Below, one piece after another: positions 1-61,677 of a stretch of 61,677 bases of DNA. Source of the stretch: Dicyema japonicum (lineage: Eukaryota > Dicyemida > Rhombozoa > Dicyemidae); NCBI GenBank assembly GCA_011109175.1, contig RDEW01000008.1:1066254-1127930 (forward strand), in the 5' to 3' direction. How positions within the stretch are numbered: the stretch's first letter is position 1; the number at the start of each line of letters is the position of its first letter. Below the pieces are notes generated by a model. It saw nothing but the letters and a program-made list of their open reading frames with translations. It was not told the DNA's origin and did no database searches. Position numbers and translations under genes: made by a program.

Positions 1-446
1 AAAAAAAGTTTGATTAACTAATGCATCAGAATCACCAAAATGTGGTATCTATAATATAAAAATACCGACAACATTAACATAAATATATTTTAGATTAATA
101 AAACTAGAATCTATTTTCATGTCAAATCCAACAAGTATATTTTCAAATAGAAAATTGATGTAGAACTCATTATTTCTTCTATTCACAAATTTGACTTCTG
201 TCTGTTTGAATTTAATATCTCGATTCTACTACTATGAAATTCACTTACGAATCTATTATGTTTAATCAATACGTAAATCTCTCCAGAAAATAATATAGAA
301 AATTTGTTATGTACGCGAATGATCCACATTGGAGCTTGATTTAATAACAGTTCATCAATAGTGATTTCAAGTAGAATTAAGCCAAAAAACAACACAATTA
401 CTACAAAATTAATAAATTCAAACAAACCTTCAATTATAAAGATCAT
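1..446 (-). CDS. Mucin-like surface protein family, copy 0 (5' part, runs off the window)
   Basis: Starts at ATG 446 and reads leftward past the window edge. Open reading gives a hydrophobic N-terminus (MIFIIEGLFEF then VVIVLFFGLILLEI) likely to be a signal peptide or anchor, then an ectodomain-like stretch with WIIRVHNKFSILFSGE and FVSEFHSSRIE. Two microintrons restore one frame: 20 nt at 176-195 and 24 nt at 49-72, the latter removing an in-frame TAG; both exist in paralogues. After splicing, the frame continues through NNEFYINF and IPHFGDSDALVNQT to position 1. It is the least damaged N-terminus of the four copies. The Thr-rich exon array expected downstream lies outside the window. No known family recognised; secretion is inferred from hydrophobicity only. 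Confidence 0.6.
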
Positions 447-458
447 TAAGTTAAATAA

Positions 459-480
459 TTAATTATTCATGAATAATTAA
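459..480. promoter_or_regulatory. 22-nt perfect palindrome just 5' of a mucin-family start codon
   Basis: Palindrome with core ATTATTCATGAATAAT, 12 nt upstream of ATG 446 (minus strand). The same palindrome precedes copies 1 and 2 (6332-6353, 14513-14534), and copy 3 has a degenerate form near 30394-30415. Position is conserved although surrounding sequence is low complexity, so it may be a promoter or translation-start element; function is inferred only. Confidence 0.4.
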
Positions 481-654
481 TTATAAGAAATTAATATAAT
501 ATAATAAATTTACTTAATAATTATTTTATCTCAAGGAGAGACTCTCGTTGGCTGTTGTCCGTGGGAATAGCTTGTGCATCTCCCAACAGCTGAATTAAAA
601 TTAATTATAAGAAATAAATATAATATAATAAATTTACTTAATAATTATTTTATC
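478..654. repeat. 53-nt AT-rich direct repeats flanking a 66-nt GC-richer insert
   Basis: Nearly identical AT-only blocks (containing AATATAATATAATAAATTTA) lie at about 478-531 and 600-654. Between them is a stretch of about 66 nt with much higher GC and a 7-bp stem (GCTGTTG with CAACAGC). The sister arm at 6240-6330 lacks the insert. It looks like a local duplication that captured a foreign piece, or a tiny mobile element. Confidence 0.5.
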
Positions 655-1259
655 AAAATAATTTAAGTTATTAAAAAAAAGTTAAATATGTAACATATGA
701 ATTAATTTACCTAATTTATGATTAGATCTTCATTTTGGAATAATGTTATCGTGTCGTCATGTGGTTCACTTTTATGGTGGCGCTCGATGTCTAATAACAA
801 CAAAAAGAATTATTTTCTCTTCCTTATCCATACTTCTCGTATCTCTGGATGTTATACCTTAACAGAAACTCAAAATTTTATTTGTTCCCGTGGATTCTAT
901 TTCTTTCTGGAGATATTGCACATACCATAGACCAAATCCCTTTGTTATTGTGCATATCAATGCTACCAAAATAAAAACAAAGATTTTGGATGTACGATGT
1001 CTATTATCGTAGCACAATTTTCATATTTGCCTTATCTAGGAGTCAAAACTTTTTACAAAGAATACAACCCCACTTTTCCTTGATACATCTCTATCAGAAA
1101 AGGCCGTATCGGACGTGGTGGCGGATTACTTCCTATTAATAAAAACGGTTTATCCTTCGACTATGTAAGCTCACAAGTAGATGATTTAATTTTACACGAC
1201 AGGACCGCGGAACGAATTTCTATTGATCTTATTAATAGGTCAGAACATCTTTTTTTTAA

Positions 1260-2600
1260 TCTACATTTACATTCCACGGCAGTGATTCTATCCTAAGAGA
1301 TCTTATACGTATGGTCCTGACGGTATTTCGGAAATTTTTCTTAAACACCTTGCTAATGTTGCAATCAATTCGAATACGTCAATTTTTTATCTGTCTTCTA
1401 ACAGAATGTCATCCTATGCAAATAGAACAACTCATTTATAATACCCCTTTTTAAAAACCAGGAAAACCGGAAACCTGACCTTCTTCCTACTGTCCAAATT
1501 CATTGACATGCGAATTATTGGGCTTACTAAAAAAACTCGTACTTTGTAAAATCAAACCCCATTTGCCGGCTGCCCTGACTGCGTGGCTATTCCTTCTCAG
1601 GGTAGGGATCGAGATTCGCTCAAATAAACAGCAGATATATAAGAATTATTGATTTACGAACATTAATTACATATTCTTCATTAATAAAGTCTGTAGAAAT
1701 GTAGAAATAGTACAAAGTCTAACTTTTAAAAACCTTTTAGTAAGGAAAAATGTCATCGGGAAAAAAGAAACAAAATTAATATACAAGAAACAGGAGATAT
1801 AATTGCACTTACGGAAAAAACGGCAAATTTAGAGAATTTTGTGATTACTCATAAACCACAGAGATCTCATTAAAACTATAATTTTTAAATAAAAATTTCT
1901 CTTAAATAATTCCTGTACGTGGTAATAACTTTTTGACTTCTGAAATAAAGGGCGATAAATGATTGAAAGGCGAAAAAATAATTTGCGGAGGCAATTAGAT
2001 AAAAAGGTTGAGAACCACTGCCCTGGAGGATCAGATTCATGCTTCTTAAATATGCTGACGACATAATTATCGCTAGCATAGCAAATAAGTGGATATGGCA
2101 AAATCAGAGCTTCAGTCACATATTGATGACCTATTATTTTGGAAGTGACTTTCGACCCTTTGATAACATTTTCTTAACATGTGAAAAACGTTTTGACAAA
2201 GGGTCTTAGAAAACTGAATGTAATGAAATCGTTCTTAAAGTCCATGCCATCACGGTAATTCGCTGTTGTCTTGTATAATTAACTTTTAAAATCGACGGTA
2301 GAGCATGCTAGTACCTCAGCTTATGGAGTATCAATATCCGATTTGTACAAGATCAATTCCTTAACATTCTAGTTGGTACCTCTAACTAATCCACTTGCCG
2401 ATCTCCCCATGCTTTAATCGAAAAAAACGTCTCCAACAAGTCGTTTCTTCCATTCAAGACTAGAAGCCTCAAATATACGTAAATTGGCGAAAAACCCACC
2501 TCTCTTCAAATCTTAATGAACGGTGAACGCCATCGATACAGGAAAGCCGTGGGTACTATGGAGTAACATAAGAAAAACTCTATTTTTTTGAACTGTACCA
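1260..2600 (+). pseudogene. Decayed LINE reverse transcriptase with hAT insertion
   Basis: Plus-strand fragments of a non-LTR reverse transcriptase in shifting frames. YGPDGISEIFLKHLANVAI near 1305-1360 is the fingers region that precedes catalytic box A. KYADDIIIA near 2045-2075 is catalytic box C, with the catalytic Asp pair intact. Boxes A and B, expected between them, are replaced by about 400 nt (1620-2020) ending in a hAT-type terminal repeat. Many stops and frameshifts; not functional. Confidence 0.6.
1622..2020. mobile_element. hAT-type DNA transposon remnant, one end visible
   Basis: Ends at 2020 with AAAAAGGTTGAGAACCACTG, the reverse complement of the CAGTGGTTCTCAACC terminal inverted repeat of hAT transposons and their MITEs. 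No matching left terminus was found upstream, so the element is truncated or its left edge has decayed. It interrupts the reverse transcriptase remnant. The left boundary given is approximate, set where LINE-like sequence stops. Confidence 0.5.
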
Positions 2601-2605
2601 AGATA

Positions 2606-2664
2606 ATTTAATAACTCGGTCTTTCTTGGTGTTCTCTACTCGAGGTTATTAAATAATAATAAAT
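2606..2664 (+). repeat. LINE 3' tail with (TAA)n-like end
   Basis: CTTTCTTGGTGT followed by a GGTTATT and AATAATAATAAA tail. The same tail occurs at 7847-7905 (minus), 50688-50738 and 61125-61165 (plus). A shared 3' terminus followed by short trinucleotide repeats is typical of RTE/CR1/Jockey-like LINEs. Confidence 0.55.
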
Positions 2665-3160
2665 CCCTATCTTACACGACTCTTACACATCGTAAAATCA
2701 ATAATTTTCAGTGAAACTCCAAAATATCAAAGTAAATTGAAAAATATATAATAAATTTGACATTCCGATAAGTTCTTCATGATTAAAAGTTACGTAATAA
2801 ATTAATTAATCAAGGAATTATTTAATAAAACATTGAACATTCTTGCACGTTAATAATGAAGAAATAATAAGGTGAAAAAAAAACATACAAGACCACAAGA
2901 GGCAATTTTTTTTATCATTTCTTTATCTTTTCTTGTTTCACAAGAATTGCGTCATGTTATTCAAATATAATTTATTCAGTGTTTATCCACAGTATTTGTA
3001 GAATTGAGTATATCATCGAAGCCATCGTCTCATCCGACATGATGACTTTATAGATCTAAATTGAGGATACTTTATCCGCATCAAATTAGGCATGACGGCG
3101 AATCAACGAAAGTGATCTAAAGTCGTGGATTCAAAAGATTCTAAATAGTTCTTTACCGAA
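2665..3160. other. AT-rich stretch without recognisable gene
   Basis: About 500 nt of AT-rich sequence with short runs; I see no conserved motif, splice-consistent reading frame or repeat family here. Confidence 0.4.
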
Positions 3161-3179
3161 TTAAAAAATCAACGATTTC

Positions 3180-3450
3180 GTATAATTTTAAAAATCGTAA
3201 AACCTGTTTTTTTCAATTATCTCTGCAACTTTAAATGAATAAAATAATCCAGAAACATTTTTTCAATATATTTTTATTAAAACTAGAAATTAAATTGTTC
3301 TTATTTTCATAATTCTTTTTTAATTCAAAAAATTCTGTTTTTTTCCAATTGAGTTAAGATTTTAAGCTTAAAATGTTCGATTGAGAGCGATGGCTTCATC
3401 GCCTTATTGGAAAATACTATGTCACATTGCAAACAAAGCGGTTTATGAAG
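3180..3450 (-). pseudogene. BED-zinc-finger-like hAT transposase remnant (unit 1)
   Basis: Minus-strand reading gives KPLCLQC...SNKAMKPS with following charged residues, resembling the N-terminal CxxC...SNE/DxMKPSxLxxH region of ZBED-type hAT transposases. Frame is broken here; the second unit (4514-4714) keeps it open. The His ligands are not clearly preserved. No transposase core was found nearby. Confidence 0.35.
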
Positions 3451-3593
3451 AGCTTTGAGGATTTTTTTATATATTTAAATGAAAGATATTTCTCTTTATT
3501 TGTTCTAATTTTATTAAACAAGACTCATTACGAAGTATTAAAAATCACGATTATAATTTTAAATAAATTATAATTATTATTATCGAACCTGGA

Positions 3594-3845
3594 CTACATT
3601 CCATATACATACAGTTCACCGAGTCTACAATAGGATACGCATGTAATGTCTGAGGTTCTAACTTTGCAGTAACGAATTCGGACAAGATCAGCAACATTCA
3701 AGTGAAGGTAGTAGTTAAGGAGGCCGGAATCACCTGAATTTGTATATTTTGGATATGCTGTGGTTTTCTGGTTTAATAATAATAATAATATAAATGAAAT
3801 ATAATATAATGCTATATATCTGCTGGTTATTTGAACGAATCTCAA
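3594..3845 (-). CDS. Unrecognised short protein-like ORF, tandem copy 1
   Basis: Opens with a hydrophobic stretch (ALYYISFILLLLL) followed by about 55 residues that are almost unchanged in the tandem copy: AYPKYTNSGDSG, LNVADLVRIRYCKVR and TSDITCVSYCRLGEL. There is no ATG in this frame; the nearest ATG (GATGGCAATTG) lies in another frame, so an upstream exon or microintron may be needed. Compared with 4876-5130, differences concentrate in the hydrophobic part and not in the Cys-containing part. Function unknown. It could instead be a piece of the adjacent LINE. Confidence 0.3.
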   Translation of the reverse strand: MRFVQITSRYIALYYISFILLLLLNQKTTAYPKYTNSGDSGLLNYYLHLNVADLVRIRYCKVRTSDITCVSYCRLGELYVYGM

Positions 3846-3989
3846 TTGCCATCCTGTGAGAATATAGCCACGAAGTCAAGGAAGCTTTTATATAACCGTT
3901 TACTCTCTAGTCTTTCTTTTTATCAAATGAAAATGAATAATATAAGACTCAAATATTTATTCGTCTTTAATTTTTCACATGACAATTAG

Positions 3990-4330
3990 CTCTTTGAGGA
4001 CCATCGCCTCCTTGTCAAAACAAAAAGTCGTCCAAAAGGAGCAATTCGCCCCTCGTTGAGACCTCTGCTCCAGGACATGTTAAACCGTTCGTTTAGGAAT
4101 AAATTGAATAGGACTGGAAAGATGGGCGATCCTTGATGGCCGCCATTTGGTAGAAGACGGTACTATCGTGTATGGCCTACAAAGACACGTCCTCTTCTTC
4201 CGGAAAGAAAATTAGCTATTCATCTTTTTAATATGGGAAGGCTATTTAGCATATTGTTTTAAAGTAATCTTCGAATGTCTTTGGTAGAGATTTGATCATG
4301 TATCGTCTATTTCAAAATCTTTTGTAGCTC
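3990..4330 (-). pseudogene. LINE reverse transcriptase fragment (box B), unit 1
   Basis: Minus-strand reading contains HQGSPIFPVLFNLFLN, matching reverse transcriptase box B of Jockey-type LINEs (consensus GVxQGSxLSPxLFxxF). Frame breaks on both sides. Sister fragment at 5255-5660. Confidence 0.55.
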
Positions 4331-4513
4331 TATTTGGGATTTTTTGAATTTTTTGGATGCTAAAAAAATGAGGCCCAGGAGAGGTTCCTGTAGTTCTAAG
4401 TAGTCCTGATATATTGATTGTAGATTATTAATAACGATTTCGAATTAAAAAATCAACGATTTCGTATAATTTTAAAAATCGTAAAAACTGTTTTTGCAAT
4501 TATCTCTGCAACT

Positions 4514-4714
4514 TTAAATGAATGAAATAATCCAGAAACATTTTTTCAATATATTTTTATTAAAACTAGAAATTAAATTGTTCTTATTTTCATAATTCTT
4601 TTTTAATTCAAAAAATTCTGTTTTTTCTAATTGAGTTAAGATTTTAAGCTTAAAATGTTCGATTGAGAGCGATGGCTTCATCGCCTCATTGGAAAATACT
4701 ATGTCACATTGCAA
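4514..4714 (-). pseudogene. BED-zinc-finger-like hAT transposase remnant (unit 2)
   Basis: Open for 66 codons with MQCDIVFSNEAMKPS followed by a basic, Lys-rich region (EFFELKKNYENKNN). This resembles the start of ZBED/hAT transposases. The first Cys of the CxxC pair lies just upstream of the Met. Truncated; no catalytic domain follows. Confidence 0.4.
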
Positions 4715-4875
4715 ACAAAGCGGTGTATGAAGAGCCTTGAGGATTTTTTTATATATTTAAATGAAAGATATTTATCTTTATTGGTTCTAATTTTATTAAA
4801 CAAGACTCATTACGAAGTATTAAAAATCACGATTATAATTTTAAATAAATTATAATTATTATTATCGAACCTGGA

Positions 4876-5130
4876 CTACATTCCATATACATACAGTTCA
4901 CCGAGTCTACAATAGGATACGCATGTAATGTCTGAGGTTCTAACTTTGCAGTAACGAATTCGGACAAGATCAGCAACATTCAAGTGAAGGTAGTAGTTAA
5001 GGAGGCCGGAATCACCTGAATTTGTATATTTTGGATATGCTGGGTTTTCTGGTTTAATAATAATAATAAAAATAATAAATGAACTATAATATAATGTTAT
5101 ATATCTGCTGGTTATTTGAGCAAATCTCAA
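4876..5130 (-). CDS. Unrecognised short protein-like ORF, tandem copy 2
   Basis: Paralogue of 3594-3845. The last 60 codons are identical in amino-acid sequence to copy 1, including four Cys/Tyr-rich segments near the C-terminus, whereas the hydrophobic leader differs (SSFIIFIIII). The same absence of an in-frame ATG applies. The stop codon directly precedes an AT-rich region. I cannot name a family. Confidence 0.3.
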   Translation of the reverse strand: MRFAQITSRYITLYYSSFIIFIIIIKPENPAYPKYTNSGDSGLLNYYLHLNVADLVRIRYCKVRTSDITCVSYCRLGELYVYGM

Positions 5131-5254
5131 TTGCCATCCTGTGAGAATATAGCCACGAAGTCATGGAAGACTTTATATAACCGTTTACTCTCTAGTCTTT
5201 CTTTTTATCAAATGAAAATGATTAATATAAGAATCGAATATTTATCCGTCTTTA

Positions 5255-5660
5255 ATTTTTCATTTGACAATGAGCTCCTTTAGGCCAAGAAGGGCAATTC
5301 GTCCTTGTAGACCACTGCTCCAGGACAGGTTAAAACGTTTAGGAATAAATTGAATAGCACTGGAGAGATGGGCGATCCTTGATGGACGCCATTTGGTAGA
5401 AGACGGGTCCTCGATCAGGCATAACCTACACATACACATCCTCTTCATCCGGAAAGAAAATTGGCTATCCATTTTTTCAACCCGGCTGATTGGTGGTATC
5501 AAAACACTTTTTTGTGAGTAATGTTCTCGGGACATAATCGATCGCCTTCTAGATATCCAGAAAGACTAATTTTGTCCGTAAATTGCGTTTCGGTTAGTTT
5601 TACTATTCTGACATAAATGAGACAATTAAGTCAAATGTGTCGTAGTTGAACGCTCACATT
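5255..5660 (-). pseudogene. LINE reverse transcriptase fragment (boxes A-B region), unit 2
   Basis: Minus-strand frames give LPNGVHQGSPISPVLFNLF (box B) and, upstream, a KKWIANFLS-like stretch typical of the segment between boxes A and B. Frame shifts between them. Part of the tandem duplication. Confidence 0.6.
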
Positions 5661-5732
5661 TGAAACCATGTTAAAGTGACAGTCGAGCAAATGGGGTTTA
5701 ATTTAACAGAGTCCAGTCGTCATGTCGCTGGA

Positions 5733-6807
5733 GTCCTGTCGTGTAGAATTAAATCATCCATTTGCGAGCTCACGTCGTGGAAGGATAACCGTTTTTAAAA
5801 AAGGTAAGTAATCCGTTACCACACCTAATACGTTCTTTTCTGATATAGATGTATCCAGGAAAAAGTGGGGTTGTATTCTTTGTAAAAGGTTTTGACACCT
5901 AGATAAATAAAATATTTATATTCTGCTTCGATAATAGACATCGTAAATCCAAAATCTTTGTTTTTATTCCGTAGCATTGAGATGCATAATAACAAAGGGT
6001 TTCGGTCAATGGTATTGTTCAATATCTCCAGAAAGCAATAGAATCCACGTTAACAAACAAGAACTCTAGTTTCCAGTTAAGATATACCATCTAGACAAAC
6101 GAGAAGTGTGGATGAGGAAGAGAAAATAAATCTTTTTGGTGTTATTCGACACTGAGCGCCACCATAAAAAATGAACCACATGACGGCACGCTAACATTAT
6201 AGCAAAATGAAGATCTCTCATAAATTAGGTTAATTAATTCATAATTTGCAAATTAAACCTTTTTTAATAACTTAATTTATTTTTATAAAATAATTATTAG
6301 ATAATTAATTTTATTATAATAATTTTTATAATTAATTATTCATGAATAATTAATAATTTAACTAATGATCTTTATGTTTGGAGGTTTGTTTGAATTTAAT
6401 AATTTTGTAGAAATTGTGTTGTTTTTCGGTTTAATTCAACTTGAAATCACTACTGAACTGTTATTAAATCAAGTTCCAAAGTGGATCATTCGCGTACATA
6501 ACAAATTTTCTATATTTGTTTCTGGGGAAATTTACGTATTGATTAAACATAAGAGATTCGTAAGTGAATTTCATAGTAGTAGAATCGGTTATTAAATTCA
6601 AATAGACAGAAGTCAAATTTGTAAATCGAAGAAATAATCAGTTCCACATCAATTTTCAATTTGAAAATATATTTGTTGGATTTGTCATGAAAAAGGATTC
6701 TTAATTTTATTAATCTAAAACAGATTTATGTTAATGTTTTCGGTATCTTGATATTTTAGATACCAGATTTTGGTGATTTTGATGCATTAGTTAATCAAAC
6801 TTTTTTG
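5733..6807. repeat. Right arm of the inverted duplication
   Basis: Reverse complement of 1-1205. It carries the 5' part of mucin-family copy 1 and its upstream flank. The arms place copies 0 and 1 in divergent orientation about 6 kb apart. Confidence 0.75.
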
Positions 6808-7440
6808 ATTAAGAATTATTATTTTTGTCTCATTTTTAAATTGGACTATGTTAGAATTATTCTTTACATATTCAATTTACAACTACAAGTATCACAAACA
6901 TCTGAAATTACATCATTTTCTGGAATCGGTTATATTTATAATAATTTTAAGCTGATTTTTGTAATAAAAATCTGTTGTGTAATGAACCTATTGAACAAAA
7001 TAATCAATACTTTAAGTTGTTTTATTAATATTTATTTTCTTTTATTTTTTTATTATTTTTAGAAAACACAACGACTATTTCCACAACTACAACTGAAAGT
7101 ATATATATTTTAATTTCATATTTATAAATTCATGCATTCAAATAATATTTTTATTCATAGAAATGGCCACTACACTTACTCCCACAAGTACATCTGAAGG
7201 TACAAAATCTTCAATTATTGATTAATCAATTCATATAGTGAAATGTTAGATTCATCCACAGAATTGGCCACTACACCTACTCCCACAAATACAACTGAAG
7301 GTAAAATATCTTCAATTAATGATTAATCAATTCATATACTTAAATGTTAGATTCACCCACAGAATTGGCCACTACACATTCTCCCACAAATAAAACTGAA
7401 GGTAAAATATCTTCAAATTATGATTAATAAATTCAAATGG
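6365..7440 (+). pseudogene. Mucin-like surface protein family, copy 1 (exon array; C-terminal exon missing)
   Basis: ATG 6365 opens a hydrophobic leader (MIFMFGGLFEF...IVLFFGLIQLE) and the ectodomain start (WIIRVHNKFS). One missing base near 6585 closes the frame at RIGY. Downstream, the family's 20-nt (6612-6631) and 24-nt (6736-6759) microintrons are present. The Thr-rich array has four exons: 7063-7098 (36 nt), 7161-7199, 7262-7300 and 7363-7401 (39 nt each), separated by 62-nt GT..AG introns. All are phase 1, so each 39-nt exon inserts one 13-residue repeat such as ELATTPTPTNTTE. After the last exon the intron runs directly into 3' flanking sequence; the C-terminal exon seen in copy 3 is deleted. 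Confidence 0.6.
7063..7401 (+). repeat. Exon-intron tandem array: four mucin-repeat exons
   Basis: Unit of ~101 bp made of a 39-nt Thr/Pro-rich exon and a 62-nt intron with GTA...CAG borders. Exon sequence and intron sequence are both repeated, so whole exon-intron units were duplicated. Reading phase is preserved for any number of units. Confidence 0.75.
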
Positions 7441-7473
7441 ATTTTAATTAACATACTAATTTAAATTAAACTA

Positions 7474-8106
7474 ACAGGTATCTTTGTTAAATTATTTTTT
7501 GACACTAATTTATTTATTTTTTAACCCATACACATAAAGAAAAACTTCAGTGATTAATAATCAATTAAGTTTATCCAATGACCAAGTGTTAGTCGGAGAT
7601 AGAGATGTGTTTCTAAACACATAACTCGTTCCAAAACCACACTGATAGACATTCTCCAAGAGATTATCTGTTGTCATATGAGAAATATGATCTATTTGAT
7701 GTTTTTCTAAAATTGGAATTTTTGTTAACGAAGAAATGAATTGAAAAAAAGAATCAGTATAATAAATTGAAAGCTTGGTAAGTTGTTATTATGATGGTTT
7801 CATATTGAATAATATTAATTTTCAAATATTAGGTTGTATCTTATTTATTTATTTATTTATTTAATAACCCCGAAAAGGGAACACCAAGAAAGAAGGAGTA
7901 ATCCAACTTATTAAGTGATCCCGGTACGCCTCAACAGGATCGAGAGGTTTGTATCTTAAGCTGCCCAATTAGAACTTTGTGATCATATGACTTAATTTGT
8001 TTGTTTTGGAAATGAATTATCTCAATTCTATGAAATATTTCAAAGTAATTATGTTAATTTAATTAACGCAAACTAAATAATTCCTAAAATATTTAAATTT
8101 TTAAAT
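7474..8106. repeat. Shared 3' flank of the mucin family, with LINE tail (7847-7905, minus)
   Basis: Sequence from 7474 (TATCTTTGTTAAATTATT) is repeated after copies 2 (16170-16336) and 3 (31565-31920), so the duplicated unit extends beyond the gene. A TTTA microsatellite near 7846-7864 abuts the reverse complement of the LINE 3' tail. Confidence 0.55.
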
Positions 8107-9040
8107 ATTTAAATTTTTAGGTACCTATCATCTCTCTCAAGCTGCAGTCATTTGACACGGCAAGTCCTTCATAACACAATTGGACTTTGCTGGAATGAGT
8201 CATTTGACGAAGCTTGTCGGAAATGGAACGGGTCCGGACTCAAAATCCCAGAAGACACAACGAAGCAAAGAAATTGGGATGACATTGTCTGCTCCAAAAT
8301 TTTGAAGGACCTTAAGAAAGAAGCAAATCAACATCGTCTGGCTTGTTTGGTGTCAGCTTCAAGTCGAGGGAGTGGAGCATGGCTTGGTGCAATACCTTGC
8401 CCAAACCTCGGGACCTTTTTGGACGACGATTCTTTGAGGATTGGAATCGGACAAAGGCTGGGACTAGACGTTTGCCAGGAGCACCGATGCCGATGCGGGA
8501 AAACAGTCGATGTGAAAGATTGCACCCGCTGTCCTGCAGAAGAAGCGCCGGAAGGGGACCACGTCATGCTGCTTTGAATGATGTGATCGTCAGAGATCTG
8601 AAGGCTTCAGGCATCCCAGCACAGCTTGAACCAGTGGGTCTTGATCGAGGAGATGGGAAGAGACCTGACGGGATGACCCTTTTCCCCTTCACGTCTGGAA
8701 GATCTTTGGTCTGGGACGCAACTTGCATAGACACGTTCTCAAGTACGAACATTTTTAAATCTGTTCAGAAAACCTGGAGCAGCTGCTTCGACCGCGGAAA
8801 ACCTAAAAATCAAGAAATATTCTTGCCTCGGGGATCGCTACCGATTTACTCCTGTTGCGACCAAATCATCGGGAGCCGTTGGTCCAATGACGGCTGAATT
8901 CTTGCAAGAACTCGGAGGATTGCTTGCCAGAAAGAAAAGGGATCAACGAGAAGGGCTATGGCTAAGACAAAAGATTGGAATAGCCATACTCCGAGGGAAC
9001 TCGTTCGCAATCCACGCAGCAGGCTTCCTCAACTGATATT
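8107..9040 (+). pseudogene. RLE-type LINE, C-terminal endonuclease part and 3' end
   Basis: Plus-strand frames give, in order: NESFDEACRKW, the [19 protein letters not shown] region, a zinc-knuckle-like [11 protein letters not shown]...H..SC, then [35 protein letters not shown] and LVWDATC. CxC..H..C followed by RHxxLN and a PD...(D)xT pattern matches the restriction-like endonuclease domain of R2-type LINEs. At least two frameshifts (near 8510 and 8880) break it. It ends with an IHAAGFLN-type C-terminus near 9035, then an AT-rich 3' region. The same 3' end is found at 13655-14275 and 61165-61215. Confidence 0.7.
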
Positions 9041-9312
9041 TGTTTAATTGTTAAAAAAAATTTTTAATTAAAAAAAATAAAAAAATATTTAAATCACCCG
9101 TTTAAATCAAGATATCCTTAAATCAATAAAATGTCATGTGGCTCGCTGACTACGTGGTGGCATTTAGTAGAAAAAAACCACAATTTCCCCTATCTTCAAG
9201 TGTGGACTAATAGATAAATCAATCAAACCTATTTTTGGCATTTATTTGATGCTAGTAGTTTACAGTAGAACTACGACTTTAGTTACGGCTCATAAAAAAG
9301 ACCGTTTTTATT
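9041..9312. other. Inter-element spacer
   Basis: About 270 nt of AT-rich spacer between the RLE element 3' end and the inverted 3' end of the EEP element. No gene seen. Confidence 0.4.
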
Positions 9313-11720
9313 TTCCATGAGAATTTAAAACAATTCACCTTTTTCTTATTATTTACTACAAAATTTAATTTATTTGTTGATTGACAATTACATATTTGCA
9401 GTAGTGTCTTTTTGACTATTCCTTTTTGAAGAGCGAGCTTAAAACACTCACTGTTTATGTAAAATACTTATATAAAAGTTCTTTGTCTATGTCCTCGTGA
9501 ACGAATTGAAAAACTGGATCGTAAATTTCCAAAATGGACAGATAGGAGGGGTATTTCACGTTCTACAAAATCATCACTAAGTTTTGCCTAACGGGCTCCT
9601 ATTACGATCTCTTCTGTCACTTATCTTGTTCAAATCCTTTCTAAACGATATTCCACCTATATATTTTTCGATATACTGAATGATATATTCATCAGGAGAC
9701 CTGTGTGGTCACATTAATGCTGATCGCTTAGATAATATATTTGACCTTTCGAAAAAGTCATACTTTTTTTCTCTCCACCTCCACAGTATACAAACGGTCT
9801 TGAGACGTAATGACATTTTCTATGATGTGAACTAGGCCAGACTCTTCATAGTGTACCACAAAATCATGTTCATTGCTTGACTAGCATAGAGTGTCATAGT
9901 AATTGGCATAACGCTATCACTTTTAATAACCCACCATCATCAACAACATACTTAGCGAACACAAAAGGTTTGAATGTGCCTAGGTGAGTGGGCCTTGTTT
10001 TCTCGGTCGTTGTTATGGCGTGCTTCCTAGCAGACACACTAGACCCAGCTATCAAGGTCTCATGCATTTGCATAAGAATTCGCTTCACCTTGTTGGACTA
10101 CTCCTAATTGGCTGCCAGCACATAGACATAATACTCCACGAATCATAAAATCATTTTATAGTACTTTTTGGCTCAAAATCAACAACACCTATGTAGTAGT
10201 TTAGAACCGTAATAGCATACTCATTTAATGCTAGGACAACTTCCGTGCATGTCTTACATAATAGCGTTGCTATTCTACTAATGTCTTTAGTTACTTATCG
10301 CTTTATCTCATGGACTCAATGGAAATCTGTAGATAAAAAATCCATTCAGATTCAAAATTGAAATATTGAGGATACTTTTTTATAAAAAATAAATAACCGG
10401 ACAAATAAAGAAATAATCAAAAATTTAAACTAAAAGCACGAGATATTAACTTCCGACCGATTTCAAGCTTAATATTATAAAAATTTAGGATATCCAGTCA
10501 AAAGCAGTAAATTTACTAGTAAAATATACGGCTTTAAAAGTTTTCCTAAGTGGGCAGCGATAATTTCCGCCACTTCCCTCTGGTCCACAATTTGCGTTCT
10601 TTGTCATCTTTTATAATTATCGGTTGATGGGGTCTTTCCCTTCATCTGTTTCACAGCCTCGTAGAATCTAGCGTTGTCCTTGAGAGATTCTATCTTCTTA
10701 ATCTGGTCCAGTGCTCGATTTCTGTTATGCTGGCGCATAGTTTTTCTTATTTTTGCTTTGATAGTTATTCTTTCTAGCCTCAATTTTGATTTTACGTTCG
10801 AATCGTCAGTATCTTGATATAGCATCCATATGGTCTTCTGTTTATTGGCAAGGTCCTTCACCGTGTACATGTCATTGTGCGATGGGATTTTCTCATTTTC
10901 TTTCATAGATGCAGATTGGCTTTTTTATGTATTGACTGTTTTACAAAATCCCAGGATTTTCCGGGCGGCAAATCTGTAGGCATGTATTCTAGTTCTGCAT
11001 CCAGATATTCTCTGAATGCTAGGGCCCCTTCTGATTGACTGATTAAGGATTCCAAGTTATAACGTCTATAGCTGGGTTCTGTGGTTTTAATTTGCTTTCA
11101 TTTCGTTCTTTGTAGTACCATAAATCTTTTTTGAGAAAGTCTAGCAATAACCATTTTCTGGTCGCTGTCGATAATCGATCCATTATAAGCTCGTGCATCA
11201 AGTATAATCCCTCGATCTTTTTGCCTGCATATGATATAGTCGATCTGGTTGTACATATTTATCACTCACCTTCGAGATTTGTTCTGTGTACCGACCACGT
11301 AGATTTATGTCTGGCTGGATGCATGAAGGTGTATTGCATAAAAATAGGTTGTTCGTTTGACAGAAGTTAGCTAGTAGAGTTCCCGGGGAATTTCTTTTCT
11401 CCCTTCCATGCTTTCCCATGAATATATCATCGGTCGTAACCTGGGTGCCATTTTTCGCATTTAGGTATCCTGCGATCATTACTAATGTCGAGAAAGCATA
11501 CTTGGAAAAGACGGCAGAAAGATTGGTGTAAAAGTCATCAATCTCCCCAGGGTTTTTATTAAGACATCCACTGTGAAGGCCGTAAACGTTTATTATAGTT
11601 ATATATTTTTTCGACGGGTTGAGGTCATCCAGTTTCAATTGCAACACCCCGATTCTATCATTCACACTGTAATATCGGCAGACTCTTGGATAAATCATTC
11701 CTGACGGCAAATCCTAGCCC
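9313..11720 (-). mobile_element. Internally deleted EEP-type LINE derivative, 5'-truncated copy
   Basis: Minus strand, 5' to 3': endonuclease/exonuclease/phosphatase part (VCRYYSVNDRIGVLQLKLDD, AGYLNAKNGT, then degraded SDH region), a basic linker (10906-10604; KAKIRKTMRQHNRNRALDQ), then a C-terminal segment with KRILMQMHETL and SVSARKHAI. The reverse transcriptase palm with its YADD box is absent: only about 300 nt of AT-rich sequence separate linker and C-terminal part. The 3' end is identical in position to that of the copy at 27463-30275, but flanks differ and this copy stops at about 11720 inside the endonuclease, as expected from 5'-truncated retrotransposition. Confidence 0.65.
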
Positions 11721-11744
11721 AGTGTGCTTGAAACTGAAACGAAT

Positions 11745-13090
11745 CATAATGAATTTTAGCAGTCATAACATACACGCAATACGTGAACAGCCACTTAATG
11801 TCAATGAGGTCGAAACCAGAGGAGCATACATCAAATATGTCCCCAACAAACTAAAGGAAGAGTAAACCGGAAACTTCTGGAGGCGACGTGCGGGCTGCCT
11901 TACGGTTATCACGTCCGGTGACACAGTATTGTCTTGTACCTCCGAGTTCCTGAATACCTTAATACTGAAACACTCAGATGCACCGATGACTATGAAAAGT
12001 TTTTGAATCCTGATGGAACTCCGGAGATTATCATTACCAAATCCGAAGTGCGCCACATAATAGCCTCCTTTGCGCTAGCAGCGGAGGAGGCTTGGAAGGG
12101 TTACGTCCTGGCCATATTAAAAACCTTACGTCTACTTACAACTCAGAAGCTGAACGCTGTTTGTCAAATTAATTTCCGACCTAATCAGAAAAATGGATAA
12201 CGGCGACATCAAAATTTGCAGAGAACTCTTCTCCGCAAGGCTCTTGCTGTCAAAAAACCCAATGGAGCAATCCGCCCATTGCGGTGGAAATATTATAAAC
12301 ACTTGCAGCAAAGGAAGCATCGACCTGGTGAGCCGACAACTTGGAGAGGAGTTCGTTCCTAAACAAATGGGTGTTAGTATCCAGAACGGATGTGAGGATG
12401 CGGTTCATGCAGCAAGGCGTTTCTTCACACAGAAAAATATTTCAAATGAATGCATTGGAATAAAGTTGACAAAACGAATGCATTCAATTTTCTCAGAAGA
12501 ATAAAATTATGGAAACGTGTTGGAAGAGGGCTCCAAAGCTTTTCCCTCTTGTCAATTATCTTATGGGGAAGATACGTCTCTGGTTTTTGAAAATGAAATT
12601 ATTAAATCAAAAACGGGTGTCCAACTAAGGAGATCCGCTCGGACCTCTTTATTTGCACTGACCATTGATGAGGTTGTGAGATCAATTGATGCTCAGCTAA
12701 ATCTCTTGTACTTCGATGATGCCACAATTGGAGGATCATTAAGGAAAAATACAATTCATTACGTAAAGCGTTACCCGCTTTAAAACACTTGGGCTTTGAC
12801 ATCAATGTTAACAAATCAGAGCTAATAGATGTCTCATATCCAAACACCGAGTTCTCTCTATCAAGGAGTCCTTAAACGAACTGCTTCCTGGGATCCTGAC
12901 AGTTCCAGTTGATAAATTATATTTCCTCGGATGCCCACTCAGCGAAGAAAAACTCAAGAATTATATACTTTCCAAAAATGAAGAATTAACACGCCTCACG
13001 AAAAGATTGTCATGTCTGGAATTTCACACATTTTTCTTCCTGATGAAAAACAACATCGGACTACCCAAGCTTTTATATCTCCGGACTCAA
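11745..13090 (+). pseudogene. RLE-type LINE reverse transcriptase (decayed)
   Basis: Plus-strand frames carry landmarks of one reverse transcriptase family: SGGGLEGLRPGHIKNL (about 12080-12125), MGVSIQNGCEDAVHAARRFF (12370-12430), TGVQ then GDPLGPL in a neighbouring frame (12615-12650), and LYFDDATIGG (12710-12735), the box C variant with FDD or LDD. Several frameshifts and stops. The same box appears at 32636-32700 as LWYLDDATIGG. The region downstream leads into a C-terminal RLE fragment, so this is probably the 5' part of that family. Confidence 0.65.
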
Positions 13091-13520
13091 AATCCCGAAG
13101 AGACAATGAAGAAAGTAATTGGGATACCATTGTCTGCTCCAAAATTTTGGAAGACCTTATAAAAAAGCAAATCAACTAGTTTGGTGTCAGCTTCAAATGG
13201 AGGGAGTTGACCATGGCATGAAGCAATACCTTACCCAAACCTCGGGACTTTTTTGGACGACGATTATATGAGGATTGGAATCGGACAACGTGTAGGACTA
13301 CAAGTTTGCCAGGAGCACCGATGCCAATGCGGGAAAACAGTCGTTGCGAAGGGATTGCACCCGCTGTCCAGCAGAAGAAGCGCCGGAAGTGGACCACGTC
13401 ACGCTGCTCTGAACGATGTGATCGTCAGAGCTCTGAAAGCTTCAGGCTTCCTAGCACAGCTTGAATCAGTTGGTCTCGATCGAGAAGATGGAAAAAGACT
13501 TGACGACACTGATCGCCACC
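13091..13520 (+). pseudogene. RLE-type LINE C-terminal fragment
   Basis: Contains MRIGIGQRVGLQVCQEHRCQ, CGKTVVAKGLHPLSSRRSAG (third ligand lost, Cys to Ser), then [17 protein letters not shown] and GLDREDGKRLDD where the catalytic PD is damaged (RPDG to RLDD). Joined at 13505 to a piece of the inverted-duplication flank. Confidence 0.65.
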
Positions 13521-13654
13521 ATAAAAGGTAGACCACATGACGCCAAGCTAACATTATTCCAAGATGGGGATCTTATCTTAAATTAGGTTAATTAATTCAT
13601 AATTTACATATTAAAAATTTTTTTTAATATAAGTTTTTTTAACAATTAAACAAA

Positions 13655-14275
13655 TGTCAGTTCAGGAAGCCTGCTGCGTGGATTGCAAACGAGTTCCCTC
13701 GGAGTATGGCTATTCCAATCTTTTGTCTTAGCCATAACCCTTCTCGTTGATCTCTTTTCTTTCTGGCAAGCAGTCCTCCGAGTTTTCGCAAGAACTCAGC
13801 CGTCATTGGACCAACGGTCCCGATGATTCGGTCGCAACAGGAGTAAATCGGTAGCAATCCCCGAGGCAAAATATTTCTTGATTTTTAGGTTCTCCGCAGT
13901 CGAAGCAGCTGCTCCAGGTGTCTGAACCGATTTGAAAATATTCGTGCTTGAGAACGTGTCTACACAAGTTGCGTCCCAGACCAAAGATCCTCCAGACGTG
14001 AAGGGGAAAAGGGTCATCCCGTCAGGTCTCTTCCCATCTCCTCGATTAAGACCCACTAGTTAAACTGTGCTGGGAAGCCTGTAGCCTTCAGAGCTCTGAC
14101 AATCACATCGTTCAAAGCAGCATGACGTGGTCCCCTTCCGGCGCTTCTTCTGCAGGACAGCGGGTGCAATCCTTTCACATCGACTGTTTTCCCGCATCGG
14201 CATCGGTGCTCCTGGCAAACGTCTAGTCCCAGCCGTTGTCTGATTCCAACCTTCAAAGAATCGTCGTCCAATTAG
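13655..14275 (-). pseudogene. RLE-type LINE C-terminal fragment, opposite strand
   Basis: Minus strand: [57 protein letters not shown], then after a frameshift [49 protein letters not shown] and a normal C-terminus AIHAAGFLN. The zinc ligands and PD...D residues are all present, making this one of the better preserved RLE domains. It faces the plus-strand fragment at 13091-13520. Confidence 0.7.
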
Positions 14276-14542
14276 GTCCCGTCCAAAAAGGTTAAGTTTT
14301 AATAACTTAATTTATTTTTATAAAATAATTATTAAATTAATTAATTTATTATAATAATTTTTTATAATTAATATTCATGAATAATTAATTATTTAACTCA
14401 AAGAATCGTCGTCCAATTACGTCCTGTCAAAAAGGTTAAGTTTTAATAACTTAATTTATTTTTATAAAGTAATTATTAAATTAATTAATTTTATTATAAT
14501 AATTTTTTATAATTAATTATTCATGAATAATTAATTATTTAA
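14253..14542. repeat. 145-bp tandem duplication upstream of mucin-family copy 2
   Basis: The block beginning CAAAGAATCGTCGTCC at about 14254 recurs at about 14399. Each unit joins the last bases of the RLE fragment to the AT-rich promoter flank and palindrome of the mucin gene, so the promoter-proximal region is doubled. Confidence 0.7.
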
Positions 14543-14545
14543 CTT

Positions 14546-16135
14546 ATGATCTTTATGTTTGGAAGTTTGTTTGAATTTAATAATTTTGTAGAAATTTTGT
14601 TGTTTTTCGGATTAATTCAACTTGAAATCACTATTGATGAATTGTTATTAAATTCAGTTCCAATGTGGATCATTCGCGTATATGAAAAATATTCTATATT
14701 ATTTTCTGGAGATATTTACTTATCGATTAACATTATGAATTAGTAAGTGAATATCAAAGTAGTAGAATCGAGTTATCAAATTCAACCAGACAGTCAAATT
14801 TGTGAAACGAAGAAATAATGAGTTTCTATCAAATTTCAATTTGAAAATACACTTGTTGAATTTGTCATGAAAAAGAATTCAAGTATTATTAATCTAAAAC
14901 AGATTTATGTTAATGTTGTCGGTATCTTGATATTATAGATACCGTATATTTGTGAGTCTTATGCATTAGTTGATCAAACTTTTTTGATTAGCAATTATTA
15001 TGATTGTCCTATTTTTAAATTGGACTATCTTGGAATTATTCTTTACATTTTCAATTTAAAACTACAAGTATCTCAAACATCTGGAATTACATCATTTTCT
15101 GAAACCTGTTGTATTTATTATAATTTTAAGTTATAATTGCAGTAATGACTTGTTATGTGATGAACCTAGTGAACTAATAATCGGTACTTTAAGTTGTTTT
15201 ATTAATATTTATTTTCTTTTATTTTTTATTATTTTTAGATAACACAACAACTACTTCTACGACTAAACCTGAAGGTAAATATCTTCAATTAATGATTAAT
15301 CAATTCATATACGTAAATTTAGATTCACCCACAGAATTGGCCACTACACCTTCTCCCACAAATACAACTGAAAGTAAAATTTCTTCAATTAATGATTAAT
15401 CAATCATATAATTAAATGTTAGATTCACCAACAGATTGACCACCACACTAACTCCCACAAGTACAACTGAAGGTACAATATCTTCAATTAATGATTAATC
15501 AATTCATATACTTAAATGTTAGATTCAACCACAGAACTGACCACCGAATCTACTCTCACAAACAACTGAAAGTACAATATCATCAATTAATGATTAATCA
15601 ATTCATATACTTAAATGTTAGATTCACTTACAAAACTGACCACCACATCTACTCTCACAATTACAACTGAAGGTACATTTTCTTCAATTAATGATTAATC
15701 AATCATATAATTAAATGTTAGATTCAACCACAGAATTGACCACCACATCTACTCCCACAAGTACAACTAAAGGTACAATATCTTCAATTAATGATTAATC
15801 AATCATATACTTAAATGTTAGATTCATTCACAGAATTGGCCGCTACACCTACTCCACAAGTACAAATGTAGGTAAAAAATTTTAATTAACATTTAATCAA
15901 TTCATACACTTAAATGTTAGATTCACCCACAGAATTGGCCACTACAACGACTCCACGACTATAATTGAAAGTAAAATGTTTTAATTCAACATTTAATCAA
16001 GTTTATTATTTTAATTTAAGATTCGAGCTTAACAAGTTCAACAATAAACTCTAATTGATAGTAAGCATGCATGCCCGAAAATTCAGTACTTCCTCCGTTT
16101 CTCGTCCATTGGAATTATCATTCCTCCTACTTGGA
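14546..16135 (+). pseudogene. Mucin-like surface protein family, copy 2 (longest exon array, decayed)
   Basis: ATG 14546; leader MIFMFGSLFEFNNF...LLFFGLIQLEITIDE and ectodomain start (PMWIIRVYEKYSILFSGD). A base deletion stops the frame at 14742. The 24-nt microintron lies at 14915-14938. A Cys-containing segment SNDLLCDEPSELIIGTLSC lies near 15145-15195. The array has eight exon units: 15239-15274, 15335-15373, 15435-15472 (38 nt), 15535-15571 (37 nt), then units starting near 15634, 15735, 15834 and 15933. Two exons have lost bases and one acceptor reads ACAA instead of ACAG (15630-15633). The C-terminal exon near 16021-16135 has a base deletion relative to copy 3. Probably a pseudogene, or frame breaks are sequence errors. 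Confidence 0.55.
15239..15971 (+). repeat. Exon-intron tandem array: eight mucin-repeat exons
   Basis: Eight successive ~100-bp units with Thr/Pro-rich exons (LATTPSPTNTTE-like) and introns carrying the shared string AATTAATGATTAATCA. Unit number differs between family members (four, eight and three), showing gain or loss of whole exons. Confidence 0.75.
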
Positions 16136-16336
16136 TGGATTTTAATTAACATACTAATTTAAATTACACTAACAGATATATTTGTTAAATTATTTTCTGA
16201 GACTAATTTATTAATTATTTAACCCAGGACACATAAAGTAAGTAGTCGGTGATTACCTGTTGTCATATTAGAAATGTAATCTATTTAATGTCTCCTGAAT
16301 TTGTACTTCATGGTAACAAAGAAATGAATTGAGAAG

Positions 16337-16895
16337 AGGACTCAAAATCCCAAAAGACACAAAGAAGCAAAGTAATTGGGATTCCATTGTCTGCTCCAAA
16401 ATTTTAGAAGATTTTAAAAAAAAAGTAAATCAACTTATTTGTCGTCAGCTTTAAGTGGAGGGAGTAGAGCATGGCTTGGTGCAATACCTTATCCAATCCT
16501 CGGGACTTTTTTAGACGACGATTATTTGATGATTGGAATCGGACAACGGCTAAGACTAGACGTTTGCCAAAAGCACTGATGCCGATGTGGGAAAACAGTC
16601 GATGCGAAAGGATTGCACCCGCTGTTTAGCAGAAGAAGCGCCGTAAGTGGACCACGTCACGCTGCTCTGAACGATGTGATCGTCATAGCTCTGAAGGCTA
16701 CAGGCTTCCCAGCACACCTTGAACCAGTGGGTCTCGATCGAGGAGATGGAAAGAAACCCTTTCACATCCGGAAGATCTTAGGTCTGGAACGCAACTTGTG
16801 TTGACACATTCTCAAGCACGAATCTTTTCAAATCAGTTCAAGACACCTGGAGCAGCTGCTTTGACTGCGGAAAACCTAAAAATGACTTTCTCGAC
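16337..16895 (+). pseudogene. RLE-type LINE fragment at left edge of duplication A
   Basis: Contains LDDDYLMIGIGQRLRLDVCQ-like text, [29 protein letters not shown] and GLDRGDGKK in shifting frames. It stops at AENLK, where the 3' end of the inverted Jockey-like LINE begins; the same junction exists in copy B, so the LINE insertion predates the duplication. Confidence 0.65.
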
Positions 16896-19541
16896 TTTTT
16901 CATGAGAACATTATCAATCCTTTTGACGAGAGAAAAACTACGCTTCACACCCGTATAGTAGCTCTGGTAGAATAATCTTTATGAAGATAAACAAGAAGGT
17001 CTTCAAGCTTACGAACAACTTGCTCGTACAGAGAAGCGCTTGTACCGCCTTCTTCCTTCTTCGTCTGATATTTTCCATTAAGGAACCTTCTCCTTCAATA
17101 ACTACTTTGAGGTAACAGAGTAAGTTTACTTTTGGAATATCAAGTGAGTAGGGCTGTGTACGGTGTCTCGTAGACGGCTAACTCTCAAGTAGCTGGACTT
17201 CTCCGTAGATAGTCTTATCCCTCTCTTGGAGCACCAATTTTGCACTTGGTCGATGAATGACTTGATTCTTCTTTCCGATAGAGTTTACTTCCAAGACATA
17301 TCTGTAATTAGAATATCGTCTGCGTATATCAATAGTTTGGTGTTCGCATCCAGAGGAATTGGAAAGTCTGATAGAAACACGTTGAACAGAAGCGGGCTCA
17401 AGGTAGAGCCTGTGGAACGCCCCTCTTCAGAAAGATATCTTTTGACATACTCGTCCCAACACGTATTTGGGAAGTCCGTCCTGTTAATAAGTTTTTTATC
17501 CATATGAAAAGTTTCCTTTGGATAGTGACAGCCGCTAGCTTTGATAGCAGTGCATCATGCCACACGCTATCGAATGCCTTGGTCAGGTCCAAACATACTA
17601 TGTTAACTTGCTTCTTGAATTCAGACCTCTCAATACCACCGAATGTATGTGGTGGATGCAATCCGTGCAGGATTTCCCAGGTCTGAAGCCACATTGTTCT
17701 GCGAAAGGAAACCACTTCTTATATGTGCTCGTTTAGCCTCTTGAAGATAATTCGCTCAACAATCTTGGAAATAGAGCAAATGAGGCTGATCGGCCTATAG
17801 TTGAGAGGGTCCCTCCCCGACTTTCCAGGTTTCAGGATCATTCTAACTATGGAGGTTTTTCAGTTTGGGGACATACACATAATCTATGCTCGCGTTGACT
17901 AAATTCTTCAGCACGAGCAGCAGATCATCTGGGCCTTCCTTGAACATTCTCTTGCTAATATGGTCATGTCCACGGGCGTTAGCTTTGTACACTCTATTGG
18001 CAATCACGATGTCCTCTGTCGTTATCTTCATAACAGTATCTTTGAAATCGTCCGGGAATAAGTAATAAGTTCTTTTGAAGCTCTCAACTCTTCCCTCGGA
18101 TCAGCTCCGTCGGGTTGACTTCCTGGATACGGTCTAGTTGCTTCTTAAAGATTTCCAGTACTTCTTCCATAGAATATGATCTACCTTCCAGTTTGTTCAG
18201 AGAGATTTTCACATCATTCCACTTCTGGCCTGTTATTTTTTTGTAGATCTTCCAGATCGAAGGGTTTTGCTTGTTTCGACCCTCCAACATTGTTCTATTG
18301 CCAGTCTTGTTCCCTCTTCAATAGCTTTTTTGATTATTTTTAGTTGGCCAGTCAATGTAATCGGTCCATCCAGTCGACACATCATCTGCGTTTGTTCCTC
18401 AGTCGGTTTCTTTCTTTAATCATAGATAGTGTAGAAGGGAGAAATTAATGCTCTTCTTATAATTGGTATCGGAGAGTCTCCTCCTGGCGTAAAGTGATAA
18501 GTATCTCTTCCAGAAAGTTGTCTATGTTGTCAATATCATTTCGGGAATAAGGTCCCTCCTTCCATTTTTTGAGATTTCAAACATGTATCTTCATAGTGTT
18601 CCCAATTTAATCTTGATTGGTCTGTTCCCTTAGCCTGTGAACACTGACTCGTAGTGTCCGGAGCCAGGTTCAGTGACATCTCTTGAGGGATGCGGTCGCT
18701 CCCGATGTCCCACATGATCATCGGTCTCTCCACATAAGTGTAGAGCAGTGATGACACCAGGAACACTTCAAGCATGTCTCCACCGTAGTGCGAGAAGTGA
18801 TTCGGCTTCTCCGATGTCAAAATCTCGAAGCCAGTCTAGTAACTCAATTTTCTTAGCCTGATTCCATCCTCGTTGGTTCCAAGGCATCCATGTTTAATGT
18901 TCTTGGCGTTTAGATCTCCCACTAGGACAGACATATCGTTTCCCGCGAAGAATTCTTCAATTTCTGTGGAGCACTTTCTGAGGACCTTTGAATACAATCC
19001 TCCAACGTGTATCCAACGGCCACAGCATCTCACCTAGACGAAAACAAATTCACAATGTGTATTCATAATTACTTTTGGCTCACGTATCTGTAGAACATCA
19101 CTGTAGAAAATGTGGTTCCAGTACTAGCCTCTGCATATTCGACCCATGGTATTTCTATAGAATTACATCCCCGTAGCATTGTAGTGTTGGTCTTTTTCAC
19201 CTTAGTCTCGTTGACCACCAGGATGTCAATCTTGGTGGCCGACAGAAGTAGTGCCAGGTCATGACGCCTATTCCTCAGTGATCGGGCGTTCACCAGCTAT
19301 CTTCAGGTTTCTTCTCAATTTTCTTTTTGGTGAACTGGCTCTCCATGGCCAGGTCCACCATTCTTTTTAAATCCACTCCAAGTTCAGTTCTTCAGTCTAT
19401 ATTATTTCTTCCAGTTCTTTTGCAAATCTCCTGGTATCTTAGAAGAGGAGCTGGTTCATTCTTGTTAGTCCTTGGGACAATTATTCTTTTTTGGGTAGGA
19501 GTTTCACTTTGTTATAACTTATATCTGTTCTAATTGTCTGT
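16896..19541 (-). mobile_element. Jockey-like LINE, duplication copy A (ORF2 with frameshifts, ORF1 lost)
   Basis: Minus strand. Endonuclease pieces: MNARSLRNRRHDLALLL, ETKVKK and VGDLNAKN (19293-18836). A linker follows (18290-17843). Reverse transcriptase: NYRPISLI, DLTKAFDSVWHDALL (box A), GVPQ then LSPLLFNVFLSDFP (box B), LLIYADDILI (box C), 17870-17285. These are the signatures of Jockey/I-type LINEs. The upstream ORF1 present in copy B (36393-37117) is missing; the LINE ends at about 19541 against a hAT remnant. Confidence 0.8.
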
Positions 19542-19548
19542 TCTAAAT

Positions 19549-19633
19549 AAAAAAGTTTTAAGGGTCGATTAAATAATATGGGGGTCAAAAAAAGTCAAGG
19601 GGTCGACGAGCAAAAAAAGGTTGAGAACCCCTG
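19549..19633. mobile_element. hAT transposon end replacing LINE ORF1
   Basis: Ends at 19633 with AAAGGTTGAGAACCCCTG, a hAT terminal repeat, followed by CTCTAAAT (19634-19641). TTCTAAAT also precedes the element (19541-19548), giving an 8-bp target-site-like pair. Copy B has TTCTAAAT only once at this point (37132-37140 region), i.e. the empty site. The left terminus is absent, so a deletion probably ran from inside the hAT element into the LINE. Confidence 0.6.
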
Positions 19634-19679
19634 CTCTAAATCATCCCACCCACAGAGAAGTTGCGTTGGATCCCAGAAG

Positions 19680-19880
19680 AGGCACAAGGAGAGAATGAGA
19701 ATTCGGTGTAAGATAATAAGCCTGGAGGTAATGGAGTCTCGCTGGAGACAATTCTGGCACTTCTTGAAGATGGAATTGGTATTCTTGCTTAACAGAGATA
19801 TAGAAGACTACTATGTTTGTTTCCGACGACCCCCCGTTCTTACTGAGAAAAATGACGTCACTTCTAAACACTAACTTTCC
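19680..19880 (+). pseudogene. LINE C-terminal fragment (copy A)
   Basis: Reads RIRCKIISLEVMESRWRQFW and HFLKMELVF...DIEDYYVCFRR, matching the RWRLFGHxLR...DYY....RGRPR tail found after the reverse transcriptase thumb in many LINEs. Sister at 37195-37400; more distant relatives at 50090-50320, 55565-55720 and 59780-60248. Confidence 0.55.
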
Positions 19881-20146
19881 AGAAAAAATAGATACCCCTT
19901 GGATCTTGGCTACTTCCTATCCAGAAACTAAACGATTCCCAATTCATGTGTATACGAGTTCGAAAAGTTATTGTCTCATCTAGATCAATGGAGATGACTT
20001 CACCGGGAGGACCATACAGTAGCTTGTTTTTTTAGCCAATAATTTAAGCCAAATACTCTACTTCAGTGTGTTTTAACAATTCTTGAAAGTAATTCAAATC
20101 TTGATGTTTGATATTTTTCGGTATTAAGAATTTGAAGATGACTAAT

Positions 20147-20219
20147 GCCTCCGTGGCGCAACGGTTAGCGCGTGTGGCTGTTAACTGCGAGGTTGCCGGT
20201 TCGAATCCGGCCGGAGGCG
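20147..20219 (+). tRNA. tRNA-Asn (anticodon GTT)
   Basis: 73-nt cloverleaf without intron. Acceptor GCCTCCG pairs with CGGAGGC, D stem GCGC with GCGC, T arm GCCGG-TTCGAAT-CCGGC is perfect, discriminator G. Anticodon loop CTGTTAA gives GTT. The anticodon stem (TGTGG with CTGCG) is weak, with three G-U pairs. TTTTT follows within 6 nt as a Pol III terminator. CCA is not encoded, as expected in a eukaryote. Confidence 0.95.
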
Positions 20220-20221
20220 AA

Positions 20222-20900
20222 TTTTTATCTAAACAAAGTTACTTTTTTTGCAAATTGCCAAATTATAAAAAAATATACCGTATTCCTTATACTAAAATAT
20301 TTATAAACATCTATTTTTTCCTGTTTTCTTTCTAGGCAAAAATTAATTTTTTAAAAAAAACATATTCTTAGAAATTATACTTCATTGCTAAACTAAGTAA
20401 AATCATTCGGGTCACTCAACTTAGATTCAATAAAATAATATTTTTTTATTTCAGGATGGCTTTAAGCGACACTCTGTGTTTACAGATATATTCACAATTT
20501 CACTAGTAAAGTTATACATAAACAATTTTTTTTTAAATCAAAATAAATTTTTCTACTTGCTGCTCTCAGAATCCAAGACAAATTAAGTTAATGAAAGCCA
20601 TATTAACCATGTCAAGATAAATATTCATCCAATGGGCCCCCAACTACTTCACTCATCGTCCTCTAATGGATTTCTTTGTGGTCAAATAGTGACGATGATC
20701 TATTCATTTATTTCATTTGCACTTTCATCTTCATAAAAGACGCAGTTACTTCTTCCTCTTTTTTGACTTATAGCTTTCCAAAATAATAATCCCTTCATTG
20801 CCGAGAAGGGTCTAAGTGTTTGGCTGTACTTCATAAACAAGATATAGTCAGACGTTCGAGATGTACAGTAGGACATGTGTGGTTGATAACTCCTTGAAAC
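20222..20900. other. AT-rich flank of tRNA with short exon-like piece
   Basis: Both duplication copies keep TTTATTTCAG followed by ATGGCTTTAAGCGACACTC (20455-20475), an acceptor-like or trans-splice-like site before a short ATG reading frame (MALSDTLCLQ). The frame closes after about 15 codons. No gene could be assembled. Confidence 0.3.
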
Positions 20901-21215
20901 ATCGCCATAAATTTATCATCTGCATAAACTTGAACAGTATGTATGGATCATTGAAGTATGGAATATCGGATAAAAACAAATTTAATAATAAAGTGAACAG
21001 TGGATGTCTTTGAGGAACATTGTTCGGTAAGAAGCGAGATATTGATAACGTACTCTCCGGCGTCGCACGGAAAAATTGTTATCTTAGTATTATATCGGAT
21101 TCGAATGTCTTTTGAATATCACTACAAATCCGAGATGTGTCACAGTAAAGCGACCCGGTTTGTAGTCGTATTGGAAGGAAGATGACAAAAGATCTGGGAA
21201 AATAATTTTTAAAAC
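20900..21215 (-). pseudogene. Reverse transcriptase remnant (copy A)
   Basis: Minus-strand fragments include VQVYADDKF-like box C text near 20905-20950 and, upstream, a degraded box A. The copy B relative (38400-38728) is more open. Heavily frameshifted. Confidence 0.5.
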
Positions 21216-21479
21216 AAGCTTTGTGCATGTGAGAAAGACCGGGCTAGAGAATTAAGAGTAATAGGATTTATTTTTTTTAATTTAAAAATATTATTATTAA
21301 TATTTAATCGATCTTAAATATAAAGTAAATGAACGTTTATATTTCTTTATGTGTTTTGGTGGTGCACTGAGATCTCCATTTTAATTAGTTAAAATGGTCG
21401 AAAAGTGCAATATTATTCTACACTTAACGTTGCTACTATCTTAGTAGTTAGTATAGTGTACTACATTCATTTTTAAACT

Positions 21480-22020
21480 TGTATATTGCCGATGATACTC
21501 GATATCCAGTAGAATCCATGAATCCACCATTTGTGATTTATACACTGAAATTTCTCACATATGCCCAAGAATATTCATATTCTCCTTTATTGTTCAACCT
21601 TTCTCTGGTTGTTTTTAGCTGCTTTATTAGGTCGTTGTTTAGGGTGTATCCCAAAAATATTTCGTCGGGATGTGTTCTTTAATTACCATCTTCGAAAGTG
21701 ATTCAAGCACACGTGACATTTTGAATTGAAATCGAATTTCCCAGCAATTGTATGATAACGTGTCAGATCACTGTGTAGATATGACATCCTAACGACAGCA
21801 GTTATTTCTTCAATTTGGAAATGTTCGCCAAATCGACACATTAAATTCGAATCCAGAGATCACTATATTCCGTCCATCTGTATGAGAAATTCGACTTTCT
21901 GTGTAGACACAAGCAGAGACACTTCTGACAGAGGTTAGGTTTTTCGATGAACACAGGATGGAAATAGCATGAGCGATAGGGGGAACCAGGTACATATAAC
22001 TAGAACGGTTATCATTATCT
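21480..22020 (-). CDS. Unrecognised coding-like segment (copy A)
   Basis: Minus-strand frames give RSVSACVYTESRISHTDGRN, IVISGFEFNV, then after a gap IFLGYTLNNDLIKQLKTTRE and GEYEYSWAYVRNFSV. Composition is protein-like rather than random, and copy B keeps the first part continuously open (39557-39162). Frame changes between segments may reflect microintrons or decay. It does not resemble the LINE domains nearby, but I cannot identify a family. Confidence 0.35.
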
Positions 22021-22550
22021 AAGGGGTTGACTGGATGGCTATTCCCCTCAGGATGGCTAGCTAGATTCGCTCAAAATAACCAGCGTCGCTGACGGGGATC
22101 TCCTGTTCATGCGAAATCAGATTTCCTAGACGACTCAAGAATTTTAGCATCACAGGAGCAATGGAACTTGACATTCAAAAGTGTGCAAGACTAACAAAAA
22201 ATATGACCGTATACTCTCAGTTTCATATCAGCCGATTGAATTATTTATTTAACTTTTCAAGGATAAGTTGAGGTACTAACCTTTTTTGCACTAAAACCAC
22301 ACATCTGGTTTTAGATAGACTTTTGTAATATTGGAAGAACTGTTTCTGCAAAAATTGAAAGTAATGTATCTCTCTTGCTTCGTCTACTCTCCATATCTTC
22401 GATTCTTAGAATATTGTGTGGAAAGTAGAAGTCAAGAAAATTATTTTTTTTATTTTCAAGTAAGTACTACTTCACATGAAAATACTAACCATCCAACAAG
22501 ATTTCCAACATTGAACTCGACAGGCCAGCCCAGCATGAAAAATAATTTTT

Positions 22551-22985
22551 TCAAAAACCAATCCTGTCTTCTGAGTTAAATCTGAGTTGCCCAAGAAGAC
22601 TTTTAACTATACCGTGAAAGTTCAATTGTGAGGATTTCAAAAGACAGTTACATGTCTGGTTGGGGGAGATGACTTTTAAAGGTATCAAATCGAAATTCGT
22701 GGAAATTGGTAATGTTAACAAAGGTTCCTTGGTTTTCTGAGGCATTGTTAAAACCCATGAACGGGTTTTCCCTCAATCGCCTGACGTGATCTGAAAATTG
22801 TAGTCATGATAGATCCGCTACTTTCCGCAAAACTATGTAAAATCTGTAAACAACTTCGAAGACAAAGATTTGGATATCGAATCGATCCTGATGCCTTTTT
22901 AGGGATATCATCTAAACATGGCATGCTACCAATTGACTCTTCAAGTCTGATCATAAAATACTCACAAATATAGTAAGGCAGTCGA
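22551..22985 (-). CDS. Unrecognised coding-like segment with possible microintron (copy A)
   Basis: Minus strand. Two open stretches: IRLEESIGSMPCLDDIPKKA, PNLCLRSCLQILHSF (22954-22748) and PKTKEPLLTLPISTNFDLIP, NFHGIVKSLLGQLRF (22745-22551). A canonical donor GTGAGT lies just upstream with an acceptor 19 nt later (20 nt in copy B, 40540-40565), suggesting a microintron. The same stretches occur in copy B. No family recognised. Confidence 0.3.
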
Positions 22986-23381
22986 GTTCTGCATTCGATA
23001 CGTGATTATTACTGAAAAAAATCTCAGAAAGTGATATATGTCAACTGTAAAAATGAGAAAGAACAGTTCTCCGATTAACAAGGTACTCATCAAAGGGGGT
23101 TCATTCATAGTCGTTTGTGAAGAAATGACAAAAAATCGTTGGGTATTCGACTTTTGGAAATTTCTAGTGCCTGGACGCCATATTAAGAGGATCTCGTTTT
23201 TCCATACTCCCCTTGAGGGGTTTCAAGTGGCGGATATGATGCATGGAAAATGCATCTCATTCTGACCGCTGGAACTGGGATTACTTTGTTAGTTGAGTAC
23301 TCTCTTTCTCTTTAACCAGTGATCCTGAGTCAATAAATATAGAATGTCTTGTTTCAATATTTTTAGAAATATTATGATGCT

Positions 23382-23686
23382 TTGTTAGAAATCAATGAGG
23401 CAAATAATTCCATATGTGGGGAATCTTGGAGTCGTTTAGCTACAATAGCGCTAGAGATAAAAGACAACGATCCTTGTTTCCAAATAATTCCAGAGTATTA
23501 CCCCCATCTACTTAGAGTGCGCATCAAATTTGATGGAAATAAATGGCATTGTTGTACAATTGGAGAGAGCGAAGAGCTCAATTCCCCAGATTCAACAAAA
23601 ATTAATTTACCACCTGTCCATTCAAGTGAAGGAAACCGGTGGTGACTTTTTCTCTCAGTTTTGTATAAATAGGCGTTGAGACCCAC
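23382..23686. other. Coding-like region open on both strands (copy A)
   Basis: Plus strand reads EINEANNSICGESWSRLATI...HLLRVRIKFDGNKWHCC; minus strand reads GGKLIFVESGELSS...QQCHLFPSNLMRTLS. In copy B one plus-strand Trp codon becomes TGA, while the same change is silent on the minus strand, which favours the minus strand. Strand and function remain unresolved. Confidence 0.3.
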
Positions 23687-24179
23687 GTGATGACCGCAGC
23701 GGAGGCGCGAGAGTTTACCCGAATTTTAAGAGGAAGGCAATTATTCTGTCGGGGTGCGATTTTTGAATTAATTTTTTTTTAAATTGTTATATATTTATAA
23801 TTAAATTTCAAATAATTAAATAATGTAGCATGCAGCTTTCTGGTGTGACCTGTTAAAAGTAAGAAAATATGTAGACAACTATTTATCTTTTGTTTTCATT
23901 TAAAATATCTACTTAAAACCATGTGTTTTGCAAATGTGGTGTGAATTTTTTCTAACAAAGCGATTTAGCTATCTCGCTTATTGGAACACACACAACGCAC
24001 GCATTCGGAATCACTAGGAAAAGTTATTGAATGTTTTTTAAATTTAAAGCAAAACTATGGCAAAGTGATAAACATAACGTCATTAATAAATACCTGAAGA
24101 CCCACAAATTATTCATGTCTTTTGTATTCACATAAAGATGGAGAAATTATCGCCAATGCTGGTTTTTTATCTTTTTTTA

Positions 24180-24340
24180 ATTTATAAGACACTATTGGAT
24201 GACAACGCTATGAGGATTGGGGTTTTCCGTCCGTTTCAAAAATAGATATTGCACGATCCATCGCTGTAGATGCGGAGGAATGGTCGAGGATAAAGTTTAT
24301 CGAGGTTTCCCAATGGACGGTGACATAATTTATATTTATT
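24180..24340 (+). pseudogene. Divergent RLE-type LINE fragment (copy A)
   Basis: Across frames reads DDNAMRIGV, then RCRCGGMVEDKVYRGFPMDGD, matching the (L)DD..RIG..xRLG..C..HRCRCG..VD segment of the RLE C-terminus. Relative at 41765-41905. Short and frameshifted. Confidence 0.5.
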
Positions 24341-24639
24341 TTGACGATGACTGCCATTTTATGAGGTTATTTTTAAAATTATTAAAGATTTTTAATTTTC
24401 AAAGAATTTGAATTATATCTAAATATTGTGCATTATGATTTTTTTTAAAAAACAAAACTGCCCAAATATAATATCTATTCATTGCATTTACATAGGCACA
24501 GTCAATAAAGATATTTATTACGGCGTGGTCTCCCTTATGACTTGCAGGCATTGAGTACACAATCGGAGTTACCACACATGATCGAAGCCCAATGTTCTGG
24601 AAGAGCCAATTTATCATTCTGGGCTCTCCCTTTTGCAGT

Positions 24640-25000
24640 TTTGCAAGCTGCTCGATTAACTGATTAACTCAGACTTGCTCGGTCCAAAAACGCGAGAAGT
24701 CTCAACGGATATCGCTTGGAATGCGAACAGAATTGGAAGAACTAGACACGAGCCTAAACATCGTTCAAAATGAGAAAATTAACAGGTTTCTTAGCTGTAA
24801 AATAGAAGTCCAATTTGAGGGTATGAAGTTGCTTGGATCGCTATTGAGTTCCCTGAGTATTTGCTGCAACATAGCCTCGCCTTAGAAGATTCTATTGTGG
24901 GACAGTTTTCCAACAATTCCCTGACGAATTAATGAATAATGTGGTTGAAGCAAATTCACTATGGTCAGGGATTCTTTTCTTCTGCCTTTAATTGTGACTA
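24640..25000 (+). pseudogene. RLE-family reverse transcriptase thumb remnant (copy A)
   Basis: Plus strand reads LLGPKTREVSTDIAWNANRI, QNEKINRFLSCKIEVQFEGM and KLLGSLLSSL, resembling the post-YADD region that ends in a LLGSPL motif in RLE-type elements. Frame closes shortly after. Relative at 42225-42560. Confidence 0.4.
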
Positions 25001-25417
25001 AATGCCTAATACGACTGTAATACAGTCTTGACCCCCTAAATACGAATTATCCACCTTGATCACGTCAAGATTGAAGAACTTGTGAGCTGTTACACAGTTG
25101 TTGTATTATATGACAATTTATTATTCTTAATCATGTTTTTTGCTTTTAATTGTTATTTTACTCGAATTTTGAAATTACAGAGGGGAAGCGGGAAAATTTA
25201 GTTGGATAAGTCGCATTAACTCTAAATTACCAAATGCAAAACCAATGAGCAAAGCCATCGACCACAGGTAAAAAAACTGGAATCCTATTCAAGGTCATTT
25301 TCGCCGATTATACTGACCATCAAGCGAACTCGACGTTGGGCTTTTATAAACAATAGTTGCTCCGACCATCGAATACGCCTATTCCGCCTGGTTCAGATCC
25401 TTTGGAAAAGCACTCTG

Positions 25418-26070
25418 TCAGCCATCCGAAAATTGTTGAAAAGAATTAAGTACCTGACGAAGGAGAAAGACAAAATAGTTACTTCTGACATCCCTAGTTC
25501 TATACAAGAGAAACAATGGAGACCACAGTACTAATAGGTCTAGTAGAAATCTACAAGCAAAAGCCTGCGACTCTGTTTCGAGGTCGCACCTGACAGGCGC
25601 TAAAGAAGTCATGGTAAAGGAATTCCGAAAGTGAATTTTTTTGAAGGCTATTGGACAGAAAAGCCCTATCCCTCTTGTGACGTGTAGCAGTAGTTTTTAT
25701 CATCAAATAACCGATTATCGAATACGCTTCTTCCACATGAAGATTAGCGTTTTCTCTTCGAAAAATGAACATATCAACTCACTTAAAGGAAAATCTTGCA
25801 TCTTTTTCCCTCATACAAAGGCCATCTCTTGAAGGTATCCGTGCATGTAAAGTCCTGGACCATAGACTTACCGACTTCAAACGGAAAGATGAAGATCCCA
25901 TTTTTAAATTTTTCATAACTCCCACACAAGCAAAGAGGAATAACCATTTATAGTCGTCTGATGGCCTTATGTCTAGAACTTCCACTACTCCTACAGGCGA
26001 GTGATGAATACAATAACCGTTGATCTGGTCATTTACTCGCCACGATGTGGTACAAAATCAAGACCTAATG
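25418..26070 (-). pseudogene. Integrase-like fragment (copy A, internally deleted)
   Basis: Minus strand: RVNDQINGYCIHHSPVGVVE, VLDIRPSDDYKWLFLF, resembling the start of an integrase core (G.V..D.....DYKW) of the kind found in Ginger-like transposons. Further open segments follow (25772-25551, 25612-25418). Compared with 42972-43930, about 250 bp near 25820 are deleted. The family assignment is tentative because the second catalytic Asp and the Glu were not located. Confidence 0.3.
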
Positions 26071-26629
26071 AAAATATCAAATTAACATAAAATAGCCAAA
26101 TTTCAAAGTCATTAAACTTTTAATTAATGTTTTTTACCTTTTCTAACTTTGTCTCTTCTAAAGCGGACCGATATTCTCTAACTTGCCACTATTATCATAA
26201 AGATCACTTTTACATTTTTCTGAGCCCATTTATGGAAAATTAACTTTGTAGTAAGATCTTTTATCCCTCGTTATTTTAATCAGATTTCACTAAGTTTCGA
26301 CCTTACATTAAATTGTAAACCCTAAAATCGTAAACATGGACAAAATAAAAGGCCATTAACAAGTACGCCTCAAGATAAGTCGTTTAAGAGTTAATCAGCT
26401 TCCAAGCCGAGTCATAGCCAGCTTGGGCAAGCAAAGAGATCTCGAACTTCTCTTCACTCAAGATTGACTATATCCACACCGTAGATGTGCGAGTCTCACT
26501 TTGACGGTAATTGGAGCAGCTATTCTGAATCCCTCCTTGTATGGCGGTAGAAAAAACTTTCAAAATTTAATGACACGTGACTTATCAATTGTTAGTAATG
26601 AAATGCTATTTATCACAATTTTTAACTAA

Positions 26630-27180
26630 AAAATGTCTCCGAGGAATACGGAGATATCCTTTCCCCACAACGGTCTGGGCTCACTTAGTTAGGTGAAAAC
26701 ATTTTCTTTTATAGAAGTAAAGTATATCAAGTAGAGTAAATACCAGTGACTGACGGGCAGTTTATCTTCTTCTAACCGTCTTTTATTAAAACGTCTGAAG
26801 TGTTTGACGTCAGGAATATGGAATCCGTCAAACAATCGTCGACCTGCAGAAACACTTAAGAGTGAACCCAGATATACGTAAATGCTCTTCCAAATACATT
26901 GGCCTCTCAATCATGAGAAATCATATTTCCCATAATTCTTGAGCAATAGACTGTCTGTTTCTTCTTAAATGAAGAAGTTAGACACATCATAGCGGGACTT
27001 TTTGTCACCAGACCCTTTTGGGTAAACCATATGTGGATAATACATAGGAATGCAGTCCCAAGTCCGTTAGGTAAACCTTATATGGATAATACATAGGAAA
27101 CAGGATACTATGTCGCATTTAATATAACATTAATTACTTTCTTGTATTTTTCTTTGACTAATTTAGTGGGAAGACAACTT
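26630..27180. repeat. Dispersed ~500-bp repeat (copy A)
   Basis: Block containing CACAACGGTCTGGGCTCACT, a doubled motif TATGGATAATACATAGGAA and an AATATAACATTAATTACTTT end. It recurs at 44515-45055 (duplication) and, diverged, at 45690-46290. No convincing open frame. Confidence 0.6.
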
Positions 27181-27462
27181 GTTTACATCAGAAAAATATT
27201 TGTACGATAATTTCGATTATTTATTTATTTTTTAAATAATTATTTTTTAAATAATTTTTATTATATATCTTGTCAAGAAGATTCTAACTCGCTCGCTGAA
27301 TTCTCTACTAACCTGGACGCGGCCATGCTCGTGAGACCTTCAGCTTTCCCACGTTCTCTCAGTGGTGCCTGGACGATGCTGTATGGCTGAATTCTTTTGA
27401 AGATCCCTAGTGTCATCTAACCAACATTACCGTGCCTGTTTGTTGTCAGGGGCATCTTCCGA

Positions 27463-30275
27463 TTTTCCATGAGAATTTAAAACAATTCACCTTTTTATTA
27501 TTATTTACTACAAAATTTAATTTATTTGTTGATTGACTATAACATCTTTGCAGTATTGTCTTTTTGACTTTTCCGTTTTGAAGAGCGAGCTTAGAAACAC
27601 TCACTGTTTAGGTAAGATATTTAAAAAGAACTTCTTTGTTTATGTCTTCGTGAACAATTTGAAGAACTGGATTGTAATTTACCTATGTGGAAAAAGAAAA
27701 GAAGTATTTCACGTTCTACAAAATCATCACTAAGTTTTGCCTAACGTGCTCCTATTAGGATCTCTTCTGTCACTTATCTTGTTCAACTTTTTTCTGTACG
27801 ATATTCCACCTATATATTTTACGATATACTGAATGATATAATCATCAGGAGACCTGTGTGGTCACATTAATGCTGATAGCTTAGATAATTTATTAGACAT
27901 TTCGAAAAAGTCATACTTTTTTTCTCTCCACCTCCACATTATACAAACGGTCTTGAGACGTAATGCCATCTTTCATGATAAAAACTTGGCCAGAATCCTT
28001 ATCGTGTACCACAATATCAGGTTCATAGTGAGTTGCATAACGCCTTCACATTTACTAGCCCACCATCATCAACACCATACTTAGCAGACAAATAAGGTCT
28101 ATAGTGCCTAGGTGGGTTGCCCGTGTTTTCTCGGTCGTTATTATGGCGTGCTTCCTAGCAGCCACACTTGACCCTCCTAACAGCGTCAAATGCATTTGCA
28201 TAAGAATACGCTCACGTTTTTATAATACTCCACACAGTCTACGGCCGAATTTATCACGGAATAAATTTAGTCTCTCTTTACTGGCTGCCAGCATATGGAC
28301 ATGGTTCTCTCTGAGTACTCCACGGATCATAACATCCATCTCATCATACTCCTTTTGCTCAAACTCCACAACACCTATGTAATAGTTTAGCAGCAAGACA
28401 GAATACTCATTTAATGCTAGGAACAAATTCCTTGCATTTAGAGACGTCTTACATAATAACGCTGCTCTTTTACAAATGCCTTCAGTAATTTGTCGCTTTG
28501 TCTCAGGTGTTATAAGGGACTTTGGAGTTTCGGTAACACCCAGATACTTATATCCTTCGTGTTCCTCTAGGACTTTTCGTAACACCAGATACTTATATCC
28601 TTCGTGTTCCTCTTTAGTTACTTGTCGATTTATCTCAGGGACTCAATTGAAATCTGTCGATAAAAAATCCATTCAGATTCAAAATTGAAATATTGAGGAT
28701 ACTTTTTTATTAAAAAATAAATAACTGAACAAATAAAAAAATAATCAAAAATTTGAACTAAAAGCACGAGATATTAACTTCCGACCAATTTCAAGCTAAA
28801 TATTATAAAAATTTAGGATATCCATTCAAAAGCAGTAAATTTACTGGTAAAATATACGGCTTTAAAAGTTTTCCTAAGTGGGCAGCGATAATTTCCGCCA
28901 CTTCCCTCTGGTCCACAATTTGCGTTCTTTTGTCATCTTTTATAATTATCGGTTGATGGGGTCTTTCCCTTCATCTGTTTCACAGCCTCGTAGAATCTAG
29001 CGTTGTCTTTGAGAGATTCTATCTTCTTAATCTGGTCCAGTGCTCTATTTCTGTTTTGCTGGCGCATAGTTTTTCTTATTTTTGCTTTGATAGTTATTCT
29101 TTCTAGCCTCAATTTTGATTTTACGTTCGAATCGTCAGTATTTTGATATAGCATCCATATGGTCTTCTGTTTATTGGCAAGGTCCTTCACCGTGTACATG
29201 TCATTGTGCGATGGGATTTTCTCATTTTCTTTCATTAGATGAAGATTGGCTTTTTTATGTATTGATTTCTTTACAAAATCCCAGGATTTTCCGAGCGGCA
29301 AATCTGTAGGCATGTATTCTAGTTCTGCATCCAGATATTCTCTGAATGCTAGGGCCCCTTCTGATTGACTGATTAAGGATTCCAAGTTATAACGTCTATA
29401 GCTGGGTTCTGTGGTTTCAATGTGCTTCCATTTCGTTCTTTGTAGTACCATAAATCTCTTAAGAGAAAGTCTAGCGAAAACCATTTTGTGGTCGCTGTCG
29501 CTAATTGATCCACCATAAGCTCGTGCATAAGTATAATCCCTCGATCTTTTTGCCTGCATATGATATAGTCGATCTGGTTGTATATATTTATCACTCACAC
29601 TTCGAGATTTGTTCTGTGTCCCGACCACGTAGATTTATGTCTGGCTGGATGCATGAAGGTGTATTGCATAAAAATAGGTTGTTCATTTGACAGAAGTTAG
29701 CTAGTAGAGTTCCCGGGGAATTTCTTTTCTCCCTACCATGCCTTCCCAAGAATGTCTCATCGGTCGTAACCTGGGTGCCATTTTTCGCATTTAGGTTTCC
29801 TGCAATCATTACTAATGTCGAGAAAGCATACTTGGAAAAGACTGGTGTAAAAGTCATCAATCTCCCCAGGGTTTTTATTAAGCCATCCACTGTGAAGGGC
29901 GTAAACGTTTATTATAGTTAGATATTTCTTCGACGGGTTGAGGTCATCCAGTTTCAATTGCAACACCCCGATTCTATCATTCACACTGTAATATCGGCAG
30001 ACTCTTTTGGATAGATCATTCCTGACGGCAAATCCTAGCCCATAGAGCTTGTTTCTACCTGGAAGGAAGATTAGTCGAAAGTTCTCATGTTGTTCTTTGA
30101 TCCCGTTGATTAGTTTAATCTCCTGAAGGCAGGCGATTGAAATCATGTATTTTGTTAGATCCTCGACCAGTTCCTTCCGGTTCCGAACGCTAGAAAGTCC
30201 CCTGACGTTAAACGTGAAAAAGGAGAGTCCAATAGCTTGATACTGTGTTTTCCAGACATTGAGTTCAAGAGCCAC
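27463..30275 (-). mobile_element. Internally deleted EEP-type LINE derivative, longer copy
   Basis: Minus strand, 5' to 3': endonuclease motifs TFNVRGLSSVRNRKELVED, IACLQEIKL, AGNLNAKNGT and ISDSDHKMVFARLS (30275-29400), covering the expected N, QE, DxN-like and SDH signatures. A basic linker follows (to 28933), then about 250 nt AT-rich, then YKYLGVTETPKSLI...RDKFGRRLCGVL (28585-28220), SVAARKHAIMTTEKT, and a C-terminal YEPDIVVHDKDSGQVFI...GITS...KYDFF that resembles a PD-(D/E)xK nuclease. The palm with YADD is missing at the same place as in 9313-11720. A 48-bp tandem duplication lies near 28540-28615. Confidence 0.7.
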
Positions 30276-30289
30276 GTTAAATTAGGTTA

Positions 30290-30425
30290 ATTAATTCATA
30301 ATTTACATATAAAACTTATTTTAATAACTTAATTTATTTTTATAAGTTAAGTTATTAAATTAATTAATTTTATTATAATAATTTTTTAAAATTACTTATT
30401 CATAAATAATTAATTATTTTACTTA
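30290..30425. promoter_or_regulatory. Conserved AT-rich upstream flank of mucin-family copy 3
   Basis: Same flank as upstream of the other copies (AATTAGGTTAATTAATTCAT), ending in a degenerate form of the palindrome (near 30394-30415) 10 nt before ATG 30426. Transcription start not identifiable. Confidence 0.35.
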
Positions 30426-31555
30426 ATGATCTTTATGATTGGAGGTTTGTTTGAATTTAATAAGTTTGTAGAAATTGTGTTGTTTTTCGGTTTAATTAAA
30501 CTTGAAATCACTATTGATAAAGTGTCAAATAGTCAAATTCCAATGTGGATCATTAGTGTAAATGACGAATTTTCTATTTTATTTTCTGGAGAGATTAACG
30601 TGAGGATTACAGATAATGGAATGGTAAATGAATATGATAGTAGTAGGATCGAGTTGTCAATTTCAACGAGACAGTTGTCGGTTATGAGAATCTAGGAAAT
30701 AATGAATTCTATATCAATTTACAAGTTGGAATTACACTTGTTAGTTTTAAATTGAAAATGGATGATAATCTTAATTATTTAAATCTAATTTATGTTATGG
30801 TTGTCGGTATCTTGACATTATAGATACGGGGAATTGGTAGTTCTTCTATTAATATTAATGAAATATTTTTGATTAGAAATTATTATTATTGTCATAATTT
30901 AAAGATAGAATTTCCTCCATTTATTTTACACATTCTACTTTAAACTACAAGTATCTCGAACACCTGGAATTACATCATTTTCTGAAACCTGTTGTATTTA
31001 TTATAATTTTAAGTTGATAATTGCAGTAATGATCTGTTAAATAATGAACCTATTGAACCAATAATCGGTCCTTTAAGTTGTTTTATTAATATTTATCATC
31101 TTTTATTTTTTTATTTATTTTTAGGACACACTACAGCTACTTCCACTACTACAAGTGAAGGTAAATATTTTAATTTCATGTTTATAAATTAATGCAATTA
31201 AATAATATTCTTATTCATAAAATTGATAACTACAGCTACTCCCACAAATACAGCTGAAGGTAAAATATCTTCAATTTATGATTAATCAATTCATATAATT
31301 AAATGTTAGATTCACCCACAGAATTTGCCACTACAACTACTTCCACTACTACAATTGAAGGTAAAATATTTTAATTCCCTATTTAATCAATTTATATCAT
31401 TTTTATTTTAAGATCCGAGCATAACAAGTTCAACAATTAACACTAATTTGATAGTAAGCATGCATGCCCGAAAATTCAGTACTTCATCCGTTTCTCGTCC
31501 AGTGGAAGTAACATTCTTCCTACTTGGATGGATTTTAGTTAACATACTAATTTAA
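30426..31555 (+). CDS. Mucin-like surface protein family, copy 3 (with C-terminal hydrophobic tail)
   Basis: Leader MIFMIGGLFEFNKFVEIVLF, ectodomain start PMWIISVNDEFSILFSGE to STRQ. The 24-nt microintron (30800-30823) removes an in-frame TAG and joins open frames, as in all paralogues. A conserved segment SNDLLNNEPIEPIIGPLSC lies near 31025-31080. The array has three exons: 31125-31160, 31221-31259 and 31322-31360 (Thr-rich, phase 1). The acceptor of the middle exon is AA instead of AG. A 52-nt intron leads to the last exon, 31413-31555: SITSSTINTN, then FSTSSVSRPVEV and a hydrophobic end FFLLGWILVNILI, suggesting a GPI signal or membrane anchor. One junction near 30680 is unresolved. Function inferred: O-glycosylated surface protein. 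Confidence 0.55.
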
Positions 31556-31564
31556 TTTAAACTA

Positions 31565-32400
31565 ACAGATTTCTTTGTTAATTTTATTTTCGGAGATTAA
31601 TTTAATAATTATTTAACCCAGGACACACAAAGAAAGATATCGGTGATTAATAATTAATTATGTTTATCCAAGTACAAAGTTGTAATAGGATAGAGACATG
31701 AACCTCTATACAAACAACTAGATCCGAGATCACAGTGAGAGACATTCTCCATGAGATTAACTGTCGTCATATGAGAAATGTAATCTATTTGATGTCTTCC
31801 TGAATTTGGACTTCATGGTAACAAAGTAATGAATTGAGAAGAGAAGTAAGTAAGATGAATTGAAAGCTTGATGAACTGTTATTAGGATGACATCATACTG
31901 ACTAATAAAACTTTTCAAAGATTTGGTTGATTCTTAAGCTGCCCCGTTGGAACTTTGTGATCATATGACTTAATTTGGTTGTTTCGGAGATCAATTATAT
32001 CAATGGTTTTGAAAAACGAGTGATATGGTGTGATCAATGAAAATCTCAGATGGAAATTAAAGAACGAAAAGAAGACGAAGTCTAGAAACAAAGCCAGTAG
32101 AGACAACTCAGGTATGTCTCTTATGTGGACATTCGAAACTCAGGAAATTTAGAATTAATTTCACGCAATATGAACCATTCGTCCATTTGGGCTCGTAAAA
32201 ATCAGTAAAGCTTGCGCCGAGACGCTGTCGGGTTATCTGTCCATTCTTGTATTGGAAAAAAGCTCCCCAGGCTGGAAAAAATAGCTCAGCCAAACTTTAC
32301 ACTGACACATACTGAGCAAACTATCTTGCGAACCTCCGGAAAGTCAGGAAGATCCCAGTAAAAATCCGTAAAGGAGTAAGAATTGCAGAAGCAACGTGTC
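31565..32400. repeat. Shared 3' flank of mucin family, then unassigned sequence
   Basis: 31565-31920 repeats the flank seen after copies 1 and 2. From 31920 to about 32400 I see only short frames (for example minus-strand 32106-31915), none recognisable. Confidence 0.45.
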
Positions 32401-33240
32401 AGATGCCATTGATCACGGACTGTAATGAGGTCGAAACTAGAGGAGCATACACCAAATATGTCCCCAACAAACTAAAGGAAAGAGTAAAACTGAAACTTCT
32501 GGAGGGCGACGACGTGCGGGCTGCTTTACGGGTTATCACGTCCGATGACACAGTATTGTCTTGTACTCCTGAGTTCTTGAAAACCTTAATACTGAAAAAC
32601 CTTAATACTGACTATGAAAAGTTTTAGAATCCTGAATGAACCCGCTAAATCTCTGGTACCTCGATGATGCCACAATTGGAGGATCATTCAAGGAAACATA
32701 CAATTCATTACGTGAAACGTTATCCGGTTTAAAACACTTGGGCTTGGACTTCAATGTTAACAAATCAGAGCTAATGAATGTCTCATATCCGAACACCGAC
32801 ATTCTATCTATCAAAAAGTCCTTTAACGAAATGCTTCCTGGAATCCCGACTGTGCCAGTTGATAAATTATATTTCCTCGGATCAGCGAAAAACTCAAGAA
32901 CTATCTACTTTGCAAAAATGAAGAATTACACGGTTCGCGAAAAGATTGTCATGTCTCGACTCTCACACATCCTTCTCCCAGATGAGAAACAACATCGGAC
33001 TACCCAAGCTTTTATATCTACTATGATGTTCACTTTGCTACGAACAATACGACAGTCTACTTTCGATAGACAAATTTCTCAAATAAAATGTTGAATCACC
33101 TAATTAACGTCCGCTTCGACGAACTTAGTTAGAAGCAATGTAAGCTTCTTTCTGGAATTGATGTTGTTGGTCTAAGATCGGTGCTGGAAACCGCGTACCT
33201 GGCATATCTATCGTCTCTCTCAAGCTGTACTGGAACGGGT
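32401..33240 (+). pseudogene. RLE-type LINE reverse transcriptase, palm and thumb
   Basis: RGAYTKYVPNKLKERVKLKL (32403-32627), then a deletion that removes the fingers and boxes A-B, then NLWYLDDATIGG (box C) with GLDFNVNKSELMNVSYPNTD (32636 onward) and VDKLYFLGSA. It continues to VVGLRSVLETAYLAYLSSLS near 33165-33225. Same family as 11745-13090. Frame is open for 150 codons across box C. Confidence 0.7.
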
Positions 33241-33795
33241 CCGGACTCAAAATCCCCAAAGACACAATGAAGCAAAGTAATTGGGATTCCATTGTCTGCT
33301 CCAAAATTTTAAAAGATTTTAAAAAAAAAGCAAATCAACTTATTTGTTGTCAGCTTTAAGTGGAGGGAGTAAAGCATGGCTTGGTGCAATACCTTATCCA
33401 ATCCTCGGGACTTTTTTGGACGACGATTATTTGAGGATTGGAATCGGACAACGGCTAAGACTAGACGTTTGCCAAAAGCACTGATGCCGATCTGGGAAAA
33501 CAGTCGATGCGAAAGGATTGCACCCGCTGTTTAGCAGAAGAAGCGCCGTAAGTGGACCACGTCATGCTGCTCTGAACGATGTGATCGTCATAGCTCTGAA
33601 GGCTACAGGCTTCCCAGCATACCTTGAACCAGTGGGTCTCGTTCGAGAAGATGGAAAGAAACCTTTTCACATCCGGAAGATCCTTGGTCTGGAACGCAAC
33701 TTGTGTTGACAGATTCTCAAGCACGAATCTTTTCAAATTAGTTCAAGACACCTGGAGCAGCTGCTTTGACCGCGGAAAACCTAAAAATGACTTTC
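33241..33795 (+). pseudogene. RLE-type LINE fragment at left edge of duplication B
   Basis: Same fragment as 16337-16895: [34 protein letters not shown], stopping at AENLK where the inverted LINE begins. Confidence 0.65.
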
Positions 33796-36240
33796 CCGAC
33801 TTTTCCATGAAGAACATTATCAATCCCTTTGACGAGAGAAAAACTACGCTTCACACCCGTATAGTAGCTCTGGTAGAATAATCTTTATGAAGATAAACAA
33901 GAAGGTCTTCAAGCTTACGAACAACTGCTCGTACAGAGAAGCGCTTGTAGCGCCTTCTTCCTTCTTCGTCTGATATTTTCCATTAAGGAACCTTCTCCTT
34001 CAATAACTATCCTGAGGTAACGGAGTAAGTTTACTTTTGGAATATCAAGTGAGTAGGGCTGCGTACGGTGTCTCGTAGACGGTTAACTCTCAAGTAGCTG
34101 GACTTCTCCGTAGAGAGTCTTATCCCTCTCTTGGAGCACCAATTTTGCACTTGGTCGATGAATGACTTGATTCTTCTTTCCGATAGAGTTTACTTCCAAG
34201 ACATATCTGTAATTAGAATATCGTCTGCGTATATCAATAGTTTGGTGTTCGCATCCAGCGGAATTGGAAAGTCTGATAGAAACACATTGAACAGAAGCGG
34301 GCTCAAGGTAGAGTCCTGTGGAACGCCCCTCTTCAGAAAGATATCTTTTGACATATTCGTCCCAACACGTATTTGGGAAGTCCGTCCTGTTAATAAGTTT
34401 TTTATCCATATGAAAAGTTTCCTTTGGATAGTAGCAGCCGCTAGCCTTGATAGCAGAGCTTCATGCCACACGCTATCGAATGCCTTGGTCAGGTCCAAAC
34501 ATACTATGTTAACTTGCTTCTTGAATTCAGACCTCTCAATACCACCGAATGTATGTGGTGGATGCAATCCGTGCAGGATTTCCCAGGTCTGAAGCCACAT
34601 TGTTCTGCGAGAAGGAAAACCATGTACTCGTTTAGCCTCTTGAAGATAATTCGCTCAACAATCTTGGAAATAGAGCAAATGAGGCTGATCGGCCTATAGT
34701 TGAGAGGGTCCCTCCCCGACTTTCCAGGTTTCAGGATCATTCTAACTATGTAGGTTTTTCAGTTTTTGGGGACATAGACATAATCTATGCTCGCGTTGAC
34801 TAAATTCTTCAGCACGAGCAGCAGATCATCTAGGCCTTCCTTGAACATTCTCTTGCTAATATGGTCATGTCCACGGGCGTTAGCTTTGTACACTCTATTG
34901 GCAATCACTCTGTCGTTATCTTCATCACAGTATTTTGAAATCGTCGGGAATAAGTAATAAGTTCTTTTGAAGCTCTCAACTCTTCCCTCGGGATCAGCCC
35001 CGTCGGGTTGACTTCCTGGATACGGTCTAGTTGCTTCTTAAAGATTTCCAGTACTTCTTCCATAGAATATGATCTACCTTCCGGTTTGTTCAGAGAGATT
35101 TTCACATCATTCCTCTTCTGGCCTGTTATTCTTTTGTAGATCTTCCTGAACGAAGGGTCTTTGATGTTTAGTTTGCTTGTTTCGACCCTCCAACATTGTT
35201 CTATTGCCAGTCTTGTTCCCTCTTCAATAGCTTTTTTGATTATTTTTAGTTGACCAGTCAATGTAATTCGGTCCATCCAGTCGACACATCTTCTGAGTTT
35301 GTTCCTCAGTCGGTATCTTTCTTTAATCATAGATAGTGTAGAAGAAGGAAATTAATGCTCTTCTTATAATTGGTATCGGAGAGTCTCCTCCTGGCGTAAA
35401 GTGATAAGTATCTCTCCATCACAGTTGAAAGTTCTCTGTCTATGTTGTCAATATCATTTCGGGAATAAGGTCCCTCCTTCCATTTTTTGAGATTTCTAAA
35501 CATGTATCTTCATAGTGTTCCCAATTTAATCTTGATTGGTCGTAGCCTGTGAACACTGACTCCGTAGTGTCCGGAGCCAGGTTCAGTGACATCTCTTGAG
35601 GGATGCGGTCGCTCCCGATGTCCCACATGATATCAGTCTCTCCACATAAGTGTAGAGCATTGATGACACCAGGAACACTTCAAGCATGTCTCCACCGTAG
35701 TGCGAGAAGTGATTCGGCTTCTCCGATGTCAAAATCTAGAAGCCAGTCTAGTAACTCAATTTTCTTAGCCTGATTCCATCCTCGTTGGTTCCCAGGCATC
35801 CATGTTTAATGTTCTTGGCGTTTAGATCTCCCACTAGGACAGACATATCGTTTCCCGCGAAGAATTCTTCAATTTCTGTGGAGCACTTTCTGAGTTCCTT
35901 TGAATACAATCCTCCAACGTGTATCCAACGGCCACAGCATCGCACCTCGACGGAAACAAATTCACAATGTGTATTCATAATTATTATTGCTCACGTATCT
36001 GTAGAACATCATGTGGTTCCAGTACCAGCCTCTACACATTCGACCCATGGTATTTCTACAGGAATTACATCCCCGTAGCATTGTAGTGTTGTCTTTTTTC
36101 ACCTTAGTCTCGTTGACCACCAGGATGTCAATCTTGGTGGCCGACAGAAGTAGTGCCAGGTCATGACGCCTATTCCTCAGTGATCGGGCGTTCAGCAGCA
36201 CTATCTTCAGGTTTCTTCTCAATTTTCTTTTGGTGAAACT
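33796..36240 (-). mobile_element. Jockey-like LINE ORF2, duplication copy B
   Basis: Minus strand. Endonuclease: RRNLKIVLLNARSLRNRRHD, LVVNETKVKK (36222-35962), VRCCGRWIHVGGLY, VLVGDLNAKN (35978-35748). Linker 35330-34905. Reverse transcriptase: LNYRPISLICSISKIVERI, EQCGFRPGKSC (34740-34504), LDLTKAFDSVWHEALLSRL (box A), GVPQDSTLSPLLFNVFL (box B), LLIYADDILI (box C) in a 136-codon open frame (34600-34190). Catalytic Asp residues are intact, but several frameshifts separate the domains. Confidence 0.85.
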
Positions 36241-36392
36241 GGCTCTCCATGGCCAAGTCCACCATTCTTTTTAAATCCACTCCAAGTATGCCGCTTAGTT
36301 CATTCAGTCTTGATATTATTTCTTCCAGTTCTTTTGCAAATCTCCTGGTATCTTGAAGAGGAGATGGTTCATTCTTGTTAGTCCTTGGACAA

Positions 36393-37117
36393 TTATTCTT
36401 TTTTGGGTAGGAGTTTCACTTTGTTATAACTTATAACATTCATCTGTTTCGGTTCCGTATTGTTGTTGATTCGGGGACTTCGCTTTCGCCTGGCCTCCAC
36501 AAGCACAGGGAATCCTCCATATTTTGCATCGTGTTTTGTTGATCCGCAGTTAACACAATTAAGGTTCAAGACCCGGATCCGCATTGCACCTGGAGGTGTC
36601 ATGCTCTCCCGCGCAACGAAAGCATTTCTTCTTTCCCGTGCACTGGTATGCAAAGTGACCGACATGCTGACAGTTGTAACATATTGGCGGTCCTCTTCTC
36701 ATCCATTCACAGGAGATCTTGTTCGTTCCAATGTAGAAGCCACAGCGTATTAGTGATGTGGCCTCGATTTAACCGAGGCCTTCTCCATTGGCATCGGCTG
36801 CGATCCTCTGGACATTCGGGTAACTTTGTAGTTGAGGGAACCATCTCCTGAAGGTAGTCCAAGAGGTCGTCCTCATTCGCCTTGAAAGGCAGGTTCCTGA
36901 ATACAATCACAGACGGTTTTGTTAAGAGTGTTCTGAATTGGTGTTTGTCGGGACCAAAAAGACAGATCTCATTTACGGCCTCTATATAAGTGGCCATGTA
37001 GAAGTTGAACTGAAAATCCAGTCGGAAGGAGCCCGGTCCTCTGTGGCTCATTCTCATAGATCCGTAGTGGTCATACACAGGCAGGATATGTCTTAAGTGA
37101 AAGATGTAAATCACCAC
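36393..37117 (-). pseudogene. Jockey-like LINE ORF1 (RRM-like region plus three zinc knuckles)
   Basis: Minus strand. Open from 37117: KPSVIVFRNLPFKANEDDLL, an RRM/PRE-C2HC-like fold segment. After a frameshift, CYNCQHVGHFAYQC (C-x2-C-x4-H-x4-C) and CFRCAGEHDTSRC form two CCHC knuckles near 36690-36590, then CVNCGSTKHDAKYGG where a third knuckle has lost its last Cys. This order is typical of nucleic-acid-binding ORF1p of Jockey-type LINEs. Absent from duplication copy A. Confidence 0.75.
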
Positions 37118-37159
37118 TCTCTAATTTCTATTTTCTAAATCAACCCACCCACAGAGAAA

Positions 37160-37400
37160 TTGCGTTGGATCCCAGAAGGGGCACAAGGAGAGAATGAGAA
37201 TTCGGTGTAAGCTAATGAGCCTGGAGGTAATGGAGTCTCGCTGGAGACTATTCTGGCACTTCCTGAAGATGGAATTGGTATTCCTGCCTAACAGAGATAT
37301 AGAAGACTACTATGTTTGCTTCCGACGACCCCCCGTTCTTACTGAGAAAATGATGTCACTTCTAAATATTAACTTTCCAGAAAAAATACCTGCCTCTTGG
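37160..37400 (+). pseudogene. LINE C-terminal fragment (copy B)
   Basis: MSLEVMESRWRLFWHFLKME, LPNRDIEDYYVCFRRPPVL; open for 115 codons from 37194. Counterpart of 19680-19880. Confidence 0.55.
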
Positions 37401-37644
37401 ATCTTGGCTACTATTTCCTATCCAGAAACTAACGATTCCCAATTCATGTGTATACGAGTTCGAAAAGTTATTGTCTCACTTAGATCAATGGAGATGACTT
37501 CACCTGAGGACCATACAGTAGCTTGTTTTTTTAGCCAATAATTTAAGCAAATACTCTACTTCAGTGTGTTTTAACAATTCTTGAAAGTAATTCAAATCTT
37601 GATGTATGATATTTTTCGGTATTAAGAATTTGAAGATGACTAAT

Positions 37645-37717
37645 GCCTCCGTGGCGCAACGGTTAGCGCGTGTGGCTGTTAACTGCGAGGTTGCTGTTTC
37701 GAATCCGGCCGGAGGCG
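37645..37717 (+). tRNA. tRNA-Asn (GTT), duplicate with damaged T stem
   Basis: Same as 20147-20219 except in the T arm: GCCGG-TTCGAAT became GCTGT-TTCGAAT, giving a T-C mismatch and a U-G pair against CCGGC. Acceptor, D arm and anticodon loop are unchanged. Probably a decaying duplicate. Confidence 0.85.
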
Positions 37718-38399
37718 AATTTTTATCTAAACAAAGTTACTTTTTTTGCAAATTGCCAAATTATAAAAAAATATACCGTATTCCTTATACTAAAATATTT
37801 ATAAACATCTATTTTTTCCTGTTTTCTTTCTACGCAAAAATTAATTTTTTAAAAAGAGCCTATTCTTAGAAAATATACTTCATTGCTAAACTAAGTAAAA
37901 TCATTCGGGTCACTCAACTTAGATTCAATAAAATAATATTTTTTTATTTCAGGATGGCTTTAAGCGACACTCTGTGTTTACAGATATATTCACAATTTCA
38001 CTAGTAAAGTTATACATGAACAATTTTTTTTTAAATCAAAATAAATTTTTCTACTTGCTGCTCTCAGAATCCAAGACAAATTAAGTTACTGAAAGCCATA
38101 TTAACCATGTCAAGATAAATATTCATCAAATGGGCCCCAACTACTTCACTCATCGTCCTCTAATGGATTTTTTGTGGTCAAATAGTGAGGATGATCCGTT
38201 CATTTATTTCATTTGCACTTTCATTTTCATAAAAGACGCAGTTACTTCCTCCTCTTTTTTGACTTATAGCTTTCCAAAATAATAATCCCTTCATTGCCGA
38301 GAAGCGTCTAAGTGTTTGGCTTTACTTCATAAACAAGATATAGTCCGACGTTAGAGATGTACAGTAGGACATGTGTGGTTAATAACTCCTTGAAACATC

Positions 38400-38728
38400 G
38401 CTATAAATTTATCATCTGCATAAACTTGAACAGTATGTATGGATCATTGAAGAATGGAATATCGGATAAAAACAAATTTAATAATGAATGGGTACAGTGG
38501 ATGTCTTTGAGGTACACCGTTCGGTAAGAAACGAGATATTGATACCGTAGTCTCCTGCGTCGCGCGGAAAGAAATTGTTGTCTTTGTATTATATTCGGAT
38601 TCGAATGTCTTTTGAATATCCACGACAAATCCGAGATGTGTCACAGTAAAGCGACCCGGTTTGTAGTCGTATTGGAAGGAAGATGACAAAAGATTGGGAA
38701 AATAATTTTTAAAACAAGCTTTGTGCAT
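38400..38728 (-). pseudogene. Reverse transcriptase remnant (copy B)
   Basis: Minus strand: GRFTVTHLGFVVDIQKTFES (degraded box A), SRFLPNGVPQRHPLYPFII (box B), and in another frame VQVYADDKF (box C) near 38405-38440. A LINE palm with frameshifts; a different family from the Jockey-like element next to it. Confidence 0.6.
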
Positions 38729-38974
38729 GTGAGAAAGACCGGCCAGAGAATTAAGAGTAATAGGATTTATTTTTTTAAATTTAAAAATATTATTATTAAT
38801 ATTTAACAGATCTTAAAAATAAAATAAATGAACATGTCTATTTCTTTATGTGTGTTTTTGTGGTGCACTGTGATCTCCATTTTAGTTAGTTAAAATGGTC
38901 GAAAAGTGCAATATTATTCTACACTTAACATTGCTACTATTTTAGTAGTTAGTACAGTGTACTACAGTATTTGT

Positions 38975-39560
38975 TAACATGTATATTGCTGATAATACTA
39001 GATATCCTATAGAATCCCATGAATCACCATTTGTGATTTATTCACTGAAATTCCCCACTTATGCTCCACAATATTCAAACTCTCCCTTATTAATCCATCT
39101 CTTTCTGGTTGTTTTTAGCCGCTCTATTAGTTCGTTTTTTAGAGGTGCATCCCAAAAATATTTACTCTGGGATGTGTTCTTTAATTACCATCTTCGAAAG
39201 TGATTCAAGCACACGTGACATTTTGGAAATGTTCCGCCAAATCTTGACCACATTAAATTCGAATCCAGAGATCACTATATTCCGTCCATCTGTATGAGAA
39301 ATTCGACTTTCTGTGTAGACACAAGCAGAGACACTTCTGACAGAGGTTAGGTCCTTCGATGAACACAGGATGGAAATAGCACGAGCGATAGGGGGAACCA
39401 GGTACATATAACTAGAACGGTTATCATTACCTATGGGAACCAGGTTCATACAACTAGAACGGTGTTTCATGGGGGGGTATGTAAATAAATAAGATGTTAC
39501 ATCTATATGAGGAGAACACCTCAACCTATGATTAAATATTAGCGGTATAATTTGCATGTG
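38975..39560 (-). CDS. Unrecognised coding-like segment (copy B)
   Basis: Open from 39557 to 39162 on the minus strand: RSSYMYLVPPIARAISILCS, SSKDLTSVRSVSACVYTESR, DGRNIVISGFEFNVVKIWRN, MSRVLESLSKMVIKEHIPE. Counterpart of 21480-22020, whose continuation IFLGYTLNNDLIKQL is broken here. A repeated text (GGGAACCAGGT) at 39391-39440 duplicates the start region. Confidence 0.35.
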
Positions 39561-39774
39561 CTATGTTCATGTCGAAGATGAAGGTTTCGAGCATGGAAAT
39601 ATTTAAATTTCTTTAAAATCGTGCTTTATTAAAAATCCAAAGAACTTTATCTGCATGAGACTTCTTGAAGTTGCCCCCTACAAAAATTATCGAACTGGAG
39701 GATCCTTATAGCTCATGTAGATCATGATTTCTTGGATCAATGTTCATAAAATTCGGCTACACAAAAAGGGGGAT

Positions 39775-39960
39775 TTGGAGTGATAGAGGAGTGGTTTACA
39801 GTCAAACAGAACATTGTGGCACGAAAAAGGATCATTTAGTCTCCTCCACTCAACTGGAGGGGTTCCGACAACTGCAAAGAATTGACGTTTCTACATTTTA
39901 TGGTGGTTTTAGATTGATTTTTGTAATATTGGAAGGACCGTGTCTGCAAAAATAAAAATA
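39775..39960 (+). repeat. Fragment of a dispersed repeat
   Basis: GGCACGAAAAAGGATCATTT and GGAGGGGTTCCGACAACTGC recur at 50400-50480, 49860-49930 and 60870-60950. Present only in duplication copy B, so it is a later insertion or was lost from copy A. Confidence 0.5.
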
Positions 39961-40149
39961 ATGTATCTCACGTGTTGCTTTGTCTACACTCCATATCTTC
40001 GATTCTTAGAATATTGTGTGGAAAGTAGAAGTCAAGAAAATTATTTTTTATTTTCAAGTAAGTACTACTTCACATGAAAATACTAACCATCCAACAAGAT
40101 GTCCAACATTGAACTCGACAGGCCAGCCCAGCATGAAAAATAATTTTTT

Positions 40150-40570
40150 CAAAAACCAATCCTGTCTTCTGAGTTAAATCTGAGTTGCCCAAAGAAGACT
40201 TTCAACTATACCGTGAAGTTCAATTGTGAGGATTTCAAAAGACAGTTACATGTCTGGTTGGGGTGACTTTTAAAGATGTCAAATCGAGATTCGTGGAAAT
40301 TGGTAATGTCAACAAAGGTTCCTTGGTTTTCTGAGGCATTGGTTAAAACCCATGAACGGGTTTTCCCTCAAATCGCCTGACGTGATCTGAAAATTGTAGT
40401 CATGTAGATCGCTACTTTCCGCAAAACTATGTAAAATCTGTAAACAACTTCGAAGACAAAGATTTAGATATCGAATCGATCCTGATGCCTTTTTAGGGAT
40501 ATCATCTAAACATGGCATGCTACCAATTGACGCTTCAAGTCTGATCATAAAATTACTCACAAATATAGTA
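40150..40570 (-). CDS. Unrecognised coding-like segment (copy B)
   Basis: Counterpart of 22551-22985: IRLEASIGSMPCLDDIPKKA, LNLCLRSCLQILHSFAESSD, open for 83 codons (40560-40309). Candidate 20-nt intron upstream with GTGAGT donor. Family unknown. Confidence 0.3.
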
Positions 40571-40969
40571 AGGCAGTCGAGTTATGCATTCGATACGTGA
40601 TTATTACTGAAAAAGTGATATATGTAAACTGTAAAAATAAAAAAGAAATAGTACCCGATTAACAAAGGTACTCATTAAAGAGGGTTCATTCATAGTCGTT
40701 TGTGAAGAAATGACAAAAAATCGATTTTTGGAAATTTCTAATGCCTGGACGCCATATTAAGAGGATCTCGTTTTTCCATATTCCCCTTGAGGGGTTCAAG
40801 TGGCGGATATGATGCATGGAAAATGCATCTCATTCTGACCGCTGGAAACTGGGATTACTTTGTTAGTTGAGTACTCTCTTTCTCTTTAACCCAGTGATCC
40901 TGAGTCAATAAATATAGAATGTCTTGTTTCAATATTTTTAGAAATATTATGATGCTTTGTTAGAAATCA

Positions 40970-41270
40970 ATATGAGGCAAATAATTCCATATGTGGGGGG
41001 AATCTTGGAGTCGTTTAGCTACAATAGCGCTAGAGATAAAAGACAACGATCCCTTGTTTCCAAAATAATTCCAGAGTATTACCCCCATCTACTTAGAGTG
41101 CGCATCAAATTTGATGGAAATAAATGACATTGTTGTACAATTGGAGAGAGCAAAGAGCTCAATTCCCCAGATTCAACAAAAATTAATTTACCACCTGTCC
41201 ATTCAAGTGAAGGAAATCGGTGGCGACTTTTTCTCTCAGTCTTGTATAAATAGGCGTTGAGACCCACGTG
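40970..41270 (-). other. Coding-like region, minus strand favoured (copy B)
   Basis: Minus strand open from 41267 to 41079 (LNAYLYKTERKSRHRFPSLE, GGKLIFVESGELSS). The plus-strand frame seen in copy A is closed here by TGA and frameshifts. Confidence 0.3.
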
Positions 41271-41764
41271 ATGACCGCAGCGGAGGCGAGAGTTTACCCG
41301 AATTTTAAGAGGAAGGCGATTATTCTGTCGGGGTGCGATTTTGAATTAATTTTTTTTTAAATTGTTATATATTTATAATTAAATTTCAAATAATTAAATA
41401 ATATAGCATGCAGCTTTCTGGTGTGACCTGTTAAAAGTAAGAAAATATGGAGACAACTATTTATCTTTTGTTTTCATTCAAAATATCCACTTAAAACCAT
41501 GTATTTGCAATGTGTGTGAATTTTTTTAACAAAGCGATTTAGCTATCTCGCTTATTGAAACTCACACAACGCACGCATTCGGAATCACTAGGAAAAGTTA
41601 TTGAATGTTTTTAAATTTAAAGCACAACTATGCAAAGAGATAAACATATCAAATAAATACCTGAAAACCCACAAATTATTCATGTCTTTTGTATTCACAT
41701 AAAGATGGAGAAATTATCGCCAATACTGGTTTTTTACCTTTTTTTAATTCATAAAGACACTATT

Positions 41765-41905
41765 GGATGACAACGCTATGAGGATTGGGGTTTCCGTCCG
41801 CCTCGGAATAGATATTGCACGATCCATCGCTGTAGATGCGGAGGAATGGTCGAGGCTAAAGTTTATCGAGGCCTCCCAATGGACGGTGACATAATTTATA
41901 TTTAT
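41765..41905 (+). pseudogene. Divergent RLE-type LINE fragment (copy B)
   Basis: Across frames: DDNAMRIGVSVRLGIDIARS then HRCRCGGMVEAKVYRGLPMD. Slightly better preserved than copy A at 24180-24340. Confidence 0.5.
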
Positions 41906-42224
41906 TTTGACGATGACTGCCATTTTATGAGGTTATTTTTAAAATTATTAAAAATCGACAGGATTTTTAATTTTCAACGAATTTGAATTATATTTAAATA
42001 TTGTGCACTATGATTTTTTAAAACAAAATTGCCCAAATGTAATATCTATTCATTGCATTTACATAGGCACAGTCAATAAAGATATTTATTACGACGTGGT
42101 CTCCCTTATGACTTGCAGGCATTGAGTACACAATCGGAGTTACCACATATGATCGAAGCCCAATGTTCTGGAAGAGCCAATTTGTCATTCTGGGCTCTCC
42201 CTTTTGCAGTTTTGCAAGCTGCTC

Positions 42225-42560
42225 GATTAACTGATTAACTCAGACTTGCTCGGTCCAAAAACGCGAGAAGTCTCAACGGATATCGCTTGGAATGCGAACA
42301 GAATTGGAAGAACTAGACACGAGCCTAAACATCGTTCAAAATGAGAAAATTAACAGGTTTCTTAGCTGTAAAATAGAAGTCCAATTTGAGGGTATGAAGT
42401 TGCTTGGATCGCTATTGAGTTCCCTGAGTATTTGCTGCAACATAGCCTCGCCTTAGAAGATTCTATTGTGGGACAGTTTTCCAACAATTCCTTGACGAAT
42501 TAATGAATAATGTGGTTGAAGCAAATTCACTATGGTCAAGGATTCTTTTCTTCTGCCTTT
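42225..42560 (+). pseudogene. RLE-family reverse transcriptase thumb remnant (copy B)
   Basis: Near-identical to 24640-25000. Confidence 0.4.
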
Positions 42561-42971
42561 AATTGTGACTAAATGCCTAATACAACTGTAATACAGTCTT
42601 GATCCCTCTAAATACGAATTATCCACCTTGATTACGTCAAGATTGAATAATTTGTGAACGTAAGCACAGTTGTTGTATTATATTACAATTTATTATTTTT
42701 AGTCATGTTTTTTGCTTTTAATTATTCTTAGTTATTTTACTTGAACTTTGAAATTACAGAAGGGAAGCGGGAAAATTTAGTTGGATAAGTCTCATTAACT
42801 CTAAATTACCAAATGGAAAACCAATGAGCAAAGCCATCGACCACAGGTAAAAAAACTGGAATCCTATTCAAGGTCATTTTCGCCGATTATACTGACCATC
42901 AAGCAAACTCGACGTTGGGCTTTTATAAACAATAGTTGCTCCGACCATCGAATACGCTTATTCCGCCTGGT

Positions 42972-43935
42972 TCAGATCCTTTGGAAAAGCACTCCGTCAG
43001 CCATCCGAAAATTGTTGAAAAGAATTAAGTACCTGACGAAGGAGAAAGACAAAATAGTTACTTCTGACATCCCTAGTTCTATACAAGAGAAACAATGAGA
43101 CCACAGTACTAATAGGTCTAGTAGAAATCTACAAGAAAAAACCTGCGACTCTGTTTCGAGGTCGCACCTGACAGGCGCTAAAGAAGTCATGGTAAAGGAA
43201 TTCCGAAAGTGAATTTTTTTGAAGGCTATTGGACAGAAAAGCCTTCTCCCTCCTGTGACATGTAGCAGTAGTTTTTATCATCAAATAACCGATTATCAAA
43301 TACGTTTCTTCCACATAAAGATTTGCGTTTCCTCTTCGAAAAATGAACACATCAACTCACTTAAAGGAAAATCTTGCATCTTTTTCCCTCATACAAAAGG
43401 CCATCTCCCCTTGCTTAGGCAACTTGTGATGGCAACACCCAATGATTCACTACCTCTTACGATTTCTATGATAAACTATTTTTCTTATCGACTGACACCT
43501 GTTTTGTTATCGATGATCCGGTGGCATATAGCATATTTGATCCAAGAATTTCTGAGGTTTTGACTAAGTGGGGTGTGAAGATGAACTGTTTTCTGGGGGA
43601 TCTTATTTTTTTCTTTTTGGCCCTCATCGAAGTTAGAGGGAGAGATGACATTCTTTCTTTTCAACATTTCGGCTTTCAAGCTCACGGAACGGCTTTGGAT
43701 GCGTTCTGGTTGAAGGTATCCGTGCATGTAAAGTCCTGGACCATAGACTTACCGACTTCAAACGGAAAGATGAAGATCCCATTTTTAAATTTTTCATAAC
43801 TCCCACACAAGCAAAGAGGAATAACCATTTATAGTCGTCTGATGGCCTTATGTCTAGAACTTCCACTACTCCTACAGGCGAGTGATGAATACAATAACCG
43901 TTGATCTGGTCACCTACTCGCCACGATGTGGTACA
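42972..43935 (-). pseudogene. Integrase-like fragment (copy B, longer)
   Basis: Minus strand: VGVVEVLDIRPSDDYKWLFL, KMGSSSFRLK, then a GTAAGT donor with acceptor 17 nt later leading to SDFTCTDTFNQNASKAV. Further open segments: 43651-43466 and 43350-43129. Contains about 250 bp missing from copy A. Integrase assignment rests on one motif and is weak. Confidence 0.3.
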
Positions 43936-44514
43936 AAATCAAGACCTAATTAAAATATCAAATTAACATAAAATAGCCAAATTTCAAAGTCATTAAACTT
44001 TTAATTAATGTTTTTTACCTCTTCTAACTTTGTCTCTTCTAAAACGGACCGATGTTCTCTAACTTGCCACTATTATCATAAAGATCACTTTTACATTCTT
44101 CTGAACCCATTTATGGAAAATTAACTTTGTAGTAAGATCTTTTATCCCTCGTTATTTTAATCAGATTTTACTAAGTTTCGACCTTACATTAAATTGTAAA
44201 CCCTAACATCGTAAACATGGACGAAATGAAAGGCCATTAACAAGTACGCCTCAAGATAAGTCGTTTAAGAGTTAATCAGCTTCCAAGCCGAGTCCTAGCC
44301 AGCTTGGGCAAGCAAAGAGATCTCGAACTTCTCTTCACTCAAGATTGCACTATATCCACACCGTAGATGTGCGAGTCTCACTTTGACGGTAATTGGAGCA
44401 GCTATTCTGAATCCCTCCTTGTATGGCGGTAAAAAAAACTTTCAAAATTTAATGACACGTGACTTATCAATTGTTAGTAATGAAATGCTATTTATCACAA
44501 TTTTTAACTAAAAA

Positions 44515-45055
44515 ATGTCTCCGAGGAATACGGAGATATCCTTTCCCCACAACGGTCTGGGCTCACTTAGTTAGGTGAGGACATTTTCTTTTATAGAAGT
44601 AAAGGATATCAAATGGAGTAAATAACAGTGGCTAACGGGCAGTTTTCTTCTTCTAACCGTCTTCTATTAAAACGTCTGAAGTGCTTGACCTCAGGGGTAT
44701 GGAATCCGTCAAACAATCGTCCGACCTGCAGAAACACTAAAGAGTGAACCCAGAAATACGTAAATGCTCTTCCAAAGACATTGGTCTCTCAATCATGAGA
44801 AATCATATTTCCCATAATTCTTGAGCAATAGACTGTCTGTTTCTTCTTAAGTGAAGAAGTTAGACACATCATAGCGGGACTTTTTGTCACCAGACCCATT
44901 GGGTAAACCATATGTGGATAATACATAGGAATGCAGTCCCAAGTCCGTTAGGTAAACCTTATATGGATAATACATAGGAAACCGGATACTATGTCGCATT
45001 TAATATAACATTACTTACTTTCTTGTATTTTTCTTTGACTAATTTAGTGGGAAGA
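44515..45055. repeat. Dispersed ~500-bp repeat (copy B)
   Basis: Counterpart of 26630-27180, including the doubled TATGGATAATACATAGGAA motif. Confidence 0.6.
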
Positions 45056-45114
45056 AACAACTTATTTATTTATTTTTAAATAATTTTTTTTAAAATATTT
45101 TATTATATATCTTG

Positions 45115-45485
45115 TCAAGAAGATTCTAACTCGCTCGCTGAATTCTCTACTAACCTGGACGCGGCCATGCTCTTCCCACGTTCTCTCAGTGGTGCCTGGA
45201 CGATGCTGTATGCCAGAATTCTTTTGAAGATAGTGTCATCTAACCAACATTACCGTGCCTGTTTGTTGTCAGGGGCATCTTCCGAGAGCGGTTCATGGCT
45301 CAATGCCCATTCCCAATGGAGTTTTGGGTACTTTTCTGGATGATGAATGCGTCTACATTGGAATCTCATTACTACTGGGATTAAAAGTCTGTGTTCCACA
45401 TCCGTTCCCATGAAAAGACCAGATCAACTGTTTTGGACTGCACTCCCTCTCCTGCATCAAGATTACAGGCAGATTCCCAGACACA
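45115..45485 (+). pseudogene. RLE-type LINE C-terminal fragment, divergent subfamily
   Basis: Frames read YRACLLSGASSESGSWLNAM, PIPNGVLGTFLDDE, CVYIGISLLLGLKVCVPHPF. This matches the ESGSWLxAxP...LGxxLDDE..xIxxxLRLGLxxC segment. The zinc knuckle that should follow is degraded. The 27290-27462 part of copy A is the same element cut short. Confidence 0.6.
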
Positions 45486-45689
45486 TGACAGTGAAAACCG
45501 AAAAATAAGTTAATTTTATACGCAAAAAGTTACTTTAAGTATAAAATTCACAATATCTGATTTCACTATAAACTGTTTTCACTGTAATATTTTGGATTAT
45601 CAAATTTTATTTAATCTCAAAAACACTAAGAAGTCGTTAACGTGCTCTACACGTGGAACTATGTTTCCTTTTCAGTAACCAATTGAAAC

Positions 45690-46290
45690 TATCAGTTTAC
45701 TCCTACAGGATCGGAAGAGACTTCACTCTTAACGGTCTTGGCTCACTTAATTAGACGAGGACATTAACTACTACTGGAGTAGAGGATATCAAGAGGATGA
45801 AAACCAGTAGCTAACAGGTCAGGTTTCTTATCTAACCGTCTTTTGTTAGACGTCTGGAGTGCTTGACCTTGGGACTATGGAATCCATAAACCAGAATGAA
45901 GCAAATGATCCTTCAAAACATTGGACTTGCTATTATGAAGGGTTAACAATCAAATCATATTGCCCAGAATTCGTGGAGCAACAGAACCTGTTAAACGTTA
46001 GCAACAGCATGTGTTGTTTCTAAGAAATTTATCCTTAGGAAGAAATGAGTGATATTTTTGACGAATCAAGTGACTTAAGCGATTTGAAGATGAACGTGAT
46101 GAATCAGAATAAGCGTAAGATACTAGCAGGTTAACTGGAGAGCTTAGACATATCACATCGAAACAATTTGTTCCAAACACGCTGGGTAAATTATATGAGG
46201 ATAATATATAAATGCAGTACTTGAACAGGACATTATATCCCGTCTAATAAAACATTAATTACTTTCTTGTACTATTTTCGGGGCTACACG
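45690..46290. repeat. Third, diverged copy of the ~500-bp dispersed repeat
   Basis: Shares TCTTGGCTCACTTAATTAG, ATGGAATCC and AATAAAACATTAATTACTTT with 26630-27180 and 44515-45055. Lies directly after the right edge of duplication B. Confidence 0.55.
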
Positions 46291-46609
46291 ACTTTCATCA
46301 GAAAAATATTTCTTCATAATTTTTATTTATTTTAAATAATTATTTTTTTAATAATTTTTATTATTATAATTTTTCTGATTCATTTTATGCGAATACAGAA
46401 AAAATCCATAATTTTAGAAAAATTGTGGGGATTTTAAAATTCTCCCAGCAAACTTCCGCATTTTGTGGAATTTTATTGTGGATTCGAAAGGTAGTACTTT
46501 ATATCTGTGATAACTAAATGATTCTTCTAAGATTACTATTATTATCTAAAATCCATATAACATGTTCCATAAAAAAAGATGTCTTAAAATTGTAGCAATC
46601 GATCCATTT

Positions 46610-46775
46610 TTCTTTAGGTCATCCGACCTACAAGGTGCAAACCCTTATGAATTTGACGAATCTTAAACTCGTTACCATTAGGCCAAAGGGATAAAGAAAA
46701 TTTAATGTGTCCTTTTTTAATTTCTGACGTCCAATCACGTGGGTCTATTGCAAGCCTGGCCACTTATCACATATT
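46610..46775 (-). repeat. tRNA-derived SINE-like element
   Basis: Minus strand reads CCTTTGGCCTAATGGTAACG, a Pol III box A-like start (TGGCCTAATGG), then GGGTTTGCACC as a degenerate box B about 45 nt on. The downstream part (AGACCCACGTGATTG) is shared with 48795-48940 and, in reverse, near 23672 and 41258. Confidence 0.45.
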
Positions 46776-47737
46776 AATACACAAGGTAGTATTATACTGT
46801 AGAATTTCACTAAAAGGCCCTATGAATCAGCAACTAAACCACTATTCTTCCACTTAGTACATTTTCTACTGACTGATCACTGTTAGTTTCTTTGTTGTTG
46901 AACAGAGCAAACCTATGAGATACTAAAAACGATAAGGGACTGAGAGAAATCGAGTAAGGGGACTGAAAATCTATGAAGGTAAATGGGAGACAATCCGTTT
47001 CACTTCAAGGCATGCCATTCCCGTCTGAGTTCGTCTAAGTTTTAAGTGAACCCAGAATGTTCACGAATTAGATGTTGCCTTGTTCAGTTCTCTCCGATTT
47101 GATGTAAGTAAATCAAATAAATCATTCGAATCCACATTTACTGGACTCAGACAAAATGACTTCTCAATATGATTTTCTAGAATCCGTAACTTTTTCAAAA
47201 ATGCTTAAGTGTTTACGTTTCCACTGAGCTCCAAAGGAAAATAAATAATATCCTATATGATAGAGCTCCAATCGAATCACAATACAGACAACAGTTTGAT
47301 TTAATAATTTATTCTTTTTTTAAATATAAATCGTCATGTAATTAATTATTCGAAATTAATTTATTATTAAAAAAATCATTATGTGTATATTGAGTCCTAT
47401 GTTAGTATAATAAACTGAAAAAACAATATTGGGGTTACCAATCGAGTTCCTCCAGATAAATTCATGTAGGCAAGAAGTTCATCATTTCTTCAACATTCTG
47501 CACTCACAGCAAAATCTACGGTTCTTAAAACGTCACTGCTATTAGTTAGGTAATACCTAATCTTATCCCAGAGATCAAAAGAGTTCCTTGAGTTTACAGT
47601 CAACCTAAGGTTCCAGTATTTAGTCAACATCAGTCAATCTCTCAGAAAAAATTTCTAGAAACTAAAAAGTCGCTTAAAAAGCTTAAGAGATAAACGAAAA
47701 GGCCCAAATTAGTAAAACTAATAAATTAGTAAATCAA
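46776..47737. other. No gene assembled; possible exon on minus strand near 47600-47420
   Basis: Minus strand near 47585-47430 reads NSFDLWDKIRYYLTNSSDVL and RTVDFAVSAEC before a TGA, then YMNLSGGTRLVTPIL. It looks protein-like and lies just downstream of COX4, but I could not join it into a gene. The rest is AT-rich. Confidence 0.3.
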
Positions 47738-48397
47738 TCATTTCCAATCTCCCTTATCGTAATCCCACATGGAGGCAATCCCTGTAATGGGGTTCATATT
47801 CTGCTTAAGCATTCTCTTAATCTGTTCCTCCTTAGCCTTTACAGTCAAATAGTTTGGCACTTCCGGCATCACTGATATCAGAACACCAAATACTTAACAT
47901 CTTTATCCCAGCGAACATCAGCATTGACACACCAATTATGAAGAAATAGTGGGCCAGGATCTTTCTCCAAATCCCCGTCTTAGCTTGCGATTCGCACAAC
48001 GTGTGACGGAAGGAGACTCGATAAACTAAAAATAAATGGGATAGGAACGTGATTTTTTCTCCTCCAGGGTCAGCGTCTTCCAGTCGTTCACTTCCTTCTC
48101 CCTGAGAGCCATAACTTGGGGAGTGTTGGACATGAATCGGATTGGGGGAAGGACAGTCAATTCTGTCAAGATAACGGTAATTGTGTTCGTATGGATGTCC
48201 CACGATGTCCCGATCCCCGACTTCTGGGTAGAGCTTCTCCTTGAGGTCAGGGCTGTCAAAAATGATTGCCTGCTTGGCAGCAATTGGTCGGACGACACCT
48301 GAAGAACCAGTGACATAGCGGGGGATGGTTTGATTCTTTATGTTAGAAAGGATTTTACAACTAGTTTATAAGGTAGTCGAGAAAATAGTTGGGTCAT
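47738..48397 (-). CDS. COX4: Cytochrome c oxidase subunit 4 (nuclear gene, three microintrons)
   Basis: Exons 48397-48362, 48335-48049, 48025-47894, 47871-47738; introns 26, 23 and 22 nt, all GT..AG. The protein (~195 residues) starts with a mitochondrial presequence (MTQLFSRLPYKL), then VGDRDIVGHPYEHNYRYLDR, IRFMSNTPQVMALREKE, NDWKTLTLEEKKSLYRVSF, a single membrane span HYFFIIGVSMLMFAGIK, and the family C-terminus MNPITGIASMWDYDKGDW. These match subunit IV of the inner-membrane respiratory complex IV. Exon 2 needs one base removed (or two added) at the G5 run 48144-48148 (coding CCCCC) to keep frame; everything around it is conserved. Stop TGA. Divergent from the gene starting at 48500. Confidence 0.93.
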
Positions 48398-48499
48398 AAA
48401 CACACAATGAATAATTTAAATTATTTTTATTCATTTAATTTGAATTTTTTATTTTTATTATTATTTTACAAATATTTTGTAGGTTATTCACTCATAAAG
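48398..48499. promoter_or_regulatory. ~100-bp divergent intergenic region between COX4 and a 91-residue gene
   Basis: The two start codons face away from each other 102 bp apart. The strip is AT-rich and ends with TTTTGTAG before the right-hand 5' leader, a possible splice or spliced-leader acceptor. A shared bidirectional promoter is likely. Confidence 0.5.
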
Positions 48500-48798
48500 A
48501 TGACTAGGCATACAGGAAATGCTACGTCTCCGAGAGAAACATCGGGAAATGTTGAGGCCGATATTGAGAGAGGCTGGGATCACCTGATGGTCTTCCCTCA
48601 TAATTATTGCACAATTAAGTTCTGAGTACTTCCTCTTAGAGACGAATATATCCCTTGACTTCTTCCACCGGATCAATTATCACTGAATCTACAAAAGTTT
48701 TCTTCTGTTCGGGAACTCCGGTGAACATCAGAGATCTGTGGAAGCATCCAACACTTGCTGCTGAACGCCCGAGGACAGCCGGCCTTCTGCAAAGTTAA
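48500..48798 (+). CDS. Unrecognised 91-residue protein, one 23-nt intron
   Basis: Exons 48500-48618 and 48642-48798. ATG 48500 opens MTRHTGNATSPRETSGNVEA and GWDHLMVFPHNYCTIK; the unspliced frame stops at once, whereas removing 48619-48641 (GT...AGAG) continues with RIYPLTSSTGSIITESTKVF, FCSGTPVNIRDLWKHPTLAA to a TAA. An acceptor 2 nt earlier would give an immediate stop. Preceded by an acceptor-like TTTTGTAG 19 nt before the ATG. No signal peptide or membrane span. I do not recognise the family. Confidence 0.6.
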
Positions 48799-48940
48799 AT
48801 CCGAAATATAAGATGCAAACCCTTTGGAGTTCGAATCATAGACTTAAATTCGCTACCATTAACGACAAAAGGATAAAGGCAATTCAATGTATCTTTTTAA
48901 ATTGCTAAACATCAATCACGTGGGTCTACAAGCATGGCAC
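48795..48940 (-). repeat. tRNA-derived SINE-like element, second copy
   Basis: Minus strand contains CGTTAATGGTAGCGAA (box A-like) and GATTCGAACTCC/GGGTTTGCATC (box B-like), followed by CCATGCTTGTAGACCCACGTG as in the copy at 46610-46775. Confidence 0.45.
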
Positions 48941-50085
48941 TGCCACAAATGTTTTGAGGAGTCTAACATCGAACAGAGGAGTAAGGAAAAGATTGATGAC
49001 CGGAATCATAATAAAAAAGGAAATAGGTATCAGAAGGAAACTTAACTTCTTGATTTGTCCGAGAGATCACTGGACTCCATGAAGCACATTCATAGGAGAT
49101 GCATTCCTATATATTCAGAACTGGGAGATTTTTTGCCTTCCAGATATACTGTCGAATCTTGGTCCACCAAATATGTATTTTGTCCTTTCAGACTTCCCGA
49201 AATTCTTGATTGCATCACTGACAGCATCATCAGTTCTCAAAGTGATCGTCCAACGATGGTTAATTGTAATCGCCTACCTTAAGTAGATCTCTCAACTTTT
49301 CTCAGTGCTTGTCCCAAGATCTGAAGCACTTCTTGTCGTTCGTGTTACTTGTGGAAGCCTACGACTCGCCATTCCTCACAAGAGCCACGGGTGGAGCGAT
49401 CTCTACATCAAAGTTGAGAACTTTTAAAATTTTCCATGACTTTTATTTGAATGTCGTGATTATCTTTAGATTTATTTTGGACAGGTTTTTCCTGATCGTC
49501 GGTTGCATGTTTGAACCGAAACAACCTTTTTAGTCTCAAGGAGAGTCTTTAAAATGTTCAGGTGGAACAAGATGACGTTGTGGTATACTGAATGTCATGA
49601 GGAACCGCAACACTCAATAACTTAACAGAGTATTCTCCGTTAAGGGTTATGGCTGCAACAGCTTGCTACTCTTCTATTGAGGTTAATATCGTCGTGCATG
49701 ACTTCACATACAAAACTCTGGTTACAGAATATTTTCTGAACGTTAAATTTATCCAATCATTCAAGGTAGCTTAAAGGTTAGGATGGAAGGGCTATAAATG
49801 GTCCATTAGTTCAATTCCACTGCTGGTCATTGTGTCACTACGTTGTTTTGAAAGTAAATGGTCATTTGTTCTCCTCCATTTCACTGGATCATTATTTGAG
49901 GGGTTCCACATTATGGTTTTAATGGACTTTTTTACTGAAAAAGCTTGTCCCTCAACTACTAAAGGACTTGGATATACATGATTAGTTGTTGCCAATAACA
50001 AATTTGATCTCGACGTGAAAGTGAAGATCTTTAAGACCCGGCATGCATCTCGCTTCCTAATCGTCGCCACCTTCCTACATACTTA
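48941..50085. other. No gene assembled
   Basis: Short plus-strand frames (49055-49282, 49309-49533) are protein-like in places (YSELGDFLPSRYTVESWSTK; VEAYDSPFLTRATGGA), but no family or splice model emerged. A dispersed-repeat piece (GAGGGGTTCCACATTATGG) lies near 49900. Confidence 0.3.
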
Positions 50086-50325
50086 CTAAGCTGAAGTCAA
50101 CAAATCTTTTCCACGTACCGTTGTCTGTCGTGCTCTTCCTTGTCCTTGAGGTATCTCCCGATTTTCAAATATCTTCATCAAGAACGGTCGGAAGTGTCGC
50201 CCTTGGTTGACCATAAAAACGCGGAGCGTCAAGAACATAGTAATCCTCAATAACCACGTTTGCGGGATCCCCAGGTTCAGACGAAGTATATATTCAATAT
50301 AAAATCCGTCCACAAGCATTTTGAT
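50086..50325 (-). pseudogene. LINE C-terminal fragment
   Basis: Minus strand: DGFYIEYILRLNLGDPA, VIEDYYVLDAPRFYGQPRAT and LPTVLDEDI. Same RW.L.GH.LR...DYY....RGQPRATLP pattern as 55565-55720 and 59780-60248. Confidence 0.5.
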
Positions 50326-50339
50326 GGCAACGTTAGTAT

Positions 50340-50740
50340 GTGCCTACTTGATTGAAGATTTTATTTATTTCTTAATAGAATGGCGTCATGTGATCTACTA
50401 GTCTCAGGTGGCACGAAAAAAATCATTTACTCTCCCCCAATTAATTAGAAGGGTTTTCACAACTACGAGGAACGGACGTCTTCTATAGGTGATTTATTGT
50501 CAGCATGTGGAGGTTGCAAAAAGGGCAGAGTACATCATAAGCTGGTAGATATGGGTGGTGCCCACATCGTAGACGAGCCAGGTTTACTCCCACGTCTCTT
50601 ATCCAGTATACTGGTTTGGATAGACTTGTGTGACATTGGAAGGAATCTGCATCTGTGACAGTGGTAACTGGATTTACTTAATTAGTTGGTAACTGTTAAC
50701 TTCTTTCTCGGTGTATCCTGGGTTAATAATAATAATTGAA
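50340..50740 (+). repeat. Dispersed repeat ending in LINE tail with (TAA)n
   Basis: Shares blocks with 39775-39960, 52455-52620 and 60740-61165 (GGCGTCATGTGATC, GGCACGAAAA, ACTTCTTTCTCGGTGTATCC) and ends GGTTAATAATAATAATTG at about 50720-50737. Confidence 0.6.
50488..50599. repeat. Left arm of a 110-bp inverted repeat
   Basis: Reverse complement of 51044-51154 with few differences; the spacer is about 445 bp. Confidence 0.8.
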
Positions 50741-50952
50741 ATGCGTTTTATCAACCACACTTTTTAGCTGTCTCAATCAACAGTCTTTTTATTTATTTTT
50801 TTAATTAAAATTTTTTATTTAATTAATTTTTAATTAAAATTTTAGGAGGAATGAGCGATAATTTAATATCGTCATATGTACGCACGTTCAGATGTTATCA
50901 TCCATTCCTTCCATCCCCAATGACAGGAGTCGTCTGAAACAGATACACGATT

Positions 50953-51279
50953 TTGTTTCTACGAGAAGCATCCGAAGACTCGGAGACAATAAAATATTAC
51001 AGCGACCCTCTCTCCAATAGACCAATCAGAATCCTCTCTTTCAAGGGACGTGGAGTAAACCTGGCTCGTCTACGATGTGGGCACCACCCATATCTACCAG
51101 CTTATGATGTACTCTGCACCTTTTGCAACCTCCACGTGCTGACAACAAATCACCTATTTCAATGTCATGAATTGGCACAACATTTCTCCACAATGCCGGA
51201 ACTGACCGATCTATGGGAGCGCACCAACTTAATAGCTGCTGGCTCCTGCAAGTTAGTGAGGCTGGGGTTACTTAACTAA
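50953..51279 (+). pseudogene. LINE C-terminal zinc-finger-like domain
   Basis: Open for 108 codons: RGVNLARLRCGHHPYLPAYD, VLCTFCNLHVLTTNHLFQC, ELTDLWERTNLIAAG. CxxC...H.....C after an LARLRxGH motif is the usual C-terminal HHCC-like region of Jockey/CR1 LINEs. The right arm of the inverted repeat (51044-51154) lies inside it. Confidence 0.65.
51044..51154. repeat. Right arm of the 110-bp inverted repeat
   Basis: Coding part LARLRCGHHPYLPAYDVLCTF; the left arm is the same LINE fragment on the opposite strand. Confidence 0.8.
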
Positions 51280-51405
51280 CTAACTTGCACGTTCAGGAAT
51301 TTGCCTTTAGCATGTAGGAGGGGGTCGTAGGCGAGTTGTCTCTCACCGATCATAAAATAAATTTAATTTCAGAAAATGGTAAGCATGACTATAAAATCTA
51401 ATATT

Positions 51406-51542
51406 AAACTAGACACCTGCGGAGGGCCTGTCCCGAGCTACGATTATTTGACAAACGACATTAGTCTCTTCTGGGACCTCCAAGCCCGGACTTGTATACT
51501 CTTATTAAAGCTCAATGACACGATAATTCAGGTGTCTAGTTT
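51406..51542. mobile_element. 137-bp element with 14-bp perfect terminal inverted repeats
   Basis: Begins AAACTAGACACCTG and ends CAGGTGTCTAGTTT. The interior is GC-richer than its surroundings and contains GGAGGGCCTGTCCCGAGCTA and CTGGGACCTCC, which can pair internally (GGAGG with CCTCC, GTCCC with GGGAC). Either a MITE or a structured non-coding RNA closed by a terminal stem. No matching second copy seen in the window. Confidence 0.55.
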
Positions 51543-52440
51543 GATTTAAAGTGCTTAGGAGACTTGAAATAAGTATTTTATTATTGCATTTTTAAGAAGA
51601 GTGTTTTTATTAAACAGATTAAAAAATCAAGATTTGATTGTTTTACCCAAGTGCGGTATCTCCAAATGTCACCCATCTTCGGGATCTGCTAGGATCTTGT
51701 ATTAGTGCCTAGAAATGATTAAAAATGACAGTTTTTGAAATTAGCATTCGGTCACGCCACTTGACAGGATGATATTGATCGAAATTTTCAGAAACTCAAA
51801 TTCTTCATATTTGGTTCACTTACTTTATCGAAAATATGGTTCACTCACTTTTTCGGAAATGTATTGTTTGTTCAAAACTTTTTAAAATTAAAATCCGTCC
51901 ATTTATCCGCAAATTATGGTGGAACATACATACAACATTGAGCTTTAATAAGTATATAGATATAGATGAATATCGGTAAAAATATGGTTCTTTGCTTAAA
52001 AGATTCTATTTGAATGATTTATCTCAAAAAAGACCACAAATAAGACGAGAACCAGTTGATGTGATCTCATAATGTAACAGCAGGGCTCTGTACTAGTAAT
52101 GGATGGAGAACATCCCTCAGAAGATGTAACGGACACCCTACACAGTTTAGGCCAATTAGGGTTTCCTGAGTATCTGGGACAGTCATTCACTTTTAGTCAC
52201 TTGATAGGCTCATTCCTGAATAACCGTATTTTTTCGGATTTCAATAAGATGGCTTAACATAATTAAATTCAAGCTGATAACTAATCAAAATATAATTTAT
52301 TTACGCATAAGCATCACCACACAATATTGTCGCTAACAAGCAGGAGCTATAATTACAAGGTTTCCACTTCATATTAGTCATTTTCACATCAATTAAGCCG
52401 TTTCTATTTTAATTGAGTCGCGTTCAAAATCGAGCAATAA
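51543..52440. other. No gene seen
   Basis: AT-rich, with a short near-duplication of TGGTTCACTTACTTTATCG and TGGTTCACTCACTTTTTCG around 51810-51860. No convincing coding signal. Confidence 0.35.
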
Positions 52441-52444
52441 TAAT

Positions 52445-52700
52445 AAATGCCTCATGGTGCCATGTGACTACTTGGTTGAAGATTTCTATTTTGTTCGTCT
52501 GTTCACCCTCCTCCCTTTTCTATTAGAGTGGCGTCATGTGATCCACAACTGGAAGGAATGGACGTTTTTTACATTTATGCTGCCCCCTGGATGGACCCTT
52601 TCGACGTTGAAGGTCTCTTTCTCTGACAGTAGAGAACGGATACACTTAATTAATATTCAACAAGTGCAGATAATCCTCGTCATCCAATTACTGTGAAATA
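52445..52700 (+). repeat. Fragment of the dispersed repeat
   Basis: TACTTGGTTGAAGATTT, GGCGTCATGTGATCCAC and GGATGG blocks match 50340-50740 and 60740-61165. Confidence 0.5.
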
Positions 52701-52879
52701 ACGGTATAAGAACGCAATTAATGCAGTTATGAGAATCCCTATATAGTGTGGGAAAGAGGGAATATTCCATTTTCCTGCCACTCTGAATGAGTTTAAACCC
52801 CCCACTGGATTGATCATATGATCCCCTCTAGTGAACAAAACCAGAGAGGGAACAGAGGAAAGGAAGAGAAATTCCAACC

Positions 52880-52957
52880 AAATGCCCAACGGGGAAATCG
52901 AACTCACATAGTATTGACAGCACCATGACTTCCAAACCATCAGGCTACCTGGTCATC
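52880..52957 (-). repeat. tRNA-like sequence (box A and box B present)
   Basis: Minus strand: TAGCCTGATGG fits box A, and GAGTTCGATTTCC fits box B, about 30 nt apart. Stem pairing is poor (the T stem does not close), so this is a pseudo-tRNA or SINE head rather than a working tRNA. Confidence 0.45.
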
Positions 52958-53168
52958 GGATACTTCCCTGGTGAGAAAAAAATCGGGTATCTTATAACTC
53001 CAAATTTCCTCATTACAGCCTTCACAAAAAGAAAACGCAGGCTTTCACCCGTTGGTAAGCAAAGTAGTCATCTACTGCAATAGAGGTACGTCCTCACCCT
53101 TCTGTCTACCAAATAACCCTAACCCCATAACTTCCACAAATAAAGTCAAATTTATTATCATTAAAGCA

Positions 53169-54014
53169 TCAAATTGGTGGTAGCTTAACTCCAACGACGG
53201 CTGGGTTCCTTTTAGCAAGTTCACGTTTCCCCACCATTTTGTAATCAAAAGGACAGCTGTGAGCCTCCGCCAATCTGTGCACAGTACAGAAGTGCCTCCA
53301 CATCTTACCATATAAAAAAGAAAATACCGACAACTATATTCCCCCAAAACTCCAAGTTTACGTCTGCAAAGGAAGCAACGTTTGCTGTGGGACTTTATTG
53401 GTAGGAGCGAGTCTTTATCAGACTTTTCCCTCTTTTCGGCAAAATCATGATTTTGCGAAAATTGTAAAGTTTAGGCGATCTTTTACGACTCGATCCAATC
53501 AGCTCAAAAATCATCGCATCAGGTCTTACATTTCTCACAACAGGTAATTCCACTGACTCAACTAAAATAAAAAAAATAATGTTATTAAAATTTGAAATTA
53601 AAAAAATAAATATTTAAAATAAAAAATTGTCTTACAAGTGGAGTAACCAATTGGCCCAGTATGCATATCCACCACTAATCTGAGCAGTGACCCATCCTGG
53701 ATGCCATAGTCGCATAGTAAACCGCCATTATTGAGCAGGACGTCATTAAATATTAGTTTTTGAGTCTCTGTGGAAATATCTGTGGAAATTTAGGGTACAA
53801 ATACCTTCCAATTTACGGATCGTCTCTTTAAGGTCAAAAACCGACTTGAAACGAGAAATTGTGACCTCATAAATTTTGCCCACTAAGTTCTGGACACTAA
53901 ATGTTATACGGAGGAAATGATCCTCGGTCTTTTTAAAGCTACTATATAAAACGTTTAGCTACTTCTGTGGTTGTTTATTCCACTTTTCTGACGACCACCA
54001 GAATCGGCTGACAT
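53169..54014 (-). CDS. ZFAND4: ZFAND4-like protein: ubiquitin-like domain plus AN1 zinc finger
   Basis: Minus strand. Ubiquitin-like part: ISRFKSVFDLKETIRKLEG, a 25-nt intron (53780-53804), then DISTETQKLIFNDVLLNNGG, LLCDYGIQDGSLLRLVVDMH and TGPI. A 74-nt intron (53562-53635, GTAAGA donor) precedes a linker ELPVVRNVRPDAMIFELIG. AN1 finger: KRCFLCRRKLGVLGEYSCR, 24-nt intron (53304-53327), then HRLAEAHSCPFDYK and the end NPAVVGVKLPPI with TGA at 53169. Adding one base at 53291/53292 gives the full C-x2-C-x11-C-x-C-x4-C-x2-H-x5-H-x-C pattern. One join within the linker (near 53400-53470) and the 5' exon (candidate ATG 54014) do not fit the frame. UBL followed by AN1 is the ZFAND4 architecture, a ubiquitin-pathway protein. 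Confidence 0.85.
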
Positions 54015-55560
54015 GGACACAAAGGTCGGATTAGTTTGAATATTTTATTATTTCGATTTAAATTTGAATATTTTAAATTTTTTATTAATTTAATATAATT
54101 TTATCTTTAGTCATTTGTTAAATGTAAATAAACAATTTCCACCATAAAATAAATAATAACTATTCTACCTCAACGACTTGAAAAACCTGGGAAAAGAATA
54201 GAAAATGACTGACGACTGGACTCAATAAGAGTCCTAGCTGACAATAGATTTGTGTAAGATAAGTCGACATTCAAAATTGTTTCTTTTGCTGCATCAGCGG
54301 CTATAACTATAATGGAACGTGAAAGTGCTCTAATAGTAATAATGTTTGCAATACTAATTGAATCATCAATAACGATTGTTTATTTTGTTTGTTGTAATAG
54401 TGATTGATTTTTAGCTTAACCACTGTGTCCTTTATGCTAATTCAATAGGCCACTCATATCCGCTTGTCGATTATTACTTTTATTAATTCCAAATACAACA
54501 AGTAGTAGGTCGGATGCTAACTGATTTAGCGCGTCTTGTTCCCTTCATTCGGATCGAGTGAGGAACAATGATCCTTCATTGGAGTTCGTTTTCGTCAGAC
54601 TGGGAGTAGTTTTCTCAATCAATTTGATAATTTTGTTATCTCTGTTAGTGAAAACCTTGTAAACCATTTGGAATAGCTCGACTTTCTACTTTGCGTATTT
54701 AAGCAGAGATTGAATTTACTGCTTATTTCTTTACCAAAAATCACTCAAAAGTTATTTTAACTAATACACCCTGTTTCACGTGTCTTCAGTTCCCCATATC
54801 GGACATTTGGTTCACTTAATTATTAGCACGAAAGAAAACATACGTGAATCTGGAGACATACCCTTAAGTGTTCTCTTAAGCACAGCTGTATAAGTGGATA
54901 TTTCTTTCTGATTCAAACTGTCTGAGTACCCTCTGGAATTTAGTAACGATACAATCCAGTCATCACAGAAGGAATAAACTTTTTTGCTGTGAAATATAAA
55001 CGGAGAAATTTTCAGAAAATCAAAATTTTATAGGTTTTTAAAAATTCTAAAAAAACTCCCAAAAAATTGGTTTTGGTCAAAAATATTATCGGCGTAAGCG
55101 CTACGCCAAAAATAGTCAATAGAGTCTATTTAGTTACTATCGACCTCGCTAGCTTGTAGACCCCTACAGCTTTGGGTTCGACGATATTAGACAAGATCTG
55201 AATGGAATACTGACATGACAAAATTTGTTACGCATGACTGATAAACAGAAGATAATCTGTGCACTAAGGATAACAACGAAATCGGTGGAAGGATCCAAGA
55301 TCCAAAGTGTCTTGATTTCTAAATGAAGTTGAAAATTCAATTAATACTAGAAATCCTTGAAATTAAGCTATTTACAATATTCCAAAACAGTAAGAAAATC
55401 AAAATAATATTCCCATAATCAAAATTCGAGACGTTAGAATTTTGCTACTAAAACTCTTCTTGAAATTCGATAACTTATATAATTATGTTTCTAATAATAT
55501 TTTTTTAATGATGTTCATCTGTGTATTTATTTTAATAAGATATGCAAGTGAATTTTTTAA
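54015..55560. other. No gene assembled
   Basis: AT-rich 1.5 kb between ZFAND4-like and a LINE fragment. Short frames only; I see no conserved motif or splice-consistent exon chain. Confidence 0.35.
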
Positions 55561-55564
55561 TTAA

Positions 55565-55725
55565 CATTAGTATTGGGATAGACATGGTCCTCGGCTGTCT
55601 ACGGAATCTTGGAGCGCTAGGAGTGTAGCAGTCATCCATGGAGACATCAGCTTTGACATTAAGGTCCATTCCTAGAACGTATACAAAGAGCCTTCAGTCA
55701 TTAATGAACCTCATTTTCTTATCGG
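55565..55725 (-). pseudogene. LINE C-terminal fragment
   Basis: Minus strand: RLFVYVLGMDLNVKADVSMD, DCYTPSAPRFRRQPRTMS. Same family pattern as 50086-50325. Confidence 0.45.
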
Positions 55726-56006
55726 ATAAGCAAAACTTTGTCAATTGCAAAACTAACATGCTACGGTTCTAATACCACAAAGAAGTTAAATGCGTTTATT
55801 GATAGTAAATGGCAATTTAATTTTTTTCTATGTCCTTTCTTTTGATAAAGTCCATCAATATCTTAAATTCTCGCAAACCCTAGTAAGAGACAAGCTTTTT
55901 TTATTAAAAAAATAATTGTCTTAACTTACAAAATAATTTAAATAATTTTTAAATTAAATTTAAATTATTTTACAACAGCCTTTGTGTTAAAGTGATTGTT
56001 TTATAA

Positions 56007-57088
56007 ATGGACGATTCTAATCAAAGGTCAACTATTGTGGATCCTTTAAACAGCAATGAAGTATATAAATACATAATTAGTAGCCGATTAGTCAGTTTCC
56101 GAATTTAAAGGACTCCGACTCAGAGTGTGAAATCTCAATCACCATTGGAGAGGTCGACAAGAGTCAATTTATGTATTCCCTCGTTAGCAAATCTTAGAAA
56201 CCGACGGAATAACCAAATCAAACCTCCAGCACCCACCGAACTAAAGCCAGCTGGTGTCGACCTTCATACTGAGCCATTCTACAAGAATATGCTTATTTAT
56301 GACCTCGATCCGATCTCCATCGACGAACGTCCATGGAATAAACCCGGTTTCCATGTTTTTTCTTATTCCTAGGAGCGGATATTACGGATTATCTCAACTA
56401 TGGGTTTGTCGAGGAATCCTGGAATATTTACCGAAAACGACAACGGAGAATCAGACAAGAGGTATTATGACGGTCTATGAAGTCTGCAAAACTTCAAAGG
56501 GATGTTTCCATCATGGGTGGGGAGAATATGCCTGGAATTATGGTCCTCAACTCGGACCCGACCTACCTTGGGAATCACCTGTATTTAGTGATTTGAAGTT
56601 TAGGAACCCCGAGTCCTCCGTTCCGTTGATGAATCCCCCGACGGCGTCCGTTGTTGGTGCTCCTGGTTCGATGGACTTGTCCAGAATGCAAAATCCGCAG
56701 CTTCCCGCTTTTTTTCATGGACATTCAATTCCTCCCAACTATTTTATGGCTCAACGGTTCGGAATGCGGGGAGTTCCCCCTCACTTTCCTCGACCGATAA
56801 TCCCGAGTGACTCAAACTTTCGGATTAAGCAGGAGCAGCTGATTCATCCGTAACATTGTGAATGTAAAATGTAGGGTTGAGTCTAAGAACCGGAATGAGT
56901 CTCATGAAAGGAAGGAGACTCGTGATCGGCCGACTAAACGATGGGATCGATATTCTAGAAGAAGCGATTCTAATGAGAAGGAACGGAAGAAACGACGGAG
57001 GAGAAGTCGGAGTGATTCCAGAGATCGAATGGGACGAAGTAGAAGTAATTCGAAGGAGCGATCTCGGAGAAGTCGTGTTAGGAGATGA
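56007..57088 (+). CDS. FIP1L1: Fip1 pre-mRNA 3'-end processing factor (six microintrons)
   Basis: Exons 56007-56060, 56084-56162, 56188-56346, 56373-56461, 56483-56580, 56604-56849, 56875-57088; introns 23, 25, 26, 21, 23, 25 nt, all GT..AG. They sum to an unbroken 312-residue protein. Features in order: acidic segment DSDSECEISITIGEVDK (poly(A) polymerase-binding type), GVDL...DLDPISIDERPWNKP, the Fip1 signature GADITDYLNYGFVEESW with RKRQRRIRQE (CPSF30 contact), a Pro/Met-rich middle, and an RS/RE-rich C-terminus. This is the order of animal Fip1, a subunit of the CPSF cleavage/polyadenylation complex in the nucleus; it is shorter than the human protein. AATAAA lies at 57146-57151. Confidence 0.93.
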
Positions 57089-57145
57089 TTTTTTGTTTTG
57101 TGTGATTGTGAATTTTTTACTTAGTGTTTTTGTGTTAATTTCTAT

Positions 57146-57151
57146 AATAAA
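57146..57151 (+). terminator. Polyadenylation signal AATAAA of Fip1 gene
   Basis: 58 nt after the TGA, the only close match downstream. An acceptor-like TTTTCAG at 57166-57172 follows, with an open stretch TPPAYDLWLAQQKQ ending at 57229 that could be an alternative last exon. Confidence 0.6.
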
Positions 57152-57229
57152 GAGAAAGATCCTTGTTTTCAGGGAGATCGTTTAACTCCTCCAGCTTACG
57201 ATCTTTGGTTAGCTCAGCAAAAGCAGTAA

Positions 57230-58100
57230 CAACTAATTAATCCGAGGAGCAAATGTCGCACACGTAGTTGAGGAGATAACTTCGCCCAGAACCATTGAAA
57301 GATAAGTCTATTTTCAGTTCAATAAAAATGTCATTAAGGTTTTCGATCAATACTGTTATTATTAGCAATAAACATGGAATTAGATTGACTATTATCCTAT
57401 AGTTGCAGCTCTTTACAGACAATCCTTCATGTTCTCTCAGCTTTGGGCTAGAGGACACTAGACAAAAATCCTACGTGCATTCGACACTTATTTGTTCAGT
57501 CGGATTTCTGATGTCTTCTTAGTCCATTACCTCGTCCATGCTCATGAAAAGAGTCACATAAATCCAATTCCTCATAGAAGCATTCACTGGTGAGCATTCA
57601 CTTGTCATACTCAAGTATCATAGATGCGTGGAACCTTCAGTCATATGTACACAAGAGATATTGGGACTTTGCCCGGCACTTACAACACTGCGCCATCGTG
57701 GAGCTAATAGAAATTTCATCCAATAGAGGTACATGTACGTTGCTACCTCAACATCCTGCCAATTGACCACTTACATCATTTATGGGAATTGGGTTAACAT
57801 TTATGGGAATTGGGTCATCATTTATGGGATTGAGTGTAACTATCGATCTAATGGCAGGAAACAAAATTGTCTATCGGTGGAATGAATAGGATCTTCTTTG
57901 AAAGCCGGCAGGCATTAGGAACCTCCAGAGTAAGGTGGATCCAATGACGCCATTCGAGGGAAGGGAGTGAAATTTCAACTAATTAGCCACATAGCAACAC
58001 GTGGCTTGATTAAAATAGCACTAAGTGACAAATGAACAATAAATCCGATAAAAACTTGAAATTAACGTAATTTATTGCGAAAAGTCGAAATGTTAGTAAA
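57230..58100. other. Intergenic, with a 20-nt tandem repeat at 57777-57836
   Basis: Three near-identical copies of CATTTATGGGAATTGGGT with spacing of about 20 nt. A minus-strand frame (57458-57237) is not recognisable. No other feature seen. Confidence 0.45.
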
Positions 58101-58104
58101 AATT

Positions 58105-59581
58105 CTAAATTAAGATATTTTTTCTATTAAATTCGTAATTCACTTCACAACTATTTTTTCCCACTTTTTCCGAAATTTTACAATTTTTAGGATCCGCTCT
58201 ATTCTCCACGTCAACTTTTCCATTTAAATTTTTTATAAAAGTTTCACAGTTTAATTTTTTGTTAATCCTCGTTCTTACCTTCACCCGAACATTCGGATTT
58301 ATCAGATTTTCTAACTTTATCTTATTTTTCACGCTTATTTCCCTGGTTTTGGAATCCTGAGGGGACTTTTCAGCAAACTGGACGTTCAAATCACATTTTT
58401 CAAAATCTTTGAGTGAATTTTCAGAGTCTTCAGTCTTCGTTGAACTCTGTGAGCCTTCGTCGTTGCTCAAATAATTTATTCGCCTTTGTTCAGATTTACA
58501 GTTTAATCTCAACTCTTCTGACGATTTCGACTTAGATAGACACATGGCTCTTTCGAACTCTTCCCGGGGATTGGGAGGAACAAGATCTAGCAAGTTCTTC
58601 GTTTCTACATAACTGATCCGTCATTGAAGGTCTTTCCGACTGTTCCTTTGAATATTGAATATTTAATGCATTATCTGGTGACCTTTCAGGCTCTTCATCC
58701 GTAAAATTCATTTTTGAGGTAAACTGCGGTGGAGATTTTACCTTTTCTTTGGAGAACCTCATATTTGAAGCCATTTCTGACAGTCTCTTCATCCTCTCTT
58801 TAAAATATTTCAAATTTGAGCTTTTCTCTGAAGAGCTTTGACTCTTCTTTTGAATATCGCATTGGATACGTTCCTGTAGACCTTCCTACATTTTTCTGCG
58901 GAGGTTTTTCTGAGACTGCATGTTGGGGTGGCTTTGGAGATCGTCAGTCATCACTTTCATTTTTGAGTCGATTTCCGAAGGAGTCTGTCTTTCATCATTT
59001 GTGTACTTCGCTATCAAAGGTACTTCTGGAGGTCTCCCTTCACAATTTTGGGAAGATCGCTTCTCTGAAGGAACACTTTCATATTCTCGAGTGAATCCTT
59101 TCTGATATTGCATTTCGGGGGGACTTTGAAGAGCATCGTTCAGTACTCTCATATTAGATCCTGCTTCAGATGGTATATCAACCTCATCGTATGAATATCT
59201 CATGTTTAAGACCATTTCTGCAGTGACCTTGAAGGAATTCGTTGAAGAAGAGATCAAGGATAACTCAGAATTCTCAAATTTGTGGCATACACACTCTGTA
59301 CTCACCCAAACTGTAAGATCAGATATATTCTCTTGACTTTGAAGTAAGTTGTCCACGAAGATCTGAAAGTTGCCAGAATTTGATGCCATCGCCATATTCG
59401 TGGAGTCTGTTACAAGTCTCTTTACATCCTCGGCCTCGAAAGAACTCCGATTCACTTCAGAGTGGCCACTAGCAGTAATAACATTGTAGGGAATGGTTTG
59501 ACCGACTGTAGTGAAAGAAACCGTTGCACGTGCGGTAAGTTTGATAGTTCCTTGGTCATTACTATTCGTGTAATAAGACAT
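58105..59581 (-). CDS. Unrecognised protein with degenerate 17-residue repeats
   Basis: ATG 59581 is preceded by an in-frame TGA. N-terminal ~80 residues are Ser/Thr-rich (MSYYTNSNDQGTIKLTARAT). The centre is a degenerate 17-residue tandem repeat, for example PSEAGSNMRVLNDALQS, PSEIDSKMKVMTDDLQS, LSEMASNMRFSKEKVKS, PPQFTSKMNFTDEEPER and SPDNALNIQYSKEQSER. A 22-nt intron (58587-58608) joins the repeats to a Lys/Glu-rich C-terminus (LVPPNPREEFERAMCLSKSK) ending at TAG 58105. An in-frame TAG at 58886-58888 must be bypassed; candidate introns are 58882-58916 (35 nt) and 58821-58842 (22 nt), which together restore frame and keep a repeat unit (PMRYSKE). No membrane span; likely disordered. Function unknown. 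Confidence 0.6.
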
Positions 59582-59779
59582 TCAGCCAATTTCCTGTACA
59601 ATTTTGCAATGCCCTACGTCGTAACGATTGCAACAGATGCATATTTATATAAATGTTTTATCTCCTTAATTGCAGGTGTTTGCTCGTTCAACTGTGTTTG
59701 CTGATCATTATTGACCTGAGGCTAATTTATGGGAGAAAATCCGCATATTGGTTTTTATTCAATAAATCGAGCGTAACGG

Positions 59780-60248
59780 TTGATGGTCGACGTCAAGAAT
59801 TGAGTGAAAGTCATTTGGAGTCAAACAAAGGATAATGTTATACGACACCTTTATCAAACCAATCCTCCTATACAACTCTGGGACCTGGGCCATCACAAAA
59901 TAGGACTTAGGGAGGCTAGATTTGTTTCACAGGAATCATCTAAGAAGCATAACTGGAATGTCCTGGCCATCCAAGATCTCGCGGAAGGGACTGTACAATA
60001 AGTGTGACTGTAAACCATTAAGTCACGAGATCATTATCTCTCGTTGGAGACTTTTTGGACACGTCCTGAAGTTGGACCCGATACCCCCCCCCCCGAATAT
60101 CGCACTGGAAGATTACTACTCTTCTTCCAATGTAAAACGCATTCGTGGAAGACCGAGAACAACCCTCCCGGTCGTTTTGCAAAACGATCTGAAAGTTGTG
60201 AAGAAAACATTGGCATCTGGTGACGATCTGGGCTCACTAAGGGAATAA
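59780..60248 (+). pseudogene. LINE C-terminal fragment (thumb to C-terminus)
   Basis: Across frames: IGLREARFVS / FHRNHLRSITGMSWPSKISR, KGLYNKCDCKPLSHEIIISR, RWRLFGHVLKLDPI, EDYYSSS, IRGRPRTTLPVVLQNDL. Clear non-LTR retrotransposon C-terminal signature. An 11-C run at 60084-60094 lies inside it. Confidence 0.65.
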
Positions 60249-60480
60249 TTTCGAGAATTTAATTTTAATGATTTATAATTTATTCGAATTTATAGTGATT
60301 GACGTCAAATGTGACGAAATATAAAATTATAGATTGATATTAAGGACGTTCAGGAATTTATAATCAAACTAATAATTGTTACTCCTCAGGGTAAGCTTGT
60401 CCATCCTCTAAATTTTGTGCAAGAACCCAAACTCCACATATCGGATGTCTCCAAGTCATCATTTCTTCCATCTACACTAA

Positions 60481-60620
60481 GTGCGTGTTCTGCTCCTCAC
60501 CATACGTTCTATCAGTTTCCCGTGTAATTTCCTTTTTACACGTCTCCGCAGTTCATCGAAGTCGTCCGCTGTCCTAATGACGTTGAAAGTTGCAATTGTA
60601 AACGTGGTAGACTATAGTAC
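60481..60620 (-). pseudogene. LINE endonuclease N-terminus, possible remnant
   Basis: Minus strand reads TFTIATFNVIRTADDFDELR, RRVKRKLHGKLIERMVRS, resembling the start of an EEP-type endonuclease (TIATFNVRT). It ends after about 45 codons with no further catalytic motifs. Confidence 0.35.
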
Positions 60621-60734
60621 GATAAACATAGATATTATTAAAGAGGTGACAACCATTCAATCAACGAAAATTATAGTTTAATTTATTAATTAAAATTAAA
60701 TTTTTGATTGTATACAATTTTACGATATTTGTAT

Positions 60735-61165
60735 CTCCGCGTGGCGCCACGTGGTGCTCGTAGCTAATTGGTTGAAGTTTTCTGTTTGTTTTGTCTGTTT
60801 CATTTCTTTCCTTTCCTACTAGAGTAATGTCATGTGATCCACCTGTCTCAGGTGACGCACAATGCCAGGCTGGCACGAAAAGAAATATTTGTCCTCCTTC
60901 AGTCCATTGGAGGGGTTTCCATAACTGCAATTAGGGGATACTTTTTTACCTTTTATGCCGGTTTCGGATGGATTCTTTCTGTAGCAGTGGAAACTGAATT
61001 CCTCTCAATATTAGCGTGGCGTCATGCGGTTCACCTGTTGTTGTTGTGGCGCTCAGTGCAAGTTCTGCATGGAAGAGAACCGTTCGACTTTCCCTACCAT
61101 TCTGCTATCTTCAGTTAACTAGTTGGTTACTTTAACTTCTTTCTCGGTGTATCCGGGGTTAATTA
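60735..61165 (+). repeat. Longest copy of the dispersed repeat with LINE tail
   Basis: Contains GTAATGTCATGTGATCCACC, GGCACGAAAAGAAATATTTG, CATTGGAGGGGTTTCCATAA and ends ACTTCTTTCTCGGTGTATCC followed by GGGGTTAATTAATA. Relatives at 50340-50740, 52445-52700, 39775-39960. Confidence 0.6.
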
Positions 61166-61225
61166 ATACTCGGATGGAACTCGTCCGCAATCCACGCAGC
61201 CGGCTTCCTGGACTGACATTTGTTT
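61166..61225 (+). pseudogene. RLE-type LINE C-terminal tip
   Basis: Reads NSSAIHAAGFLD stop, followed by the same TGACATTTGTTT 3' sequence as 8107-9040 and 13655-14275. Only the last ~12 codons are present. Confidence 0.6.
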
Positions 61226-61677
61226 CTGTGTTAAAAAATTATTTTATTTAAAAAAATAAATAAAATAAAAATAATTTAAAACTTATTTAATTTTAAAAAT
61301 TGGTTTACAATATGGCGAACCTTTGAATACATTTGTTCGCGAGCGTTTTTAACAAGTTCTTGTGGTTAGTTGTTTGTGTTCAATTATCGTATTTTTCTGT
61401 TGTATTGTCATACATTTTCTTCAAAATTATATTTTGGATTCATCAAATAGTGTCGAAGGCTGTTATCAAAATGTGTAATATATTTTATATTTTGGTGACC
61501 AATAAAAATTGATTATTCTTCACTATTTGTTTTTTCCCTATTTATGTTCTCTTGCTATACTTCTCTTCCAGGCTATGTTTATTCCAATTATCGTGTCAAG
61601 ATCATTTTCAGGAATAATATCATCCACATGATTTTTTTCATCTCTGATCTGTTGTATTTATTTTCTTCTGACAATGT
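61226..61677. other. AT-rich right end, no gene seen
   Basis: Short frames only; no conserved motif. Confidence 0.35.

Follow-up and report, generated by a model that had tools for sequence, protein, structure and literature searches.

Features of the window

The window, by which we mean the whole stretch of 61,677 nucleotides analysed here from Dicyema japonicum (contig RDEW01000008.1), a dicyemid and thus a tiny parasite of octopus kidneys, contains copies 0 to 3 of a gene family. In copies 1, 2 and 3, ectodomain exons are followed by tandem rows of short, Thr-rich exons (micro-exons). The features of the window, in the order of their coordinates, are as follows.

446..1, minus strand: copy 0, a family member of which the front part was recognised, running leftward out of the window (tblastn and spliced model)
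6365..6383, plus strand: copy 1, coding exon 1 (19 nt, spliced model) with the ATG at 6365, where a signal-peptide-like N-terminus begins
6384..6410, plus strand: copy 1, 27-nt GT-AG intron within the signal-peptide region, with a 27-nt counterpart in the relative C1:1533k
6411..6587, plus strand: copy 1, exon 2, remainder of the putative signal peptide and start of the ectodomain, including WIIRVHNKFS (spliced model)
6588..6609, plus strand: copy 1, 22-nt intron (spliced model)
6610..6729, plus strand: copy 1, ectodomain exon; the best spliced model needs a frame break here
6760..6928, plus strand: copy 1, last long ectodomain exon, lying inside what the earlier note took for intron 1 (spliced model)
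7063-7098, plus strand: copy 1, Thr-rich micro-exon 1, 36 nt, phase 1, ENTTTISTTTTE
7161-7199, plus strand: copy 1, micro-exon 2, 39 nt, phase 1, EMATTLTPTSTSE
7262-7300, plus strand: copy 1, micro-exon 3, 39 nt, phase 1, ELATTPTPTNTTE
7363-7401, plus strand: copy 1, micro-exon 4, 39 nt, phase 1, ELATTHSPTNKTE
14546..15100, plus strand: copy 2, signal-peptide region plus ectodomain, for which the best model requires two frame breaks
15239..15970, plus strand: copy 2, array of 8 units: 4 whose length is no multiple of three, 1 that has lost the usual acceptor and 3 that are sound
30426..31036, plus strand: copy 3, signal-peptide region plus ectodomain, for which the best model likewise requires two frame breaks
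31125..31360, plus strand: copy 3, three-unit array in which unit 2 has lost the usual acceptor
31412..31555, plus strand: copy 3, tail exon encoding 47 residues, the last of them VTFFLLGWILVNILI, followed by a stop; GPI-like
47738..48397 (approximate limits), minus strand: COX4-like gene outside the family (Pfam PF02936 at its cut-off), with a 23-nt intron read by eye

GC content in the window varies between 26 and 43% among bins, with a mean of about 36%. Two blocks, 10284-27462 and 28611-45285, are duplicates of each other, offset by 16.9-18.3 kb and identical at about 94-95% of positions. Both tRNA-Asn genes (20146 and 37644) lie within them; the array copies 2 and 3, between the blocks, are only about 81% alike. 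LINE fragments also occur in this region, and the reverse-transcriptase open reading frames found near the copies were taken as ordinary. Roughly 80-160 bases upstream of the start, an AT-rich leader, are conserved among the copies, and a 144-bp tandem duplication at 14253-14544, directly upstream of copy 2, overlaps this leader in part.

Very short spliceosomal introns are a dicyemid trait. According to published accounts, the mean intron length in Dicyema is 26.2 nt over 16 introns from 7 genes (PMC2222250), the median intron of a Dicyema sp. is 27 nt as against longer introns (median 57 nt) in orthonectids (PMC6543705), and the genome of D. japonicum measures 67.5 Mb, with 36.7% GC, 49% repeats, 5,012 genes and a mean intron of 38 nt (PMC6736024). 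Such introns are present here in COX4 (23 nt) and in actin (22-27 nt). For example, when actin loci are read against human actin, both introns of L066 are 27 nt long (its model contains one frame break), and L067, like L068, has introns of 27 and 22 nt. The actin-family search returned 76 matches, which are exon pieces, with near-identical neighbouring sets on contigs C94 and C137; a search for COX1 gave no match.

Exon plan and probable decay of the window copies

The earlier note had placed a first intron of about 500 nt in copy 1. This candidate was rejected: in the spliced aligner the window copies share the exon plan of C1:1533k, and the supposed intron is therefore ectodomain cut by introns of 20-30 nt. 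The ectodomain exons of copy 1 continue up to 7062 and are separated by introns of 22-30 nt. Copy 0 is 80% identical to the head of copy 1 over positions 446-249 (tblastn), and its spliced model, which covers query residues 1-115 only, has no break over that front part; its tail was not found.

The best ectodomain models of copies 1, 2 and 3 contain 1, 2 and 2 frame breaks, respectively. Models without breaks score lower (267 vs 315 for copy 1, 266 vs 312 for copy 2 and 307 vs 376 for copy 3, a cost of 46-69 points), where the maximum for shuffled sequence in 20 trials of the same aligner was 85. These break-free models are forced, in that copy 1 requires an extra 40-nt intron and copy 3 reaches query residue 149 only. 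In addition, the tail of copy 2 is interrupted by a stop and tblastn detected no tail for copy 1. Together, the frame breaks, the interrupted tail and the missing tail match suggest that the window copies are decaying; since break-free models can be forced, this is likely but short of proof. Copies 1, 2 and 3 (the C170 cluster) are thus probably broken, decaying family members in repeat-rich DNA, and the suggestion that they are working coat genes is not supported for them, given ectodomains that are probably broken. The hydrophobic N-terminus and the hydrophobic C-terminal tail of copy 3 described by the earlier note are both there, the tail being open over its 47 residues.

The micro-exon arrays of the window

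At base level, an AG lies 5' and a GT lies 3' of each of the four Thr/Pro-rich micro-exons of copy 1, and the three introns between them measure 62, 62 and 62 nt. Thr/Pro-rich phase-1 exons alternating with 62-nt introns, as the earlier note had described them, are therefore seen in copy 1, the first exon being 36 nt long and the others 39 nt, and the unit numbers that it gave for the three copies (4, 8 and 3) are correct. Tandem Repeats Finder locates three tandem repeats in the window (7081-7435, 15269-15977 and 31129-31401), with unit lengths of roughly 99-101 bp, and also detects a higher-order period of 299 bp in the array of copy 2, as multi-unit duplication would leave. Nine of the 15 units of the three arrays are sound, i.e., divisible by three in length and provided with both usual splice sites (4/4 in copy 1, 3/8 in copy 2 and 2/3 in copy 3). 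In the units at 15634 and 31221 the usual acceptor alone is lost and an in-frame alternative acceptor is present. From unit 2 or 3 onward there is a second in-frame acceptor 12 nt upstream, which would give a 51-nt exon. The proposal that any number of units of about 101 bp keeps the reading frame stands for symmetric exons; six of the 15 window units are damaged.

The window arrays exceed chance expectation: 20 of the 22 matches to Thr-rich candidate exons on both strands of the window fall inside the three arrays, and phase-1 Thr-rich exons of 30-51 nt occur in relatives of the same gene on other contigs.

Relatives elsewhere in the genome

DNA and six-frame searches of the genome (64.67 Mb in 191 contigs) detected relatives on other contigs. 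With the window copies counted in, there were 17 tail and 25 ectodomain matches at E<=1, and 14 and 10, respectively, at E<=1e-3. The relative C1:1533k is intact from ATG to stop, with exons of 19, 181, 131, 171, 54 and 131 nt encoding 228 residues, introns of 27, 20, 23, 23 and 49 nt in phases 1, 2, 1, 1 and 1, and no internal stops. Among 17 loci that were modelled with and without frame breaks by the spliced aligner, C1:1533k and C17:68k are break-free at no cost, as is copy 0 over its front part. Break-free models cost 3 points at C1:993k, 6 at C34:732k, 9 at C2:1324k and 6 at C101:146k, and judged by these models the four loci may be intact in the ectodomain, that of C101:146k aligning weakly (score 104). 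For the remaining ten of the 17 loci, 7 to 85 points are lost without breaks, and C148, as well as C76 when modelled without breaks, aligns no better than shuffled sequence. The tails of C1:1533k, C17:68k, C34:732k and C2:1324k are break-free and that of C1:993k has a break. A 2606-aa open frame at C137 was rejected as a candidate, reflecting a run of N in the locus.

In family members parsed outside the C170 cluster the stalk consists of one to three micro-exons. For instance, the array of C1:993k, in which one unit is duplicated, comprises exons of 36, 36 and 39 nt, that of C2:1324k has exons of 45 and 51 nt, and that of C101:132k has exons of 33 and 36 nt. At C101:146k four Thr-rich blocks with a period of about 105 bp can be seen by eye, of which the chaining rule described below placed only part. 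Because unit length and unit sequence vary by locus, the arrays probably grew separately. The longest arrays of the window family (4 and 8 units) belong to copies that are probably broken. Between 1 and 8 units are seen in the window family and up to 30 or more in a second family. The notion of a gene family is accordingly borne out, with members on many contigs, products that look secreted or anchored, and a repeat number that varies between copies by whole frame-neutral units, and so is the expectation of further intact copies, C1:1533k being intact and several others near-intact.

Predicted protein architecture

The C1:1533k protein has a hydrophobic, signal-like start, within which the first 27-nt intron falls, followed by a predicted extracellular domain, which has a pair of cysteines late in its length, and by a short run of Thr; the protein closes with SLVLGWILVNILI and nothing after it. 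In all three tails compared (C1:1533k, copy 3 and the C101 type), the top-scoring hydropathy window of 15 residues reaches the very end of the protein. A hydrophobic extreme C-terminus without trailing residues is typical of GPI signals, and the C-terminal end of the window family reads as a putative GPI-anchor signal. As for the variable surface coat proposed by the earlier note, the predicted anatomy (a hydrophobic N-terminus and a hydrophobic extreme C-terminus) speaks for a surface protein, and what lacks support is the part of functional genes for the window copies.

The ectodomain is plausibly related to the luminal domain of LAMP proteins, to judge from faint profile similarity. No Pfam family matched the C1:1533k protein at E<=5, the query being a hand-spliced version one residue longer than the 228-residue model. 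Of 10 exon pieces taken from relatives, six match PF01299 (LAMP luminal domain), with E between 2e-4 and 0.01 and in the same region of the profile. All six come from two-domain relatives, PF01299 being the top family in five and second to Oxysterol_BP in one, and none of the 10 pieces exceeds the Pfam cut-off (best 21.6 vs 27.2 bits). A genome-wide PF01299 search gave five matches (best E 0.033, best score 19.3 bits). Profile comparison with LAMP over 131 columns returned a probability of 8% for the two-domain relatives, for which comparison alone 30 shuffled controls were run and one scored 9.6%, and of 16% when the intact member was added. The relatives' profile found no LAMP in the PDB, and the predicted structure of one relative exon (mean pLDDT 49.5) is too poor to use. 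A YNYFEL-like motif that gave the first hint of LAMP was discarded, as it is intronic in the models, and the LAMP case rests on other residues.

What the dicyemid proteins would share with LAMP / CD68 (PF01299; LAMP1 and LAMP3 PDB chains) is the weak profile match of two-domain relatives to one luminal-domain region, paired cysteines near the domain end and, in relatives, two domains with a transmembrane-like stretch and a tail. The window family differs in its mucin part after the domain and its hydrophobic GPI-like end, with PF01299 below cut-off. By hydropathy, a transmembrane-like stretch followed by a short tail is present in relatives A and B and absent from the window family, where the hydrophobic stretch is terminal.

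The two-domain LAMP-like membrane proteins comprise L061-L065, L051, L052 and L054. L061-L063 have two ectodomains, a transmembrane-like stretch and a short tail, and models from domain 2 to the tail are break-free in L061, L062, L063 and L052 and contain breaks in L064, L065, L054 and L051. Relatives with one such ectodomain are L050, L055, L056, L057, L059 and L060 (on C176, C2, C132 and C1), several of which have Thr/Asn-rich repeats in a single open frame before a transmembrane-like stretch and tail. These single-frame repeats represent the same stalk idea without an exon array.

A second family with longer arrays

DNA searches with array units located a second family on C101, C118, C109, C159, C105, C152 and C153. 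The complete model, at C152:11176-13244, has 36 exons (43, 21, 30, thirty of 24, 57, 93 and 86 nt) encoding 349 residues, in a parse of the array that admitted only exon lengths divisible by three and with the first and last exons placed by hand. All 35 introns are GT-AG and phase 1, and there are no internal stops. Coding sequence makes up 1050 of 2069 bp, and 32 of the 36 exons are 21-30 nt long (771 of the 1050 coding nt). The predicted protein would be a transmembrane mucin and is 42% Ser plus Thr, with the hydrophobic start MIVEIVVLFFTIKSA and the transmembrane-like TIIVIILVIYFL followed by a basic tail. A relative of its membrane-near part lies at C153:967-1095 (E 4.8e-7). C152 is the only complete array gene that we claim, as a gene model; the arrays of C118 and C101 yielded no clean model at their 5' ends, and the 3' side of C118 is N.

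The chaining rule, which accepts open phase-1 exons with lengths divisible by three and introns of 20-30 nt, finds runs of 30 micro-exons at C152, 28 at C101 and 21 at C118, against 1-4 in 150 random 2-kb window stretches and 2-3 on the opposite strands of the arrays. It should be noted that both the chains and the C152 model admit only lengths divisible by three, so that the unbiased count rests on C101 and C118, which were also parsed by intron motif with no demand on frame or on exon length modulo three. In this parse C101 has 27 introns of 25 or 26 nt, and all 26 internal exons are 24, 27 or 30 nt long with no stop in phase 1. C118 has 37 introns (38 with a looser parser) and 36 internal exons, of which 35 are divisible by three (24 or 27 nt) and none of these 35 contains a stop, the remaining one being a fused 77-nt piece where an acceptor has been lost. 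The array introns of C118, C101 and C152 are nearly all 25 or 26 nt, so that retention of one would shift the frame. The C101 array, with its 27-nt exons (ASTNPSTIE) and 25-nt introns, adjoins a C101 relative across a single N, and because of this N the array and the neighbouring ectodomain piece may belong to different genes.

In C101, whose exons diverge by 17-21%, no splice site is lost among the 27 units or introns while intron interiors diverge by about 12 and 16%; in C118 one splice site is missing and intron interiors diverge by 12 and 6%. This retention has to be read with the caveat that the units share ancestry and that the parser takes GT-AG only. Five 102-bp units of C118 are 100% identical to the query. 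Freedom from stops compared with a neutral simulation gives P 0.12 for C118 and 0.06 for C101, which is weak alone. The ratio pN/pS is 0.71-0.76 for the 27-nt exons and 1.7-2.1 for the 24-nt exons, and this mixture suggests that amino-acid identity is loosely kept, as expected of a mucin.

Preferred reading and alternatives

Taken together, these data quite probably reflect a multigene family of predicted surface glycoproteins in which each stalk repeat corresponds to one symmetric phase-1 micro-exon, with a second family using the same device. Proteins of the window family would carry a signal peptide, one LAMP-like extracellular domain, a Thr/Ser/Pro-rich stalk and a GPI-signal-like C-terminus; the stalk would presumably be O-glycosylated, and membrane anchoring and a coat function would go with this layout. 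Each stalk repeat would be spliced in from one short symmetric phase-1 exon. As the exons begin and end in phase 1, whole units can be duplicated, lost or skipped without a frameshift, and stalk length is hence free to change. Unequal crossing-over between units would be the likely motor of changes in repeat number, and skipping of a decayed exon would be tolerable. The second family (C152, C101, C118 and others) would build its stalks in the same way, from exons of 24-27 nt separated by introns of 25-26 nt, its kinship with the window family not being assumed.

For the window copies themselves it is rather likely that the arrays are a minisatellite in dead gene copies, with a functionless repeat number produced by neutral slippage or crossing-over. 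The frame breaks that the best ectodomain model of each of the three copies contains, the six damaged units out of 15, and the LINE fragments and large duplication of the region all favour such an origin, while intact and near-intact relatives retain the micro-exon architecture and C152, C101 and C118 hold frame over 26-36 exons. This explanation covers the window copies only and is compatible with a surface glycoprotein family elsewhere in the genome. Spread of the copies by a mobile element that captured the gene, the conserved AT-rich leader being part of the element, seems improbable: LINE fragments adjoin the copies and some 80-160 upstream bases are conserved among them, but a conserved promoter accounts for the leader equally well, and the kept introns argue against retroposition. 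A related question is the extent of the unit exon. Several later units carry both a TTAG acceptor 12 nt upstream and the usual one, and both resulting exon lengths are divisible by three; the true exon could then be 51 nt, or both acceptors could be used to give 13- or 17-residue repeats. We consider this unlikely, as a CATAG acceptor sits at the 39-nt position in unit 2 of copy 1 and in the units of distant relatives.

For the second family, there is a very slight chance that the arrays of 24/27-nt exons are satellite DNA in which cutting at GT-AG leaves open pieces by coincidence. The high homogeneity of the C118 units, the weak result of the stop-free simulation and the resistance of the 5' parts of C118 and C101 to clean modelling would all fit a satellite. 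However, C152 gives one continuous 36-exon model from an ATG and signal-like start to a transmembrane-like stretch, tail and stop, C101 exons diverge by 17-21% yet no splice site is lost, and C153 carries a relative of the membrane-near part of C152.

Comparison with known systems

The closest likeness is to the SmPoMuc genes of Schistosoma mansoni. According to PMC2576457, these have 15 exons, among which exon 2, of 27 bp, lies within tandem repeats of about 1 kb present in up to 20 copies per gene. The common ground is a parasite mucin multigene family with one short exon per repeat in a tandem exon-intron unit of variable copy number. The dicyemid arrays are predicted from sequence to have the same arrangement of one exon per protein repeat. 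They differ in scale (units of 49-113 bp rather than about 1 kb, array introns of 25-77 nt, and up to 30 exons in a row rather than at most about 20 copies) and in being attached to different protein bodies. Exons of the SmPoMuc length of 27 nt occur in C118 and C101 and none occurs in the window, and no dicyemid unit approaches 1 kb. Likewise, a hammerhead ribozyme, a trait of SmPoMuc introns, was absent from the window, where Rfam at the gathering cut-off gave only two tRNAs.

Exons of micro-exon genes (MEGs) mostly differ from one another, without a single repeated unit. In the schistosome MEGs, as described in PMC4350168 and PMC4015677, most of the coding sequence lies in small symmetric exons and most members have a signal peptide; the genes are apparently restricted to platyhelminths, and alternative splicing has been shown (PMC4350168, PMC4015677). 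The shared traits are very small symmetric exons as the coding majority, proteins that are secreted or membrane-bound (as predicted here), and a parasitic spiralian as bearer, whereas alternative splicing is demonstrated there and the dicyemid exons are copies of one unit with predicted splicing. A coding majority in very small symmetric exons is found in the C152 model and is lacking in C1:1533k.

Davis et al. in 1988 reportedly described 81-base tandemly repeated exons in Schistosoma that encode protein repeats, and the principle of tandem exons is shared with the dicyemid arrays while exon length differs. Collagen and the PEVK region of titin also have exon arrays in which repeats arise from duplicated in-phase exons, with longer exons and introns and without mucin stalks. 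Spider silk too has repeats from duplicated in-phase exons yet no mucin stalks, and its exons and introns are longer. Exon-intron repeats in spider silk are mentioned in PMC2576457.

The tandem-exon device is thus already known from schistosomes, and the dicyemid arrays are an extreme variant of it in scale and run length. An earlier description of dicyemid micro-exons or mucins was not found in the open-licence literature, so the word 'undescribed' in the earlier note is apt for dicyemids in that literature and too strong for the principle, which SmPoMuc had already illustrated.

Implications for dicyemid biology

The window copies are probably relics, yet they point to micro-exon arrays that are widespread in this genome and reach an extreme form. 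A dicyemid spliceosome would handle introns of 25 nt, so that exons and introns can be of about the same size and 35 introns fit in a 2-kb gene. We would tentatively suggest, as a possibility that is on balance doubtful, that dicyemids independently evolved a schistosome-like system for varying mucin length, in which rows of interchangeable 24-39-nt exons arose several times, in at least two families, and may yield many stalk isoforms by skipping. If true, this would be a compact way to vary the coat facing the octopus host in a species with about 5,000 genes. The arrays would also take the design of mucins from tandem exons beyond schistosomes and into a further phylum of parasitic spiralians, maybe by an independent route. 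As a gene model, C152 offers an extreme natural test of splicing, with 30 successive 24-nt exons between introns of 25-26 nt. The arrays would make it possible to ask by what means a spliceosome keeps count of units that are nearly identical, whether pressure from hosts has repeatedly led to arrays of frame-neutral exons, and how the surface of a dicyemid is covered.
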